64,000 bases of DNA from Sphingomonas sp. LC-1. GTDB taxonomy: Bacteria > Pseudomonadota > Alphaproteobacteria > Sphingomonadales > Sphingomonadaceae. The stretch is taken from positions 62,001 to 126,000 of the forward strand of contig NZ_JANZXB010000003.1 in assembly GCF_025371035.1 (NCBI RefSeq), written 5' to 3'. The notes under the pieces are model-generated. The model was given only the letters and a program-made list of their open reading frames with translations, was not told the origin of the DNA and made no database searches. Positions 1 through 64,000 of this stretch are shown here, piece by piece. Both the position numbers and the translations under genes were made by a program. The number at the start of each line of letters is the position of its first letter. Within the stretch, counting starts at the first letter, position 1.

Positions 1-683
1 GCCGCGGCATGGCTCGACATCGGTTCGCGCAGGCGGAACCGTTCGTCGATCCGTGCCCGGAAGCGGGCGACGAGCGCGTGGTGATAACCGGGTGCTGCGG
101 CCGGATCGTCCGTCGCGGCACCGGGTGCGCGCATCGCCTCGACCAGGATGGACAGCAGCGCCGCATCCACCGCGGCGCCATGCCCTGGCGCGGCCCAGCC
201 CAGCTCGCGCATCAGCGCCGCCATCGCCGAGGTGACCGTCGTCATGGCGGCCGCGTCGGGGTGGAGCACCGCGACATGCGCAAAGATCGCCGCCAGTCCC
301 GGATAGAGCGAATCGAGCCGCGTCAGATGGCGCACCGACAGTGTCAGGACCGAGCCGGTCGAATCGGGATGCCAATCGAAGCCGTGGACGATCGCGGCGG
401 GCACGATCAGCAGCGCGGGCGCGGCGACGCGCAAGCTGTCCGCCTCGGCCTGCATCGTACCACCGCCGCTCGCCAGCACGAACACCTGGACCAGGTCGGC
501 ATGGGCGTGCGGCAGGATCGTCCATTCGCTGGGTCGCGAGCGATCGTCGAGCGATTCGGTGTGGACGAAGTCGTCCGGCACCGCCCGATGAGGTTCGCCG
601 TACAGGTAGAAACTCGGCACCGCCATGGACTGGGGATAGAAGGGTGGAGACGGATCGTCCAACTTTTTGCGTGTGTGGTCCAT
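1..683 (-). CDS. AraC-family transcriptional regulator, PobR/PobC-like (C-terminus off window)
   Basis: Leftward reading frame from ATG at 681-683, open to the window edge (227 codons seen). The visible part is the sensor half of an AraC/XylS-type regulator: a cupin-like N-terminus with PHAHADLVQVF near residue 60, a pattern typical of AraC arabinose-binding-type domains. The two helix-turn-helix motifs would lie off the left edge. It is divergent from pobA with about 74 bases between start codons. AraC-type PobR/PobC activators of p-hydroxybenzoate hydroxylase are known in proteobacteria, so activation of the pob/pca operon in response to 4-hydroxybenzoate is the likely role. The effector is inferred. 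Confidence 0.8.
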   Translation of the reverse strand, partial: MDHTRKKLDDPSPPFYPQSMAVPSFYLYGEPHRAVPDDFVHTESLDDRSRPSEWTILPHAHADLVQVFVLASGGGTMQAEADSLRVAAPALLIVPAAIVHGFDWHPDSTGSVLTLSVRHLTRLDSLYPGLAAIFAHVAVLHPDAAAMTTVTSAMAALMRELGWAAPGHGAAVDAALLSILVEAMRAPGAATDDPAAAPGYHHALVARFRARIDERFRLREPMSSHAA

Positions 684-685
684 AG

Positions 686-2651
<1,966 letters not shown>

Positions 2652-2655
<4 letters not shown>

Positions 2656-3290
2656 GCTGGACCCGCGACGAGATGGCGGCGCGCGCCGCCCGCGAACTGC
2701 AGGACGGCTTCTACGTCAATCTCGGCATCGGCATCCCGACCCTGGTCGCGAACCATGTGCCCGCCGGGATCGACGTGACGCTTCAGTCGGAGAATGGCCT
2801 GCTGGGCATCGGGCCCTTTCCCTATGAGGGTGAGGCGGACCCGGACCTCATCAATGCGGGCAAGCAGACGGTGACGACGCTGCCCACCTCCAGCTTTTTC
2901 TCCAGCGCGGACAGCTTCGCAATGATCCGCGGCGGCCATATCGACATGGCGGTGCTGGGCGCGATGGAGGTGAGCGAGGGCGGCGACATCGCCAACTGGA
3001 CGATTCCGGGCAAGATGGTGAAGGGCATGGGCGGCGCGATGGACCTGGTCGCAGGCGTCAAGCGCATCGTCGTCGTGATGGATCATGCCAGCAAGAGCGG
3101 CAGTCCGAAGATCCTGCCCGCCTGCACCCTGCCGCTGACCGGCAAGGCCTGTGTCGACCTGATCGTCACCGATCTGTGCGTGATGGCCTGCGACAAGCCG
3201 GGGTTGCGGCTGATCGAACTGGCGCCCGGCGTCACGCTGGACGAGGTACGCGCCAAGACGGGTGCGCCCTTTACGGAGCAAGTCGCGTGA
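2652..3290 (+). CDS. pcaJ: 3-oxoadipate CoA-transferase subunit B
   Basis: Beta subunit (212 aa) of the beta-ketoadipate:succinyl-CoA transferase. It carries the ENGLLG motif whose glutamate (E47) is the residue that forms the enzyme-CoA thioester in this family, and the LGIGIPT segment at about 24-30. The start overlaps the pcaI stop (ATGA), and the gene ends in GTGA, which supplies the GTG start of pcaH. As with pcaI, a ScoB-like role in ketone-body metabolism is the alternative; operon context favours PcaJ. Confidence 0.9.
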
Positions 3291-3994
3291 TCGGTTATGC
3301 AAAAGACGATGCGGGCGCGCCGCCGCTGCTGGTGCCCGACTATCGCTCCACGGTGATCCGGGCGCCGCAGCATCCGCCGATCGCGATACCGCCGACATTG
3401 ACCGAGACGACCGGGCCGGGCGGCTGCTGGGACCGGCTGATGGGATCGGCGCTGGCCGACCTGACGAAGCAGCACAAGGCCGAGCCGCTGGGGCAGCGGA
3501 TCATCATTGCCGGGCGCGTGCTGGATGAACAGGGCCGCGCCGTGCCAGACACCGTCATGGAAATCTGGCAGGCCAATGCCGCCGGACGCTATATTCATGC
3601 CAAGGACCAGTGGGACGCGCCGCACGACCCCAATTTCACCGGCGCGGGCCGGGTGGTGACCGACGCGGAGGGACGTTATCGCTTCGTCACCGTGCGGCCG
3701 GGGGCCTATCCCTGGGGCAATCATCGCAATGCTTGGCGCCCCGCGCATATCCATCTGTCGCTGCTCGGCCCCGCCTTCGCGACGCGGCTGGTGACGCAGC
3801 TCTATTTTCCCGACGACCCGCTGATCGAGATCGATCCGATCGCCAATGCGGTGCCCATGCCGTACCGCCAGCGGCTGGTCGCGCGGCTGGATATGGATGT
3901 GACCGAGCCCAATTGGGCGCTCGGCTATCGCTTCGACGTGGTGCTGAAGGGCCGCGACCAGACCCCGTTCGAGGAGGATGATCATGACCATTGA
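3287..3994 (+). CDS. pcaH: Protocatechuate 3,4-dioxygenase beta subunit
   Basis: Iron(III)-bearing beta subunit (235 aa) of the intradiol ring-cleaving dioxygenase that makes 3-carboxy-cis,cis-muconate. The four expected iron ligands are visible: Y102 (GRY), Y141 (YPWG), H154 and H156 (AHIH). Their spacing is the same as in Pseudomonas PcaH, shifted by six residues. The start is GTG 3287 inside the pcaJ stop (GTGA), which gives the family N-terminus; a longer open frame upstream lies inside pcaJ. It overlaps the start of pcaG. Sphingomonads often use 4,5-cleavage (LigAB), so the intradiol enzyme is informative. Confidence 0.95.
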
Positions 3995-4679
3995 TCCCGC
4001 CGACCGCCGCCCCGAGGCGCGCCCCGACAATCAGGATCCCGCACTGTTCGGTCAGACGCCCAGCCAGACGGTCGGTCCCTTTTTCCACTATGGCCTGCCG
4101 TGGAAAGGCGGCGCGGACCTGGTCGGCCGGTCGGATATGGGCGCGCGGCCCGAACTGATGCCGGAGGCGCATTATGTGCTGAACCTGTCCTCGCCCAGCG
4201 GTACCCCCGATGGGGAGGTCATCGAATTGACCGGCCGGGTGCTCGACGGCCAGGGCACTGCGGTGCCCGATGCGATGATCGAAATCTGGCAGGCCAATGC
4301 GGCGGGCCGCTATCGCAGCATGGATGATGCGCGCGACGATGTGCCGCTCGACCCGCATTTCGTGGGGTTCGGGCGTGCCGCGACCGATGAGGATGGTCGC
4401 TACCGCTTTCGTACGATCATGCCGGGGCGGGTGCCGGGGCCGGGCAATAGCCTTCAGGCACCGCATCTGGCGGTGTCGATCTTTGCGCGTGGACTGCTCA
4501 AGCGGCTGGCGACCCGTATCTATTTCGACGGAGCTGAGGGCAACGACACCGACCCGATCCTCGCGTGCGTGCCCGCCGACCGTCGCGCGACCCTGATCGC
4601 GCGACGCGATGCAGCGGGCGTCTGGTCGCTCGACATCGTGCTGCAGGGTGCTCACGAAACGGCGATGTTCGACCTGTGA
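3984..4679 (+). CDS. pcaG: Protocatechuate 3,4-dioxygenase alpha subunit
   Basis: Alpha subunit (231 aa) that pairs with PcaH to form the protocatechuate 3,4-dioxygenase protomer. The N-terminal TPSQTVGPFFHYGLPW segment (about residues 19-34) is diagnostic. The C-terminal half repeats the intradiol beta-sandwich with GRY and PHLAVSIFARG segments but lacks the iron-binding AHIH, as expected for alpha. ATG 3984 is preferred over ATG 3978 because GAGGAGG at 3971-3977 is six bases before it. The gene overlaps the pcaH end by 11 bases and ends in GTGA, shared with pcaB. Confidence 0.94.
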   Translation: MTIDPADRRPEARPDNQDPALFGQTPSQTVGPFFHYGLPWKGGADLVGRSDMGARPELMPEAHYVLNLSSPSGTPDGEVIELTGRVLDGQGTAVPDAMIEIWQANAAGRYRSMDDARDDVPLDPHFVGFGRAATDEDGRYRFRTIMPGRVPGPGNSLQAPHLAVSIFARGLLKRLATRIYFDGAEGNDTDPILACVPADRRATLIARRDAAGVWSLDIVLQGAHETAMFDL

Positions 4680-5818
4680 GCGATCTGCTGCGCCTGCGCC
4701 CCGTCGCGACGCCGGAGATGATCGCGGTGTTCGACGACGATGCGACCATCGCCCATGCCTGTGCTTTTGAGGTCGCGCTTGCCCGAGCACAAGCGGCCCA
4801 TGGCCTGATCCCAGAGGCGGTCGCCCGAGCGATCGCCGAGGGGGTTGCGGCGACGCGGATCGACCTATCCATCCTGGCGGATGAGGCGGCGCTGGCGGGA
4901 ACGCTGGCCATCCCGCTCGTCGCTCGTTTGCGCGCCACCCTGACCGGCGAGGCGGCGCAGGCGCTGCATCGCGGGGCGACGAGCCAGGACGTGGCGGACA
5001 CTGTGCTGATGATGCAGGTCCGCGCGGCGCACCGGCTGGTCGCAGGCGATGGTCGCCGAACATGGGCCGCGCTGGCAGGCCATGCCAAGGCGCACCGTGC
5101 GACCCCGGCGGTCGGACGCACCCTGTTGCAGGATGCGATGCCGGTCGCCTTCGGCCTGCGGCTGGCCCAGGCTGCGGTCGGGATCGCCGATGCGCTGGAA
5201 ATGCTGGACGACGCGGTGGCGCAACATGGCGTGATCCAGTTGGGCGGCGCGGCGGGTGCGCGGGCGGGGCTGGGCGGATGTGGCGCAGCTATCGCCCGGC
5301 GCGTCGCGGACGATCTGGGACTGATGACCGCACCGCCCTGGCATGCCCGGCGAACCGGCGTCGCCGCGATGGGGACAAGCGTCGCCATCCTGATCGGCGC
5401 GCTCGGCAAGCTGGCGCGCGACGTGTCGCTGCTCGCCCAGAATGCGGTTGGCGAAGCGCAGGAGCCGGTCATCGCCGGTCGCGGCGGATCGTCGGCGATG
5501 GCGCACAAGCGCAACCCCACCGGATGCCAGGTTGCTCTGTCCGCCGCCACGCGCGCGCCGGGGCTGGTGGCTTCGCTGCTGGCGGGGCTTCCGCAGGAAC
5601 AGGAACGGGGTTTGGGCGGCTGGCAGGCGGAAGGGCCGGTCCTGACCGAGCTGTTCCTGCTCGCCTCGGGCAGTGCCGCTGCGATGGCGCAGGTGGCCGA
5701 GGGGCTGGAGATCGACATCGACGCTATCGTGCGCAATCGCGACGCCGCCGGAATGGGTGAGGATATGGGCGAGAGCGCGGCGATCATCGCCGAGCTGCTC
5801 GGCATCGAAGAGGACTGA
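4676..5818 (+). CDS. pcaB: 3-carboxy-cis,cis-muconate cycloisomerase
   Basis: Member of the fumarase/aspartase superfamily (380 aa) that lactonises 3-carboxy-cis,cis-muconate to gamma-carboxymuconolactone. The superfamily signature GSSAMAHKRNP lies near residues 271-281, and the conserved GATSQD segment near residue 101. GTG 4676 overlaps the pcaG stop; the longer frame upstream is inside pcaG. It is slightly shorter than many PcaB proteins (about 350-450). The next gene starts one base after its stop. Confidence 0.93.
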   Translation: MSDLLRLRPVATPEMIAVFDDDATIAHACAFEVALARAQAAHGLIPEAVARAIAEGVAATRIDLSILADEAALAGTLAIPLVARLRATLTGEAAQALHRGATSQDVADTVLMMQVRAAHRLVAGDGRRTWAALAGHAKAHRATPAVGRTLLQDAMPVAFGLRLAQAAVGIADALEMLDDAVAQHGVIQLGGAAGARAGLGGCGAAIARRVADDLGLMTAPPWHARRTGVAAMGTSVAILIGALGKLARDVSLLAQNAVGEAQEPVIAGRGGSSAMAHKRNPTGCQVALSAATRAPGLVASLLAGLPQEQERGLGGWQAEGPVLTELFLLASGSAAAMAQVAEGLEIDIDAIVRNRDAAGMGEDMGESAAIIAELLGIEED

Positions 5819-5819
5819 G

Positions 5820-7001
5820 ATGGCGTTCACCCTATGCGATGGCGTCCGCCTGCACTGGCGGCTGGAGGGCGCGGCGGACCGGCCGGTGCTGGTGCTGCTC
5901 AACTCGATCGGGACCGATATCGGCCTGTGGGACCGCACCGTGCCGCTGCTGCTGCCCGGCTTCCGGCTATTGCGGATCGACACGCGCGGGGCGGGGGGAT
6001 CGGATGCGCCGGAGGGGGACTATAGCCTCGGCATGCTGGCCGCCGATGTTGCTGCAATCATGGCAGACGCAGGCATCGACCGCGCCGCGGTGGCGGGCGT
6101 GTCGCTCGGCGGCATGGTCGCGATGCAACTCGCGCTCGACCATCCGTCGCGCGTCGCGGCGCTGGCGTTGATCTGCACCTCGGCGACGATGGACCCGGCC
6201 GCCTGGAAGGCGCGGATCGATACCGTACGGCAGCAGGGCACGGCGGCGATCGCCGACATGGCGGTGGGGCGCTTCCTGTCACCGGGGTTCGCGACACAGC
6301 ATCCCGAGATCGCGGACTCGCTGCGTGACGGCATCGCTCGGCAGTCGGATGCGGGCTATGCCGGGGCGGGCGCGGCGATCCGCGATATGGCGCTGGCCGA
6401 GCGGATCGGCGAGATCGCTGTGCCGACGCTGGTGGTGACCGCTATGCTGGACGTGTCCACGCCCTATGCGGGGCATGGCGAGCATCTGCTTGCTGGCATC
6501 CCGGACGTGCACCATGTCGGCGTCGACGGCGCGCATCTGCCCCCGATCGAGGCGCCTGCCGCACTGGCGACGGCGCTGCGCCGGTTCCTGACGGGCGATC
6601 CGGCAGTGGACGGGGCGGCGGAGACGCTGTTCGAGAATGGGCTGGTGAACCGCCGCCGGGTGCTGGGCGACGCTTGGGTCGAGCGCAGCCTGGCAAATCG
6701 CACGCCGCTCACGGCCGATTTCCAGGCGATGATCACCCGCATCGCCTGGGGCGAGATATGGGGCCGACCGGGGCTGGACGACCGCACGCGGCGGCTAATC
6801 GTGCTGGCGATCACCTGTGCCCTGGGCCGTTGGGAGGAATTCGCGCTGCACGTCCGTGCGGGGCTTTCGCAAGGTGGCTTCACGCGTGACGAGTTGAAGG
6901 AGGTGCTGATGCAGGCCGCCATCTATGCCGGGGTGCCCGCCGCCAATACCGGTTTCGCCGAAGCCCAAAAGATCATCGATATGCTGGAAGAGAGTGCCTG
7001 A
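5820..7001 (+). CDS. pcaL: PcaD-PcaC fusion: 3-oxoadipate enol-lactonase / 4-carboxymuconolactone decarboxylase
   Basis: A 393-residue fusion of two consecutive pathway enzymes. Residues 1 to about 260 are an alpha/beta hydrolase (enol-lactone hydrolase) with nucleophile S95 in GVSLGG. Residues about 265-390 are a carboxymuconolactone decarboxylase domain with RRLIVLAIT and EEFALHVRAG segments. The same order is known as PcaL in actinobacteria and some proteobacteria. ATG 5820 follows the pcaB stop by one base. The stop overlaps the pcaF start (TGATG). No separate pcaC or pcaD is present in the window. Confidence 0.93.
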   Translation: MAFTLCDGVRLHWRLEGAADRPVLVLLNSIGTDIGLWDRTVPLLLPGFRLLRIDTRGAGGSDAPEGDYSLGMLAADVAAIMADAGIDRAAVAGVSLGGMVAMQLALDHPSRVAALALICTSATMDPAAWKARIDTVRQQGTAAIADMAVGRFLSPGFATQHPEIADSLRDGIARQSDAGYAGAGAAIRDMALAERIGEIAVPTLVVTAMLDVSTPYAGHGEHLLAGIPDVHHVGVDGAHLPPIEAPAALATALRRFLTGDPAVDGAAETLFENGLVNRRRVLGDAWVERSLANRTPLTADFQAMITRIAWGEIWGRPGLDDRTRRLIVLAITCALGRWEEFALHVRAGLSQGGFTRDELKEVLMQAAIYAGVPAANTGFAEAQKIIDMLEESA

Positions 7002-8203
7002 TGACCGACGCCTTTATCTGCGATGCGATTCGCACGCCCATCGGAAAGCTGAATGGCGCGCTGGCGGGCGTTCGTGCCGACGACCTCGCCGCGATCCCGC
7101 TGCGCGCGCTGGTCGAGCGCAATCCGTCCGTCGACTGGCAGGCGGTGGACGACGTCCTGCTCGGCTGCGCGAACCAGGCGGGCGAGGACAATCGAAACGT
7201 CGCGCGCATGGCGGTGCTGTTGGCGGGCCTGCCCGAGGCGGTGCCGGGGGCCACGGTCAACCGCCTCTGCGGATCGGGGCTGCACGCGGTCGGTAGTGCG
7301 GCGCAGGCGATCCGAAGCGGCGATGCCGAGCTGATGATCGCGGGCGGCGTCGAGAGCATGACCCGCGCACCCTATGTCATGGGCAAGGCGGGAAGCGCGT
7401 TCGACCGGGGCCAGCAGATCGAGGACACCACGCTAGGCTGGCGCTTCGTCAACCCGGCGATGCGCGCGGCTTACGGCGTCGATACGATGCCGCAGACCGC
7501 CGAGAACGTCGCCGATCAATGGCATGTCGCCCGCGAGGATCAGGACCGTTTCGCGCTCGCCAGCCAGAAAAAGGCGGCGGCGGCGATTGCCAGTGGGCGC
7601 ATGGCGGTCGAGATCGTGCCGGTCACGATCCCGCAGCGGAAGGGCGATCCGATCGTCTTCGCGCAGGACGAGCATCCGCGCGGCACCAGCCTGGAGGCGC
7701 TGGCGAAGTTGAAACCCGTGGTGCGCGCCGACGGCACGGTGACGGCGGGCAATGCCTCTGGCCTCAACGACGGCGCGGCGGCGATGCTGGTCGCGTCTGA
7801 AGGAGCGGCGGCACGGCATGGACTGACCCCGCGCGCGCGGGTGCTCGGGCTGGCGTCGGCGGGTATTGCGCCTCGGATCATGGGCGTCGGCCCCATCGAG
7901 GCGGCGCGCAAACTGACCCGCATCACCGGCATCGGACTCGACCAGCTCGACGTCATCGAGCTCAACGAAGCCTTTGCCGCGCAGGCGATCGCCACGCTGC
8001 GCGACCTCGACATCGCCGCGGACGATCCGCGCGTGAACCGCAACGGCGGGGCGATCGCGCTCGGGCATCCGCTCGGCATGTCGGGCGCGCGCGTCGCGAT
8101 GACCGCAGTCGAGGAACTGCACCGCACCGGCGGTCGCTATGCGATGGCGTTCATGTGCATCGGCGTGGGGCAGGGGATCGCCCTGATGCTGGAACGGATC
8201 TGA
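7001..8203 (+). CDS. pcaF: 3-oxoadipyl-CoA thiolase
   Basis: Thiolase (400 aa) that cleaves beta-ketoadipyl-CoA to succinyl-CoA and acetyl-CoA, the last pathway step. Thiolase active-site residues are present: C90 in the NRLCGSG segment, H356 in GHPLGMSG and C386 in CIGVGQG. ATG 7001 overlaps the pcaL stop. A general acetyl-CoA acetyltransferase is the alternative, but the operon position and the 400-residue length suit PcaF. It is the last gene of the operon; a strong hairpin follows at 8227. Confidence 0.94.
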   Translation: MTDAFICDAIRTPIGKLNGALAGVRADDLAAIPLRALVERNPSVDWQAVDDVLLGCANQAGEDNRNVARMAVLLAGLPEAVPGATVNRLCGSGLHAVGSAAQAIRSGDAELMIAGGVESMTRAPYVMGKAGSAFDRGQQIEDTTLGWRFVNPAMRAAYGVDTMPQTAENVADQWHVAREDQDRFALASQKKAAAAIASGRMAVEIVPVTIPQRKGDPIVFAQDEHPRGTSLEALAKLKPVVRADGTVTAGNASGLNDGAAAMLVASEGAAARHGLTPRARVLGLASAGIAPRIMGVGPIEAARKLTRITGIGLDQLDVIELNEAFAAQAIATLRDLDIAADDPRVNRNGGAIALGHPLGMSGARVAMTAVEELHRTGGRYAMAFMCIGVGQGIALMLERI

Positions 8204-8226
8204 CCGGCATCCGCCGCCCGCTGGAG

Positions 8227-8246
8227 GCCCCGGCCTTCGCCGGGGC
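8227..8246. terminator. Hairpin after pcaF (terminator or REP-like)
   Basis: Perfect 8-base inverted repeat GCCCCGGC / GCCGGGGC with a CTTC loop, 23 bases after the pcaF stop and between convergent pcaF and the tannase gene. There is no T-run, so it may be a repeat element rather than a classical terminator. The core stem recurs at 57838-57855. Confidence 0.5.
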
Positions 8247-8306
8247 GAATTGTTCACGAGGACGGATCAGACCGGGGCAGGATGACGGCAGGCTGATCCA
8301 CCCTGG

Positions 8307-10082
8307 TCATCCCGCCGTCGCCGCGACGCAACGGAACGCCGCCGCTTTCTCCGTATCCGTTGCCCCCGGGATCGGGCGCGCAACCAGCGGATAGGGGCAG
8401 AGCGGTCGGGTGCGGCCGGGCCAGGGCGTCATCGGCCCGGCGGCCGCCTCGATCCGGTCGGGGGCGGCACCCTGTTCGACCCAGCGGACCAGCGCGGCGA
8501 AGGCGTCGAACTGGTCGGTTGCGGGGCCGCCCTGGCAATGCGCCATGCCGGGCACCGGGAAGACGCGGACGAAGGATGCGGCGCGGCCCCCGTTGCGGCG
8601 GTCGACGTCGCTCCACCAGGCGATCGTGTCGTTGATGGAGAACACCGGGTCCGACGCGCCATGGGGCACGAGCATCCGGCCGCCATGCGCACGGAAGCGG
8701 CTGAGGTCGCTCGAGCGCGCGGAGATGTCCTCCCACGCCGAACGCGGAAAGCCGGGTGCCGTGGCGAAGATCGCCGCCGGATCGCGATCGAAGTCGTAGC
8801 GGAGCTGATAGTCCAAGCCGGCCTGCGGCGTTGGTGCCAGGGCGCGGGGCGGGGTCGAAAAGATCGTCGCCAGCGCGGGCGCGCCCATGCTCGCGTTGAT
8901 TGCCGGGACGGGCGATGTCGTCAGGCCCAGCTTCCAGATGCGCCAGCCGGTGTCGGCGAGGCCGGCATCCCAGGGGTAACTGGCGTAGAGCGGCTTGCCG
9001 CGGCTGTCATGCGGACCGCCGAATGCCTTTGCCAGTGCATCGATCTGGGCGGGGGCGAGACAACTCGCCTGTTTGGCGCCGCTGCACTGCCGGGCGCGTA
9101 GGGCACGCAGCACATCGGGCGTGCGGCATTGCGCGAAGTTGCCGACCAGCCCGTCGGCGAGGCCGTCCTTGGCATCGCACGCCGCCAGCACCGCCGCGCG
9201 CGCCAGCGACAGGTCGCCGTCCGAAAAGGCCTGCGCCAGCCGCGAAATGGGAATGCTGGTCTCGCCCGGTGTCCGGACCAGGGCGGCATAGGTCTGCGTG
9301 TCCCAGGCTTCGGCGATTGCCGCCTTTGGTAGCGCGAAGCCGGGCGCTGCAGCGAGGATGCCGTCGAACGCGTCCGGATAGCGCTGGGCGAAGGCCATGC
9401 CCTCCTGCCCGCCCTTCGAACAGCCCGCGAAATAGCTGCGCGCGGGATCGCCGCCATAGTGGCGGCGCAGGATCGCGCGCGCCGCGTCGTAGCTGGCCTT
9501 CAGCGAGGCATGGCCATAATCGGCCCGTGCCTGCGCATCGAAGCCGAACGACACGACGCCGCCGCGCGCCGGGTCGGCGTTGGTCGCGTTCGAATGCCCT
9601 GAATCCTGGCTGATGACGGCATAGCCCTCCGCCAGGGCGGTCGCGCCGCCGGTTGCCGGGCCGACCGCGTTGCCGACCTCGCCATTGGTCCCGCCGCCAC
9701 CTTGGTACACGAAGCGGCGGTTCCAGGCGTCGGGAAGGCGCATGCGGAAATGGATGGCATAGCGCTGCCCGTCCTGCCCGGTGCGTTCGTGCATGACGCC
9801 GGAGATCTCGCAATGCGCTGGCAGCGGTGCGGTCTTCGCCCCAAACCCCGCGTCGACGACGAGGCCCGCCGCATGGTCTTCTGCGGTCTGAATGTGCAGC
9901 GTCGGATCGCTCCACCCACTGGCGCCGAGCAGCGCGGCGCATGCTCTTGGCGCAGGCATGGCCGCGGCGGCCGGCGTCTCGGGCTGGACCCGTCCTGCCA
10001 GCGCCATGCCGGTCAGTGCGGTGCCCGCGAGCATCGCGGCCATGGTGATCGCCCCTCGCATCCTGTTCGCTCCCATCGTCAT
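8307..10082 (-). CDS. Tannase/feruloyl esterase family hydrolase
   Basis: Exported serine esterase (591 aa) of the tannase/feruloyl-esterase family, which hydrolyses phenolic esters such as gallate, ferulate or chlorogenate esters. The start 10082 gives a hydrophobic signal-peptide region (about residues 10-30) and overlaps the upstream DUF3237 stop (ATGA). The nucleophile is S222 in GCSKGGQ, with the preceding cysteine typical of the family. Later segments GASDPVF and MAHCQGG are the likely acid and histidine regions. Its placement beside the ferulate genes suggests release of hydroxycinnamates in the periplasm or outside the cell. The exact substrate cannot be read from sequence. Confidence 0.88.
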   Translation of the reverse strand: MTMGANRMRGAITMAAMLAGTALTGMALAGRVQPETPAAAAMPAPRACAALLGASGWSDPTLHIQTAEDHAAGLVVDAGFGAKTAPLPAHCEISGVMHERTGQDGQRYAIHFRMRLPDAWNRRFVYQGGGGTNGEVGNAVGPATGGATALAEGYAVISQDSGHSNATNADPARGGVVSFGFDAQARADYGHASLKASYDAARAILRRHYGGDPARSYFAGCSKGGQEGMAFAQRYPDAFDGILAAAPGFALPKAAIAEAWDTQTYAALVRTPGETSIPISRLAQAFSDGDLSLARAAVLAACDAKDGLADGLVGNFAQCRTPDVLRALRARQCSGAKQASCLAPAQIDALAKAFGGPHDSRGKPLYASYPWDAGLADTGWRIWKLGLTTSPVPAINASMGAPALATIFSTPPRALAPTPQAGLDYQLRYDFDRDPAAIFATAPGFPRSAWEDISARSSDLSRFRAHGGRMLVPHGASDPVFSINDTIAWWSDVDRRNGGRAASFVRVFPVPGMAHCQGGPATDQFDAFAALVRWVEQGAAPDRIEAAAGPMTPWPGRTRPLCPYPLVARPIPGATDTEKAAAFRCVAATAG

Positions 10083-10618
10083 GCCACTCGATAAACGGTG
10101 ATACGCACCGCCGGGCCGTCCGCCGGATCGGCCGCCCCGACCGTGCCGAGGAAGATCGCCTCGTTCAGCCATTGATGCTTGCCCAGCGGCACTTCGAATA
10201 CCGGGGTCGTCCGGATATAGCCGCCATGCACAATACCGGTGTTGCGGATATGGATCAGCGTCCCGTCGCGTTCGCGCATCAGGTAGCTCGCCTCCAGCAT
10301 GGTAACGCCATCGGTACGCACCAATTGCCAGTCCATGCCTTCCGGCAGGATGGTGCCAGACAGGCGGGGGCCGTCGAACCGGCCGCCGGTGATCGGAATG
10401 CGGATACGCTTGCCGAGTGGCGTTGCGCCGACCTCCTCGGCCTTGCCCAGCGTCACGATCGCTTCATAGGCGAATTGCAGGCCGATGCTGGTCAGCCGCG
10501 CCGGTGCGGCCGCCGCCGCCCCAGGGAGCACAGCCGCCCCCGCCAGCGCGGACGATACGCCCAGCAGCGTGCGCCGCGTGCAACCCTCGTCACCAGAACC
10601 GGTCGTCGCATCCGTCAT
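10079..10618 (-). CDS. DUF3237 family protein with Tat-like signal
   Basis: A 179-residue protein with an N-terminal twin-arginine-like signal (RRTLLGVSSALAGAAVLPG, residues 16-34) followed by a DUF3237 domain: PITGG, SGTILPEG.DWQ and a PVFE...GKHQWLN segment. DUF3237 proteins are small beta-barrel-like proteins of unknown biochemical role. It sits just upstream of and overlaps the tannase gene, so the two form an operon. A 15-base palindrome (10660-10674) lies 42 bases upstream. A second DUF3237 gene lies at 19445 in the same catabolic block. Confidence 0.85.
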   Translation of the reverse strand: MTDATTGSGDEGCTRRTLLGVSSALAGAAVLPGAAAAAPARLTSIGLQFAYEAIVTLGKAEEVGATPLGKRIRIPITGGRFDGPRLSGTILPEGMDWQLVRTDGVTMLEASYLMRERDGTLIHIRNTGIVHGGYIRTTPVFEVPLGKHQWLNEAIFLGTVGAADPADGPAVRITVYRVA

Positions 10619-10659
10619 CCCGCATCCCTTCCTATCCCGCGATCGATCGCCGCGAGTCT

Positions 10660-10674
10660 GCTATGAAACATAGC
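10660..10674. promoter_or_regulatory. Candidate MarR operator, site A (perfect palindrome)
   Basis: GCTATG-AAA-CATAGC, a perfect 6+3+6 inverted repeat 42 bases upstream of the DUF3237-tannase operon start. The same motif, with one change per site or half-site, occurs at 12852, 12956 and 17978. Inference: an operator for the MarR protein encoded at 23051. Confidence 0.6.
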
Positions 10675-10705
10675 TAAAACGCTCGGGATGGCAAGGCGGG
10701 AAACA

Positions 10706-11704
10706 TCAACCCGCCGGACGCTCCTTTTGCGCGAAGATGCGTTGCAGCCAGCGGTCGAGCATGGGCACCCACGCCCCGACCGGCAGCGCCGCCGGGCCGA
10801 CGCCGAAACCATGCCCGCCTTCGGCCAGGAAATGCGCCTCGACGGGGCGACCGGCGCGGCGAAGCGCCGCCATCATCATCAGGCTGTTGTCCGGTACGAC
10901 CGCATCATCGTCCAGCGCGTGGAGCAGAAAGGTCGGCGGCGTGGTTGCCGTCACATGCTCCGCCGGGGATCGCCTGGCCACCGCTGCCGCATCCGCGGCC
11001 TTGCCCAGCAGCTTTTCCGCAGACAGGGCATGAGTGAAGGGCGCCGCCGCAGCGATCACCGGGTAGATCAGCGCTGCGGCATCCGGTCGCGCGTCGATCC
11101 GGTCCGTCGAGTCGCGCGGCGGATAGACCGTCTGGCCGAAATCGGTCTCCAGCGTCGCCGCCAGATGGCCGCCCGCCGAAAAGCCGAGCACCGCGACCTT
11201 GTGCGAATCCAGCCCGTCCCTGATCGCGGCGGCACGAACCATACGCAGCCCGCGCTGCGCATCCTGCAGCGGTACGTCGGCGCGATTTGTCCAGCCTTCC
11301 CCAGGAAGGCGGTATACCAGCACATAGACGGTATAGCCGAGCGCGGTCAGCCGCCCCGCTATGTCCAGCCCCTCATTGCCGATCGAAAGAAAGGTATAGG
11401 CCCCGCCGGGAATGACCAGCACCGACGCCCCGTTGGGGTGGGTGGGCGTGAAGCGACGCAGACCCGGTTTGTCGATATTGCGCAGGAACGTGGCCGGATC
11501 CTTCGGTGGGACCGGCGCGGGGCGGAACCCGCCACCCGGCGGTGCGCCGTCCCACAATGGCAGAAACGGCGCCGCCGTCCATGCCGGTGGCGGGGCAGTG
11601 CGCTCAGTCACCATCACCGCAGACGCCTGCGCATTCGCAAGGGACGGCAGCATCGCGAGGGCCAATAGCGGCACGGCGGCATGCCGAAACGAACGAAGGG
11701 TCAT
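10706..11704 (-). CDS. Exported alpha/beta hydrolase (BD-FAE-like esterase)
   Basis: A 332-residue secreted esterase-type hydrolase with a signal peptide (about residues 1-26, ending in LANAQA). It has an oxyanion-type IPGGAY segment near 98-103 and nucleophile S176 in GFSAGGH. The arrangement resembles the BD-FAE/acetyl-xylan-esterase-like group. DALDDDAVVP and EGGHGFG segments near the C-terminus give the likely acid and histidine. It is transcribed with the neighbouring hydrolases, 21 bases after the HSL-type gene. Likely task: hydrolysis of acyl or hydroxycinnamoyl esters; substrate not determinable. Confidence 0.82.
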   Translation of the reverse strand: MTLRSFRHAAVPLLALAMLPSLANAQASAVMVTERTAPPPAWTAAPFLPLWDGAPPGGGFRPAPVPPKDPATFLRNIDKPGLRRFTPTHPNGASVLVIPGGAYTFLSIGNEGLDIAGRLTALGYTVYVLVYRLPGEGWTNRADVPLQDAQRGLRMVRAAAIRDGLDSHKVAVLGFSAGGHLAATLETDFGQTVYPPRDSTDRIDARPDAAALIYPVIAAAAPFTHALSAEKLLGKAADAAAVARRSPAEHVTATTPPTFLLHALDDDAVVPDNSLMMMAALRRAGRPVEAHFLAEGGHGFGVGPAALPVGAWVPMLDRWLQRIFAQKERPAG

Positions 11705-11725
11705 TACGGGAATCCTGTCGAAAGG

Positions 11726-12784
11726 TCATGCTACGACGCCATCGCCGCCAAAGGCGCGGCGCAAGGCGGCGATCTTGGCCGCGGTGAAGCGTTTCGCCAG
11801 CCCTGTTTCGGGAGCGACCGCGTCGAACCCGTGAAATGCGCCCGGCGTCACGACCAGTTCTGTCGGTACCGCCGCGGCGATCAGGCGGCGGGCATAGTCG
11901 ACATCCTCGTCGACAAAGAGATCGACCGACCCGACCCCGATGAAGGTCGGCGGCAGACCGGACAGATCGGTGATCCGGGCCGGCACCCCGGCGGCAGGGA
12001 CGTCGCTAGCACCGGCGGGGTGGCCGAGGAACGACGTCCAGCCGAAGACATTGGCGGGCGCGTCCCAGCCGATCCGGCCAATGAACGGCGGCACCGTCCG
12101 CGTGCTGCCGGTCCGGTCGTCAAGCATCGGATAGATCAGCACCTGCGCGCAGAGCGGCACGCTGCGCCGATCGCGCGCCATCAGCGCGAGCAGGGCGGCA
12201 TGGCCGCCGCCCGCACTCTCCCCCAACAGCGCAATCCGGGCCGGGTCGACGCCAAGGTCCGCGGCATGGGCGTGCAGCCACAGGAGCGCGGCATGATTGT
12301 CCGCCACCGACCCGATGTAGGTCGTCTCTGGCGCCAGTCGATAGTCGACGGTCACCACCACGCAGTCGAGTTGCCGCGCGATGTCCTGGCACGGCGCGAT
12401 CGATCCGCGCGCGGACCCGACGATATAGCCGCCGCCGTGCGTGTGCAGGATAGCCGGGCGGCGCGTGCCGGCGCGGGCGTTTATGACGTAGACGGTGACG
12501 GGCGGCTGTCCCGCCGCCCCGGGAATATGTTGCTCGGTATAGGGAATGTCGGTTGCGGGCGGCGGGATCGGGCCGCTGCGCATCGTGCGATAGGCTTGGG
12601 TGATCGGCGGCATCGCCGCGATCATCGCTTGAATCTTCTCTGCCGCCGGGCGGAGTTCGGGCGCGACCGCGTCGAGCGCGCCGGGCATCGTCGCCGCCGC
12701 CGCGGCGCGTGCGGCCGGGGGCAGCATCGCACCGAGTCCCGCCATCGCCGCCCCCCGCAGCACCTCTCGCCGTAACAGCGTCAT
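11726..12784 (-). CDS. HSL-family alpha/beta hydrolase
   Basis: A 352-residue hormone-sensitive-lipase-type esterase with HGGGY oxyanion motif (116-120) and nucleophile S190 in GESAGGG. It starts with MTLLRREVLRGAAMAGLGAMLPPAARA, a signal-like segment. ATG 12784 has AGAGGG a few bases upstream; a longer open frame to 12862 lacks a convincing start. It is the first of four leftward hydrolase/DUF3237 genes and is divergent from the TBDR at 13133, with candidate operator sites in between. Probable role: hydrolysis of small aromatic esters in the ferulate module. Confidence 0.85.
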   Translation of the reverse strand: MTLLRREVLRGAAMAGLGAMLPPAARAAAAATMPGALDAVAPELRPAAEKIQAMIAAMPPITQAYRTMRSGPIPPPATDIPYTEQHIPGAAGQPPVTVYVINARAGTRRPAILHTHGGGYIVGSARGSIAPCQDIARQLDCVVVTVDYRLAPETTYIGSVADNHAALLWLHAHAADLGVDPARIALLGESAGGGHAALLALMARDRRSVPLCAQVLIYPMLDDRTGSTRTVPPFIGRIGWDAPANVFGWTSFLGHPAGASDVPAAGVPARITDLSGLPPTFIGVGSVDLFVDEDVDYARRLIAAAVPTELVVTPGAFHGFDAVAPETGLAKRFTAAKIAALRRAFGGDGVVA

Positions 12785-12851
12785 CGTCACCCTCTCCGAT
12801 CGGTGCGCGGTTCGTGACCGGCACCTGTATCCGTCATAATACCGGAAACTG

Positions 12852-12866
12852 GCTATGTTCAATAGC
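12852..12866. promoter_or_regulatory. Candidate MarR operator, site B
   Basis: GCTATG-TTC-AATAGC: one mismatch from a perfect 6+3+6 inverted repeat, 68 bases upstream of the HSL-type hydrolase start. A further overlapping CTATAGC follows it. Same motif as site A. Confidence 0.55.
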
Positions 12867-12955
12867 TATAGCATTGGTCGCGGAGACGTGCCCAATCGAT
12901 CAATGCCGCGGCTGGCGATCGCGCGCATCACCCGTTGCAACCGTTTGTAAATTTA

Positions 12956-12970
12956 GTTATGCCTCATTGC
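12956..12970. promoter_or_regulatory. Candidate MarR operator, site C
   Basis: GTTATG-CCT-CATTGC: each half differs by one base from GCTATG / CATAGC. It lies 163 bases upstream of the TBDR start, in the divergent promoter. It is the weakest of the four sites. Confidence 0.4.
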
Positions 12971-13132
12971 AGTTGGAGCATGCCAACAGAGGAGAGGTGC
13001 CGTGACGGAATCGTCGCCGGCCTGCGGTGGCCGCGTGCTGCGCGGGGCCGCAGTGCCGCAATGCCGCAATGCCGCGTCGAACGCGTGCCTCTCACTCGCA
13101 TCGGAACGACAACCGACTCGGGGAGGACTATC

Positions 13133-15520
13133 ATGCGAACACTGACGTTGCTGCTGACGGGAACCGCGCTCATCGCCTTCACCGGTGCTGCCTCCGCCCA
13201 GGACACGACACCCGCCTCCGCCCCCCAGTCGCCCGCGACGGCGACCGCCGCCACCGACGCCAGCACGACGGGCGACATCATCGTCACCGGCCAGAAGACA
13301 TCCGAACGCCTGTCACGCGCGCCGATCGCGATCAGCGTCGTGTCGCAGGATTCGCTGACCCGCCAAGGCGTCGATTCCGCGTCGTCGCTCGCTACGACCG
13401 TGCCCAACCTGCAACTCAGCGCCAACGGCTTCGCGGTGCGCGGCATCGGCAGCAACAACAGCTTCAGCGGCTATTCGACCGTCGCGACGCAGATCGACGG
13501 CATCTACGAACCCTCGGCGCAGGTCCTGTCGCTGGGCCTCTTCGATATCGGCGCGGTTGAGGTGCTGCGCGGGCCGCAGGGCACCGTCTATGGTCGCAAT
13601 GCGACCGCCGGCGTCGTCAACATCAATACCGCCGATCCGCGCTCCACCCGCGGCGTCACCGCCGACCTGCAGGTCGGGCGCTTCAACGAAGTCCGCGCCC
13701 GCGCCGCCGTCGACCTGCCGGTCAGCGACGCATGGAAGCTGCGCTTCGCTGCCTATCGCCAGGTCGATGATGGCGTCGACCCCCGCTACGGCGCGCAAAA
13801 CGGCTATGGGAAGACCGATCAGGCGGGCCTGCGCGCCACGTCGCTGCTCGACGTCGGGCCGGTCACTTGGCGCCTGTCGCTGAACTACGGCCAGAACCAG
13901 GGGACGATTCCGGCCAGCTACCTGACCAGCATCAACTATTACCCGCAGGGCAATCTCGTCGCCGGTACTTTCGGCCCGCGTCAGGTGATCGCGAAGGATG
14001 CGCTCAACGTCGGGCAGGCGCAGGTTCAGGACAACCGCATCGACCTTAATTATTATGCGGCGCGCTCGCGACTGGTATGGCAGGCGGCAGATGGCCTGTC
14101 GCTGACCTATCTTGCCGGTTACACCCTGCTGAAGAACAACGGGATCGACGCGGCGACCGGCGTGTTCACCCAGGAATCGATCAACCGCCGCATGGAAAGC
14201 TGGTCGCACGAAGTCGACCTCAATTACGATCGCGGCATCCTGAACCTCGTATTGGGCGGCTTCCTGTATCAGGACCGCCAGCCCTCGGGGATACGCCTGC
14301 TCCACGCCGGCGACACCGCTCCTGCGCCGTTCAATACCGCCTATAATCTGGTCGGTGCCAAGATCGCCGGCACCGGCACCGGCATTTCGACGATCAGCGG
14401 TGTCGACGTCGTCACCAGCTATCGCGGGCAGGGGACGAAGTCGCAGGCGGTATTCGGGCAGGGCACCTTGGAAGTGCTGCCCGGCCTGAAGCTGATCGGC
14501 GGTATCCGTTCGACCTGGGAACAGGTCAACGCGCGCAACGTCGAGCTGGTCTGCCCCGGCGACACCATCAACCGCCAGAACATCACGTCGACCACCTGTC
14601 CCGGCATCCCCTTCGTCTACGCCCTGTCGAACGACGCCGCACGGCCCGAGTCGAAGTTCGACAACATCAGCTGGAAGGTCGGCGCGAACTATGAAGTGAG
14701 CCCGACCACGCTGGTCTATGCGACGGTGAGCACGGGCTTTCGCGGCGGCGGGCTGGAGGCGAGCGGCAATGCGCCCCAATACCGCCAATATCGCCCGGAA
14801 ACCGTCACCAATTACGAAGCGGGCATCCGCACCACGCTGATGGACGGCAAGCTCTATCTCAGCGCCACCGGCTTCCACATGGACTATAAGGACCTGCAGG
14901 TGTCGAGCGTCGTGCTCAACCCGCTGACCAATCAGGTGTCGGCGGTGACGACGAACGCGGCAACGGCGCGCCTGCGCGGCATCGAGCTGGAGGCGAGCCT
15001 GCGTCCGACGCCGAATGACCGGATCAGCGGCTATGTCTCGTATCTCGACGCGCGGATCAGGTCCTTTCCGTCGGCGCCGGACAATCTCAATTCGGCCAGC
15101 GGCAATTATAATGGCTTTGCGCCACTCTTCGGCTTCCAGCCGCTGCCGTCCAACCTGACGCTGGACGCTTCGGGCAATCGCCTGGCGAACGCCCCCGAAT
15201 GGAGCGGTCGCTTCAGCTACGCCCATACCTTCGACCTCGGCCGCAAGGGGCGGGTGATCCCCAGCGTCGATTTCTACGCCCAGTCGCACACCTATAGCGA
15301 CATCCAGAATTACGCGCAGAGCCGGCGCGACGCCTATACCAAGACCGACCTCAATCTGCGGTTCGAGGATGCCGACTCGCGCTATTCGATCACCGCCTTC
15401 GTCAACAATGTCGAGGACAGTCGCGTCCCCAACACGCTGGTGACGGTGTGGAGCTCGACCACCGCCAATTACGATCCGCCGCGCACCTATGGCGTCCGGC
15501 TCGGCATGTCCCTACGCTGA
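13133..15520 (+). CDS. TonB-dependent receptor (ferulate/phenolic-ester module)
   Basis: Outer-membrane active transporter (795 aa). It has a signal peptide ending near ASAQD, a plug with the TonB-box-like DIIVTGQK, and plug segments LSRAPIAISVVS, NLQLSANGFAVRGIGSNN and VEVLRGPQGTVYGRNATAGVVNI. A 22-strand-type barrel follows, ending in YGVRLGMSLR. ATG 13133 is preceded by GGGAGGA. The neighbours (esterases behind, vanillate/ferulate genes ahead) suggest import of a plant phenolic or its ester. SYK-6 is known to need TBDRs for some lignin-derived compounds. The exact substrate is unknown. Confidence 0.92.
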   Translation: MRTLTLLLTGTALIAFTGAASAQDTTPASAPQSPATATAATDASTTGDIIVTGQKTSERLSRAPIAISVVSQDSLTRQGVDSASSLATTVPNLQLSANGFAVRGIGSNNSFSGYSTVATQIDGIYEPSAQVLSLGLFDIGAVEVLRGPQGTVYGRNATAGVVNINTADPRSTRGVTADLQVGRFNEVRARAAVDLPVSDAWKLRFAAYRQVDDGVDPRYGAQNGYGKTDQAGLRATSLLDVGPVTWRLSLNYGQNQGTIPASYLTSINYYPQGNLVAGTFGPRQVIAKDALNVGQAQVQDNRIDLNYYAARSRLVWQAADGLSLTYLAGYTLLKNNGIDAATGVFTQESINRRMESWSHEVDLNYDRGILNLVLGGFLYQDRQPSGIRLLHAGDTAPAPFNTAYNLVGAKIAGTGTGISTISGVDVVTSYRGQGTKSQAVFGQGTLEVLPGLKLIGGIRSTWEQVNARNVELVCPGDTINRQNITSTTCPGIPFVYALSNDAARPESKFDNISWKVGANYEVSPTTLVYATVSTGFRGGGLEASGNAPQYRQYRPETVTNYEAGIRTTLMDGKLYLSATGFHMDYKDLQVSSVVLNPLTNQVSAVTTNAATARLRGIELEASLRPTPNDRISGYVSYLDARIRSFPSAPDNLNSASGNYNGFAPLFGFQPLPSNLTLDASGNRLANAPEWSGRFSYAHTFDLGRKGRVIPSVDFYAQSHTYSDIQNYAQSRRDAYTKTDLNLRFEDADSRYSITAFVNNVEDSRVPNTLVTVWSSTTANYDPPRTYGVRLGMSLR

Positions 15521-15536
15521 CCATCAGGAGAGAAGG

Positions 15537-16613
15537 ATGAACGCCATCGATAGCGTGACCGCCGCGCCGCGGGCCACCTGGCCGCTCGACGCCTGGTATG
15601 TTGCCGCCAGCACCGAAGAGGTGGGAAGCAAGCCGCTCGCCCGGCAGATTACGGGGCTGCACATGGTGTTCTTCCGTACCGGCGGCGGCGTCGTCACCGC
15701 GCTGGAGGATTTCTGTCCACATCGCGGCGCGCCGTTGTCGCTCGGCTTCGTGCGCGGCGAGACGTTGGTGTGCGGTTATCATGGGCTGGCGCTCGACTGT
15801 CGGGGGCGCTCCGACTCGATGCCCGGGCAGCAGGTCGGCAAATTCCCCTCGGCACGCCACTTTCCGGTGATCGAGCGCTACGGCTTCGTCTGGGTGTGGC
15901 CGGGCGATCCGGCACAGGCGAGCGCGGACAAGCTGCACCCATTGCCCTGGGCGGAGAGTCCCGACTGGGCCTATGGCGGCGGGCTGTTCCATATCGCGTG
16001 CGATTATCGGCTGATGATCGACAATCTGATGGACCTGACACACGAAACCTATGTCCATGCCAGCAGCATCGGGCAGAAGGAGATCGACGAAGCGCCGGTC
16101 AAAACCGAGGCGACCGGCGACGAGGTCGTCACGAGTCGTCACATGGAGAATGTGGTCGCGCCGCCCTTCTGGCGCATGGGGCTGCGCGGCGCGGGCCTGC
16201 CCGAGGATGCGCTGGTCGACCGCTGGCAGGTCTGTCGCTTCACGCTGCCGAGCCACGTCATGATCGAGGTCGGCGTCGCGCTGGCGGGGGAAGGCGGCTA
16301 TCACGCCGATCCGGCGAAGAAGGCGTCGAGCATCGTCGTCGACTTCATCACGCCGGAAACCGAGACGTCGCACTGGTATTTCTGGGGCATGGCCCGTCAG
16401 TTCGCGGTCGACGACGCCGCGCTGACCGACACGATCCGCGACGGGCAGCGCAAGATCTTCTCCGAGGATCTCGAGATGCTCGAACGGCAGCAGCGCAATC
16501 TGTCGCAATATCCCGATCGTAAGTTGCTGAAGCTCAACATCGATGCCGGCGGCGTGCGGTCGCGGCTGATGATCGATCGCGCGATCGCGCGGGAGCAGGC
16601 TGCGGCGAAATAA
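15537..16613 (+). CDS. vanA: Rieske oxygenase, vanillate O-demethylase oxygenase subunit-like
   Basis: Rieske non-haem iron oxygenase (358 aa). The Rieske cluster ligands are C60-x-H62 (CPHRG) and C79-x2-H82 (CGYHG). The mononuclear-iron region DNLMDLTHETYVH follows near residues 162-174. Length and the WYVAA N-terminus fit VanA/LigM-independent vanillate demethylases that convert vanillate to protocatechuate. ATG 15537 follows AGGAGAGAAGG. No vanB-type ferredoxin-reductase gene is adjacent or elsewhere in the window, so electrons must come from a partner encoded elsewhere. Syringate or another methoxybenzoate is an alternative substrate. Confidence 0.85.
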   Translation: MNAIDSVTAAPRATWPLDAWYVAASTEEVGSKPLARQITGLHMVFFRTGGGVVTALEDFCPHRGAPLSLGFVRGETLVCGYHGLALDCRGRSDSMPGQQVGKFPSARHFPVIERYGFVWVWPGDPAQASADKLHPLPWAESPDWAYGGGLFHIACDYRLMIDNLMDLTHETYVHASSIGQKEIDEAPVKTEATGDEVVTSRHMENVVAPPFWRMGLRGAGLPEDALVDRWQVCRFTLPSHVMIEVGVALAGEGGYHADPAKKASSIVVDFITPETETSHWYFWGMARQFAVDDAALTDTIRDGQRKIFSEDLEMLERQQRNLSQYPDRKLLKLNIDAGGVRSRLMIDRAIAREQAAAK

Positions 16614-16656
16614 GCCTCGTTACCAGCATGACATGACCAGAAAGGCAGAAGCGCCG

Positions 16657-17955
16657 ATGCAGGACCCGCGAGCGATTATCGACCGTGCCGACATGTCGCG
16701 GTTTCAATGGGGAATCGTCGCGACGATGGTCGGGCTGAATGCGCTCGACGGGTTCGACGTCCTGTCGATCAGCTTCGCCTCGCCCGGCATCGCCGCGGAC
16801 TGGGGCATTGATCGCGCGGCCCTCGGCATCGTGTTGTCGATGGAGCTGGTCGGCATGGCGATCGGCTCGCTGCTGCTGGGCGGGGTCGCCGACCGGATCG
16901 GGCGTCGCACGACGATCCTCGGCTGTCTGGGCGTCATGGCCGCGGGCATGCTGGGTGCGGCGAGTGCTGGCGGGATCATGGTGCTGTCGCTGTGGCGGGT
17001 GCTGACCGGGCTCGGCATCGGCGGTATGCTGGCCGCGACCAATGCAGCGGTGGCGGAGGCGGCCAATGCCCGGCATCGCTCGCTCGCCGTGGTTCTGATG
17101 GCGGCGGGCTATCCCATCGGCACGATCGTCGGCGGATCGGCCTCGGCGCTGTTGCTCGGCTGGTATGACTGGCGCGCGGTCTTCCTGTTCGGGGCGGTAT
17201 GCAGCGTGCTGTTCGTGCCGCTGGTGCTGTGGCGTGCGCCGGAATCGGTCGCGTTCCTGCTGCATCGCCGGCCGCCCGATGCGCTGGCGCGGGTCAATGC
17301 GACGCTGGCGCGGATGGGCCACCCCCCGGTCGATGCGCTACCCCCGGCCGAACCCCGGACGGCAAAGGTGCCGGTCATGGCCCTGTTCGCGCCCGACCTC
17401 AGGCGGACCACGCTGTTGCTGACGCTCGCCTATCTCGCGCATATCATGACCTTCTACTTCATCCTGAAATGGATCCCCAAGATCGTTGCGGAAATGGGCT
17501 TCCCCGCCCCGCAGGCGGCGGGCGTGCTGGTGTGGGCAAGTATCGGCGGCGCGACCGGATCGCTGATCCTGGGGTTGCTGACCGGCAAGGTCCGGCTGCT
17601 CGGGCTGACTATCGCGGCGATGCTGTTGTCGACGGCGCTGGTGATCGTGTTCGGCCGCACGCAGAGCGATCTTGCGACCTTGTCCCTCGTGGCAGCAGCG
17701 GCCGGTTTTGCGACCAATGCGGGTGTCGTCGGCCTTTACGCCCTGATCGCGCGCAGCTTTCCGACGGGGGTACGCGCTTCGGCGACCGGCTTCGTCATCG
17801 GGGTGGGGCGCGGTGGATCGGCGCTCGCCCCGGCGTTGGCGGGGGTACTGTTCGCCGCGGGGCACGGGTTGCAGCTCGTCGCGGTGCTGATGAGCTTCGG
17901 CTCGCTGATCGCGGCCGTGGCTTTGATCGTGCTTGGGGATCGAAAGCGCGATTGA
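16657..17955 (+). CDS. MFS transporter, aromatic acid:H+ symporter type (VanK/PcaK-like)
   Basis: Twelve-helix major facilitator (432 aa from ATG 16657; an in-frame ATG at 16633 would add 8 residues but has no ribosome-binding site, while AGAAAGG precedes 16657). The DGFD segment in helix 1 and the GxxADRIGRR loop 2-3 motif are characteristic of the AAHS family that imports 4-hydroxybenzoate, protocatechuate and vanillate. It lies between vanA and vanillin dehydrogenase. Likely it brings vanillate, ferulate or protocatechuate across the inner membrane. Confidence 0.87.
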   Translation: MQDPRAIIDRADMSRFQWGIVATMVGLNALDGFDVLSISFASPGIAADWGIDRAALGIVLSMELVGMAIGSLLLGGVADRIGRRTTILGCLGVMAAGMLGAASAGGIMVLSLWRVLTGLGIGGMLAATNAAVAEAANARHRSLAVVLMAAGYPIGTIVGGSASALLLGWYDWRAVFLFGAVCSVLFVPLVLWRAPESVAFLLHRRPPDALARVNATLARMGHPPVDALPPAEPRTAKVPVMALFAPDLRRTTLLLTLAYLAHIMTFYFILKWIPKIVAEMGFPAPQAAGVLVWASIGGATGSLILGLLTGKVRLLGLTIAAMLLSTALVIVFGRTQSDLATLSLVAAAAGFATNAGVVGLYALIARSFPTGVRASATGFVIGVGRGGSALAPALAGVLFAAGHGLQLVAVLMSFGSLIAAVALIVLGDRKRD

Positions 17956-17977
17956 CCGCGCTGCCATTGCCGATTAA

Positions 17978-17992
17978 GCTATGTACCATAAC
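17978..17992. promoter_or_regulatory. Candidate MarR operator, site D
   Basis: GCTATG-TAC-CATAAC: one mismatch from the perfect repeat. It lies only 16 bases before the vanillin dehydrogenase start and next to its ribosome-binding site (GGAGAGG, 17997-18003). Binding here would block the promoter or the leader of the vdh-DUF3237-ferB-ferA operon. Confidence 0.6.
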
Positions 17993-18007
17993 AAATGGAG
18001 AGGCAGC

Positions 18008-19432
18008 ATGGCTATGACAGGTTCGCCACTGTCCGGCAGGACGTTCACCCGTAACAACCCCGTCACCGGCGCCGTCGCGACGACCGCCCCGGCCTTCGAC
18101 CCAGTCGATGCCTTCGCCGCGGTCGAATCCGCTGCCGCCGCGTTTCCTGTATGGTCCTCCCTTGGACCCAACGCCCGCCGCGCCGCGCTGACCAAGGCCG
18201 CCGATGCGCTGGCGGGCAAGGCCGACCAGTTCGTCGATGCGATGATGGGCGAGATCGGCGCGACCGAGGGTTGGGCGCGCTTCAACCTGATGCTCGCCGT
18301 GTCGATGGTCCGCGAAGCCGCCGCGCTGACGACGCAGATCGCGGGTGAGGTCATCCCTTCCGACAAGCCCGGCTGTATCGCCATGGCTGTGCGCGAGCCG
18401 GTGGGCGTGATGCTCGGCATCGCGCCGTGGAATGCGCCGATCATCCTCGGCGTCCGCGCGATCGCGGTGCCGCTCGCGTGCGGCAACACGATGGTGCTGA
18501 AGGCGAGCGAGCAATGCCCGCGCACCCACAGCCTGATCGCCGAGGCCTTCGCCGAAGCGCTGCCCAAAGGCGCCGTGTCGATCGTCACCAATGCTCCCGA
18601 GGATGCCGGCGAAGTCGTCGGCGCGCTGATCGATCATCCCGCGGTTCGCCGCATCAATTTCACGGGATCGACGCATGTCGGCCGCATCATCGCACGACGC
18701 GCCGCCGAGCATCTGAAGCCGGTGCTGCTGGAACTGGGCGGCAAAGCGCCGTTGATCGTGCTGGACGATGCCGATCTCGATGAGGCGGTGAAGGCGGCTG
18801 CGTTCGGGGCGTTCATGAACCAGGGCCAGATTTGCATGTCGACCGAGCGGATCATCGTCGTCGACAGCGTCGCCGACGCCTTTGTCGAGAAGTTCGTGGC
18901 CAAGGTCGGTACGATGCCCGTCGGCGACCCGCGCGAGGGCAAGACGCCGCTCGGCGCGGTGGTCGATCGCAAGACGGTCGATCATGTGATGTCGCTGATC
19001 GATGACGCCGTTGCCGCAGGCGCGGTGCAGGCCATCGGCGGCGAGGCGAACGGCGTGCTGATGCCCGCGCATGTCGTCGACCGGGTGACTCCCGACATGA
19101 AGCTGTTCCGCGACGAAAGCTTCGGGCCGGTCGTCGGCGTCATCCGCGCCCGTGACGAAACGCACGCGATCGAACTCGCCAACGACACCGAATATGGCCT
19201 GTCGGCGTCGGTCTTCACCCGCGATACCGCGCGCGGCCTGCGCGTCGCCAGACAGATCAAATCGGGCATCTGCCACGTCAACGGTCCGACCGTGCATGAC
19301 GAGGCTCAGATGCCGTTCGGCGGAGTGAAGGCATCGGGCTATGGCCGGTTCGGCGGACGCGCGGGGATCGATGCCTTTACCGAATTGCGCTGGATCACGA
19401 TCGAGACCGAGCCCGGTCACTATCCGATCTGA
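18008..19432 (+). CDS. vdh: Vanillin dehydrogenase (aldehyde dehydrogenase family)
   Basis: NAD(P)-dependent aldehyde dehydrogenase (474 aa) that would oxidise vanillin and 4-hydroxybenzaldehyde to the acids. Catalytic residues are E242 in LELGGKAP and C276 in GQICMST; the FTGST NAD motif is near residue 220. ATG 18008 has GGAGAGG upstream; an in-frame ATG at 17981 lies inside the operator-like motif. It is first gene of the vdh-DUF3237-ferB-ferA operon, which is the basis for the specific name. Salicylaldehyde or benzaldehyde dehydrogenase is the family alternative. Confidence 0.9.
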   Translation: MAMTGSPLSGRTFTRNNPVTGAVATTAPAFDPVDAFAAVESAAAAFPVWSSLGPNARRAALTKAADALAGKADQFVDAMMGEIGATEGWARFNLMLAVSMVREAAALTTQIAGEVIPSDKPGCIAMAVREPVGVMLGIAPWNAPIILGVRAIAVPLACGNTMVLKASEQCPRTHSLIAEAFAEALPKGAVSIVTNAPEDAGEVVGALIDHPAVRRINFTGSTHVGRIIARRAAEHLKPVLLELGGKAPLIVLDDADLDEAVKAAAFGAFMNQGQICMSTERIIVVDSVADAFVEKFVAKVGTMPVGDPREGKTPLGAVVDRKTVDHVMSLIDDAVAAGAVQAIGGEANGVLMPAHVVDRVTPDMKLFRDESFGPVVGVIRARDETHAIELANDTEYGLSASVFTRDTARGLRVARQIKSGICHVNGPTVHDEAQMPFGGVKASGYGRFGGRAGIDAFTELRWITIETEPGHYPI

Positions 19433-19444
19433 GGGGGCGGCACG

Positions 19445-19966
19445 ATGTCGAGCCTGCCCCTGATGCTTGCCGCCATCGCGTCTGTCGCAGCCGGTGACGC
19501 CGATGCGCCCGTCGCCCCGCAGCTGACGCCGGTATTTACCCTGCGCGTCGAGATCGCCGCTCCGGTCGAGCAGGGCGAGATCGATGGCGGGCGGCGCCGG
19601 TTTATCCCTATCACGGGCGGCACCGTTAGCGGTGCGCGGATCAGCGGCACCGTCCTGCCCGGCGGCGGCGACTGGCAGACCATCTATCCCGGCGGGTTCA
19701 CGCGGGTGGAGGCACGCTATTTCCTGAAGGCTGCGGACGGCACCGTCATCGGTATCCACAATCCCGGCATCCGGGTCGCCAGCCAGGCGGTGACCGATCG
19801 CATCGCGCGGGGCGAGCGCGTCGATCCCGAGGCTTATTACTTCCGTACCGCTCCGGTTTTCGATCCGCCGCCGGGCAAATACCAATGGTTGCGGGAAAAG
19901 ACCTTCGTCGGCCGCGGCATCCGCATGCCCGACCATGTCCTCATCGAAATCTTCGCCGTCGAATGA
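19445..19966 (+). CDS. DUF3237 family protein (second copy)
   Basis: A 173-residue DUF3237 protein with a signal-like N-terminus (about residues 1-22). Domain landmarks match the copy at 10079: PITGG, SGTVLPGGGDWQ, RVEARYFLKAADGT and PVFDPPPGKYQWL. It is 12 bases after vdh and 31 bases before ferB, so it is inside the ferulate operon. No enzymatic role is established for the family. Placement of both copies with hydroxycinnamate genes hints at an auxiliary role in handling phenolic intermediates, which is inference only. Confidence 0.82.
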   Translation: MSSLPLMLAAIASVAAGDADAPVAPQLTPVFTLRVEIAAPVEQGEIDGGRRRFIPITGGTVSGARISGTVLPGGGDWQTIYPGGFTRVEARYFLKAADGTVIGIHNPGIRVASQAVTDRIARGERVDPEAYYFRTAPVFDPPPGKYQWLREKTFVGRGIRMPDHVLIEIFAVE

Positions 19967-19997
19967 CATTGGCGACGCACAGAAAGGTTCAGCAGCA

Positions 19998-20834
19998 ATG
20001 ACCGAAACAAGCAGCAATGGCGTCGTCGCCTATGACGTCGAGGATCGCATCGCCTGGGTGCGGTTCAATCGCCCGGACAAGCGCAATGCCATGAGTCCCA
20101 CGCTCAATCGCGACATGATGGAGGTGCTCGACGCGCTCGAGTTCCGCGACGACGTCGGCGTGCTGGTGCTGTCGGGCGAGGGCGTTGCCTGGACCGCAGG
20201 CATGGACCTGAAGGAGTATTTCCGCGAGACCGAGGCGCAGGGCCTTGCCGGCACGCGCAAGGCGCAGCGCGAGAGCTATGGCTGGTGGCGGCGGCTGCGC
20301 TGGTATCAGAAGCCGACGATCGCGATGGTCAACGGCTGGTGCTTCGGCGGCGGCTATGGCCCGCTGTTCGCCTGCGACCTAGCCTTTGCGGCGGAAGAGG
20401 CGAAGTTCGGCCTCAGCGAGATCAATTGGGGCATCCTGCCCGGCGGCGGCGCGACCAAGGTGGCGCAGGAACTGATGCCGTTCCGCAAGGCGATGTACCA
20501 CGCGATGATGGGCGAGAATATTGACGGTCGCACCGCCGCCGAATGGGGTCTGGTCAACGAAGCGCTGCCGCTCGATCGGTTGAAGGATCGGGTGACCGAG
20601 GTGGCCAAGGTCCTGCTCGCCAAGAACCCGGTGGCGCTGAAGGCGACGAAGGACGCGATGAAGCGCGTCGGCGTGATGAGCTACGACGATGCCGAGGACT
20701 ATCTGGTCCGTGCGCAGGAAGCCGCCAATTCCTACGACAATGACGGTCGCAAGGAGGGCATCCGCCAGTTCATCGATGAGAAGAGCTACAAGCCGGGGCT
20801 CGGCGCCTATGACAAGGACCGCGCGAAGGCCTGA
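19998..20834 (+). CDS. ferB: Feruloyl-CoA hydratase/lyase (enoyl-CoA hydratase family)
   Basis: Crotonase-fold enzyme (278 aa) that hydrates feruloyl-CoA and cleaves it to vanillin and acetyl-CoA. The segment GLSEINWGILPGG holds the catalytic glutamate E141, matching E143 of Pseudomonas HCHL, and NGWCFGGGY is the oxyanion region. The C-terminal DEKSYKPGLGAYDKDRA also matches HCHL-type proteins. As I recall it, Pseudomonas HCHL has serine just after the GGGF stretch; here it is glycine (GGGYG). The open frame extends to 19935, but that part overlaps DUF3237. The gene is followed by three hairpins and ferA. Confidence 0.93.
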   Translation: MTETSSNGVVAYDVEDRIAWVRFNRPDKRNAMSPTLNRDMMEVLDALEFRDDVGVLVLSGEGVAWTAGMDLKEYFRETEAQGLAGTRKAQRESYGWWRRLRWYQKPTIAMVNGWCFGGGYGPLFACDLAFAAEEAKFGLSEINWGILPGGGATKVAQELMPFRKAMYHAMMGENIDGRTAAEWGLVNEALPLDRLKDRVTEVAKVLLAKNPVALKATKDAMKRVGVMSYDDAEDYLVRAQEAANSYDNDGRKEGIRQFIDEKSYKPGLGAYDKDRAKA

Positions 20835-20844
20835 CGCCACAAAC

Positions 20845-20939
20845 CCCCTCCTCTTCGGGGGAGGGGAAGGGGGTGGGGGAGTCTCATGGAGACTGTCGCC
20901 CGCGTCCGCACCCCGACCCCTCCCCCTGGCGGGGAGGGG
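20845..20939. repeat. Three consecutive hairpins between ferB and ferA
   Basis: The 120-base gap holds CCCCTCC/GGAGGGG (20845-20866), AGTCTC-ATG-GAGACT (20880-20894, perfect) and CCCCTCCCC-CTGGC-GGGGAGGGG (20917-20939, perfect 9-base stem). The last ends two bases before the ferA ribosome-binding site (AGGAGG, 20943-20948). They could tune ferA translation or mRNA ends, or be an inserted REP-like repeat. Confidence 0.6.
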
Positions 20940-20954
20940 CGTAGGAGGAACTCG

Positions 20955-23054
20955 ATGCCCGATCTTTCCCGCCTGCTCACCCCCCGTTCGGTTGCGATCG
21001 TCGGCGCTTCGCCGACGCCCGGCGCGCTTGGCAATGCCGTGGTGCGCAACCTGGACCGCCACGGCTATGCCGGGGCCATCCACCTCATCAATCCCAAGCG
21101 CGACACGATCGACGGGCGGCCGTGCCTGAAGACCATTGCCGACTTGCCCGAGGGCGTCGATGCGGCGGTACTCGCCATCCCCGGACCGGCGGTGCTGGAA
21201 GCGGTGCAGGCGCTCGCAGCGCGTGGCGTGGGTGCGGCGATCATCTTTTCCGCCGGGTTCGCGGAAGGGGGCGAGGAGGGGCTGGCCGCGCAGGCGGAGG
21301 TTGCGCGCATCGCCGCTGAGCATGGCATGATCGTCGAGGGGCCGAACTGCCTCGGGATGGTGAACCACGCCGCCTGCGTGCCGTTGACCTTCGTCGAGAC
21401 GCCGGTGATCGACCTGACCGGCAAGCCCGCGGTCGGCATCGTCAGCCAGTCTGGGGCGATGGCGGTGGTGCTGGCGACGACGCTGGACGCCAAGGGGCTG
21501 GGCATCACCTTGTCGGTCTCGACCGGCAACGAGGCGGCGTCGGGCGTCGAGGACTATGTCGAGCATCTGATCGACGATCCCGCAACGCCCGTCATCGCCA
21601 TGATCGTCGAGCAGTTCCGCCAGCCCGCCCGTTTCCTGGTGCTGGCCGAGCGAGCGGCGGCCATGGGCAAGCGGATCGTGCTGCTCCACCCCGGCACGTC
21701 CAACGCCGCGCGGGAGAGCGCTGCGACCCACACCGGCGCGATGGCCGGCGACTGGCAGGTGATGCGCACCAAGGTCGAGCGCGCCGGCGTGGTGCTGGTC
21801 GACAGTCTGGAGGCGCTAGGCGACGTCGTCGAAATGGCGGTGCGGGCGCAGCCGGTGCGGGCGGGTGGCACCGCCGTGCTGACCGAAAGCGGCGCGTTCA
21901 AGGCGCTGGTGCTCGATCTCGCCGAACGCATCGGGCTCGACCTGCCCGCGATCGACGGCGCGGCGGCGGCTGCCATGCGCGCGGCGATCCCTGATTTCAT
22001 CCCGGTGTCCAACCCGATGGACCTGACGGCGCAGGCGCTGGTCGACCCCGATCTGTATCGCCGCACGATGGTTCCGTTGCTGGAGGACGAACGCTACGCC
22101 GCGCTGGTCCTGGGGATCATCCAGACCGATCGGGCGACCGCCGCGCGCAAATTCCCGGCGATCATCGATGCGGTCGTGGCGTTGAAGCCGCAGAAGCCGG
22201 TGATCTTCGCGGGCATCGACGATGGGGCGGACGTGCCCGCCGAGTATATCGCGGGGCTGCGTGCGCTCGGCGTGCCCTATTTCCCGACCGCGGACCGGGC
22301 GTTCCGTGCGCTACGGCATCTGACGCGGGCGGCGGCGCGCGACGGCACGCGGGCCGAGGTGGCGCCGATCGCGCTCGACCTGCCAGGCGGTGTCATTCCC
22401 GAATATCGCGCCAAGCAGGCGCTGGCGCCGATCGGCATCCCGTTCCCGGCGGGCGGCTTCGCCGCAACCGTCGCCGAGGCACAGGCGATCGCTGATCGTA
22501 TCGGCTATCCCGTCGCACTCAAGGCGCAGGCCGCAGCGCTCAGCCACAAGAGCGATGCCGGCGGCGTCTTGCTCAACATCGGCGATTCCGAGGCGCTGGC
22601 TGAGGCATGGCAGCGGCTCCACGCCAATGTCGCCGCCTATGACCAGGGCATCCGGCTGGACGGCGCACAGGTCGAGGCAATGGGCCGCCGCGGCATCGAA
22701 GTGATCGTCGGCGCGCGTAACGATCCCGACTGGGGGCCGGTGATCCTGATCGGCTTCGGGGGCGTGACCGCGGAACTGTTCCACGACGTCCGCCTGCTTC
22801 CCGTCGACCTGACCCGCGAGGCGATCGTCGCCGAATGGCGGGCACTGCAGCAGGGGGCGCTGTTCGATGGCTATCGCGGCAGTCCCGCGCTGGACGTCGA
22901 GGCGCTGGCCGATCTGGTCGCGACGTTGGGGCGCGTAATGACCGGGACGCCCGCGATCCGTGAGATCGACCTCAACCCCGTCATCGTCCATTCGCGGGGG
23001 CAGGGGGTGGTCGCGCTCGACGCGCTGATCCTGACCGATACGCTATACGATTAG
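20955..23054 (+). CDS. ferA: Feruloyl-CoA synthetase, ADP-forming type
   Basis: A 699-residue ADP-forming acyl-CoA synthetase. In order: CoA-binding domain (SVAIVGASPTPG from residue 11), succinyl-CoA-ligase-like domain (GIVSQSGAM, about 158-166; phosphorylatable-type H259 in THTGAMAG) and a C-terminal ATP-grasp domain (about 470-699; DLNPVIVH near the end). SYK-6 FerA is a 708-residue member of this superfamily, unrelated to the AMP-forming Fcs of pseudomonads, and is encoded directly after ferB, as here. ATG 20955 has AGGAGG upstream. Its stop overlaps the end of the convergent MarR gene by four bases. Confidence 0.9.
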   Translation: MPDLSRLLTPRSVAIVGASPTPGALGNAVVRNLDRHGYAGAIHLINPKRDTIDGRPCLKTIADLPEGVDAAVLAIPGPAVLEAVQALAARGVGAAIIFSAGFAEGGEEGLAAQAEVARIAAEHGMIVEGPNCLGMVNHAACVPLTFVETPVIDLTGKPAVGIVSQSGAMAVVLATTLDAKGLGITLSVSTGNEAASGVEDYVEHLIDDPATPVIAMIVEQFRQPARFLVLAERAAAMGKRIVLLHPGTSNAARESAATHTGAMAGDWQVMRTKVERAGVVLVDSLEALGDVVEMAVRAQPVRAGGTAVLTESGAFKALVLDLAERIGLDLPAIDGAAAAAMRAAIPDFIPVSNPMDLTAQALVDPDLYRRTMVPLLEDERYAALVLGIIQTDRATAARKFPAIIDAVVALKPQKPVIFAGIDDGADVPAEYIAGLRALGVPYFPTADRAFRALRHLTRAAARDGTRAEVAPIALDLPGGVIPEYRAKQALAPIGIPFPAGGFAATVAEAQAIADRIGYPVALKAQAAALSHKSDAGGVLLNIGDSEALAEAWQRLHANVAAYDQGIRLDGAQVEAMGRRGIEVIVGARNDPDWGPVILIGFGGVTAELFHDVRLLPVDLTREAIVAEWRALQQGALFDGYRGSPALDVEALADLVATLGRVMTGTPAIREIDLNPVIVHSRGQGVVALDALILTDTLYD

Positions 23055-23503
23055 TCGGTCGTCGCCCCCAACTGCTCGATCCGCTCCAGCAGGTCGAGCA
23101 GCAGCGCCCTTTCCACCTTGGTGAAACCGGCGAGCAGCCGGTCCTCATGGGCGTCGATCCGACGGATACAGTCGGCAAGCATGGCCGATCCCGCCGGCGA
23201 CAGTGCCAGCGTGAAGGCGCGGCGGTCGGCGGGATCGGTTTCGCGCAGGATCAGGCCGCTTTCGATCAGCTCGTTGATCAGCGGCACCATATTGGCGCGC
23301 TTGATGCCGAGCAGGCGGCCGACCGTCCCCTGGTTGATCCCCGGATTGTCCGAGACGACCGCCATAATGCCAAGTGGGATCTGGCGGATGCCTGTGCCGT
23401 CCAGCGCGTTGGCGAAATCGGTGGCAAAGACGGCGGAAGCGCGGCGCAGGCGATATCCGACCAGCCGGCCGAGTGTTCGGGTCTGGGAAACGGGTTCGAT
23501 CAT
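23051..23503 (-). CDS. MarR-family transcriptional repressor (FerR-like)
   Basis: A 150-residue winged-helix regulator of the MarR type: dimerisation helices at both ends, the recognition region NQGTVGRLLGIKRANMVPLINELIESGLI (about 67-95) and the wing DPADRRAF. It is convergent with ferA; stop codons overlap. In SYK-6, ferBA is controlled by the MarR repressor FerR, which responds to feruloyl- and p-coumaroyl-CoA, so a similar function is likely. ATG 23503 gives the usual MarR length; a TTG at 23581 would add 26 residues but lies inside an IS5-type transposase remnant. Confidence 0.85.
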   Translation of the reverse strand: MIEPVSQTRTLGRLVGYRLRRASAVFATDFANALDGTGIRQIPLGIMAVVSDNPGINQGTVGRLLGIKRANMVPLINELIESGLILRETDPADRRAFTLALSPAGSAMLADCIRRIDAHEDRLLAGFTKVERALLLDLLERIEQLGATTD

Positions 23504-23570
23504 GTCCGATGCAAAGCCATGTTCCCCGCGCCGCGTCAAATCCAGGGTCAGGTCCCGCAACGAGCCGATT

Positions 23571-23746
23571 CGGTACGACAAACGCCGCTATCGGCGTCGC
23601 AGCCGCATCGAGATCATGTTCGGCCGCCTCCAAGATTGGCGCTGGGTCGTCACCCGATACGACCGCTGTTCCACGGCCTTCTTCTCCGCCATCGCCCTCG
23701 CTGCCACTGTCATCTTCTGGCTATGATCAATGAGGCCTGAGCCTAA
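23571..23746 (+). mobile_element. IS5-type transposase 3' remnant
   Basis: From 23571 a rightward frame encodes about 51 residues with the C-terminal tail of IS5-group transposases: YRRRSRIEIMFGRLQDWRW, then TRYDRC, then FFSAIALAATVIFW, ending in TGA at 23724. This is the YREK block around the third catalytic acid (E in RIEIMFG); the K is Q here. Nothing upstream continues the transposase, because that DNA is the MarR gene on the other strand. The following TGAGGCCTGAGCCTAA may be the old terminal repeat. Confidence 0.75.
23582..23597. repeat. Perfect hairpin inside the IS remnant
   Basis: ACGCCG-CTAT-CGGCGT, a 6+4+6 inverted repeat 79 bases upstream of the MarR start codon. It is within transposase-derived sequence but now sits in the MarR promoter region. 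Confidence 0.4.
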
Positions 23747-23754
23747 GGCTCAGG
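23736..23754 (-). terminator. Hairpin downstream of the diguanylate cyclase gene
   Basis: CCTGAGCC-TAA-GGCTCAGG, a perfect 8-base stem ten bases beyond the stop of the leftward GGDEF gene. It is a candidate terminator for that gene and overlaps the end of the IS5-type remnant. No T-run follows. Confidence 0.45.
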
Positions 23755-23763
23755 TGGGCCGAT

Positions 23764-24972
23764 TCAAGCTGCTACGCTCAGCCTGTCCCGGCCGTCCTGC
23801 TTGGATTTGTAGAGTGCCGCATCAGCCAAGCCGATCAACTCGTCCATACTGTGCCTACCTGCTTCAGAGACCGCTATGCCAATCGATACTGTCACTCGCC
23901 CGCTCCCCCCGGCTGCAGGGTGCCCAATACAGGCTTCGCGAATGTGTCGACGTATTGCGTCACCCAGGGTCATGGCCTGCTCATGGTCCCAACCCATCAA
24001 CAGAATCAAAAATTCTTCGCCGCCAAAGCGAAAGGCGAAGTCATGTTGCCTCTCGCATGCTCTGATCGCTTCCAGGGCCGAAACTATTGCCCGTCCGACC
24101 GCCTTGATGCAGCGGTCTCCAGCCAAATGACCCTGCGTGTCATTGAATAATTTGAAATGGTCTATGTCGACCATCAATGCAGCAATTTGCCCCTCGAGTT
24201 GCTTTGATTCGAATTGGTCTCGTACTTGAGCGAGGTGATGGCGATTTGAAAGGCTAGTTAACAAGTCAGTTCGAGCGGTCCATTCAATATGCTTCAAAAG
24301 CATGGTGCTCTTCAGCCTTTCAAGGAATCCCTGTCGTTCCAATCGCTCTTGGATGTAAGATCCCATCAGAAGTAAGGACGATCCTGCCAGGTAAAACTGA
24401 CATACAAAGCTGTATGAGATCGAGTCCATTGCCGTAAGATATTTAACGCAGTATAAATGAAGCGCGACTATAATTAATAGGCCCGCTAAGGCCATTCGAA
24501 ATCGCACTCTTTGAACGAGTGTGTAGTAGGTAATGGTTACCATGCTTCCAAACTGGTAAAGCAAAGTATATTTAGAAGCGCTGAATAAAATCGTTGTGGT
24601 TGGCAGTGCGACTGCGAGACATGTGCCAGCCACGGCCATCGCATCGATTTGAAATGTACTGGATGTACGGGAAACGGCCCAAAGGATAAGAAGGCAAGCA
24701 GGCGTAAATATTAGAAGCCTTACTATCACAAGCCAATGGAACACATCAGGTAGTATCGTAAAATCCGCCAACAAAAATGCATTAAACATGACCATGCCGG
24801 CAGCCAATGAGACGGGTCCGACTCGTTTGCGATGGTCAACGCCCTCCGCATCAAACTGTGCCTCGAGGGCCGGCGAGAACCTCAGGCGATTCAGTTTTTG
24901 AATCTCTTTGTCGATCGCCAACGTATCGGAAAGGCTAGACAAAATAATTATCCAACAGTCTTTGACATGCAA
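23764..24972 (-). CDS. Membrane diguanylate cyclase (GGDEF domain)
   Basis: A 402-residue protein with about six predicted membrane helices (roughly residues 50-210) and a C-terminal GGDEF domain that makes cyclic di-GMP. The active-site motif is GGEEF (near residue 317), and a product-inhibition I-site RQHD stands the canonical five residues before it, so an active and feedback-inhibited enzyme is expected. Codon use and base composition are clearly more AT-rich than the neighbours. It lies between transposase remnants, which indicates acquisition by transfer. The start is ATG 24972 in AT-rich sequence. Confidence 0.9.
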   Translation of the reverse strand: MHVKDCWIIILSSLSDTLAIDKEIQKLNRLRFSPALEAQFDAEGVDHRKRVGPVSLAAGMVMFNAFLLADFTILPDVFHWLVIVRLLIFTPACLLILWAVSRTSSTFQIDAMAVAGTCLAVALPTTTILFSASKYTLLYQFGSMVTITYYTLVQRVRFRMALAGLLIIVALHLYCVKYLTAMDSISYSFVCQFYLAGSSLLLMGSYIQERLERQGFLERLKSTMLLKHIEWTARTDLLTSLSNRHHLAQVRDQFESKQLEGQIAALMVDIDHFKLFNDTQGHLAGDRCIKAVGRAIVSALEAIRACERQHDFAFRFGGEEFLILLMGWDHEQAMTLGDAIRRHIREACIGHPAAGGSGRVTVSIGIAVSEAGRHSMDELIGLADAALYKSKQDGRDRLSVAA

Positions 24973-25653
24973 ATTTAAAAATTTCCGCTACGCTAACTAA
25001 TAATCATTAAAAATGTGTTGTTTATTAATTCTGTACCTGAGCATGGCGATGAAGTGCGTTCATCCCACTAGAAAAATGCAACAATCAAAGCTGCGTGCGG
25101 CATTCTGGTGCTATCGGAGGCGTGAAGCATTTGCTGTCACCGTGCGAGTTTTGGTGCCCATGATTGGGCTGCGCGCCGATCTGATGAATTGCCATTCGTG
25201 GCACGCCGGATTGGGTCATTGGCGGTCTTGGGCACTTGGTCATTTGACGCGGTCGCAGCGAATGATCGCATTTGGGAGATTGTACTGAGGAAGTCGGGGT
25301 GCGGGCCGGAAGCGCGACAGGCGCTGTTCGGATGCACTCGATCCTCGGATATCTAACCCCTGAGTAAGCGGAGCAGCGCATGACCGGGCCTCGACATGGA
25401 CCGCCACGCCGTCCGAGACGAAGTCGATCGGGGCCTTGCAAAAAACAGCAAGCTCTGGAACGCCCCCTGGGGCACCGTGGCGGCGATCGGCAGCATGACG
25501 CGCATGAGATCCCCGAACGATCGCAGAGGAGCAGGATGTCGGTTTCCATGGTGGCCGACAATATGGATATGCGATCCCGACGACGTGACGACATGTCCGA
25601 CGGTCGGCGTCGGACCAACGGAACCAAGACGTGCGCCCGCCGCTATCCCGCGC
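24973..25653. other. 681-base stretch without a supported gene
   Basis: The left part (24973-25100) is the AT-richest DNA of the window and should hold the GGDEF promoter. The centre has no convincing gene. A possible IS3-type transposase tail lies at 25323-25382. The part 25390-25640 has interrupted coding-like stretches on the minus strand in two frames, possibly a decayed gene. The upstream extension of the UbiB frame from 25396 looks non-coding. Confidence 0.5.
25323..25382 (+). mobile_element. Possible IS3-family transposase C-terminal remnant
   Basis: The rightward frame at 25323 reads AVRMHSILGYLTPE, then a stop, then AEQRM. RxHSxLGYxTPE followed by a short acidic tail is the usual end of IS3-family OrfB transposases. 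There is a stop 20 codons upstream in the same frame and no further transposase motif, so this is at best a short relic. Confidence 0.35.
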
Positions 25654-27027
25654 ATGACCGATGACGACAGCAATCGCACCAAAGCCACCCATCGCGCCGT
25701 CCCCAGCGGACGCATCGCGCGGGCAGGGGCCTTTGGCCGCCTGGCAAGCGGGGTGGCGGGCGGGATGCTGGCCGAGGGCGCGCGCAGGCTGGCGAGCGGC
25801 GAGCGGCCGAAGTTGGGCGACCTGATCCTCACCCCCGGCAATGCCGCGCGGGTCGCCGACCGGCTCTCGCACCTGCGCGGCGCGGCGATGAAGCTGGGGC
25901 AGATGATCTCGATGGACGCGGGCGACCTGTTGCCGCCCGAACTTCAGACCATCCTCGCGCGGCTTCGCGACCAGGCCTATCGGATGCCGCCCGCACAGCT
26001 CGACAAGGTGCTGAAGGCGCAGTGGGGTGCCGACTGGCGACGCCGCTTCCGCCATTTCGAGGCTGCCCCCATGGCCGCCGCCTCGATCGGGCAGGTCCAC
26101 CGCGCGACCCTGCCCGATGGCCGGGTGCTGGCGATCAAGGTCCAGTATCCGGGGGTGCGCGACAGCATCGGGTCGGATGTCGACAATGTCGCGACACTGC
26201 TGCGCGTGTCGAACCTGATTCCGCCCTCGATCGACCTCAAGCCGCTGCTCGAAGAGGCCAAGCGGCAATTGGCCGAGGAGGCCGATTATCTGCGCGAGGC
26301 CGAGCGGATGCGTGCCTATGGCGAGCAACTGGCGGGCGATCCGCGCTATGTCGTGCCAAAGCCGGAGCCGTCGCTGACCACGCCGCTGGTACTGGCGATG
26401 GATTATATCCCCGGCCAGTCGATCGATACGCTGGTCGAGGTCCCCCAGGAAACCCGCGACACCGCGATGACCGCGCTGATCCAATTGGTCCTGCGCGAAC
26501 TGTTCGACTTCGGCATGATGCAGACCGATCCGAACTTCGCCAATTATCGTTGGCAGGCGGAAACCGGCTGCCTCGTGCTGCTCGACTTCGGCGCGGCGCG
26601 TGACGTGCCGCCTGAAACCGTCGCCTCCTATCGCCGGTTGATCGAGGCAGGCCTCGCGCATGACCGCGACCAGATTCGCGAGATTGCGGTGGAGACGGGC
26701 TTTCTGGGCGAGGCGGCGGTCGCGGCACATCGCCCGGCGGTCGACCGGATCATTGCGGCGATCGACGATACGATGGCAAGGCCTGGCCCGTTCGACTTCG
26801 GCGACCGCGCCTTCGTGCCCGTGGTGCGTGAGGAAACCCGCGCGATGATTGCCGACCGCGATACGTGGCACGTGCCGCATGTCGAGACGCTGTTCGTCCA
26901 GCGCAAGATCAGCGGCACCGCTTTGCTCTGCGCGCGATTGAAGGCGCGGGTCGATGTGCGCGGATTGGCGGCGGCGGCGATCGTATGGACTCCAGCGAAA
27001 CGGGCAGCCCCTTTGCCTTGCCCCTGA
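25654..27027 (+). CDS. ABC1/UbiB-family atypical kinase
   Basis: A 457-residue AarF/UbiB/ADCK-type protein. The family hallmarks are the KxGQ motif (K80-LGQ) and the alanine-rich nucleotide loop AAAS (141-144), followed by AIKVQYPG, the QTDPNFANY catalytic-loop region and LLDFGAA in place of DFG. Members support ubiquinone biosynthesis or lipid homeostasis; this soluble-looking form without C-terminal membrane helices resembles the general ABC1 group rather than classical UbiB. The C-terminal tail after about residue 445 runs into an autotransporter-like fragment in another frame and may be altered. Confidence 0.85.
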   Translation: MTDDDSNRTKATHRAVPSGRIARAGAFGRLASGVAGGMLAEGARRLASGERPKLGDLILTPGNAARVADRLSHLRGAAMKLGQMISMDAGDLLPPELQTILARLRDQAYRMPPAQLDKVLKAQWGADWRRRFRHFEAAPMAAASIGQVHRATLPDGRVLAIKVQYPGVRDSIGSDVDNVATLLRVSNLIPPSIDLKPLLEEAKRQLAEEADYLREAERMRAYGEQLAGDPRYVVPKPEPSLTTPLVLAMDYIPGQSIDTLVEVPQETRDTAMTALIQLVLRELFDFGMMQTDPNFANYRWQAETGCLVLLDFGAARDVPPETVASYRRLIEAGLAHDRDQIREIAVETGFLGEAAVAAHRPAVDRIIAAIDDTMARPGPFDFGDRAFVPVVREETRAMIADRDTWHVPHVETLFVQRKISGTALLCARLKARVDVRGLAAAAIVWTPAKRAAPLPCP

Positions 27028-27368
27028 CCCTGACCCTGACGCGCCAGTCGCTGACCGCCAGCTTCGTCGATGCGGGCGTATCGCTGGAGCGAAGCGGCCG
27101 GTCGAACGCGCCGCTGTGCCCCTTCGGCACGCTGGGGCTTCGCTATCAGCTTCAGGGCACGGGGACGCGCGCGACGGGCGGCTATGGCGGCGTCGCGCCC
27201 GACCTGCTCGCCCTGGGTGTCGCGCGCGCCCCGCTGGTCGGGACCGCGACGGCGGGCGTCTCCTATCGCTTCGCCAACGGGCTGGACCTCTATGCCTCGG
27301 GCAGCGCGCTGATCGGCAGCGGGGATCGACAGGGCACGGCCATGGCGGGCCTGCGCCTCAGTTTCTGA
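26985..27368 (+). pseudogene. Orphan autotransporter beta-barrel C-terminal fragment
   Basis: A 127-codon frame that overlaps the last 43 bases of the ABC1 gene. It reads like the last strands of an S8-type autotransporter barrel: SPFALPLTLTLTRQSLTASF, LGLRYQLQG, ATAGVSYRFANGLDLYASG and the C-terminal GLRLSF with terminal phenylalanine. There is no signal peptide or passenger, and the start has no ribosome-binding site. It is probably the 3' end of a lost autotransporter gene; a complete one lies at 42354. Confidence 0.55.
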
Positions 27369-27405
27369 GGATCAGAGGGCCGGGACGGTGATCCGCCTCG
27401 GCCCT

Positions 27406-27427
27406 ATGATGAACAAGAATTCATCAT
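27406..27427. promoter_or_regulatory. Inverted repeat upstream of TBDR
   Basis: ATGATGAA-CAAGAA-TTCATCAT, a perfect 8+6+8 repeat 92 bases before the TBDR start at 27519. It is AT-rich with no T-run, so an operator is more likely than a terminator. Confidence 0.4.
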
Positions 27428-27518
27428 CCTATATTCCCGATCCCGCCCAAACGTCATCAAAGCGCAATGAACCGGCCCCAAGGGCTCGCCGCATAATCCT
27501 TTGGGGGGAATCCAGATC

Positions 27519-29876
27519 ATGACTTCGTTCAACCCGCGTTTTGCGGGGCGGTTCTTTGCGTCCAGTGCGCTTGCTCTTCTGATCGCCACGCCTGCTCTTG
27601 CAGCCGAGCCCGAACCGGCCAAGACGACCGCGCCCGACGACCAGAAGACCACCGCCGATGGCGCGTTGAACGAGGTCATCGTTACCGCCGAGAAGCGCCC
27701 GCAGAGCCTGCAGAAGACACCGATCGCCATCTCGGTCCTGTCGGCGGAGGATCTCCAGAACCGCCATGTCCAGTCGCTGGTCGACCTGCAGGACGGCGCG
27801 ATCCCGTCGCTCCGTGTCGCGCCCTTCTATTCGCGCAACTCCGCGCTGATCATGAACATCCGCGGTATCGGCGTGCTGGCCGACAGCAACCAGCCCGCGC
27901 GCGACCAGGGCGTCGGCGTCTATATCGATGGCGTGTATCTGGGCCGCGCCCAGGGCCTGGGCACCGCGCTCTACGATATCGAGAGCATCGAAGTGCTCAA
28001 AGGTCCGCAGGGCACTTTGTTCGGCCGCAATACCGAGGGCGGCGCGGTCAGCATCGTGACCAAGAAGCCCACCGGCGAATCTGGCCTGACCGCGACTGCG
28101 GGCATCGGCAATTTCGGCAACCGCAAGGCCGAGGCGCATCTTAACCTGCCCGAATGGCATAATTTCAGTGTGAAGCTGGACGGCATCGTCACCAAGCGCA
28201 ACGGGTTGGTCGACAATCCGCTGCCCGGCCAGGCGGACTTCAACGGTTTCGACCGGCACGGTGCGCATGTCGAGGTTTTGTGGAAGCCGGAAGGTGGCGT
28301 CAGCGCCAACTATGCCTTCGACACCTCCTATGACGCTTCGACCCCGCTTTATCTCCAGACGATCACGGCCGGCACGCTGACCCGCGCGCCCGCTCTGCCG
28401 CTCCAGCCCGACCGGGTGCGCACCGCCAGCATCGGCGTGCCGCAGCAGGAAAGCATCGGCAAGACGCATGGCCATCGCCTGACGCTCGGCCTCGACCTGG
28501 CGCCGGGCCTCCAGCTCAAGTCGATCACCGCCTATCGCGAACTCGACCAGAGCCAGTATGACAATGGCGGCCAGAACAGCACCACCTATAAGCCGAACGG
28601 CAGCTTCAGCCGCTACAGCCTGGCGGGCTTCGCGCAGGACCAGTTCAGCCAGGAAATCCAGCTGATCGGCGACAGCCCTCGCCTGAAATATGTCGCGGGT
28701 GCGATGGCCTATCGCGAGCATACCACCGACAATGCCCAGGCGTTCAACACGATGACGTGGAACGCCGACGGCACCGCCGCGACTGTCGCCACCTACAACA
28801 TCGCCACCGTCCCCTTCGACCGCGCCAGCCGGATCACGACGCGCAGCATCGGCGCCTTCGGCCAGGCGACCTGGACCCCGGCGATCCTGTCAGACCGGCT
28901 GCACGTCACGGGCGGCGCGCGCTACACCCGCGACATGAAGCATGGCGCGCTGTTCATCGTGAACGGCAAGACGCCCAATGTCGACGGCGTGGTGGCCCCG
29001 CGCAAGCTGGATGCGGCGTGGTCGCGCGTCGATCCGCTGGTGACGCTCGCCTATGACGTGACCGACGCCGTGCACGTCTATGGCAAATGGTCGGAGGGGT
29101 ATAAGTCGGGCGGCGCCAATTCGCGCTCGCTGCGTTACGCCCCGTTCAATCCGGAAACGCTGTCGATGTTCGAAGTGGGCGCCAAGAGCGAGTTTCTCGA
29201 CCGCCGCGTCCGCCTGAACCTGGCCGCCTATACCGGCGCGTACAAGGCGATTCAGATCGACTTCCAGGCGAACTATCTCCAGGTCGATGCGCAGGGCAAT
29301 CTGCTCCAGACCAACCGCACCACCATCGAGACGACCAATGCACCCGGCACCGGCCGCGCCAAGGGTGTCGAGGCGGAGCTGACCGTCGCGCCGATGGCAG
29401 GCCTGACGCTCAGCGCCAGCTATTCCTATAACGACGTGACGATCCCGGCGACGGTGAATCCGTTTCCGCAAGGGGCGAGCGGCGTGATCGTGACCACGCC
29501 GATCAAAATCTATCCGGTCTACACGCCCGCGCACGCCGCGAGCGGGTCGATCGATTACGATCGGCCGATGGGCGACTATAGCCTGGTCGCGCATCTCGAT
29601 GGCAATTACGACAGCGGCTTCTATGCCAGCTACAACGACCCCGCGCCGGGGGTGAGCCAGCCCAAGGGCGACCCGGGCTTTGTCGTCAACGGCCGGGTCG
29701 GCGTGACCGACATCGCGCTGAACGATACGGGCGCACGGCTCAGCGTCTCGGCCTGGGCGCGCAACCTGCTGAACGAGCAGCATATGTTCTACAAGGGGCT
29801 GAGCACCCTGACCGGCGTGTCGGGCTTCTTCAACGAACCGCGCACCTATGGCCTCGAAGCCACGGTGAAGTTCTGA
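27519..29876 (+). CDS. TonB-dependent receptor
   Basis: Outer-membrane transporter (785 aa). Signal peptide ends near PALAAEP; TonB-box-like EVIVTAEKRPQSLQKTPIAISV; plug landmarks NIRGIGV, GVGVYIDGVYLGR and IEVLKGPQGTLFGRNTEGGAVSIVTKK; barrel ending in YGLEATVKF. ATG 27519 is preceded by GGGGGGAA. The stop overlaps the start of the next gene (TGATG), a secreted phosphatase, so the two are co-translated. The IS-type plug (QGTLFGRN) is the common sphingomonad class; the substrate is unknown but may be the phosphatase product or substrate. Confidence 0.92.
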   Translation: MTSFNPRFAGRFFASSALALLIATPALAAEPEPAKTTAPDDQKTTADGALNEVIVTAEKRPQSLQKTPIAISVLSAEDLQNRHVQSLVDLQDGAIPSLRVAPFYSRNSALIMNIRGIGVLADSNQPARDQGVGVYIDGVYLGRAQGLGTALYDIESIEVLKGPQGTLFGRNTEGGAVSIVTKKPTGESGLTATAGIGNFGNRKAEAHLNLPEWHNFSVKLDGIVTKRNGLVDNPLPGQADFNGFDRHGAHVEVLWKPEGGVSANYAFDTSYDASTPLYLQTITAGTLTRAPALPLQPDRVRTASIGVPQQESIGKTHGHRLTLGLDLAPGLQLKSITAYRELDQSQYDNGGQNSTTYKPNGSFSRYSLAGFAQDQFSQEIQLIGDSPRLKYVAGAMAYREHTTDNAQAFNTMTWNADGTAATVATYNIATVPFDRASRITTRSIGAFGQATWTPAILSDRLHVTGGARYTRDMKHGALFIVNGKTPNVDGVVAPRKLDAAWSRVDPLVTLAYDVTDAVHVYGKWSEGYKSGGANSRSLRYAPFNPETLSMFEVGAKSEFLDRRVRLNLAAYTGAYKAIQIDFQANYLQVDAQGNLLQTNRTTIETTNAPGTGRAKGVEAELTVAPMAGLTLSASYSYNDVTIPATVNPFPQGASGVIVTTPIKIYPVYTPAHAASGSIDYDRPMGDYSLVAHLDGNYDSGFYASYNDPAPGVSQPKGDPGFVVNGRVGVTDIALNDTGARLSVSAWARNLLNEQHMFYKGLSTLTGVSGFFNEPRTYGLEATVKF

Positions 29877-30715
29877 TGCGTGCAGCCATCGCGATCGCGG
29901 TGCTGTTGGCAGTACCGGCAGGGGTGGGGGCTTTGGCCTCCACCCCCGTGGCGGCCCCCGCGCACAGCCGCGTCCTGCCGCTACAGGGCGGGCGCAACTT
30001 CCGCGATCTGGGCGGCTATCGCACCGCCGATGGCCGGACGGTGAAATGGGGGCTGCTCTATCGCTCGGGCGAGATGCATGATCTGACGCGAGCGGATTAC
30101 GCCTATCTGCAAAAGCTGGGCATCCGCACCGTCTGCGACTTTCGCGACACGCGCGAGCGGGCGGGCGAGCCGACGCTCTGGCCCGCCGGTCGGAAGCCGA
30201 AGGTGCTGAGCGACGATTACACGCTCGACGTCAGCGCCATGAAGCTGCCCGGCGATCCTGCCACCTGGACGCATGAGCAGGTCGTGACGGCAATGACCGC
30301 GACCTATCCGCAGCTGCTCGACCAGTTCAACGGCCAGTACCGCCGTATGTTCGCCGAACTGCTGGCGGGCGACGTGCCGCTGGCCTTTCACTGTACGGCG
30401 GGCAAGGACCGCACCGGCGTCGCGGCCGCGCTGTTGCTGACCGCGCTGGGCGTGCCGAGGGCGACGATCATAGACGACTATCTGCTGTCCAACCAGCATA
30501 TGGCGCCTAGCCCTGCGCACCCGACCGGCTTCTGGGCCCGGCTCTCGCCCGAAGCCGCACGCACCTTCGCCGGGGTCGACCGCCGCTATATCGACGCGGT
30601 GTTCGCGGTGACCGACCGCCATCCGGGCGGGACGATGGGGTTTCTCAAGGACGAAATGGGCCTGGGGCCAAGCCAGATCGCCAAGCTGCGTGCGCTATAC
30701 CTGACCAAGGGGTGA
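29876..30715 (+). CDS. Exported tyrosine-type (protein/lipid) phosphatase
   Basis: A 279-residue exported phosphatase with a signal peptide (about residues 1-22), the NFRDLGGY segment near residue 40 and the CX5R active site HCTAGKDRTG (C about 173). This combination is typical of the bacterial tyrosine/triple-specificity phosphatases (LipA and Mycobacterium PtpB types), which can hydrolyse phosphotyrosine, phosphoinositides or other phosphomonoesters. It overlaps the TBDR stop. Together they could release and import a phosphorylated nutrient. It is followed by a strong hairpin at 30721. Confidence 0.88.
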   Translation: MRAAIAIAVLLAVPAGVGALASTPVAAPAHSRVLPLQGGRNFRDLGGYRTADGRTVKWGLLYRSGEMHDLTRADYAYLQKLGIRTVCDFRDTRERAGEPTLWPAGRKPKVLSDDYTLDVSAMKLPGDPATWTHEQVVTAMTATYPQLLDQFNGQYRRMFAELLAGDVPLAFHCTAGKDRTGVAAALLLTALGVPRATIIDDYLLSNQHMAPSPAHPTGFWARLSPEAARTFAGVDRRYIDAVFAVTDRHPGGTMGFLKDEMGLGPSQIAKLRALYLTKG

Positions 30716-30720
30716 CCGTC

Positions 30721-30745
30721 ATTCCTCCCCTCACAGGGGAGGAAT
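30721..30745. terminator. Terminator-like hairpin after the phosphatase gene
   Basis: ATTCCTCCCC-TCACA-GGGGAGGAAT, a perfect 10-base stem starting five bases after the phosphatase stop. It ends the TBDR-phosphatase transcript before the promoter of the next operon. Confidence 0.65.
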
Positions 30746-30800
30746 TAGCGTTCTTGCCTAAACGACGATCCTCCAAAACCAGAGCCTCTACATAAATCGA

Positions 30801-30840
30801 TTGTGACGTCCGCGTCATCGACCCGTCATCACAATCACAT
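30801..30840 (+). promoter_or_regulatory. PhoB-box-like direct repeats
   Basis: Four 7-base units spaced by 4 bases (period 11): TTGTGAC, GCGTCAT, CCGTCAT, ATCACAT. The two central units (30812-30829) match the CTGTCAT-N4-CTGTCAT Pho box in 5 and 6 of 7 positions, in the orientation of the downstream TBDR-phytase operon and 96 bases from its start codon. This suggests control by phosphate starvation. Confidence 0.55.
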
Positions 30841-30924
30841 CGTAGCGTAACAAACCCCGGCCACGGGGGCGGAACGACCGGCGCCGGGGGGTGTCGGCAC
30901 GACCAAGCGCCCAAGGGGAACATC

Positions 30925-33726
30925 ATGCACGTCGTCCGTTGCGGAATCCGCGGTCTCGCGGGGGCCTCTCTCATCGCATTGGGCTTTGCCGCCATGCCGG
31001 CGCTCGCCATGAGCCCCGATGCGGACGCGGCATCGGCGGGCGTGCCCGTTTCGGGGCCGATCCTGTCGGGGCGTATCTATGACGCGACCGGTGTCGCGCT
31101 GCCGGGTGCGCGGGTCGTGGTTGAGGGAACGGGCGCGCAGGCGACCACCAATCTCCAGGGTGAATTCAGCATCGTCACCCCCGAGGCGCCGGGCGACGTC
31201 ACGCTGCTGATCGACTATCTCGGCCGTCCGCCCGTCACCCGCGTCGTGGCCGCGGCGGATCGCGGTCGCGACGTCTCGCTGACCCTGCCCGCGGCCAGCG
31301 GTGAGCCTGGCGACATCGTCGTCATCGGCGCCTCGCTGCTCGACAATACCGCGCGCGCGCTGAATCAGCAGCGGACCGCCGACAACACCGTCACCATCAT
31401 CTCGTCGGACGCGATCGGCCGCTTCCCCGATCCCAACATCGCCGAAGCGCTGCAGCGCGCGCCCGGCGTCGGCATCGAGCGCGACCAGGGCGAGGGCCGC
31501 TATATCAACGTGCGCGGCGCGCCGAGCGAATGGTCGGCCATCTCGGTCGACGGCATCCAGATTCCTGCGGTCGATCCGACGACCCGCGCCGTCGACCTCG
31601 ACACACTGCCGTCCGACATCGTCGCCAATCTGGAAGTCACCAAGTCGCTGCTCCCCTATCAGGATGCGGATTCGATCGCGGGCGCGGTCAACATCACCAC
31701 CCGCTCGCCCTTCGACCGCAAGGGCTTTGCGCTGACCGGCATGGCGGGGGCGAGCTACAACCAATATGGCAAGGGCAGCGACTATCGCGGATCGGCTGCG
31801 GTCAGCGACACGTTCGGCCCCGATCGCCAGTTCGGCTTGCTCTTCTCGGGCAGCTATTCGCGCACCCATCGCCGCCCCGACAATGTCGAGAACACCTGGA
31901 GCCAGACGCCCGCCGGCCTTCGCGTCACCGAGACGCTGTTCAAGGATTACGACACCAAGCGCCAGCGGATCGCAGGGACGGGCGCGTTCGAATGGCGCCC
32001 GACCGACGCGACGCACGCCTGGGTGCGCGGCACCTATGCCCGGTTCGAGGATGACGAGTTCCGCGACCGCATCGGTATCCTGTGGAGCGAGGGCACGCTG
32101 CAGGCCGGATCGACCGACCGTGCCGCCACCTATCGCAACACCCGCATCGAAAAGCAGGTGCGCCACCGCAAGCAGGTCAACGAGATCTGGTCGGCGACCG
32201 CAGGCATCGAACAGCGGCTGGGCGAGGGCACGATCCGCGCCGATGTCGCCTATAGCGAAAGCTCGCAAACCTATCCGCGCCGGGACGAGCTGCTGTTCCG
32301 TTCCTCGCTGCGGCCGACCTTGTCCTATGATTTCAGCAATGCCGACCTGCCCAACTATTCGCTGTTCACGACGAAGGAGCATCTTCAGACCGGCACCTTC
32401 GCCTTCCGCGAAAACGCCTATCGCTCGAACACGACCAAGAATGACGAACTGACCGTCGCCATCCGCTCCGACCTGCCGGTGGGGGACACCGTCACTTTCT
32501 CGTCCGGGGGCAAATATCGCGAACGGCATATCAATGCCGATGAGGAGCGGTTCCGCGATCGCCGTTCGTCCGCCGCGCCGAGCCAGAGCCTGGCCGGGCT
32601 GCTGTCCGACGAGGATTCGCGCAATTTCGACTATGATGTCGGCAAGCGGTTCGATACCGGGCTGGCCGACGCCTATTTCGACGCGACCAAGGCCGCGTCC
32701 GAGCGTCGTCTGCCCCAGTCGCTGACCGCCGATTATACGGCGGAGGAAAAGATCCTCGGCCTGTTCGGCATGGCGAAGTACGTCAAGGACGGCACGACCC
32801 TGATCGCGGGTCTGCGCGTCGAGACCACCGATTTCGACGCCCAAGCGCCCAGCGTCTCGCGCACCGGCGCGGTCGTGACCGCGCGCGGGCATAATGGCTA
32901 TACCGACTTTTTCCCGAACCTGACGCTGCGCCAGGCCTTCACGCCCAACCTGATCCTGCGCGCCGCGCTCAGCCGTGCGATCAACCGCCCCAATTTCCCG
33001 CAAATCGCGCCGCGTGTGCTGGAAACTACCGAGGGCAACACGGTGCGGGTCGAGTTCGGCAATCCGGACCTGAAGCCGACCCTGTCGAACAATGCCGATG
33101 CGGGGCTGGAATATTACATCCGGCCGCTGGGCGTGATCTCGGTCAACGGCTTCTACAAGGATCTGTCCGACTATCGCTACACGCTGAACAACACCGGCGT
33201 TTACAACGGCGTGGGCGGTGCGATCCTCAGCCGCCCGATCAATGCGCAGCACGGCGAGCTCTACGGCGTCGAGCTCAACTGGCAGCAGCATTTCAGCTTC
33301 CTGCCGGGCGTGCTGGGCGGGCTCGGCGTGTTCGCTAACTACACCTATACCAAGGGGCATGCGACTTTCGACGCCGTCTATGGCGGGCGCAGCCGCTTCG
33401 CGCTGCCGGGCCAGTCGACCCATATGTGGAACGCGAGCGTCTTCTACGAGCGAGGGCCGGTCAATGTTCGCGTCGCCTATACCAAGCGCAGCGACTATCT
33501 GGACGAGATCAACGCCGACAACCCCGCGCTCGACCTGTATTGGGAGGGGCGCGGCCAGCTCGACGTGACGGGCAGCGTGCAGCTCGCCCGTGGCATCAAC
33601 CTGTTCGCCGAGGGCAAGAACCTGACCAACACGCCGGGCGTGCGCTATTTTGGCGAGCGGTTCCGCACCTATGAGTATGAGAAGTTCGGCTACACCGTGT
33701 TCGGTGGCGTGCGGGTGAAGCTGTGA
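30925..33726 (+). CDS. TonB-dependent receptor, TonB-Xanth-Caul type
   Basis: Large TBDR (933 aa). Signal peptide (about 1-29), then a carboxypeptidase-regulatory-like beta-sandwich (about 47-125, SGRIYDATGVALPGARVVVEGT), the TonB-box region DIVVIGA, and the plug with FPDPNIAEALQRAPGVGIERDQGEGRYINVRGA, typical of the TIGR01782-like group. The barrel ends YTVFGGVRVKL. The stop overlaps the phytase start, and a PhoB-like site lies upstream. It probably imports phytate-derived or other phosphorylated compounds. This receptor class also includes sugar transporters, so the substrate is inferred. Confidence 0.92.
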   Translation: MHVVRCGIRGLAGASLIALGFAAMPALAMSPDADAASAGVPVSGPILSGRIYDATGVALPGARVVVEGTGAQATTNLQGEFSIVTPEAPGDVTLLIDYLGRPPVTRVVAAADRGRDVSLTLPAASGEPGDIVVIGASLLDNTARALNQQRTADNTVTIISSDAIGRFPDPNIAEALQRAPGVGIERDQGEGRYINVRGAPSEWSAISVDGIQIPAVDPTTRAVDLDTLPSDIVANLEVTKSLLPYQDADSIAGAVNITTRSPFDRKGFALTGMAGASYNQYGKGSDYRGSAAVSDTFGPDRQFGLLFSGSYSRTHRRPDNVENTWSQTPAGLRVTETLFKDYDTKRQRIAGTGAFEWRPTDATHAWVRGTYARFEDDEFRDRIGILWSEGTLQAGSTDRAATYRNTRIEKQVRHRKQVNEIWSATAGIEQRLGEGTIRADVAYSESSQTYPRRDELLFRSSLRPTLSYDFSNADLPNYSLFTTKEHLQTGTFAFRENAYRSNTTKNDELTVAIRSDLPVGDTVTFSSGGKYRERHINADEERFRDRRSSAAPSQSLAGLLSDEDSRNFDYDVGKRFDTGLADAYFDATKAASERRLPQSLTADYTAEEKILGLFGMAKYVKDGTTLIAGLRVETTDFDAQAPSVSRTGAVVTARGHNGYTDFFPNLTLRQAFTPNLILRAALSRAINRPNFPQIAPRVLETTEGNTVRVEFGNPDLKPTLSNNADAGLEYYIRPLGVISVNGFYKDLSDYRYTLNNTGVYNGVGGAILSRPINAQHGELYGVELNWQQHFSFLPGVLGGLGVFANYTYTKGHATFDAVYGGRSRFALPGQSTHMWNASVFYERGPVNVRVAYTKRSDYLDEINADNPALDLYWEGRGQLDVTGSVQLARGINLFAEGKNLTNTPGVRYFGERFRTYEYEKFGYTVFGGVRVKL

Positions 33727-34745
33727 GGGCCGCGTTCCTCGCGCTGCTGCTCGCGGGATGCGCCAGCGTGCCCGCGGCCACGCCGACCGCCGAGGCGCCG
33801 GTGATCGCCGCAAGCGCCGAGACCGATCCTGTCGACAGCAGCTCCGATGCGGCGGACGATCCCGCCATCTGGCGCAACGCGGCCAATCCCGCTGCCAGCC
33901 TGGTGATCGGCACCGACAAGCAGGCGGGCATCCATGTCTATGACCTGAAGGGCAAGCGCCTGTCCTTCACCCCCGCCGCGCGGCTCAACAATGTCGACCT
34001 GCGCGACATGGGGCCTGGACGGGTGATCGTCGCCGCCAGCGACCGGGCGGACACTGCACAGGCGCATGTCGCGCTGTTCACCCTCGACACCGTCGCCCGC
34101 CGACTGGTGCCGATGGGTCGCTATCCGGTGGGGGCGGGGGAGGCCTATGGCATGTGCCTGTGGACCCGCGCCAGAGACAAGGTGCTGTTCGGCTTTATCG
34201 TGCTGAAGGACGGGCGGATCGACCAGGTCCGCATCGACCTGTCCGGGGCCACCCCGCGCGTAGAGACGGTGCGTAGCATGAAGCTGGGCACCCAGGCCGA
34301 GGGCTGCGTCGTCGATGATCGCACGGGCCTGCTTTACGTGGCGGAGGAGGATGTCGGCCTGTGGCGTTTCGCGGCCGACCCCGCCGCGCCCGGCACCGCC
34401 ACCCCGATCGCACGGGTCGACGGCCGCACCCTCGTCGCCGATGCCGAGGGGCTGGCGCTGGCGCCCCGGGGCGCGAAGGGCGGCTATCTGGTCGTCTCCA
34501 GCCAGGGCGACAACGCCTATACGCTCTATCGCCTGCCGGGCGTGATCTATGCCGGACGCTTCCGTATCGGCGGGGGTGCGATCGACGGGACCAGCGACAC
34601 TGACGGGATCGAGCTGGCGCTGGGCGATTTCGGCCCCGATTATCCCAAGGGGCTGTTCGTGGCGCAGGACGGCGACAATGCGCCAGATACGCAGAATTTC
34701 AAATATGTCAGCTGGGCGGAGGTGACGAAGGCGCTCGGCCTGTAG
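33723..34745 (+). CDS. 3-phytase, beta-propeller type, lipoprotein
   Basis: A 340-residue beta-propeller phytase that releases phosphate from inositol hexakisphosphate. The lipobox LLAGC (cysteine 13) predicts an outer-membrane lipoprotein. BPP motifs include DAADDPAIW near residue 43, LNNVDLR near 88, EGCVVDD near 196 and SDTDGIE near 291, which provide calcium and phosphate contacts. The start overlaps the TBDR stop (ATGA-type, 33723-33726), so the two form one operon. A TBDR next to a BPP phytase is a recurrent sphingomonad pairing. Confidence 0.92.
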   Translation: MRAAFLALLLAGCASVPAATPTAEAPVIAASAETDPVDSSSDAADDPAIWRNAANPAASLVIGTDKQAGIHVYDLKGKRLSFTPAARLNNVDLRDMGPGRVIVAASDRADTAQAHVALFTLDTVARRLVPMGRYPVGAGEAYGMCLWTRARDKVLFGFIVLKDGRIDQVRIDLSGATPRVETVRSMKLGTQAEGCVVDDRTGLLYVAEEDVGLWRFAADPAAPGTATPIARVDGRTLVADAEGLALAPRGAKGGYLVVSSQGDNAYTLYRLPGVIYAGRFRIGGGAIDGTSDTDGIELALGDFGPDYPKGLFVAQDGDNAPDTQNFKYVSWAEVTKALGL

Positions 34746-34752
34746 GACTTGG

Positions 34753-34782
34753 CCCGCCCCTCCCCTGACGGGGAAGGGCGGG
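34753..34782. terminator. Bidirectional terminator-like hairpin
   Basis: A 13-base stem (one mismatch) with a TGAC loop, arms 34753-34765 and 34770-34782, in the 38-base gap between the convergent phytase and TBDR genes. It belongs to the same CCCCTCCCC/GGGGAGGGG-like hairpin type as 20917-20939. Confidence 0.65.
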
Positions 34783-34783
34783 A

Positions 34784-37366
34784 TCAGAACAGCTTGCGCA
34801 CCCCGATCCGGATCGACCGCCCGACGGGATCAATATAGGCGGGCTGGAAGCGGTTGGGCGTATCGCCGTTGCGGTCGGTGACGTTGATCCGATCGTTCAG
34901 CAGATTGTCCACGATGAAGTGGATGCGCATCTTGTCCGTCCACGGCTTGTCGATCAGCTTGTGTGCGTCGATCGAGCTGAAGAACCCCAGAGATGTCAGC
35001 CCCGAAAAGCGCAGGTCGGAGGCAGCGATGTCGCTGCGGATACGGCTCGGCCCCTGGATGCGACCGAAGATACCGGCATTGAACGGCCCATAGGAAAAGA
35101 AGCCGTTCAGATCGACGTCCCAGCGCGGACGCCCGCCCGTGCCGTTCAGCGTCGCACCGTCGAGCAGATCGAGCGCCGGCCCCCCGGTCCTAAGCGTCAA
35201 CCGGTCCTCCAGTCGGTAATTGGTCGTCGCGGTGACCGACAGATAGGGGGGGCGCTTGGACGGGCGAGGCGGCGGGCTGGCCTTGGCGGAGTCGGGGGCG
35301 GGCGGCGCGGCCGGAGGCGTCGGGCTCTTGCCCAGCGGACCGCTGAACGTCAGGGTCAGGCGCAGCTTGCGCTCGCGTTCGAACGCCAGGTTGACCGGGC
35401 GCAGATCGACGCTGATTAGCTGGCCCTGCGCATTGCGGACGAACAGGTCGGGAAAGATCCGCTGGAACGCCGGGGTCGCCCCGCCCAGCGAGGCGGCCTG
35501 GTTGTCGATCCGCGTATCGAGATAATCCAGGCCGAAGCGGATGTCCTTGTCCTTGATCGGCTGTACCGCGATGCCCAGCGTCGTGATCCGCCGCCGTTCG
35601 GGCGCCAGATCGGGATTGCCTCCGAGCAGGGTGGTGACGAGCGTGCTGCGCCCGGTCACATAGTCGAAAAAGGGCGTATTGGGCGTGGCCTGCACCGGCG
35701 CGACGAGTTGCGTGACGGCGGGTGCGGTCTGCGCGACATTGACCGAGGCGTTGAGCTGAACCGGGCCGAACGGCGTCCAGTTCAAACCCCAATTGGACGT
35801 GTTGAGCCGTCCGAAATTCGACACCTGTGATACGCCCGCCATGGCGCTCAACTGCAACTCGCCGAGCAGCGACAGCGCGCCTTCCCGCGCCGATGCGAGG
35901 GGAACGCTGGCATTGACGCTAGCCCCGCGCATAGTGCGCTCGACACCCTCTACCGGCCTCGGTGAGATCAGGGCCAAGTTGGTCGTCGCATCGCTGTCGA
36001 TCCGGCTGTAATCGGTGGTGACGGTCAGCTGAGCTTCGCCCGCGGGCAGGCGGACGACCGGGCCATTAGCGGTCGCCTTGATCCCCAGCGTGTCGGATGC
36101 CGCCCGGCTGCGATTGACGGTACGGGCGGTCGCGATCGCCGGATCGACCGTCGCCATCGGATCGCCGCCCGCATTGATCACGGCCTGCAACGCGCCCAAC
36201 GGCACGCCGGTTTCCGACATGCTGCGCGACACCAGCCGATCGTAATTGCCCGTCACAGTCCAGGTCCAGCGGCGTACATCGCCGGACAGGGTGCCACCTG
36301 CATGCAGCGCCATGCTGGTCGTCCGCTGGTGCAGTACGCTGTCGGGCAGATAGCGATAGAGGAGCGTATCATCGGCAAAGGGAAACGCCCCCAATCCGCC
36401 CGGCACGCGCAGCGTCGCGGGGGCAAGGCCATTCAGCCCCTTGTTCCGATCGGCTTTCATCGACAGCGTCAGCGATCCCGACATGGTCTTGCCGATGGGC
36501 GAAGCCAGCCCGCCCTAAGCCTCGATCGTGTCGGTCAGTGGCTGTAGCGTGCGATAGCGGCCTGGATCGGTGACCGCGACCGGACTATCGGCATAGGCGT
36601 CAAGCGAACGACGCGCGGCCGGATCGGTCGGTACCCCAGCCACCGTCACCGCGCGTCCGGCCAGACGGTCGAGCCGAGGGTCCAGGCTGGCCCCGCCAAC
36701 ACCCGTCACATTGCCTGTCGTCGCGAACATCATATCGGGGTCGGGAACGATGTCGCGCTGACTTTGAAAGACGGGATCGACATGCAGGTGCGTCGCGCTG
36801 AAGGTCAGGCGGCGCGGTCCGTCGATCCGGGCCGAGGTGATCTCGGCATAGTTGGTCGCGCCGCCACCGTCCGTCATCAGGCTGGGGAGCTGCTGCACCG
36901 TCACCGCCCGGAATTTCTTCTTGGTGATGAAGTTCATCACCCGCACCGTCGGCGGATAGCCGAAGCGCGCCGCCTCCTGTTCGGGCAACACCTCGACCCG
37001 CTCCATCGCTTCATAGGGCAGCGACTGAAACTCCGAAAAGCCCGAGACGCGTCGTCCGTTGAGCAGCATCACCGGCTCGCCCCCGCTGACGGAGCTGGTC
37101 AGCGCCTTCATCTTCTTCAACAGGTCACTCAGGCTGGTTGCGCCCATCGCCTCCATCGCCTGGGCATCGAGCACTGCCACCGGCGCGACCGCGCCGATGA
37201 CCGAGCCGGGGATGCGCTTGCCGGTGACGGTGACTTCGGCGGGTGGAACGTCCGTCTGTGGGGCGGGGCTCGCCTCGTCTTGCGCGAAGGCCGGCCCTGA
37301 TAGCCCCAACGCGACAATCGACCATGCCGCGCGGCGCATGGCCGGCGCGTTCCCTTTGCATCCCAT
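34784..37366 (-). pseudogene. TonB-dependent receptor interrupted by one in-frame amber codon
   Basis: Two leftward open frames in the same phase, 37366-36515 (283 codons) and 36484-34784 (566 codons), are separated only by TAG at 36515-36517 and ten sense codons. The first part has a signal peptide, TonB-box-like EVTVTGKR and a plug (VMLLNGRRVSGF, ERVEVLPEQEAARFGYPP). The second is a barrel ending IRIGVRKLF. Together they make an 860-residue receptor. The reading across the stop is TIEA-stop-GGLASPIGKTMSGSL with no loss of frame, so a single base change explains the break. ATG 37366 or 37339 is the start. A sequencing error or stop read-through cannot be excluded. Confidence 0.85.
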
Positions 37367-37582
37367 CGTCCAGCCACTCCCATCGCCGACGTGAAGTCCG
37401 CAAATACTGTGGCAACCATGTCACAATTAAGGCATTTTTCCGCGAAGAGCTTGACGTGCATGTTGAAGAGATCGCGGCATGGGCAAAATGAGCGCGATCC
37501 GAACGACTTATAGCGTCGGGCACGCGAAAGCATTTCGTCGCATCCTCCTCGTGCGACATCTTCGCGAGCGGCCCGAACCGGG

Positions 37583-38755
37583 TCAGCGCGTCGGGGTTAC
37601 TGGCTCGGCAAGCATCGGGGCCGGGGCCCTTCGGGTGCGCAGGACGCCGCGCATCACCCGTATATAATGGTCCGCGCCATGTTCGATGGTGAAGCGCCGC
37701 GCCTGATGCAGCGTGCGCCGGGCATCCTGGCTATGGGGGCGGGCAGTGGCGATCGCGGCGGCGAAGGCGGCTTCGTCGCCGACCGGGACCAAGGTCCCCA
37801 GCGCGCCCTGCTGCAACAGGGTCGCCATCGACCGGCTGCAATTGGTGGCGATGATGCCGATATTGGCCGCCAGCCCCTCCAGGATCACCGCGGGCACGCC
37901 TTCATAATGCGAGGACAGCAGCAGCATGTCGTACTGGCTCAGCAGCGCGGCGGGGTTGGGGACATAGCCCCGGAAATCGACCCGTCCGGCAATCCCCAGC
38001 GACGATGCCAGCGCCTCCAGCGCGGGGCGCTCCGGCCCGTCGCCGAACAGGGTCAGCGTGTCTCCGGGGCTGCTCCCCCGTGCGAAACCCCGCAGCATCA
38101 GCGCGAGGTTCTTTTGTGGGGCCAGCCGCGCGATGGTGACGAAACGGCGTGCGCCGGGCGGGGGTGGGGCGGGGATCGGCGCCGGGACCGGCTCGCGCAG
38201 CGCCAGGATCTGCGCCTCGGACAAGGCGGGGTCGGGGATGATCGCGACACGGGCGGGGGACACGCGCACGCCCTGCATGATCTCGGCACGCATCGGCTTT
38301 TCCATGCCGACGAAATGGTCGATCGCCAGCCCTTGGATACGTAGCCAGAAACGATAGAAGAGCCGGTAGAGTGGCGAGGCGTCGGCCCGGTCCAGATTGT
38401 TGCTGATCTTGGCGACGATCGGCGGGCAGTTCCGCCCCAGCACCAGCTTCAGCATGACTGCGACAAAGGCATAGGTATTGCCCGCGCAGAACAGCAGGTC
38501 GGGCCGCACCGCGCGCACAACGCGCGGCAGGGTCAGGACCATCCAGATCGTTTCCCAATGCGTGATCCCCGGCCAGCGGCGGGGCGGCGTCAGATAATCG
38601 AGGTCCGCGCCGACATCCTCGGCCATCGCCCCATCGGTCCGCCCCAGGAAAAGCGGCGCATCGATTCCCGTGTCGCGCCAGCGGCGGACGAGGCGCAGCG
38701 CGATCCGCTCCACTCCACCAGGCTCGAAACTGTGCAGAAAGGTCAGAACGCGCAA
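37583..38755 (-). CDS. Glycosyltransferase family 4
   Basis: GT-B fold glycosyltransferase (390 aa from TTG 38755). The start segment LRVLTFLHSFEPGGVERIALRLVRRW is the usual N-terminal donor-loop region; a longer frame reaches ATG 38878 but its extra residues resemble promoter DNA. The C-terminal GT4 signature includes FVTIARLAPQKNLALMLRGFA, LFGDGPERPALE and SHYEGVPAVILEGLAA with the conserved E..E pattern. It likely adds sugars to an exopolysaccharide or lipid. It is divergent from the membrane protein at 38970. TTG start is uncertain. Confidence 0.82.
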   Translation of the reverse strand: MRVLTFLHSFEPGGVERIALRLVRRWRDTGIDAPLFLGRTDGAMAEDVGADLDYLTPPRRWPGITHWETIWMVLTLPRVVRAVRPDLLFCAGNTYAFVAVMLKLVLGRNCPPIVAKISNNLDRADASPLYRLFYRFWLRIQGLAIDHFVGMEKPMRAEIMQGVRVSPARVAIIPDPALSEAQILALREPVPAPIPAPPPPGARRFVTIARLAPQKNLALMLRGFARGSSPGDTLTLFGDGPERPALEALASSLGIAGRVDFRGYVPNPAALLSQYDMLLLSSHYEGVPAVILEGLAANIGIIATNCSRSMATLLQQGALGTLVPVGDEAAFAAAIATARPHSQDARRTLHQARRFTIEHGADHYIRVMRGVLRTRRAPAPMLAEPVTPTR

Positions 38756-38969
38756 GATGCCGCGCCCCCCAAGCCGTGCCCCAATCGTCGCGAAAGTCGC
38801 CCCATCACCCCATCCATAGATCGGCCAGAGAAAATGGTCGATATTCCCGCATATAAACACTGGTGACGGCGCTGTCATGTTCGGCCGTCGCGCGGCGTCC
38901 CACCCCTTGTCCTGCCCGCCTGCGCCAAATCCGCTTGCCTTTGCCCGCAAAGCGACCCACCCGCCGGGC

Positions 38970-40493
38970 ATGAACGACATGAGCGGACAGGGTCGCGGGA
39001 TCGGGCCGGTCGCCACCTGGGGGCTGCTGGCGCTGGTGGCGGTGATCGTGCGGGCGCAGGGCTTCGGCAATCCGGTGATCGGGTTCGACGAGCAGTTCTA
39101 TCTGCTGGTCGGCGACCGGATGCTGCACGGCGCACTACCCTATGTCGATATTTTCGATCGCAAGCCGATCGGGCTGTTCCTGATCTATGCCGGCGCGCGG
39201 GCGCTGGGGACGCTATTCGGGGAAGGGGGTTTCCTCGCCTATAAGCTGGTCGCGACGGGGTTCGTCGTCGCCACAGCGTACGGCGTGCAGCGTATCGCGC
39301 GGGCATTCGCCCCGCCAGCCGCCGCGATCGGCGCGGCGATCCTCTATATTCTGTGGCTGAACCTGATGGAGGGGGAAGGGGGGCAGTCGCCCGTCTTCTA
39401 CAATGCGCTGATCCTGGTCGCGGCGAGCCTGGTGCTGCGCGCTGTCGAGCGGCGGGGGCGGCTGTTCGCCTGTGGCGCGGGTGCGATGAGCGCGGTCGGG
39501 CTGGCGCTCCAGATCAAATATTCGGTGCTGCCCGAGGGGTTCGCCTTTGGCTGCATCCTGTTGTGGCTCGGCTGGCGCCGCCAAGTGCCGCTGGTCCGGC
39601 TGGCCGTCATGGCGCTGGTCTGGGTCGCGCTGGCGCTGCTGCCGACCTTGGCGGCCTGGAGGGCTTATGCGGCGATGGGGCAGGGCGAAGCGTGGCTGTT
39701 CGCCAATTTGGTCTCGCTCGGCGGACAGGCGGCGCGGCCGCTGGCGACCGAGCTGGAGGGGCTGGCCGCCTGTGTCGGCATCCTGTTACCGCTCGGCCTG
39801 GTCATCGCGCTGGGGCGTCCATGGCGGCATGTCGCGCCCGAACGGCGGGACGGGTTCGGCTTTCTGCTGGTCTGGCTGGCGGTGACGGCGGTCGCGGTCC
39901 TGCTCTATGGCCGGTTCGGCAGCCCGCATTACGCCATGCCCATCGTCCTGCCCGCGACCCTCGCCGCCGCGCCCGCGCTGGGGCGCTGGCGGCGCGGCTG
40001 GCTGCTGGGTTTGATCCTGGTGATCGCGGTGGCCGGACAGATCGTGCTGGCCCTGAGCGAACGCGCCAAGGGCGGCGCGGCGGAGGCGATGGCGATCGCC
40101 CGTGCGGCCATGCCGGATCGCGGCTGCCTCTATGTCTATGACGGCTATCCGGCGCTCTACATGCTGACCCATAGCTGCCTGCCGTCGAAATGGGTGTTTC
40201 CCGGCCATCTTAATACGAGCGACGAGGCGAGCGCGGCCGCGCTCGGCGTCGATCCGGTCTTCGAAATCCGCCGCATCCTGGCCGCGCGGCCGGGCGCGAT
40301 CGTTGACGACTATCCCCGCTTCACCTTCGGCAACCCCGCCACGCGCAAGGTGCTGAGCGACGTGCTGGCCAAGGACTATCATCTCGCCGCCTGTATCCCC
40401 ACGGGACCTAGCCGGGTACGGCTGGTTTATCGACGCGGGCCGGGGGCAGTGCCCGACCATTGCCCCAGTACCGCGATACTAGCAACACCCTGA
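38970..40493 (+). CDS. Polytopic membrane protein, GT39/ArnT-like glycosyltransferase
   Basis: About 507 residues with roughly ten hydrophobic helices. The first periplasmic loop carries FDEQFYLLVGDRMLHGALPYVDIFDRKPIGLFLIY, in which acidic residues after helix 1 are the hallmark of lipid-linked-sugar glycosyltransferases of the PMT/ArnT type. A soluble tail holds a conserved YDGYPALYMLT segment. ATG 38970 was chosen because it is just before the first helix; the open frame runs back to 38877. The acceptor and sugar are unknown. A polysaccharide role fits the neighbouring GT4 gene. Confidence 0.78.
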   Translation: MNDMSGQGRGIGPVATWGLLALVAVIVRAQGFGNPVIGFDEQFYLLVGDRMLHGALPYVDIFDRKPIGLFLIYAGARALGTLFGEGGFLAYKLVATGFVVATAYGVQRIARAFAPPAAAIGAAILYILWLNLMEGEGGQSPVFYNALILVAASLVLRAVERRGRLFACGAGAMSAVGLALQIKYSVLPEGFAFGCILLWLGWRRQVPLVRLAVMALVWVALALLPTLAAWRAYAAMGQGEAWLFANLVSLGGQAARPLATELEGLAACVGILLPLGLVIALGRPWRHVAPERRDGFGFLLVWLAVTAVAVLLYGRFGSPHYAMPIVLPATLAAAPALGRWRRGWLLGLILVIAVAGQIVLALSERAKGGAAEAMAIARAAMPDRGCLYVYDGYPALYMLTHSCLPSKWVFPGHLNTSDEASAAALGVDPVFEIRRILAARPGAIVDDYPRFTFGNPATRKVLSDVLAKDYHLAACIPTGPSRVRLVYRRGPGAVPDHCPSTAILATP

Positions 40494-40537
40494 CATAACC
40501 GTATACTATATCGACAAACTCGATGGGGCGGGTCAGG

Positions 40538-42079
40538 ATGCGCGCCATGATCCCCATCCTCCTCGCTGCGCTTCTCGCGCCCTCGACGCCGGAGACGGTC
40601 CGTGCGGCTGGCAATCCGATCCTGTCCGACGGGCGCTATTTTCCCACCGATCCCGCGCCGCTGGTCGATGGGGACACGCTGTGGATCCTGGCAGGGCGGG
40701 ACGAGGCGCCCGAAGGCGTCAACGACTTCATCATGAACGAGTGGCAGCTGCTGTCGACGAAAGACCCCGCCAGCGGCGTGTGGCGGCATGACCCCGCCAT
40801 CGCCCGGCCCGAGGCGGTATTCGCCTGGGCCGAGCCGGGTCGTGCCTATGCCGGACAGATGGTGAAGGGGCGGGATGGGCGCTTCTATCTCTATGCGCCG
40901 GTGCTCCAGCGAGGCGGCGGAGCGAAGGATCGTTTCGCGATCGGCGTGGCCGTGGCCGATCGCCCGACCGGGCCATGGCGCGATGCGCATCCGTCCGGGC
41001 CGATCATCTCGCAGCAGACGCCCGTCGCCAACGACATCCAGAATATCGACCCCAGCGTGCTGATCGACGATGCCAAGGGTGGGGACGGGCGCGTCTATAT
41101 CTATTGGGGCACCTTCGGGCGGCTGCGGGCGATGGAGCTGGCCGCCGATATGGTCACCCCCAAGGGCCCCGAACGGGTCGTCACCGGGGCGACCGGCTTC
41201 TTCGAGGCACCTTGGATCATGAAACGGCGCGGCACCTATTATCTGCTCTACGCCGCCAACAACGCCGGGCCCGACAGCCCCTGTACCCCGACGCTGTACC
41301 ATGCGTGCCAGGCCTATGCCTCCGCGCCCTCGCCGATGGGACCATGGACATATCGCGGGGTGGTGCTGCGACCGGTGTCGTCGACCACCTCCCATGCCGG
41401 AGCCGTGGAGTTCAAGGGGCGCTGGTATCTCGCCTATCATACGGCGGATGCGACGGGGGGCGGGCATTTCCGCCGCTCGGTCGCGATCGATCCGATGCGC
41501 TGGGACGACAGCGTCTCACCCCCCGCGATCCGTCCGGTCACGCCGACCAAGGCGCCTGCTCCGCCGCCCCGGCCGACGCGCAATGTCGCTCTCGGCGCCT
41601 TTGCCACCGCCTCCAACGCGCCGGGGCCGGTGCAATATTGGATCGCGGCGCTGAACGATGGTGTGGTGCGTACCAGCCCGCTGCCGCCCGACATGTGGGG
41701 CAACTGGACGCAGGCGAACCCGCCGAGCGCCTGGATCGAATATCGCTGGCCCGCGCCGGTGACGCTGAACGCCAGCCGCATCCGCTTCTTCGCCGACCAT
41801 CCCGCCGGGGCGAGCGAAGGCGTCGCCCCGCCTGCGGCCTGGCATCTGGAATATTGGGATAAGGGCTGGCGGCGAATCGCGGCCCGCTATCCGACCGGGA
41901 TAGACGGGTTCCAGACGGTCCGTTTCCCCACCGTTACGACCCGTTGCCTGCGTGCGGTAATGGAAGCGTCGGGGATGAATGGCCGCCACGCGGGGCTGGC
42001 CGTTCAGGAATGGGAGGCACTATCGCCCGGCGCAGCAGCGCCGACACCCCGTCCCAGCGTCGCGCCGAAATCCTGTTAA
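40538..42079 (+). CDS. Exported GH43-like five-blade propeller protein with discoidin-like C-domain
   Basis: A 513-residue exported protein with a signal peptide. Residues about 25-320 read as a GH43/GH32-clan propeller: TDPAPLVDGD, NIDPSVLIDD and FFEAPWIMKRRGTYYLLYA give the expected catalytic acids. Residues about 350-490 (NVALGAFATASN... WIEYRWPAPVTLNASRIRFF) resemble an F5/8-type discoidin carbohydrate-binding domain. It probably cleaves arabinose- or xylose-containing glycans; substrate unclear. Starts at 40523, 40538 or 40547 are possible; 40538 precedes the signal peptide closely. Confidence 0.78.
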   Translation: MRAMIPILLAALLAPSTPETVRAAGNPILSDGRYFPTDPAPLVDGDTLWILAGRDEAPEGVNDFIMNEWQLLSTKDPASGVWRHDPAIARPEAVFAWAEPGRAYAGQMVKGRDGRFYLYAPVLQRGGGAKDRFAIGVAVADRPTGPWRDAHPSGPIISQQTPVANDIQNIDPSVLIDDAKGGDGRVYIYWGTFGRLRAMELAADMVTPKGPERVVTGATGFFEAPWIMKRRGTYYLLYAANNAGPDSPCTPTLYHACQAYASAPSPMGPWTYRGVVLRPVSSTTSHAGAVEFKGRWYLAYHTADATGGGHFRRSVAIDPMRWDDSVSPPAIRPVTPTKAPAPPPRPTRNVALGAFATASNAPGPVQYWIAALNDGVVRTSPLPPDMWGNWTQANPPSAWIEYRWPAPVTLNASRIRFFADHPAGASEGVAPPAAWHLEYWDKGWRRIAARYPTGIDGFQTVRFPTVTTRCLRAVMEASGMNGRHAGLAVQEWEALSPGAAAPTPRPSVAPKSC

Positions 42080-42353
42080 GTCATTGCGAAAAAGCCGAAG
42101 TTGCTCACAATCTGCCGGTTCTGTCTCACCGGGCGACCAGCCTTCGTGGCGATCGTCGCCCTAGATCACAAGCTGAGAAAATTTTATCCTTGATTCTCAT
42201 GTTCATAAGAGAAATCAGGCTTCTGTGACAATTTTGCCATTCTGACCATAATAGTCAGAAAATCTACCGACAAACCATTGTCATTAAACCAAAACTGTCA
42301 TGATTGCGGGAATCGGGGTCGGCGCGACAGGCGTCCGACCGGGGAAATTCTGC
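42080..42353. promoter_or_regulatory. AT-rich promoter region of the S8 autotransporter gene
   Basis: A 274-base gap with unusually AT-rich DNA at 42170-42300. It contains the perfect inverted repeat at 42240-42260 and two TGTCAT words (42279-42284 and 42296-42301) 17 bases apart, which do not fit the 11-base Pho-box period. GGGGAAA precedes the start codon. Confidence 0.5.
42240..42260. promoter_or_regulatory. Inverted repeat, candidate operator
   Basis: TTCTGAC-CATAATA-GTCAGAA, a perfect 7+7+7 inverted repeat with an AT-rich spacer, 94 bases upstream of the S8 autotransporter start. Symmetry and spacing suit a dimeric regulator. Confidence 0.5.
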
Positions 42354-45300
42354 ATGACCGTGAAATCCTATCGTACGTTGTTGCGTATCGCCTTGTCTGG
42401 CGCTGCCCTGAGTGGGGCCTTGTCCATGTCGCCCGCCGAGGCACAGACCCAGGCGACTCCGCCGCCTCCGCCACCGGGTGGTTACATCCTGGCCAATGGC
42501 CAGCAGACCGCCGACTATAACGCCGCACTCGCATCGTGGCGCAACGATGCGCAGTTCAGGGTCGATTATTCCAAGGCGGCGCTGGGCATGGAATATGCCT
42601 ATGTGCTGGGCCTGACGGGGCGTGGTCAGACGATCGGGATCAACGATGCCGGTGTCGCCTTCGATCATCCGCTGTTCGCCGGTACCGGCAAGCTGACCGG
42701 CTATCGCACCGATGTGCCGTCCGGTTACGGCAATGACGGCCGGGTCAATCCGCGTCGCCCCTGGGAAATCCATGGGACGCATGTCGCCGGGACCGCGGCG
42801 GGCGACCGGCTGGCGAACGGCGTGATGTTCGGCAACGCCTATGGCGCCAACATCCTGGCCGCGACGACCAATTTCGCGGCGGGCGATTTCCTGTGGTGGC
42901 GCGACGGCGTCCTGAACGACTTGCCCGTCGCGAATGCGCAGGAGAATATCGTCGGCCTCGCCAGCACCGGTCGGGTCCGGATCATCAACAATAGCTGGGG
43001 GTCGGGCACCACGCTGCCCTATACTGCCGCGCTCGCGACGGCGCGGGCGCAATTCGCCCAGACGCTGAACGGCTTTTACGATCCGGTCCTGAAGAACGAC
43101 GTGCTGGTCGTCTTTTCGGCGGGCAATGGCGGCGGCGTCCATGCCAGCATCGATGCCGTCACCCCGCTGAGCGACATGCGGTTGCGCTCCAACTGGCTGT
43201 CGGTCGCCAACTATCTGGCCGACGGGACCGCCGCGCCCAGTTCCAGCCTGTGCGGCCAGACCGCGACCTGGTGCGTCGCGGCGCCGGGCAGCGCGATCGT
43301 CTCGGGTGTCGCCACCTATACGCTCGACGTCGCCGCGATCCGCGCCAAATATACCCGCGCCGCCTATCCGGCCATCTATAGCGCCACGACGCTGGCCACG
43401 CTTCAGAATGCCGCGGTCAATGCCTGGATCGGCGTGCTCAACGGCTATCTCAGCCGCAAGTCCGCTGCGCAGCGGACCCGTGCCACCTTCGACGAGGATG
43501 CGGAAAGCACGCTGCTTGCGCAGCAGGCGGTCGGCATCTCGTTGGCGTATGGCAGCCGCTTCGCCGGTGGCGATCCGGACGGCTATACCAGCCGCCTTGC
43601 CGGGATCGTGGCGAGCAATGCCGATCTGCTCGGCGTCGATTTCTCCCGGGCAGTGCTGACCAAGGCCAATGCCCAGCTTCAGGCGGATATGAAGCAGTTC
43701 CTGACGTTGACCGGCCCCGGCTATGCTGCGCTGACCGGCACGTCGATGGCCGCCCCGAACGTCTCGGGCTTCGCCGCGGTGCTCATGAGCCGCTTTCCCG
43801 ATTACAATACCGGCCTGATTTCCGATATTCTGGTGTCGAGTTCCAAGGACCTCGATACGCCGGGGGTCGACCTGCGCTCGGGCTGGGGAATGCCGCAGAT
43901 GGAGATCGCGCTGCGCGGGCCGACCGCGCTGCGCCAGACGCGCGAGGTGAATGTCGCGACGGGCGGTGTGGATGTCTGGAGCAACGACATCCAGGATGCG
44001 CGCGACCGCTATTCGGCCGCGGTGCTGGCGGGCTTTTCGGGCGATATCGGCGGGCTGACCAAGCGCGGCGGTGGCGAATTGATCCTGACCGGCAGCAACA
44101 GCTTTTCCGGCCCGACGCGGGTCGAACAGGGGCTGCTGACCGTCAACGGCGCGCTGACCCGCTCCGCGCTGACCGCCGCGTCCGGCGGAACCATCGGCGG
44201 CAATGGCCGTGTGGCCGCGCTGTCGGTACAAAGCGGGGGCATCCTGTCCCCCGGCAATGCGGGGGCGATCGGCACGCTGAGCGTGGCCGGCACCGCCATA
44301 TTGGCGGCGGGCAGCCACTATGTCGTCGACATCGGCGCCAGCGGCACCTCCGACCTGCTGATCGCCAACCAGGCGATATTGGGGGGCGGCACGATCACGC
44401 TGCGCCCGCTGGGCCATGTGCCGCGCTTCGGCGACCGCTACACCGTGCTGACCGCCAGCAGCGGGGTCTTTGGCGGGTTCGGGGATGCGACCGCGTTCAG
44501 CGCCATCCTCTATCCGCAACTCTCCTATGCCGCGACCACGGTGACCGCGAGCGTCGCGGCATCTTCCTATGCCAAGCTGGCGGCGACGCCGGTCCAGGCG
44601 GCTTATGGCCGTCTGCTCGACGGCAATCGCTCGGCCTATGCGGCACTGTCCGGCGTGTATGACCCGCTGGATCTCCAGTCGGTCGCGACGATCCAGGGGA
44701 CGCTGGAGTCGCTGGCCCCGCGTTCGGAGACGATGCGCCGTGCGATCGGCACTACCGCGACCGACAATATGGCCCGCTTCTACCGCGACCGTATCGCCGC
44801 CATGGCCCCCGATCGCTTCCAGGGGGGATCGATCGCGATGATCGGCAAGCCGATGGAGTTCGCCGCCAACGAAATCGCGATGCCCGGTCAGGCCGCGATG
44901 GTCAGCGACACGCCGGCCACGACCGTGCGCGAAGGCGTACTGCCCGAGAATGCGGCCATGTATCTGGCGGGCGGCTATATCGACGGATCGGGCGCGGCGA
45001 TGCCGGGCACGCTCCCGGGCGGGCGTGACCGGTTCGACGGCTTCTATGTCGCGACCGGTGTCGAGGCGCGCGCGAGCGATGCCGTGATGCTCGGCTTCGG
45101 CCTGTCCTATTCCAAATTGGACGGCAAGATCCGGCTGGGCCAGTCGGCGCGCGGCGAGCTGATCCAGGGGACGCTATACGGGCGTGTCGGCGGATCGCTG
45201 GGCCCCGTACTCGACGTCCAGACGAGCGCCGGCGTCTATCAGTCGACCACCCGCCGGACCGGCGATTTCCTCGGCACCCCCTATGACCTGCGCGCTCGCG

Positions 45301-45773
45301 ACAATGCCCTGGCGCTGTCGGCCGAGCTGGGGGCGGCGTATCAGGCGGGCAGCGAGGCGTTGCGCTTCGGCCCGCGCGTGTCGATGCGCGCCAACCGGAT
45401 CGACTTCACCCCGACCCCCGAGCGCGGCACCGGCCCGGCCCTGGCCTATGATCGGGACAGTTTCCTGAGCGTGCAGGGGCGTGCCGGCCTGCAACTCGAC
45501 GGCGATGCCGGGGGCCTGCGCCCCTTCGCCTCCGCCTATTATGTCCATGATTTCGAGGATCGCCCGAACGTGGCCTTTGTCGGCTTCGCGAACGGCACCG
45601 CACTGCGCATTCCCTTCGCCGTCGCGACGCAGGATCGCGACTGGGGCGAGTTGTCGGCGGGGCTGTCCTATCGCACGGGCAGGATGACGGTCTCGGTCGC
45701 GGCCGACACCACGGTCGCGCGCTCGGATGTCCGCAACCAGGCCTATCGCGCGGGGCTCGCCATCGCGTTCTGA
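42354..45773 (+). CDS. S8 (subtilisin) autotransporter serine protease
   Basis: A 1139-residue type Va autotransporter. Signal peptide (about 1-30), a proline-rich linker, an S8 protease passenger with triad D98 (GINDAG), H143 (HGTHVAG) and S464 (GTSMAAPN), then an autotransporter-associated beta-strand repeat (GGELILTGSNSFSGPTRVEQGLLTV, near residue 570) and a C-terminal beta-barrel of about 280 residues ending AGLAIAF. It should expose a protease on the cell surface or release it. ATG 42354 has GGGGAAA upstream; the open frame reaches 42300. An unusually long insertion separates H143 and S464. Confidence 0.93.
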   Translation: MTVKSYRTLLRIALSGAALSGALSMSPAEAQTQATPPPPPPGGYILANGQQTADYNAALASWRNDAQFRVDYSKAALGMEYAYVLGLTGRGQTIGINDAGVAFDHPLFAGTGKLTGYRTDVPSGYGNDGRVNPRRPWEIHGTHVAGTAAGDRLANGVMFGNAYGANILAATTNFAAGDFLWWRDGVLNDLPVANAQENIVGLASTGRVRIINNSWGSGTTLPYTAALATARAQFAQTLNGFYDPVLKNDVLVVFSAGNGGGVHASIDAVTPLSDMRLRSNWLSVANYLADGTAAPSSSLCGQTATWCVAAPGSAIVSGVATYTLDVAAIRAKYTRAAYPAIYSATTLATLQNAAVNAWIGVLNGYLSRKSAAQRTRATFDEDAESTLLAQQAVGISLAYGSRFAGGDPDGYTSRLAGIVASNADLLGVDFSRAVLTKANAQLQADMKQFLTLTGPGYAALTGTSMAAPNVSGFAAVLMSRFPDYNTGLISDILVSSSKDLDTPGVDLRSGWGMPQMEIALRGPTALRQTREVNVATGGVDVWSNDIQDARDRYSAAVLAGFSGDIGGLTKRGGGELILTGSNSFSGPTRVEQGLLTVNGALTRSALTAASGGTIGGNGRVAALSVQSGGILSPGNAGAIGTLSVAGTAILAAGSHYVVDIGASGTSDLLIANQAILGGGTITLRPLGHVPRFGDRYTVLTASSGVFGGFGDATAFSAILYPQLSYAATTVTASVAASSYAKLAATPVQAAYGRLLDGNRSAYAALSGVYDPLDLQSVATIQGTLESLAPRSETMRRAIGTTATDNMARFYRDRIAAMAPDRFQGGSIAMIGKPMEFAANEIAMPGQAAMVSDTPATTVREGVLPENAAMYLAGGYIDGSGAAMPGTLPGGRDRFDGFYVATGVEARASDAVMLGFGLSYSKLDGKIRLGQSARGELIQGTLYGRVGGSLGPVLDVQTSAGVYQSTTRRTGDFLGTPYDLRARDNALALSAELGAAYQAGSEALRFGPRVSMRANRIDFTPTPERGTGPALAYDRDSFLSVQGRAGLQLDGDAGGLRPFASAYYVHDFEDRPNVAFVGFANGTALRIPFAVATQDRDWGELSAGLSYRTGRMTVSVAADTTVARSDVRNQAYRAGLAIAF

Positions 45774-45835
45774 TCCGGCTGGGCCGGGGGGCGGTGGCCG
45801 ATCCGCTCCCCGGACGGGAAGGAGGAGATGCCCGG

Positions 45836-46237
45836 ATGCTTCGTCTGCTCATCGCGACCACATCCCTGATGGGCCAGGGCGTGCCCGTCCCGGCACCTCC
45901 GCCCGGTCATTTCTACAACCGTCCGGGCGCGACCATCGCCGGGCGGGACGCCGACCTGCGACGCTGTCGCGCGATCAGCACGGGATCGATGATCGAGACC
46001 GACCGCGTCCTGATGCCGCCGGACGAAACCGCCCCCGACCTGCCCAAGCCGATCGCGCCCGTCCCCGACACGATCGAACAATGTATGAGGATGCGCGGCT
46101 GGACCCTCTATGCGCTGTCGCCGCGCGAGAAGGCGCGATGGCGGGGACTCTCGGCCAAGGCGCAACACCGTCTGGTCGAGACATGGACCGGTGCCTCGCG
46201 TCCGACCTGGGGCACTCCGGCGCGACCGGTCACTTGA
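45836..46237 (+). CDS. Small exported protein of unknown function
   Basis: A 133-residue protein starting at ATG 45836 with GGAGGAG nine bases upstream. The N-terminus LRLLIATTSLMGQG is a short signal-like segment. The rest has two cysteines in RRCRAIS and EQCMRMRGW contexts and a tryptophan/arginine-rich tail. It follows the S8 autotransporter by 62 bases in the same direction. I do not recognise the family; the open frame and ribosome-binding site support a real gene. Confidence 0.6.
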   Translation: MLRLLIATTSLMGQGVPVPAPPPGHFYNRPGATIAGRDADLRRCRAISTGSMIETDRVLMPPDETAPDLPKPIAPVPDTIEQCMRMRGWTLYALSPREKARWRGLSAKAQHRLVETWTGASRPTWGTPARPVT

Positions 46238-46346
46238 ATTCGGCATCCGATGGTGCGGATTCCTGGTGTCACGTCATGCAAAAGGCCTGGTCGGGAGTAA
46301 CCCCTTCGGACCTGCGACCGAGACCGGTACGATATTCAAGGTCGGC

Positions 46347-47114
46347 CTATTCGGGCTCCGCCGCAATCACATAGTCGCGCCCGCAGGCCAGCGCGCCCTG
46401 TTCCGCGATCACCGCTAATGCCTCCTCGCGCAGGGCCGCCGCCTGGGCGTTCAAGGCCGCGGCAAGGGCGCGATCACTCAGCTTGGCGAGGCGCGGGGGC
46501 AGCATCGCGATCTGGGATTCGACGAAGCGCGTGCCGTAGCGGATCGGAAAATGCTGCAGATCGACCGGGCGGAAGCCGGAGCGGCGCAGATTGTCCATCA
46601 CCCAGTCGGCGGGATATTCGCGATAAGGCCGCTCGCCGGCCAGCAACAGGCAGGCATCGCGCAGCCGCCCGATCCGCCATATGATCCGCTCCGCCGGGTC
46701 GATGGGCGGCTCGGCGGTGACATAGGGTTCCAGTCCGACGATATAGAGCCGCCCGGCGGTCAGCGGGCGCAGGCGGGCGAAGAGGCGGTCCTGAAAATAG
46801 GGCGCGAAGCCGTCGATGGCGCCCAGCAGATAGTCGGCCAGCACCGTGTCGTATCGCTCGCCCGCCAGCAGTGTCGGCTCTTCCCAATTGCCCAGCATGA
46901 TGCGGTCGCCCGGACGGCGGCTGGCCCTGGTCTGTTCGCGCAACTGCCGGGCATAGCCCGCCGCCCCGGTCACGGCGGTCCAGCGCTCGGTCGGAAGCGT
47001 GGCGATCCAGCGCAGCGATCCCGTCCCCGTCCCGGCATCCAGCATCGTGCCCCAAGGGCGGTCGCCATGAAGCCGCTCGATATGGCCGAACAGGCCAGGG
47101 GTGGGAAATGTCAT
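46347..47114 (-). CDS. Class I SAM-dependent methyltransferase
   Basis: A methyltransferase-like protein (255 aa from ATG 47114; an in-frame GTG at 47207 would give 286). SAM motif I is MLDAGTGTGSL, close to the N-terminus. YDTVLADYLLGAIDGF is the motif IV region and GRLYIVGLEPY the motif VI-like strand. The acceptor substrate is unknown. It is divergent from pncB, with its start region overlapping the pncB upstream DNA. No operon partner. Confidence 0.7.
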   Translation of the reverse strand: MTFPTPGLFGHIERLHGDRPWGTMLDAGTGTGSLRWIATLPTERWTAVTGAAGYARQLREQTRASRRPGDRIMLGNWEEPTLLAGERYDTVLADYLLGAIDGFAPYFQDRLFARLRPLTAGRLYIVGLEPYVTAEPPIDPAERIIWRIGRLRDACLLLAGERPYREYPADWVMDNLRRSGFRPVDLQHFPIRYGTRFVESQIAMLPPRLAKLSDRALAAALNAQAAALREEALAVIAEQGALACGRDYVIAAEPE

Positions 47115-47320
47115 CGCAGAGAGCCGCGTCCTGATCACATGGGGGAGGCCGGCATAGGGCGGCCACGGACGCTCGCCAAGCGTGCGGCGAGGGGCGGGCA
47201 AAGACACAAAGGGGCTGACATCCGGGCGCGATCATGGTCTTGCAACCGGATGCACGGGGTGCCGCGTTCCGGCGTCGGTACGTCCCACCGCATGCGCAGC
47301 GCCATGGCCAAGGACCGATC

Positions 47321-48625
47321 ATGCCCGTCACCGACATCGCCACCCGCGTCTACAACCATGGCTGGCGGCTGGACCCGGTCGTGCGCAGCTTGCTCGATAC
47401 CGATTTCTACAAGCTGTTGATGTTGCAGATGATCCGGCAACTGCATCCCGATGTGCATGCGACCTTCTCGCTCATCAATCGCAGCCATTCGGTCCGGTTG
47501 GCCGAGGTGATCGACGAGCGCGAGTTGCGCGAACAGCTCGATCATGCCCGCACGCTGCGCTTTACAAAGAAGGAGCTGATCTGGCTGGCGGGTAACAGTT
47601 TTTACGGCAAGCAGCGGATGTTCAAGCCGGAATTCATCGACTGGCTCGCCCGGTTCCAGCTTCCCGAATATGAACTGCGTACCGTCGATGGCCAGTTCGA
47701 GCTGCATTTCGAAGGGCCCTGGGCGCATACGACGATGTGGGAAATCCCTGCGCTCGCCATCGTCAACGAGCTCCGTTCGCGCGCGGCGCTGAAGGGCAAG
47801 GGTCGGTTCGAACTCGACATTATCTACGCCCGCGCCAAGGCCAAGCTGTGGGACAAGGTCGAGCGGTTGCGCGAGCTGCCCGACCTGGTGCTTTCCGACT
47901 TCGGAACGCGGCGGCGGCACGGCTTTCTGTGGCAGCGCTGGTGCGTCGAGGCGTTGAAAGAAGGGTTGGGCGCGCGCTTCATCGGCTCGTCCAACGTGCT
48001 GCTGGCGATGGACAATGACCTGGAGGCGATCGGTACCAACGCGCATGAGCTGCCGATGGTGATGGCCGCGCTCGCACCCGACGATGCGGGGGTGGCGGCG
48101 GCGCCGTACAAGGTGCTGGCCGAATGGCAGGCGCTGTATGACGGCAACCTGCTGATCGCCTTGCCCGATGCGTTCGGGACCAGCGCCTTTCTGCGCCACG
48201 CCCCCGACTGGCTGGCCGACTGGACAGGCTTTCGCCCCGATTCGATGCCGCCGATCGAGGGCGGCGAGCAGATCATCGACTGGTGGCGCGCCCATGGCCG
48301 CGATCCGCGCGGCAAGCTGCTGATCTTCTCCGACGGCATGGATATCGACACCATCGAGGCGACCTATCGCCATTTCCATGGCCGGGTCCGGATGAGCTTC
48401 GGCTGGGGAACCAACCTGACCAATGATTTCCGGGGATGCGATCCGGCGGGCGAGGCGGGGCTGGAGCCGATCTCGCTGGTGGCCAAGGTCATCAGCGCGG
48501 ATGGCCGACCGGCGGTCAAGCTGTCCGACAATCCCGCCAAGGCGACCGGCCAGCCGAGCGAGATCGCGCGCTATCTGCGCATTTTTGGACAGGAGGGGCG
48601 ACAGGCGACGGCGGTGACCGTCTAG
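47321..48625 (+). CDS. pncB: Nicotinate phosphoribosyltransferase
   Basis: A 434-residue NAPRTase that makes nicotinate mononucleotide from nicotinate and PRPP in NAD salvage. Landmarks: [13 protein letters not shown] near residue 24, [12 protein letters not shown] near 199, GSSNVLLA near 224, TNAHELPM with the phosphorylatable histidine near 245, and FSDGMD near 344. ATG 47321 has AAGGA seven bases upstream. The length fits the bacterial PncB family. Confidence 0.94.
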
Positions 48626-48712
48626 CCCATGTCAGTGGTGCCGCGCGGGCGAGCATGATAACTTCATGACATGGCTGGCCAATATCGCCGGTCATGCCAA
48701 TGGGAGAGGATC

Positions 48713-49804
48713 ATGCGCAACGCCGACCGTCGGACCGTCATCGCGGGATTGGGAGCGGGCCTGGCGCTTGCCGCGGGCAATGCCTGCGCCGCGCCGCGCG
48801 GGCGCAGGATCGGCTATGCGATCGTCGGCCTGGGCAGCTATGCCGAACTGATCATGTCCAAATTCGCCGAGTGCGACCATGCCCGCCTGACCGCGCTGGT
48901 CAGCGGGACGCCCGATAAGCTGAAGCGCTTCGGCGAGAAATATGGCGTGCCCGAAAGCCACCGCTACAGCTACCGCACGTTCGACAGCATTCGCGACAAT
49001 CCGGACGTCGATGTCGTCTATGTGATCCTGCCCAATGCGATGCACGCCGAATATACGGTGCGCGCGGCCCAGGCGGGCAAGCATGTGATGTGCGAAAAGC
49101 CGATGGCGGTATCGGTCGCCGAATGCCGGACGATGATCGAGGCGTGCCGCAAGGCGGGGCGCAAACTGATGATCGGATACCGGTCCCGGTTCGAGCCGCA
49201 CAACCGGCTGGCGATCGATCTGGCGCAAAAGGGCTTTGTCGGGCCGACGCGGATCATCACCGCCGATCATGGCTTCAATGCGCGGCCCGATCAGTGGCGG
49301 CTGGACCGGGCGCTGTCGGGCGGGGGGTCGCTGATGGACATCGGCATCTACAGCCTGAACGCCGTCCGCTACCTGACCGGTGAGGAACCGGTGGAGGTCA
49401 GCGCGATCGAGGCGACCGACCGCAACGACCCGCGCTTTCGCACCGTCGAGGACCGGATCAGCTTCCTGCTGCGCTTTCCCTCGGGCATCGAGACGACCTG
49501 CGTGTCGAGCTATAGTTCGAACCACAATATGTACCGGGTGACGGGGACCGAAGGCTGGATCGAGCTGGAGCCCGCCACGTCCTATGAGGGGCAGAGAATG
49601 TGGATTCGCCGCGACGGCCGGACCGAGGAGCGGCAGGTGCCCGCGGGCAAGGGGCAGCATGCCGGGCAGCTCGACCATCTGGCCGAATGTATTCTGAACG
49701 ACACCCGGCCGCTGGTGGCGGGCGAGGAGGGACTGGCGGATATGCGGGTGATCGAGGCGATCTATCGCTCCGCGCGCGAAGGGCGGCGGATCAGCCTGGC
49801 CTGA
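48713..49804 (+). CDS. Tat-exported Gfo/Idh/MocA-family oxidoreductase
   Basis: A 363-residue NAD(P)-dependent sugar oxidoreductase of the glucose-fructose oxidoreductase type. The N-terminus has a twin-arginine-like signal (DRRTVIAGLGAGLALAAG). The dinucleotide motif is GLGSYAE and the family CEKPMAVS lysine motif is near residue 130; the C-terminal domain holds GGGSLMDIGIYSLNAVRYL. ATG 48713 follows GGGAGAGGA. Tat export resembles Zymomonas GFOR, which keeps its cofactor bound, so a periplasmic role in sugar interconversion is plausible. Confidence 0.87.
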   Translation: MRNADRRTVIAGLGAGLALAAGNACAAPRGRRIGYAIVGLGSYAELIMSKFAECDHARLTALVSGTPDKLKRFGEKYGVPESHRYSYRTFDSIRDNPDVDVVYVILPNAMHAEYTVRAAQAGKHVMCEKPMAVSVAECRTMIEACRKAGRKLMIGYRSRFEPHNRLAIDLAQKGFVGPTRIITADHGFNARPDQWRLDRALSGGGSLMDIGIYSLNAVRYLTGEEPVEVSAIEATDRNDPRFRTVEDRISFLLRFPSGIETTCVSSYSSNHNMYRVTGTEGWIELEPATSYEGQRMWIRRDGRTEERQVPAGKGQHAGQLDHLAECILNDTRPLVAGEEGLADMRVIEAIYRSAREGRRISLA

Positions 49805-49826
49805 TCCCCGCCCGGTGCCGGGCGGG

Positions 49827-51092
49827 CTATGCGGGCTTTGGCAGCATCCGCTCGACCAGCAGCACGCCCAGCGCCGCCAGGGCTAGGCAGGCCGCCAGGA
49901 ACAGCATCGGCGCGCCATCGCTGCCCGTCCGGTCGCGGATCGCGGGCACGATCGCCTGGGCGATGAAGCCGCCCAGATTGCCGACTGAGTTGATCGCGGC
50001 GAAGCCCGCGGCGGCGCGGGCGCCCGACAGGAAGCGTGGCGGCAGGGTCCAGAAGGCGGGTTGGCCCGAAAAGATCGCGGCGGCCCCCAGGCTGAGGCAG
50101 GCGAAGCGCAGGGGGATCGAGCTGACCATCACGCTCGCGACCAAGAGGACGGCCCCCGCCAGCGCCGGTCCGACGGCATGAAAGACCGGATTGCGGAACC
50201 GCGCGGCATGGCGCGGCACCGCCCATAAGGCGATCGCGACCAGCGTCCAGGGAATGATGCCGAGCAGCCCGTTGACCGTGTTCGACACCCCGAACCCCCG
50301 CACGATCGTCGGCAACCAATAGCTGAGCCCATAAGCCGCCAGCGGAAAGCCGATATAGACGAGGCAGAGCAGCAGCACGCGCGGATCGCGCAGCACCGAC
50401 AGAGTGCCGCCATGCGCCGCTTCCGCCTGTCCCGTCGCCAGTTCGGCGGCCAGCCAGTCCTTTTGCGGCCGGGTCAGCCAGGCCGCCGCCTCGGGCGTGC
50501 GCGGCAGGGCGAAGAGCACGATCGGGGCGAGTGCCACGGCGGGCAGGCCGGTCGCCAGGAACACCCATTGCCATCCCGCCAGCCCGAGCGTGCCGTCCTG
50601 GTCGAGCAACAGCCCGCCGACCGCGCCGCCCACCGCATTGGCCACCGCGCTCGCCAGCATGAACAGGCCGACCGCCCGTGCGCGGTAACGGACCGGGAAC
50701 CACAGGGTCAGGACATAGAGGACGCCGGGAAAGAACCCCGCCTCCGCCACGCCCAGCAGGAAGCGCAGCAGATAGAAGATCGTGGCGTTGGGGGTAAAGG
50801 CCAGCAGCACGGTCACCACGCCCCAGCTCGCAATGATCCGCGCGAACCAGCGATGCGCGCCGACCCGATGGAGCAGGATGTTGCTCGGCACCTCGAACAG
50901 GAAATAGCCGATGAAGAACAGCGACGCGCCCAAGCCGAACGCCGCCTCGCTCAACCCCAGCGCGTCCACCATCTGCAGCTTGGCATAGGAGATGTTCTGC
51001 CGATCGATATAGGCGACCAGATACAGCAGGCCGAGCAGCGGCATCAGCCGCCACGTCACCCGGCGGACCGTCGCCTGTTCCAGATCGCTCAT
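49827..51092 (-). CDS. MFS transporter, anion:cation symporter (ACS) type
   Basis: Twelve-helix major facilitator (421 aa). RLMPLLGLLYLVAYIDRQNISYAKLQM in helix 1 is the hallmark of the ACS family that imports sugar acids, phthalate, tartrate and similar organic anions. ATG 51092 follows GGGAG; the open frame continues to 51176. It is convergent with the oxidoreductase gene (22 bases between stops) and divergent from the sensor kinase. The substrate is probably a carboxylate, not determinable. Confidence 0.87.
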   Translation of the reverse strand: MSDLEQATVRRVTWRLMPLLGLLYLVAYIDRQNISYAKLQMVDALGLSEAAFGLGASLFFIGYFLFEVPSNILLHRVGAHRWFARIIASWGVVTVLLAFTPNATIFYLLRFLLGVAEAGFFPGVLYVLTLWFPVRYRARAVGLFMLASAVANAVGGAVGGLLLDQDGTLGLAGWQWVFLATGLPAVALAPIVLFALPRTPEAAAWLTRPQKDWLAAELATGQAEAAHGGTLSVLRDPRVLLLCLVYIGFPLAAYGLSYWLPTIVRGFGVSNTVNGLLGIIPWTLVAIALWAVPRHAARFRNPVFHAVGPALAGAVLLVASVMVSSIPLRFACLSLGAAAIFSGQPAFWTLPPRFLSGARAAAGFAAINSVGNLGGFIAQAIVPAIRDRTGSDGAPMLFLAACLALAALGVLLVERMLPKPA

Positions 51093-51254
51093 GCCCACTC
51101 CCATATCTGTTTTTCCCCGTGCTACAGACTCTTGAGGCCGGGGGCGAGCCGCGATCCTGTCGAAAGGGCGGTGCATCGCGATGTTCGATCGTCTATCACG
51201 GGTTAACCCCGTGGCCGATTGGGCGGTGCGGCGTGAAGGACGGTCGATCCCCGC

Positions 51255-53711
51255 ATGGCCCTGGTTTCCAGCTTTCGCGACAGCCTGTTGAGCGCTGGGC
51301 CGTGCGGTGCGTTGATCGCGCGGCGGGACTGGTCGCAGGGGACGCCTGGCTCCTTGGAGGGGTGGAGCGCCTCGCTGCGCGCCGCGACGCTACTCGTGCT
51401 GCGATCGCCCGTCGCCATGGTGCTGCTATGGGGTGAAGAGGGCGTCATGCTGTACAATGACGCCTATGCCAGGATGGCGAGGGGGCGGCATCCCGATGCG
51501 ATGGGGACGCCGGTGCGGCGGGCCTGGCCCGAAGCGGTCGAGTTCAACGATCATGTGATGCGCACCGGATTGGCCGGCGATACGCTCAGCTTTCGGGACC
51601 GGCCCTTCACGCTCTATCGCGACGGCGTCGCCGAACGGGTCTGGCTGAATCTGGATTATTCACCGGTGATCGACGACGACGGTCGGCCGGGGGGCGTGCT
51701 GTGCGTTCTGGCCGAGATGACCGATCAGGTCGCGGCGCAGACGGCGCTGGCCGACAGCGAAACCCATTTCCGGCTGATGGTCGATGCGGTGCCGCAGATC
51801 ATATGGATCGCGGACGCCGATGGCCGGATGGAATTCCTCAACCGGCGCTTCTCCGATTATACCGGGGCGCCCTTCGAATCGCTGACGCCTGCCGAGATCG
51901 CGGCGGCCCATATCCACCCCGATGACGCGGCCCACGTCGTCGCCTCGTTCCAGGCGGCACGCGACAGTGGCGGCGTCCATAAATGCCAGCACCGCATCCG
52001 TTCGGCATCGGGCGAGTATCGGTGGTTCCTCGACCGGGCGCATCCCTATCGCGACCCGGCGAGCGGCCGGATCGTCCGCTGGTTCGGTTCTTCGGTCGAC
52101 ATTCACGACCGCAAGCTTGCCGAGGATCAGCTCCACGCGCTGAACATGACGCTGGAACAGCGGGTGGCGGAGCGGACCGCCGAGCGCAACATGCTGGCGA
52201 CGATGGTCGAGAATACCGACATCATGGTGATGGCGGTCGATATGAAGTTCGACATTCTGGGCCTGAACCTCGCCAATGCCAATGAGTTCGAGCGCGTCTT
52301 CGGCGTGCGTCCGAAGACCGGCGACAATATGCTCGATCTGCTCGCCGACCGGCCCGGCCTGCGCGAGGAGGTGCGTGCGGGCTGGATGCGCGGGATGCAG
52401 GGGGAGCATGTCAGCTTCGTCGACGAATTCGGCGACCCGGACCGTACCCGTCGCTCCTATTCAATCAGCTTCCATCCCCTGTTCGACGAGGAGGGCAGGC
52501 AGGTCGGCGTCTATCAATTCGTCGCCGACGTCACCGAGCGGTTGCGCGGCGAGGCGCAACTGGCCGAAGCGCAGGCCGCCTTGCGTCAGGCACAGAAGAT
52601 GGAGGCGATGGGCCAGCTGACCGGTGGCGTCGCCCATGACTTCAACAATCTGCTGACCCCGATCGTCGGCACGCTCGACCTGTTGCAGCACAAGGGGCTG
52701 GGCGGGGAGCGCGAACAGCGGCTGATCGCGGGGGCGGCCCAGTCGGCGGAGCGGGCGCGGTTGCTGGTCCAGCGGCTGCTCGCCTTTGCCCGTCGCCAGC
52801 CGCTGCAACTGATCGCGGTCGATCTGGCGGAGCTGGTCGCCGGTATGGGCGAGCTTGTCGCCAGCACCACCGGCCCGCAGATCGCGGTCGAGGTCGATGT
52901 CGAACCCGGCCTGCCGCCCGCCGATGCGGATCCCAACCAGCTCGAAATGGCGCTGCTCAACCTGGCGGTGAATGCGCGCGATGCGATGGCGGAGGGCGGT
53001 CGGCTGCGCATCGCGCTTCGCCAGCAGCGGGTGGGGGCGGAACTGGGCCTGCCGGTGGCGGAGGGCGACTATATCCGCCTGTCGGTCACCGATACGGGTG
53101 CCGGCATGGACGCGGCCACGCTGGCCCGCGCGGTGGAGCCGTTCTTTTCGACCAAGGGGGTTGGCAAGGGAACCGGGCTGGGCCTGTCGATGGTGCATGG
53201 CCTGGCGCTGCAACTGGGCGGCGCGCTCGCCATCGATAGCGAGCCGGGGCAGGGGACCGAAGTGGCGCTGTTCCTGCCGGTCAGCGGATTGGCGCGGCAT
53301 GAGGGCGTGGCGGACATCCCCTGTGCGGGGCCGACCCGGCGTAGCGGGCGTGCGCTTCTGGTCGATGACGAGGAACTGGTGCGCCATACCACCGCCGACA
53401 TGCTCGCCGATCTCGGCTATGACGTGGTCGAGGCGGCGTCGGGTGAGGAGGCGATCGCGCTGCTCGATGAAGGGGTGGCGTTCGACCTGCTGGTGACCGA
53501 CCATCTGATGCCCGGTCTGTCGGGCACCGAACTCGCCCGTCTGGTCCAGGCGCGACGACCGGGCGTGGCGATCCTGCTGGTGTCGGGCTATGCCGAGACG
53601 GACGGCGTCGCGCCGTCGCTGGCCCGCCTGACCAAGCCGTTCCGGAAGCGCGAACTGGCCGAACGGCTGGCGCAGGTTACCGCAGCGGCAGAGAGCCTGA
53701 TCACGGTCTGA
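51255..53711 (+). CDS. PAS-domain hybrid histidine kinase
   Basis: An 818-residue soluble sensor kinase with no membrane helices. In order: PAS-like sensory domain (about 45-160), a canonical PAS/PAC (about 170-300, VDAVPQIIWIADADGRMEFLNRRF), a coiled linker, a further PAS-like domain (about 320-430), HisKA-type H box (GGVAHDFNNLLTPI, near 460), HATPase_c (NLAVNARDAM, DTGAGM, GTGLGLSMV) and a C-terminal receiver (VTDHLMPGLSG phosphoacceptor D). The HDFNN H-box is shared with many soil alphaproteobacterial hybrid kinases. Its signal is unknown, and no partner regulator is adjacent. Confidence 0.9.
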   Translation: MALVSSFRDSLLSAGPCGALIARRDWSQGTPGSLEGWSASLRAATLLVLRSPVAMVLLWGEEGVMLYNDAYARMARGRHPDAMGTPVRRAWPEAVEFNDHVMRTGLAGDTLSFRDRPFTLYRDGVAERVWLNLDYSPVIDDDGRPGGVLCVLAEMTDQVAAQTALADSETHFRLMVDAVPQIIWIADADGRMEFLNRRFSDYTGAPFESLTPAEIAAAHIHPDDAAHVVASFQAARDSGGVHKCQHRIRSASGEYRWFLDRAHPYRDPASGRIVRWFGSSVDIHDRKLAEDQLHALNMTLEQRVAERTAERNMLATMVENTDIMVMAVDMKFDILGLNLANANEFERVFGVRPKTGDNMLDLLADRPGLREEVRAGWMRGMQGEHVSFVDEFGDPDRTRRSYSISFHPLFDEEGRQVGVYQFVADVTERLRGEAQLAEAQAALRQAQKMEAMGQLTGGVAHDFNNLLTPIVGTLDLLQHKGLGGEREQRLIAGAAQSAERARLLVQRLLAFARRQPLQLIAVDLAELVAGMGELVASTTGPQIAVEVDVEPGLPPADADPNQLEMALLNLAVNARDAMAEGGRLRIALRQQRVGAELGLPVAEGDYIRLSVTDTGAGMDAATLARAVEPFFSTKGVGKGTGLGLSMVHGLALQLGGALAIDSEPGQGTEVALFLPVSGLARHEGVADIPCAGPTRRSGRALLVDDEELVRHTTADMLADLGYDVVEAASGEEAIALLDEGVAFDLLVTDHLMPGLSGTELARLVQARRPGVAILLVSGYAETDGVAPSLARLTKPFRKRELAERLAQVTAAAESLITV

Positions 53712-53747
53712 TGTCTTAACATGGGGGGATGGCGGGGGGCTCTGGCC

Positions 53748-53870
53748 TCAGCGCAGCGTCGATGCCCGCACCGGCTCGTGGTGGACGAAACCGAAATAGC
53801 CCGTGACGATCGCCGCCCCGGCGACCAGCAAGACGAGGCCCAACAGCATGGCGAAGAGTCTGACCGACAT
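53748..53870 (-). CDS. 40-residue single-span membrane protein
   Basis: Starts at ATG 53870, with GGGAGG six bases upstream, an excellent ribosome-binding site. The peptide has one hydrophobic helix (LFAMLLGLVLLVAGAAIVTGYFGF) and a short charged tail HHEPVRASTLR. The open frame extends upstream to 53951 but without a start signal. No family recognised. It lies between the sensor kinase and a divergent hydrolase gene. Confidence 0.55.
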   Translation of the reverse strand: MSVRLFAMLLGLVLLVAGAAIVTGYFGFVHHEPVRASTLR

Positions 53871-54007
53871 GAAAAGCCTCCCATGACCTTGCTCCATCAG
53901 TGTGTCGGGCGGGGGGCGTTCGCCGCTCATGATCCAGGTCAGTGTGTTCAAGCGATTGTAAGAAAAGGATTATAGGAACCGGGGTTACGGGGTCGGGTTG
54001 GGATGGG

Positions 54008-54862
54008 ATGCGGATTCACCATCTCAATTGCGGTACGGACTGCCCGCTGGGCGGTGCGTTGTTCGACGGGCGCAGCCGGGGATTGCTCGGCCATCTCGTC
54101 TGCCACTGCCTGTTGATCGAGACCGAGGCGAGCGGACTGGTGCTGGTCGATACCGGCTATGGCCTGCGCGACGTCGCCCATCCGCATCGCCGCCCCGATC
54201 CGCGTATTCCCGTGCCATGGCGCGCGATGCTCAATATTCGCCTGCGCGAGGAGGAGACGGCGGTCCGCCAGATCGAGGCGATGGGATATCGGCGCGACGA
54301 TGTGCGCCATATCGTCCTGACCCATCTCGACTTCGACCATGCCGGCGGGCTGGAGGATTTCCCGAATGCGACGGTGCATGTGATGCGCCGCGAATTCGAC
54401 GATGCGGCGGGCCCCCATGCCGGGGTCGTCGCGCGCAATCGCTGGCGCGCACCGCAATGGGACGAGGTCGCGCGGTGGCAATTGCACAGCGCGGGAGGGC
54501 AAGGCTGGTTCGGGTTCGACGCGGTGCGCGACTTGGCCGGCCTGCCACCGGAAATCCTGCTGGTTCCGCTACCGGGTCACACCTGGGGCCATGCGGGCGT
54601 CGCGATCCGGCAGGCCGGCGGCCGCTGGTTGCTTCATGCGGGGGATGCCTATTTCTACCGGGGCGAGATGCGCACGGCGAAGCGCCGCTGCACGCCGGGC
54701 CTGCGCGCCTATCAGCGATTGATGGAGGTCGATGCGACCGCCCGCCTGTCCAATCAGAGGCGGCTGCGCGCGCTGTCGATCGAGCGGCGGGACGAAGTGG
54801 CGATCACCTGCGCCCATGATCCGGTCGAATGGGAACGCTGTCGAGACGGCGATCCGCTCTAG
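54008..54862 (+). CDS. MBL-fold metallo-hydrolase (lactonase-like)
   Basis: A 284-residue metallo-beta-lactamase-fold hydrolase. The metal motif is HxDxDH in LTHLDFDHAGGL near residue 103, with further ligands in PLPGHTWGHAGV and HAGDAYF. The layout and the N-terminal INHLNCGT-like MRIHHLNCGTDCPLGG resemble N-acyl-homoserine lactonases and related lactonases. Quorum quenching is possible but the substrate is not shown. ATG 54008 was chosen for this N-terminus; the open frame reaches 53942. Confidence 0.82.
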   Translation: MRIHHLNCGTDCPLGGALFDGRSRGLLGHLVCHCLLIETEASGLVLVDTGYGLRDVAHPHRRPDPRIPVPWRAMLNIRLREEETAVRQIEAMGYRRDDVRHIVLTHLDFDHAGGLEDFPNATVHVMRREFDDAAGPHAGVVARNRWRAPQWDEVARWQLHSAGGQGWFGFDAVRDLAGLPPEILLVPLPGHTWGHAGVAIRQAGGRWLLHAGDAYFYRGEMRTAKRRCTPGLRAYQRLMEVDATARLSNQRRLRALSIERRDEVAITCAHDPVEWERCRDGDPL

Positions 54863-54924
54863 CACTGGCCTTGGCGGGCACGGCGCGGCAGGGTGTCGCA
54901 TCGTCCCGTCGAAAGGGTAGGGCC

Positions 54925-55275
54925 ATGAACCACCATTGCGTCGCCATCGTCCCCACCAGCGATATGGATGCCAGCACCGCCTTCTACCGGCTGCTCGGTT
55001 TCGAGGTCGCGGCGGACTTCGGCGCGTATCGCATCCTGGAGGACGGACGCGGCTGGCACCTGCATCTGAACCATATGCCCGGCTGGCCTGCGCAAGTGGA
55101 GGACAATCCCCTTGGCCTGTATCTCTATGTCGAGGATGTCGATGCGGTCGCCGACCGGGTGCGCGACCGGATCATCGAGCCCGACGCGCCGCACGCCAAG
55201 CCCTGGGGCACCTATGAATTCGCGGTGAGCGATCCCAGCGGGGTGTTGGTAAGGATCGGACGGATCATTCGATAG
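54925..55275 (+). CDS. VOC-family (glyoxalase/bleomycin-resistance-like) protein
   Basis: A 116-residue VOC-superfamily protein: two beta-alpha-beta-beta-beta modules, HCVAIVPTSDMDASTAFYRLLGFEV and LGLYLYVEDVDAVADRV, then PWGTYEFAVSDPSGVLVRIGR. ATG 54925 follows AAAGGGTAG. The family covers glyoxalase I, dioxygenases and drug-binding proteins. The specific activity cannot be assigned. It follows the MBL-fold gene by 62 bases in the same direction. Confidence 0.75.
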   Translation: MNHHCVAIVPTSDMDASTAFYRLLGFEVAADFGAYRILEDGRGWHLHLNHMPGWPAQVEDNPLGLYLYVEDVDAVADRVRDRIIEPDAPHAKPWGTYEFAVSDPSGVLVRIGRIIR

Positions 55276-55302
55276 GGGCACTTGCCCCAGGTCGATCGGC
55301 CC

Positions 55303-55482
55303 CTAGTGGAGCTTGGCGATCGACAGTCCGTCTTCCTTGGCGCGGGCCTTGACCGATTCCTCGCTGCGGGTCAGCGCCTTGGCGATCGCCTTCAGCGCCA
55401 TGCCCTTTTTGGCAAGCGTGTGGAGTTTCTGAATCTCGTCGGGCCGCCAGGGCTGGCGGTGTCTCTCGAAACGTTCGGCCAT
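55303..55482 (-). CDS. Small helical protein, SANT/Myb-like
   Basis: A 59-residue basic protein from ATG 55482. The sequence RQPWRPDEIQKLHTLAKKGMALKAIAKALTRSEESVKARAKEDGLS has the tryptophan-start, three-helix pattern of SANT/Myb-like or sigma-70 region 4-like DNA-binding modules. Small proteins like this are common in sphingomonads. The function is not known. It is convergent with the VOC gene and divergent from the TBDR at 55635. Confidence 0.6.
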   Translation of the reverse strand: MAERFERHRQPWRPDEIQKLHTLAKKGMALKAIAKALTRSEESVKARAKEDGLSIAKLH

Positions 55483-55634
55483 ATCCGTAGCATAGCGGGG
55501 TTCGGCGGCCCTGACCATGGCGGCCGGACGCATGATGGCTCGCTTACAAATGCGTCATGGAGCGCGACTCCGCTTGCCTTCGCATTGCGGCGCAGCGAAG
55601 CAGGCATCACCGGGAGACTATATATCATGCGAGT

Positions 55635-57776
55635 ATGTCTATGCGTCTTTATGCCCTGCTGTGCTGTGTCGCGTCGTCCGCAATAGCCTTTCCGGCGCTG
55701 GCCCAGACGCGTGGCGTTCCCACGCCCGATACGGACCAGACCAAGGCGAGCGACGACGCCAGCGACATCGTAGTAACCGCCAAGCGGCTCGACACCGCGC
55801 GCGCGCATATCCAGCCGAGCCTGGGCGCGTCGAATTACGAGATCACCAGCGACACGATCAAGGCGCTGCCCGGCGGCGAGAACCAGCAGTTCAACCAGAT
55901 CCTGCTCCAGGCCCCCGGCGTCGTACAGGACGGGTTCGGCCAGTTCCACGTCCGCGACGACCATAACGGCCTGCAATATCGCATCAACGGCACCATCCTG
56001 CCCGAGGGGCTGGCGGTGTTCGGCCAGACCCTGTCGCCGCGCCTGGTCGACAAGGTCAACATCCTGACCGGCGCGTTGCCTGCGCAATATGGCCTGCGCA
56101 CCGCGGGCGTGATCGACATCACCACCAAGAGCGGGCTGTTCGACAATGGCGGCACCGCCTCCATTTATGGCGGCAGCCACAACACCATCCAGCCGAGCCT
56201 GACCTATGGCGGCTCCTCGGGCAGCACCAACTATTTCGTCTCGGGCGATTATCGGCATAGCGGGCTGGGCATCGAGAGCGTCGATGGCCGGTCCAACCCG
56301 GTCCATGACGATACCGATCAGTATCAGGGCTTTGCCTATGTCGATCATATCCTCGATGATCAGAACCGGGTGTCGTTCGTCGGCGGTTATTCCAATCAGT
56401 GGTTCCAGATTCCCAACCCTGTGGGCCAACAGCCGAGCGGGACGTGGACCGTGGGCGGGCAGAGCACTTTCCCCAGCGAAAAGCTGAACGAGACGCAGCT
56501 GGAGAAGACCGGTTTCGGCCAGGTCGCGTTCCTGCACGATGCCGAGCCCTTCACCGTGCAGGCGTCGCTGTTCGCGCGCTATTCCTCGCTCCGCTATCGA
56601 CCCGATATGCTCGGCGAGTTGCTCTATAATGGGCAGGCACAGCAGGCCTATAAGCAGGACTTCGCGATTGGCGGACAGGTCGATGCCGTCTATCATCTGG
56701 GCGATGCGCACACGCTGCGCGGCGGGTTGCTGGTGACGCGCGACCGTTCGACCAGCGATACGACGACCAACGTCTTTCCGGTCGATGCAGGCGGCAACCA
56801 GGCGGGCGAGCCCATCGCGATCGTCGACAATAGCGGCAAGACCGCGACCAGCTTCAGCGCCTATCTTCAGGACGAATGGAAGCTACTGCCCAAGCTGACC
56901 CTCAACTATGGCGGGCGCTACGACCTCTATAACGGCTATCGGCGCGAAGGGCAGTTGTCGCCGCGCGTCAATCTGGTGTGGCAGCCGGACGGGGTCTATA
57001 CGCTGCATGCGGGCTATTCGCGCTATTTCGTGCCGCCGCCCTTCGAACTGGTCGGCAATACCAGCATCGGTAAGTTCATCGGGACCAGCGCCTATCCGTC
57101 CGTCACGGCCAATGACGTGCCCTATGCCGAGCGGCAGGATTATTTCGACGCCGGGTTCCAGGCCCGGCTCAGCCGCTATTTCACCTATGGCATCGACGCC
57201 TATTACCGCATCTCGAGGAACCTGATCGACGAGGGGCAGTTCGGCGCGCCCATCATCCTGACCCCGTTCAACTATCGTCAAGGACGTATCGGCGGGATCG
57301 AGGCGAATATGAGCTATGCGCGCGGTGGCCTCCTCGCCTATGCCAATTTCGCGGCGGCCAAGGCCAAGGGGCGCAATATCGTCTCCAGCCAGTTCAGCTT
57401 CGGCCAGGACGATCTGGACTATATCGCGCGGCATTACATCTATCTGGATCACGACCAGACGTTCACCGGTTCGGCGGGTCTGTCCTATGCCTTTGGTCAG
57501 GGGACCAAGCTGGGCGGCAGCATGATCTATGGCTCGGGGCTGCGGCGGGACGACGACGTCCACTCCATCCCCAACGGGGCCAAGCTGTCACCCTATGCGC
57601 AGTTCAACCTGACCGCGAGCCAGCATCTTGCGGGGCCGAACATCGACATACGCTTCGATGTCATCAACCTGTTCGACCATGACTATGAAATCCGCGACGG
57701 AAGCGGCGTGGGCGTCGGCGCACCGCAATATGGTCCGCGTCGCGGCTTCTTCGTCGGCGTATCCAAGTCGTTCTGA
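55635..57776 (+). CDS. TonB-dependent receptor
   Basis: Outer-membrane receptor (713 aa). Signal peptide ends in PALAQTR; TonB-box-like DIVVTAKRLD; plug with GENQQFNQILLQAPGVVQDGFGQFHVRDDHNGLQYRINGTILPEG and a barrel ending GFFVGVSKSF. The plug lacks the usual GTLFGRN block and is closer to the CirA/BtuB-like organic or metal-complex class. ATG 55635 and ATG 55641 are both possible; neither has a strong ribosome-binding site. No substrate hint from the neighbours. Confidence 0.88.
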   Translation: MSMRLYALLCCVASSAIAFPALAQTRGVPTPDTDQTKASDDASDIVVTAKRLDTARAHIQPSLGASNYEITSDTIKALPGGENQQFNQILLQAPGVVQDGFGQFHVRDDHNGLQYRINGTILPEGLAVFGQTLSPRLVDKVNILTGALPAQYGLRTAGVIDITTKSGLFDNGGTASIYGGSHNTIQPSLTYGGSSGSTNYFVSGDYRHSGLGIESVDGRSNPVHDDTDQYQGFAYVDHILDDQNRVSFVGGYSNQWFQIPNPVGQQPSGTWTVGGQSTFPSEKLNETQLEKTGFGQVAFLHDAEPFTVQASLFARYSSLRYRPDMLGELLYNGQAQQAYKQDFAIGGQVDAVYHLGDAHTLRGGLLVTRDRSTSDTTTNVFPVDAGGNQAGEPIAIVDNSGKTATSFSAYLQDEWKLLPKLTLNYGGRYDLYNGYRREGQLSPRVNLVWQPDGVYTLHAGYSRYFVPPPFELVGNTSIGKFIGTSAYPSVTANDVPYAERQDYFDAGFQARLSRYFTYGIDAYYRISRNLIDEGQFGAPIILTPFNYRQGRIGGIEANMSYARGGLLAYANFAAAKAKGRNIVSSQFSFGQDDLDYIARHYIYLDHDQTFTGSAGLSYAFGQGTKLGGSMIYGSGLRRDDDVHSIPNGAKLSPYAQFNLTASQHLAGPNIDIRFDVINLFDHDYEIRDGSGVGVGAPQYGPRRGFFVGVSKSF

Positions 57777-57783
57777 TCGGGTC

Positions 57784-57855
57784 ATCCTCCTTCTCCTCCT
57801 TTCCGGGGGAGGAGGATGGCGAAACCCGTCACACCGTCCCCGGCCATTGCCGGGG
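57784..57855. repeat. Two hairpins downstream of the TBDR
   Basis: ATCCTCCTTC...GGAGGAGGAT (57784-57817) is a terminator-like stem just after the TBDR stop. CCCCGGC-CATT-GCCGGGG (57838-57855) is a perfect 7-base stem with the same core as 8227-8246. The gap to the ArsB-like gene (57777-58163) holds nothing else I can support. Confidence 0.55.
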
Positions 57856-58163
57856 TGGTGGGGTCGTCCTTCGCCACGGACCCTCGGGAGGGATAGGCAG
57901 AGTGTCTTACCCGATCCCGAACTTCTTCATCCGTTCCGGCATACTCGCGCGGCAGGGTGGCAGCGCCAGCATGACGTCTGGCTGAAATCGGTGAAATCCC
58001 GGGCCGGGTCCCGGCCGGATCGGATCGTTTGTTTCGCTATCGGGTTGGGAGCGCGGTCGTCGATGGGCGATGACGGGCGGCGGGCATTGCCACGGCTTCC
58101 GCCTCTCGCCTATCGCGCGCGATGTCGAAAGGGGCCAGCCCGGCCCGCAGGGGGATGAAGCCG

Positions 58164-59417
58164 ATGGTGACGCTGGCAACGGGCACGACCTGGGCGATTG
58201 CGGGACTGTCGACCGCGGGCGTGATCGCGCGGCCGATGCGCTGGCCCGAATGGATCTGGGCGGTGGCGGGGGCGGCGTTGCTGGTCCTGCTCGGCCTGAT
58301 GCCATGGGACGCGGCGGGGCAGGCGGTTGCCAAGGGGCTCGACGTCTATCTCTTCCTGATCGGCATGATGCTGCTCAGCGAGACCGCGCGCGAACATGGC
58401 GCGTTCGACTGGATCGCGGCGACGGCGGTCAACATGGCGGGGCGGTCACGGGCCAGGCTGTTCGCCTTGGTCTATGCGACCGGCGTCGTCGTCACGACCT
58501 TCATGTCCAACGACGCCACCGCCGTTGTCCTGACGCCCGCCGTCTTCGTCGCGGCGAAGAAGGCCAAGGCCGATCCGCTGCCCCTGCTGTTCGCCTGCGC
58601 GCTGATCGCCAATGCCGCCAGCTTCGTATTGCCCATCTCCAACCCCGCCAATCTTGTCCTCTATGGCGGGCACATGCCGCCGCTGGGGGCGTGGATGAAG
58701 GCCTTCGCGCTGCCGTCGATCGCGTCGATCGCGGTCACCTATGCGGTGCTGCGCTGGACGCAGCGTGCCCGGATCGCGGGGAATTGCGAGGCCGATGTGG
58801 TGCGCGACGCCCTGTCGACCGGGGGCAAGCTGGCGATGACGGGAATCGTGCTGACCGCGTTGCTGCTCCTGACCATGTCGGCGCTGGACGTGGAACTGGG
58901 CCTGCCCACCGCGCTGGCAGGGATTGCGACGGCTGTGATCGTCTCGCTGCTCGCGGGGCGATCGCCTGTGACGCTGGCCAAGTCGGTGTCCTGGGGCGTG
59001 CTGCCGCTGGTCGCCGGGTTGTTCATACTGGTCGAGGCGCTGGACCGGACGGGCGTGATCGCCTGGGTCGCGCGGGGGCTTCGCACCATGCTGACCGATC
59101 CGACGCGTGCGGCGGCGGTGTCGGGCACGATCCTCGCCTTTGTCAGCAATGCGATGAACAACCTGCCCGCAGGTCTGGTCGCCAGCAGCGCCATCGCGCA
59201 GGCGCAGCCGCCCCAGATCGTCACCGACGCGTTGCTGATCGGCGTGGACCTTGGCCCCAACCTGTCCGTCACGGGGTCGCTGGCGACGATATTGTGGCTT
59301 CAGGCGATCCGGCGCGAAGGAGAGGATGTGAGTTTCCTCGCCTTCCTCAAGGTTGGGGCGGTGGCGATGCCGTTGGCGCTGCTGGCGGCGTTGGGGATCC
59401 GGTTGGCGATCGGATAA
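58164..59417 (+). CDS. ArsB/NhaD (SLC13-like) membrane transporter
   Basis: A 417-residue polytopic transporter with about eleven helices. Two inverted hairpin-motif regions, MSNDATAVVLTPAVF and SNAMNNLPAGLV, and the ISNPANLVLYGG segment are typical of the ion-transporter superfamily that includes ArsB arsenite and NhaD sodium/proton carriers. It is not part of an ars operon (no arsC, arsR or arsH nearby), so arsenite efflux is uncertain. ATG 58164 is preferred because GGGGG lies about nine bases before it. Confidence 0.82.
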   Translation: MVTLATGTTWAIAGLSTAGVIARPMRWPEWIWAVAGAALLVLLGLMPWDAAGQAVAKGLDVYLFLIGMMLLSETAREHGAFDWIAATAVNMAGRSRARLFALVYATGVVVTTFMSNDATAVVLTPAVFVAAKKAKADPLPLLFACALIANAASFVLPISNPANLVLYGGHMPPLGAWMKAFALPSIASIAVTYAVLRWTQRARIAGNCEADVVRDALSTGGKLAMTGIVLTALLLLTMSALDVELGLPTALAGIATAVIVSLLAGRSPVTLAKSVSWGVLPLVAGLFILVEALDRTGVIAWVARGLRTMLTDPTRAAAVSGTILAFVSNAMNNLPAGLVASSAIAQAQPPQIVTDALLIGVDLGPNLSVTGSLATILWLQAIRREGEDVSFLAFLKVGAVAMPLALLAALGIRLAIG

Positions 59418-59455
59418 CACGCCCGTACCTCGCCCCATGGGAACGGAGGTTGGGC

Positions 59456-60679
59456 TTACAGCGCGTCCAGATCGATCGGCCCGTTCTTGTCCAGCCACTG
59501 CCCCGCAGGCGGCAACGGGTATTTCAACCCGGTGGCGCAATTGAACAGTACCACCCGCTCATCCTCATCGACCAGATTGTCGCGTACCGCCTGATGATAA
59601 GCGGCCAGCGTCGCGCCCCCCTCGGGACACAGCAGCAATCCGTCGCGCCGGGCGCAATCCTCCACCGCCTTCAGGATCGCCGGGTCGCCGACCGCCAGCG
59701 CGGTCCCGCCCGACTCGCGCACCGCCCGCAGGATCAGGAAGTCGCCCACCGCCTTGGGCACGCGGATGCCCGCCGCCACGGTCGCGGCATCCTCCCAGCG
59801 CTCGGCATGCTCCTCGCCCGCTTCATAGGCGCGGACGATAGGCGCACAGCCGCTCGCCTGCACCGCATACATGCGCGGGCGTTTCGAGCCGATCCAGCCC
59901 AGCCGCTCCATCTCGTCGAACGCCTTCCACATGCCGATCAGGCCGGTGCCGCCGCCGGTGGGGTAGAAGATCGCATCGGGCAATTCCCAGCCCATCTGCG
60001 CGGCCAGTTCCAGGCCCATCGTCTTCTTGCCCTCGATCCGATAGGGCTCTTTCAGCGTCGAGAAGTCGAACCAGCGCCCCTCGGCCGCGCCGCGCCCGAC
60101 GATCGCGCCGCATTCGTCGATCTGGCCATTGACCCGCCACACGCGGGCGCCCTGCGCGGCGATTTCGCGGACATTCACCTCGGGCGTTTCCTCGGGACAG
60201 AGGATGACGGTCTCGATTCCGCACCGCACGGCATAGGCGGCCAGCGCCGCGCCCGCATTGCCGTTGGTCGGCATGGCGATCCGGGTCACGCCCAGTTCGC
60301 GCGCCATCGCCACCGCCATGACCAGTCCGCGCGCCTTGAACGATCCGGTCGGCAGCCGCCCCTCATCCTTGACCAGCACCGATGCGCCGCCCGAACGGGG
60401 GATGGGGACCAACGGCGTCTCGATCTCGCCCAGCGACACGATGCTTTCGGTTCGCCGCACGGGGAGCAGTTCGCGCCACCGCCACAAATCGGTCTGACGC
60501 GCGGCGATCGCGTCGCGGGAGACGGCCCGGCCCAGCGCCTCCAGATCGTACCGTACCAGCAGCGGTCGTCCCGCACGCGACAGGCCGTGAAGCCGGTCCG
60601 CCTCATAGCGTTCGCCGGTCAGCGAGCATTCCAGATGGGTGACGAAGGTCGGGCGGTCTTCGATAAGGTTGCGATTCAT
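59456..60679 (-). CDS. thrC: Threonine synthase (PLP-dependent)
   Basis: A 407-residue PLP enzyme that converts O-phosphohomoserine to threonine. The PLP lysine is K115 in GSFKARG, and the phosphate-binding glycine-rich segment is FYPTGGGTGLIG. The N-terminal zinc-finger-like THLECSLTGERY and the length fit the archaeal/plant-type threonine synthases. Other fold-type II enzymes (for example threonine dehydratase) are less likely because of the N-terminal extension. It is convergent with the ArsB-like gene. Confidence 0.85.
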   Translation of the reverse strand: MNRNLIEDRPTFVTHLECSLTGERYEADRLHGLSRAGRPLLVRYDLEALGRAVSRDAIAARQTDLWRWRELLPVRRTESIVSLGEIETPLVPIPRSGGASVLVKDEGRLPTGSFKARGLVMAVAMARELGVTRIAMPTNGNAGAALAAYAVRCGIETVILCPEETPEVNVREIAAQGARVWRVNGQIDECGAIVGRGAAEGRWFDFSTLKEPYRIEGKKTMGLELAAQMGWELPDAIFYPTGGGTGLIGMWKAFDEMERLGWIGSKRPRMYAVQASGCAPIVRAYEAGEEHAERWEDAATVAAGIRVPKAVGDFLILRAVRESGGTALAVGDPAILKAVEDCARRDGLLLCPEGGATLAAYHQAVRDNLVDEDERVVLFNCATGLKYPLPPAGQWLDKNGPIDLDAL

Positions 60680-60738
60680 GGGGCCAGCCTATCGGCCGCG
60701 ATCGCCGGACGCCATAACCTTGCGATCGCGGCCGAAAA

Positions 60739-61518
60739 TCAACCGGGCGCCGCCGCCGACCCGGCCAGCAGGCCGCCATCGATGTTGAACTCCGCACCGG
60801 TCACATAGGTCGCTTCGTCCGAGGCAAGCATGACCGCGATCGCCGCGACCTCATCCGCGTCGCCGAAGCGCTTGAGCGGGGTGTCGGCGACCAGGGTCGC
60901 CATCCGCGCATCGCGTTCCGCGCCTTCACCCAGCATCGGCTCCCAGATCGGCGTCAATATGGCGGCCGGGTGAATCGAGTTGCAGCGAATCGTCCATCCC
61001 TGTTGCGCACAGTAAAGCGCGACCGTCTTGCTATGGTTGCGGATCGCCGCCTTGGACGAGGCATAGGCCGCTGCCCCCGGAATACCGACCAGGCCCGAGC
61101 GCGACGAGATATTGATGATCGCGCCCGTTCCCTTCGCCTTCATCGCGCCGATCGCATAGCGGCATCCCAGAAAGGTGCCGTCCAGATTGACCCGGTGCAC
61201 CGCGCGCCAATCCTCCAGGCTCGCATGTTCCGGGTCGTGGGCGACGGGGCCATGCTCGAACCCGGTGATCCCGGCATTGTTCACGACGACATCGGCGACG
61301 GGTATGAACCTGGCCAGCCGGGTCCAGTCCGCTTCCTCGGCGACGTCGAGCGGTTCGAACCGGCATCCCATCGCCGCTGCGGCGTGCGATCCCGTTTCGC
61401 TGTCGCGGTCGGTCAAAATGACGGTCGCGCCCTCCTCGTGAAAGCGGCGGGCGATGGCATGGCCGATCCCGCGGCCTGCGCCGGTGACGACGCAAGTCTT
61501 GTTCTGCAAACGTGGCAT
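60739..61518 (-). CDS. Short-chain dehydrogenase/reductase
   Basis: A 259-residue classical SDR. Cofactor motif TGAGRGIG (residues 12-19), NNAG near 80, catalytic serine in NISSRSG and the tyrosine-lysine pair in YASSK, and a C-terminal [13 protein letters not shown] preference is suggested by the aspartate after strand 2 (TDRD). It acts on an alcohol or ketone that cannot be named from sequence. It lies 59 bases downstream (in its own direction: upstream) of the thrC start, same strand. Confidence 0.88.
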
Positions 61519-61657
61519 AAGTTTCTCGAAAACATTGGGGGCAGGGAAGGCGGTTCGTACCGCCGTGATGACCTGTGCCGCGTCAGCGGTGCCGCTGGAC
61601 CATGTCGAGAACTCCGGGTTTCGGGTACGGTGCTTCTACCACCGATGGGGCATGGAA

Positions 61658-62290
61658 TCATCCCCCCCGTGCCTGTCCCCTCACCATGCCCGCCATCTGC
61701 CGATCATGGACGCGTGACAGCGTCACCACCGCCGTTACCGCGCCGATAAGGCACATCAGCATATCCCATTGCGTATCCCAGGGATCACCCTGCGTCCCCA
61801 GAAACTCATCCGCTCCCTGACCCAGTGCCATGGCCGCCCCGAACTCGATCAATTCATAGGTCGCGCTAACCGCCAGGCAGCAGGCGAGGACCAAGAGGGT
61901 CAGCATCCCGCCCTTCGTCAAGCCGCCGCGCCGGACCAGCCATTCGCGAAACACGATCGCGGGTACGAAGCCCTGCGCGAAATGGCCGAGCCGATCATAG
62001 GGATTGCGCGCCAGATGCAGCCAGTCCTGCACCCAGCCTCCGGCGGGAACCCGCGCATAGCTGTACGCGCCGCCGAGCATCAGGATCAGCCCATGCACCC
62101 CGATCAGCAGCATTGCCAGCTCGGTCAGCGGAAAGTGCCGCCGCCATGCCCAGAGCAGAGGCAGTGCGATCAGCACGGGCGCGATCTCCATCCACCATGT
62201 CGCCCGGTCGAAGGGGTGCCATCCCGATGCGATCAGCCCGATCGCCCAGGCCGCGCTCAACAACGCCAGTCGTCTCGTTCGCCGCTCCAT
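61658..62290 (-). CDS. DUF2238 (YjdF-like) inner-membrane protein
   Basis: A 210-residue membrane protein with five to six helices. The segment NPYDRLGHFAQGFVPAIVFREWL and the later ATYELIEFGAA...GTQGDPWDTQWDMLMCLIGAV are hallmarks of the DUF2238/YjdF family. The function is unknown. ATG 62290 gives the family N-terminus; the longer open frame to 63694 covers other genes on the opposite strand. It is divergent from the dienelactone hydrolase gene. Confidence 0.82.
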   Translation of the reverse strand: MERRTRRLALLSAAWAIGLIASGWHPFDRATWWMEIAPVLIALPLLWAWRRHFPLTELAMLLIGVHGLILMLGGAYSYARVPAGGWVQDWLHLARNPYDRLGHFAQGFVPAIVFREWLVRRGGLTKGGMLTLLVLACCLAVSATYELIEFGAAMALGQGADEFLGTQGDPWDTQWDMLMCLIGAVTAVVTLSRVHDRQMAGMVRGQARGG

Positions 62291-62395
62291 CACCGGCACG
62301 ATAATGGCGTGACGTCGCCCCGCAAGCGCAACTAGGCCGATTGCCGCCGCCGCGCCAGGATGCGAAGGACGACGCCCAGCAAAGGAAGGCCCGCC

Positions 62396-63139
62396 ATGAT
62401 CATACGCAGCGACGAGTTCCAGGATGTCGAGGTGCCCGGATCGGGCCCGATGCGGATGCATATCTTCCGCCCCGCGATCGAGGGGCGCTTTCCCGGCGTC
62501 ATGCTGTTTTCCGAAATCTATCAGGTGACCGCGCCGATCCGGCGGCTGGCGGCGATGCTGGCGGGACAGGGCTATGTCGTGGCGGTGCCCGAGGTCTATC
62601 ATGAATATGAACCGGCGGGCACGGTGCTGGCCTATGACAAGCCGGGCACGGATCGCGGCAACGACCTGAAATTTACCAAGCCGGTTGCGGCCTATGACGC
62701 GGATGCGGCGGCGGGGCTGGGTGCGCTGGCGGCGCATCCGGCCTGCAATGGGCGGCTCGGGACGTTCGGCGTGTGCCTGGGCGGGCATCTGGCCTATCGC
62801 GCTGCGCTCGACCCGCGCGTGTCGGCAGCGGCCTGTTTCTATGCGACCGACATCCATTCGGGCACGCTGGGCGAAGGGCGTTCGGACGACAGCCTGGCGC
62901 GGATGGCCGAATTGAAGGCGGAGACGATGTTCGTCTGGGGGCGGCAGGATCCGCACGTCCCCTATGCCGGGCGTGAGACGATCCGTGCGCGGCTGGAAGA
63001 GGTCGGCGCTTCGTACGAATGGCATGAGGTGGCGGGGCAGCACGCCTTCCTGCGCGACGAGGGGCCGCGTTACGATCCGGCCCTGTTTCTCCAGGCCATG
63101 GGCTGGACGCTGGCGCTCTATGCCCGTGCGCTTCGATAG
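62396..63139 (+). CDS. Dienelactone hydrolase family protein
   Basis: A 247-residue alpha/beta hydrolase with the cysteine nucleophile C127 in GVCLGGH, aspartate in WGRQDPHVP and histidine in GQHAF, the Cys-Asp-His triad of dienelactone hydrolases. Such enzymes open dienelactones in chlorocatechol pathways, but many act on other lactones. No chlorocatechol genes are near. ATG 62396 follows AAAGGAAGG. Confidence 0.87.
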   Translation: MIIRSDEFQDVEVPGSGPMRMHIFRPAIEGRFPGVMLFSEIYQVTAPIRRLAAMLAGQGYVVAVPEVYHEYEPAGTVLAYDKPGTDRGNDLKFTKPVAAYDADAAAGLGALAAHPACNGRLGTFGVCLGGHLAYRAALDPRVSAAACFYATDIHSGTLGEGRSDDSLARMAELKAETMFVWGRQDPHVPYAGRETIRARLEEVGASYEWHEVAGQHAFLRDEGPRYDPALFLQAMGWTLALYARALR

Positions 63140-63149
63140 GGCGGAAATA

Positions 63150-63183
63150 TCGGGTCCGTAACGAAAAAATCGTTTCGGGTCCG
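63150..63183. repeat. Direct repeats around an inverted repeat upstream of tadE-like gene
   Basis: TCGGGTCCG occurs at 63150-63158 and 63175-63183. Between them is AACGA-AAAAA-TCGTT (63160-63174), a perfect inverted repeat. The arrangement in a 100-base leader looks regulatory or like the edge of a small repeat element. An AT-rich TTTTAAC patch follows. Confidence 0.4.
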
Positions 63184-63222
63184 CGATCGCTTGCGGAAGT
63201 TTTAACGAGTTGTGACCGATAT

Positions 63223-63243
63223 GGGCAGGCAAGAGACCTGCCC
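63223..63243 (+). promoter_or_regulatory. Hairpin just before the tadE-like start codon
   Basis: GGGCAGG-CAAGAGA-CCTGCCC, a perfect 7-base stem that ends four bases before ATG 63248. If translation starts there, the hairpin would cover the ribosome-binding region and could restrain translation. Starts at GTG 63212 or ATG 63221 would place it inside the coding region. Confidence 0.45.
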
Positions 63244-63247
63244 AGAC

Positions 63248-63829
63248 ATGCCATTCCCCTCCCTCCCGCGCCGTCGCTCCGGCCCTTCGCGTTCGATCCT
63301 TTTCGATGCGCGTGGGGCGACGATCGTCGAGTTCGCGCTTGTCGCGACGCCGTTCATCGCGCTGCTGCTCGCGATCATGCAGGCCAGCCTGGCCTATCTG
63401 GCGCAGGAGGCGCTGGAGAGCGCGGTCGAGGTCGCGGCGCGCAGCGTCATCACCGGCCAGGCCCAGGCCGGCGACATACAGGGCAGCGGCACCGGCATGA
63501 CCCAGGCCCAACTCGCCGAGCGCTTCCGTCGGAACGGCTGCGCCGCGCTGCCCTCGTTCATGTCCTGCGCGCGGCTTTACGTCGATGTGAAGAGTGCTGC
63601 GACCGGTACCGCGCTGGGCAGCAATGCCATGTCGCTGACCTTCGATGCGAATGGAAAGCCGACCAACAGCTTTTCCTATGATCTGGGCGAGCAAGGGGCG
63701 CTGGTCATGGTCCGCTTCATCTATCTCTGGCCGATGCGGGTCGCGCCGAACGCCGACCTGACCGGCAAGGGCAGTGGGCAGACCGTCCTGATGGCGACCT
63801 CGGTCTCCAAGTCCGAGGCCTATACGTGA
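63248..63829 (+). CDS. TadE-like pseudopilin protein
   Basis: A 193-residue protein with the TadE-like N-terminus: a basic stretch, then GATIVEFALVATPFIALLLAIMQASLAYLAQEALESAVEVAARSV, i.e. a hydrophobic helix with the glutamate at position +5 of type-IV-pilin-like proteins. TadE and TadF are minor pseudopilins for the Flp/Tad adhesive pilus. Starts at 63212, 63221 and 63248 are open; 63248 gives the most compact N-terminus. Its stop overlaps the start of the next gene (GTGA). Confidence 0.8.
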   Translation: MPFPSLPRRRSGPSRSILFDARGATIVEFALVATPFIALLLAIMQASLAYLAQEALESAVEVAARSVITGQAQAGDIQGSGTGMTQAQLAERFRRNGCAALPSFMSCARLYVDVKSAATGTALGSNAMSLTFDANGKPTNSFSYDLGEQGALVMVRFIYLWPMRVAPNADLTGKGSGQTVLMATSVSKSEAYT

Positions 63830-64000
63830 TCCGGGGCCTGTCGCGCCGCGTCGCGGCCATGCGCGACCGGCGCGGGGTCGCGATGGTCGAGTTCGCGCTG
63901 ACCCTGCCGGTGATGCTGGTTCTGTATCTGGGCGGAGTTCAGCTTCAGGACGGGATCGCCTGCAACCGCAAGGTGACGATCGCCACCCGTGCGGCCAGCG
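63826..64000 (+). CDS. Second TadE/TadG-like protein (cut by window end)
   Basis: Starts at GTG 63826, which overlaps the previous stop. The 58 visible codons give RRGVAMVEFALTLPVMLVLYLGGVQLQDGIACNRKVTIATRAAS, again a basic segment followed by the E-containing pilin-like helix. Two tandem TadE-like genes suggest the edge of a Tad pilus locus that continues to the right. Confidence 0.8.
   Translation, partial: MIRGLSRRVAAMRDRRGVAMVEFALTLPVMLVLYLGGVQLQDGIACNRKVTIATRAAS

Follow-up and report, generated by a model that had tools for sequence, protein, structure and literature searches.

A conserved operator-like site precedes the phenolic-ester genes of a Sphingomonas cluster and is the predicted target of one FerC-type MarR repressor

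How might a bacterium coordinate genes for the uptake of phenolic esters, their hydrolysis and the CoA-dependent breakdown of the products? The question is raised by a gene cluster in a 64,000-nucleotide stretch of DNA from Sphingomonas sp. LC-1 (contig NZ_JANZXB010000003.1), hereafter the window, the features of which are collected in Table 1. A repeated DNA site before the phenolic-ester genes of this cluster is real and conserved. The sites are predicted operators, and with good probability they belong to one FerC-type MarR repressor (23051-23503) that would jointly control the esterases, the receptor and the ferulate genes.

Table 1. Predicted operators and genes of the cluster, in window coordinates.
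Feature	Position	Strand	Sequence or family	Remark
O1	10660..10674	.	exact core GCTATGAAACATAGC	predicted operator, DUF3237-tannase
O2	12852..12866	.	exact core GCTATGTTCAATAGC	predicted operator, HSL side of the HSL-TBDR gap
O3	12956..12970	.	GTTATGCCTCATTGC	predicted operator, TBDR side; one half degenerate
O4	17978..17992	.	exact core GCTATGTACCATAAC	predicted operator, vdh-DUF3237-ferB-ferA
Cupin-domain protein	3-773	-	Pfam hits below cut-off	possibly AraC-type; divergent from pobA
Tannase / feruloyl esterase family protein	8307..10172	-	PF07519, 3e-107	
DUF3237 protein	10079..10618	-	PF11578	first gene of tannase operon
Alpha/beta hydrolase (BD-FAE family)	10706..11704	-	PF20434	behind HSL
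HSL-type alpha/beta hydrolase (Abhydrolase_3)	11726..12784	-	PF07859	start corrected
TonB-dependent receptor (TBDR)	13133..15520	+	PF00593, PF07715	start corrected
VanA-like Rieske O-demethylase	15489..16613	+	PF19112, PF00355	
MFS transporter, aromatic acid type	16633..17955	+	PF07690; TIGR00895	TIGR00895 at 310.6 bits, under the cut-off of 418.55
Aldehyde dehydrogenase, vdh	18008..19432	+	PF00171	vanillin dehydrogenase by context; start corrected
Second DUF3237 protein	19445..19966	+	PF11578	
ferB, p-hydroxycinnamoyl-CoA hydratase/lyase	19935..20834	+	NF006588	464 bits, cut-off 276
ferA, CoA ligase	20886..23054	+	PF13549, PF13607, PF13380	feruloyl-CoA synthetase by context
FerC-like MarR regulator	23051..23503	-	PF12802, PF01047	proposed repressor; convergent with ferA

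The preliminary description had reported four sites of the form GCTATG-N3-CATAGC, each in a gene-start region. Both observations were confirmed: the 15-mer is present without mismatch at O1, with one mismatch at O2 and O4 and with two at O3, and O1, O2, O3 and O4 lie 42, 68, 163 and 16 nt upstream of the corrected starts of DUF3237 (10618, minus strand), HSL (12784, minus), TBDR (13133, plus) and vdh (18008, plus), respectively. A scan of the window returned a fifth match with two mismatches at 15030, within the TBDR gene. The genome-wide check with up to two mismatches proved unspecific (113 matches vs 183 for the reversed control), and 9 of 100 shuffles reached five matches; this definition is therefore no better than chance. 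The sites stand, but their form had to be revised, since relatives give the core GYTAT-N5-ATARC. O3 carries one mismatch to this core, and is accepted because its counterparts are conserved in relatives, not by its own letters.

Eight exact copies of the core were found in the 4.15 Mb genome, three of them in the window, two on contig C16, where the cluster recurs with an incomplete ferA, and three elsewhere. The last group, treated as background, lies inside a small HTH_3 ORF (C20:463), overlaps the 3' end of a TBDR gene (C47:80318) and precedes an ORF without Pfam family (C22:1417). A one-mismatch match to GCTATG-N3-CATAGC at C47:153546 falls within a molybdopterin oxidoreductase gene. For three or more exact cores within the 7.3 kb span, the Poisson probability comes to 5e-7 with a background of 8 copies and 1.2e-6 with one of 11, values that are only indicative because they were calculated after the motif had been seen. 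Nine genomes were counted, with 1 to 8 exact cores in each.

A comparison of the same promoters in related sphingomonads, which the preliminary description had proposed, revealed the exact core at most 150 nt upstream of vdh at 57 of 64 vdh-ferBA loci. One mismatch was found in six of the remaining seven, and locus L118 has no site upstream of vdh. Shuffled controls gave a mean of 0.035 and a maximum of 1, and other spacer lengths 0 or 1. The window and C16 loci had been chosen by motif; without both, the exact core is present at 55 of 62 vdh promoters. All seven complete clusters, including that of the window, display three sites at corresponding positions, one before DUF3237-tannase and two between HSL and TBDR, each differing from the core by at most one mismatch, and the counterpart of O3 likewise has one degenerate half in each of them. 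Sphingomonas sp. Leaf32 (L180), which has part of the cluster including the HSL and esterase genes, shows no site. The loci L148 and L178 of Sphingomonas sp. Leaf10 contain marR, vdh-ferBA, TBDR, HSL, esterase, DUF3237 and tannase genes. In two genomes (G129 and G176) vdh-ferBA and marR are located on separate draft contigs, and the core is kept.

The window MarR is recognized by PF12802 (36.3 bits, cut-off 27) and PF01047 (32.8 bits, cut-off 24.6), and its recognition helix, IKRANM, is identical in FerC of Sphingobium sp. SYK-6. According to the passages on FerC in PMC5048394, that repressor binds upstream of ferB and is released by CoA esters. The SYK-6 ferB-ferC gap holds the exact core GCTATAAGCCATAGC, as read from the genome letters and not from the published IR1/IR2. 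The two systems have in common a MarR gene adjoining ferBA, a ferB-operon promoter with the same core, and the helix. By contrast, the SYK-6 MarR gene is divergent from ferB whereas that of the window is convergent with ferA, an arrangement found in many relatives; and the target named in the same passages (PMC5048394) is the ferB promoter only, whereas here the core is also found at the esterases, the tannase and the receptor. The closest SYK-6 relative of the window MarR is a protein encoded at 843 kb, next to a TBDR and with only a one-mismatch core there (47%; FerC, 39% over 114 aa). Because this closer MarR exists, "FerC-like" and "FerC-type" are used by function, and not for a proven FerC ortholog. 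The alignment of MarR relatives used as query includes one MarR of another subgroup and a one-residue row (L111:1-3). The best NCBIfam model for the window protein is the Saro_0803 family (NF053777), at 82.9 bits far under the 200-bit cut-off; Saro_0803 of Novosphingobium aromaticivorans differs in its repeat, GCAATA-N6-TATTGC, and in its ligand, resveratrol, as given in the relevant part of PMC10046596.

The distribution of the genes and of the helix type was compared with that of the core. Across 201 genomes of the genus, marR and ferB are both present in 57, marR only in 2, ferB only in 8 and neither in 134, with marR counted as present at 49% identity or more (59 of 66 matched genomes kept). 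With recognition-helix classes assigned by a simple sequence pattern, an IKRANM-type helix was found in 37 of the 39 ferB places that have an exact core and a MarR near; where an IKRANM-type MarR is close to ferB, 10 of 47 places lack an exact core, and where all nearby MarRs are of other types, 2 of 8 places have one. None of these counts over relatives represents independent events, because relatives share ancestry. The proposal of a single regulon with the MarR protein as its binder is well supported by the comparison: the conservation at 57 of 64 vdh promoters, the sites in seven of seven clusters, the core in the SYK-6 gap and the helix correlation together make it most likely that one MarR represses these genes jointly.

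From these comparisons we infer binding, repression, operon limits, inducer and trans action. A MarR dimer would bind GYTAT-N5-ATARC with its A/T-rich flanks, and four operators in three promoter regions would cover the whole cluster. The controlled units would be HSL with the esterase; DUF3237 with the tannase; the TBDR with the VanA-like protein and the MFS transporter; and vdh with DUF3237, ferB and ferA. All four would be held off when the substrate is absent. Upon entry of a free or ester-derived hydroxycinnamate, basal FerA would yield feruloyl- or coumaroyl-CoA; the CoA ester would release the repressor, so that uptake, the cleavage of esters and the pathway to vanillate are raised together. 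The same MarR may act in trans on the C16 copy.

By published work on FerC and CouR, the inducer is likely feruloyl- or coumaroyl-CoA. The CouR proteins of Rhodococcus jostii RHA1 and Rhodopseudomonas palustris are likewise multi-operator MarR repressors of hydroxycinnamate genes, and the best PDB matches of the window MarR are CouR structures (5cyv, and 6c28 at 1.5e-14). The RHA1 box, cATTGA-N5-TCAATg, differs from GYTAT-N5-ATARC, and the four RHA1 promoters described in the passages concerned (PMC4737184) are without esterases or receptor. Two CouR arginines are tied to CoA release. With residues hand-numbered along the 5cyv chain, R40 of the window MarR aligns with Arg36 and I42 with Arg38, and the apparent absence of one of the two arginines is a point in favor of a different inducer. 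The MarR may bind the core and respond to a free acid or ester (ferulate, vanillate or chlorogenate), an unlikely but credible variant. It is also favored by FerC not being the closest SYK-6 MarR, and by DesR of SYK-6, a MarR repressor of O-demethylation genes with 15-bp inverted repeats, which responds to vanillate and syringate and differs from the present system in these ligands and in its boxes (GTTTGTGTCACATAC and alike), as described in the sections of PMC6888825 on this regulator. Against a free-acid inducer, marR adjoins ferA-ferB in many relatives, and the same core lies between ferB and ferC in SYK-6, where FerC responds to CoA esters (PMC5048394, passages as above).

That the MarR protein controls vdh-ferBA only, and that the HSL, tannase and TBDR sites are those of a second regulator whose box is similar, is improbable. 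The TBDR and tannase sites are more variable than the vdh sites, as would suit such a regulator, and the HSL-TBDR gap contains two additional conserved palindromes. However, the core is the same, being exact at the HSL side in at least five of the seven complete clusters (six were counted) and before DUF3237 in four of seven; and at two loci (L221 and L222) the TBDR, DUF3237 and tannase genes adjoin the gene of a 60% identical MarR, and the gap between these genes contains a site with one mismatch. The start-to-start distance from O2 to O3 across the seven clusters is 104 in the window, 66, 69 and, in four, 63, and as it varies, no consistent helical phasing is claimed. A leader hairpin 3' of O3 is no more stable than shuffles (z 0.60), and no Rfam family reached the gathering score in window positions 8000-25000. 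The window marR lacks an operator of its own; in another genome (G185), the gene of a MarR that is 41% identical and shares the helix has an exact core upstream.

The preliminary description had also taken the MarR protein for the only local repressor. It does adjoin ferA, but it is not alone, as the window also encodes the possibly AraC-type cupin-domain protein at 3-773 on the minus strand. Ownership of the core by such a non-MarR regulator, the cupin-domain protein near pobA or an IclR protein, is very improbable: IclR repressors do govern sphingomonad aromatic genes (PheR, in the portion of PMC13273656 concerned), but the core tracks IKRANM-type MarRs and the co-occurrence of marR and ferB, and was not found at the window pobA. 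Chance palindromes selected by eye can practically be dismissed, for although the 15-mer at two mismatches is no commoner than in shuffles and rarer than its reversed control, and the exact core is genome-wide no commoner than its own (8 vs 11), the fixed position of the core in 57 of 64 vdh promoters already contradicts chance, five of the eight exact cores are concentrated in two short spans, and the O1 region forms a conserved block at eight loci in an esterase-DUF3237 gap that otherwise aligns poorly.

The type of repressor is already known, a FerC-like MarR; the predicted regulon is enlarged. A precedent is DdvR/DdvT of SYK-6, where a MarR repressor likewise governs a catabolic enzyme together with a TonB-dependent receptor, but with DDVA as substrate and other genes, according to the sections of PMC6874591 on that system. 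A literature search that covered its papers in part found none claiming such an extended regulon.

On balance, we lean towards the view that the FerC-type repressor of Sphingomonas has become the master switch for a locus of phenolic-ester utilisation that comprises its own outer-membrane receptor, esterases, tannase and CoA-dependent breakdown, with two copies in this genome under one trans-acting repressor, and that the family-wide core stays at vdh-ferBA and has been gained by other TBDRs, MFS transporters and pobA. If true, such a locus would parallel, for aromatics, the polysaccharide utilisation loci. Little is known about how the numerous TonB-dependent receptors found in sphingomonads pair with their substrates; a rare, short core would make it possible to select from sequence only those receptors and esterases that probably act on hydroxycinnamate esters. 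CoA-thioester control of uptake becomes directly testable, and FerC-style ferulate biosensors could draw on this system for variant repressors and operators.

A motif search recovered all four window sites that the preliminary description had given as GCTATG-N3-CATAGC (numbered O1 to O4 in the table). The sites are thus real, but the 15-mer definition constrained the spacer too tightly and tolerated too many mismatches. With up to two mismatches the window contains five matches, a number also reached by 9 of 100 shuffles, and the genome-wide search proposed there returned 113 matches versus 183 for the reversed control; taken literally, that check would reject the finding. The comparisons reported here use the core GYTAT-N5-ATARC, scored as exact or one-mismatch.

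Features of the window, with positions in nucleotides
Feature	Position	Strand	Remark
Cupin-domain protein	3-773	-	divergent from pobA; extends past the window
DUF3237 protein	10079-10618	-	
O1	10660		DUF3237-tannase; 42 nt upstream of gene start
O2	12852		HSL side; 68 nt upstream of gene start
Two further palindromes	~12935-12998		HSL-TBDR gap
O3	12956		TBDR side
O4	17978		vdh-DUF3237-ferB-ferA; 16 nt upstream of gene start
DUF3237 protein	19445-19966	+	
MarR protein	23051-23503	-	convergent with ferA
Transposase remnant	~23565-23714		just upstream of marR

The core is best conserved upstream of vdh. Samples comprised 40 stretches around relatives of the window MarR, stretches around ferB relatives, and 20 around the best MarR matches in other genera, all selected independently of the motif; the window and a second cluster on contig C16 of the same genome (L016) were motif-selected. 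The window's proteins served as tblastn queries to locate genes, and a vdh relative was counted at ≥70% identity across ≥380 aa; a partial one (L163) did not enter the count. Of 67 qualifying loci, three with less than 100 nt of upstream sequence (L054, L108, L110) were left out, leaving 64 loci. In the proposed comparison with related promoters, an exact core lies within 150 nt upstream of vdh in 57 of the 64 loci (55/62 without the window and L016), and six of the remaining seven carry a one-mismatch core; the best match within 150 nt in the seventh, L118, has three mismatches. Base shuffles gave a mean of 0.035 and a maximum of 1, spacers of 2, 3, 4, 6, 7 or 8 yielded 0 or 1, and the reversed motif none. 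Because the loci are related, some being near-identical (L126-L129), the 64 do not represent 64 independent events.

Genome-wide, the core is not enriched in strain LC-1 (8 exact cores versus 11 for the reversed control), and five of the eight sit at the window and C16 clusters. Eight further hand-chosen genomes with such a MarR together have 25 exact cores, against 58 for the reversed control; judged by position, 14 of the 25 are at regulon genes. The sole exact core of genomes G199 and G045 is the one preceding vdh.

The MarR protein is the candidate binding protein. An IKRANM-like recognition helix, with single-letter variants, is shared by the main-group MarRs, FerC of Sphingobium sp. SYK-6 and the diverged proteins of L123, L125 and L130, while MarRs adjoining other ferB copies have NRxSAMKL-like helices. 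When 84 ferB places were scored for an exact core and MarR type, each within 9 kb, the core occurred at 37 of 47 places with an IKRANM-type MarR and at 2 of 8 whose nearby MarRs were all of other types (Fisher, 0.005), as well as at 20 of 29 without a nearby MarR. For both exceptions (L121, L112) and 19 of these 20, a MarR with ≥49% identity is encoded elsewhere in the genome; the remaining one, G185, encodes a 41% MarR that shares the helix and has an exact core upstream. Within the genus, ferB copies without a close vdh have the core in 1 of 14 cases (L141; counted by eye). Across 201 genomes, 57 have both marR and ferB, 2 marR only, 8 ferB only and 134 neither, uncorrected for ancestry. In the drafts G129 and G176, vdh-ferBA, with its core, and marR lie on separate contigs. 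L058, L065, L066 and L084 have a second MarR (30-32% identity) beside a VanA relative; the window VanA has no adjoining MarR. The remnant upstream of the window marR corresponds to the C-terminus of a DDE transposase (23.9 bits against PF13586, under the cut-off of 29.2) and may have changed the marR promoter. The cupin-domain protein, whose Pfam matches are below cut-off, may represent the beginning of an AraC-type regulator.

Close relatives of HSL, TBDR, DUF3237 or tannase occur in 16 loci, some being one place obtained twice. Seven distinct clusters are complete: the window, C16, Sphingomonas sp. Leaf10 (L148) and Leaf9 (L181), S. panni (L182), an uncultured Sphingomonas (L183) and S. hankookensis (L184). 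In each, the HSL-TBDR gap contains two sites and one more precedes DUF3237, exact or one-mismatch (all one-mismatch in L184), and in all seven one half of the TBDR-side site is degenerate. The stretch of L180 (Leaf32; HSL and esterase, DUF3237/tannase not found) has no site, and that of L150/L179 (S. lacusdianchii; HSL and TBDR absent) has a two-mismatch site preceding DUF3237. The conserved block of the esterase-DUF3237 gap (8 loci compared) is the operator; the HSL-TBDR gap (7 loci) conserves further blocks besides the sites. Two more palindromes are kept there in the seven clusters, one CGTTTGCAAACG-like and the other GTTGG-N6-CCAAC followed by AGGAGAGG; a hairpin in this region is no more stable than shuffles.

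The C16 cluster is a second copy: one side consists of HSL, esterase, DUF3237 and tannase, the opposite side of TBDR, VanA, reductase, MFS, vdh, ferB and a ferA that is incomplete, with a frame of 507 aa where the contig ends. Its proteins are 77-95% identical to those of the window, and a resolvase gene lies close to its other end. Exact cores precede vdh and lie between HSL and TBDR, and one-mismatch sites precede DUF3237 and occupy the TBDR side. As the genome has a single MarR match at E≤1e-15, the window MarR likely controls both copies in trans.

In SYK-6 (4 cores in the genome, of which the one beside ferB was examined), ferA (61%), ferB (68%) and a divergent MarR (39% over 114 aa), FerC by its position, lie at 2.698 Mb, and the ferB-FerC gap contains GCTATAAGCCATAGC. 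Counting against simple orthology, FerC is not the nearest SYK-6 relative of the window MarR; a MarR at 843 kb (47%; L160, ~9810-10562) is nearer, and between it and a divergently oriented TBDR lies a one-mismatch core.

The spacing of O1, O2 and O4 from the gene starts fits a putative repressor that would act by promoter blocking. FerC reportedly binds upstream of ferB and is released by CoA esters (PMC5048394); by analogy, the window MarR would respond to feruloyl- or coumaroyl-CoA that FerA produces. Against this, of the two CoA-linked arginines of CouR, one is not conserved in the window MarR. Since FerA and the receptor belong to the proposed regulon, induction would require basal FerA and basal uptake. 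The regulon also includes two DUF3237 proteins; published work links the DUF3237 proteins PinX, PhcF and PhcG with decarboxylation during the breakdown of lignans and phenylcoumarans (PMC12607616).

Exact cores also precede other TBDRs (L054, L055, L073, L078, L146, L147), MFS transporters (L113, L114) and pobA (L162, L170, L171), and in L221 and L222 TBDR, DUF3237 and tannase have a MarR (60%) as neighbour, the gap there containing a one-mismatch site. The cores at other TBDRs, MFS and pobA indicate that regulon membership shifts across the family while vdh-ferBA remains constant. FerC is a documented case of a MarR that controls ferulate genes (PMC5048394), and DdvR of one that controls a receptor jointly with an enzyme (PMC6874591). 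What goes beyond both is a single operator common to the esterases, tannase, receptor and CoA pathway, and hence a probable enlarged regulon.
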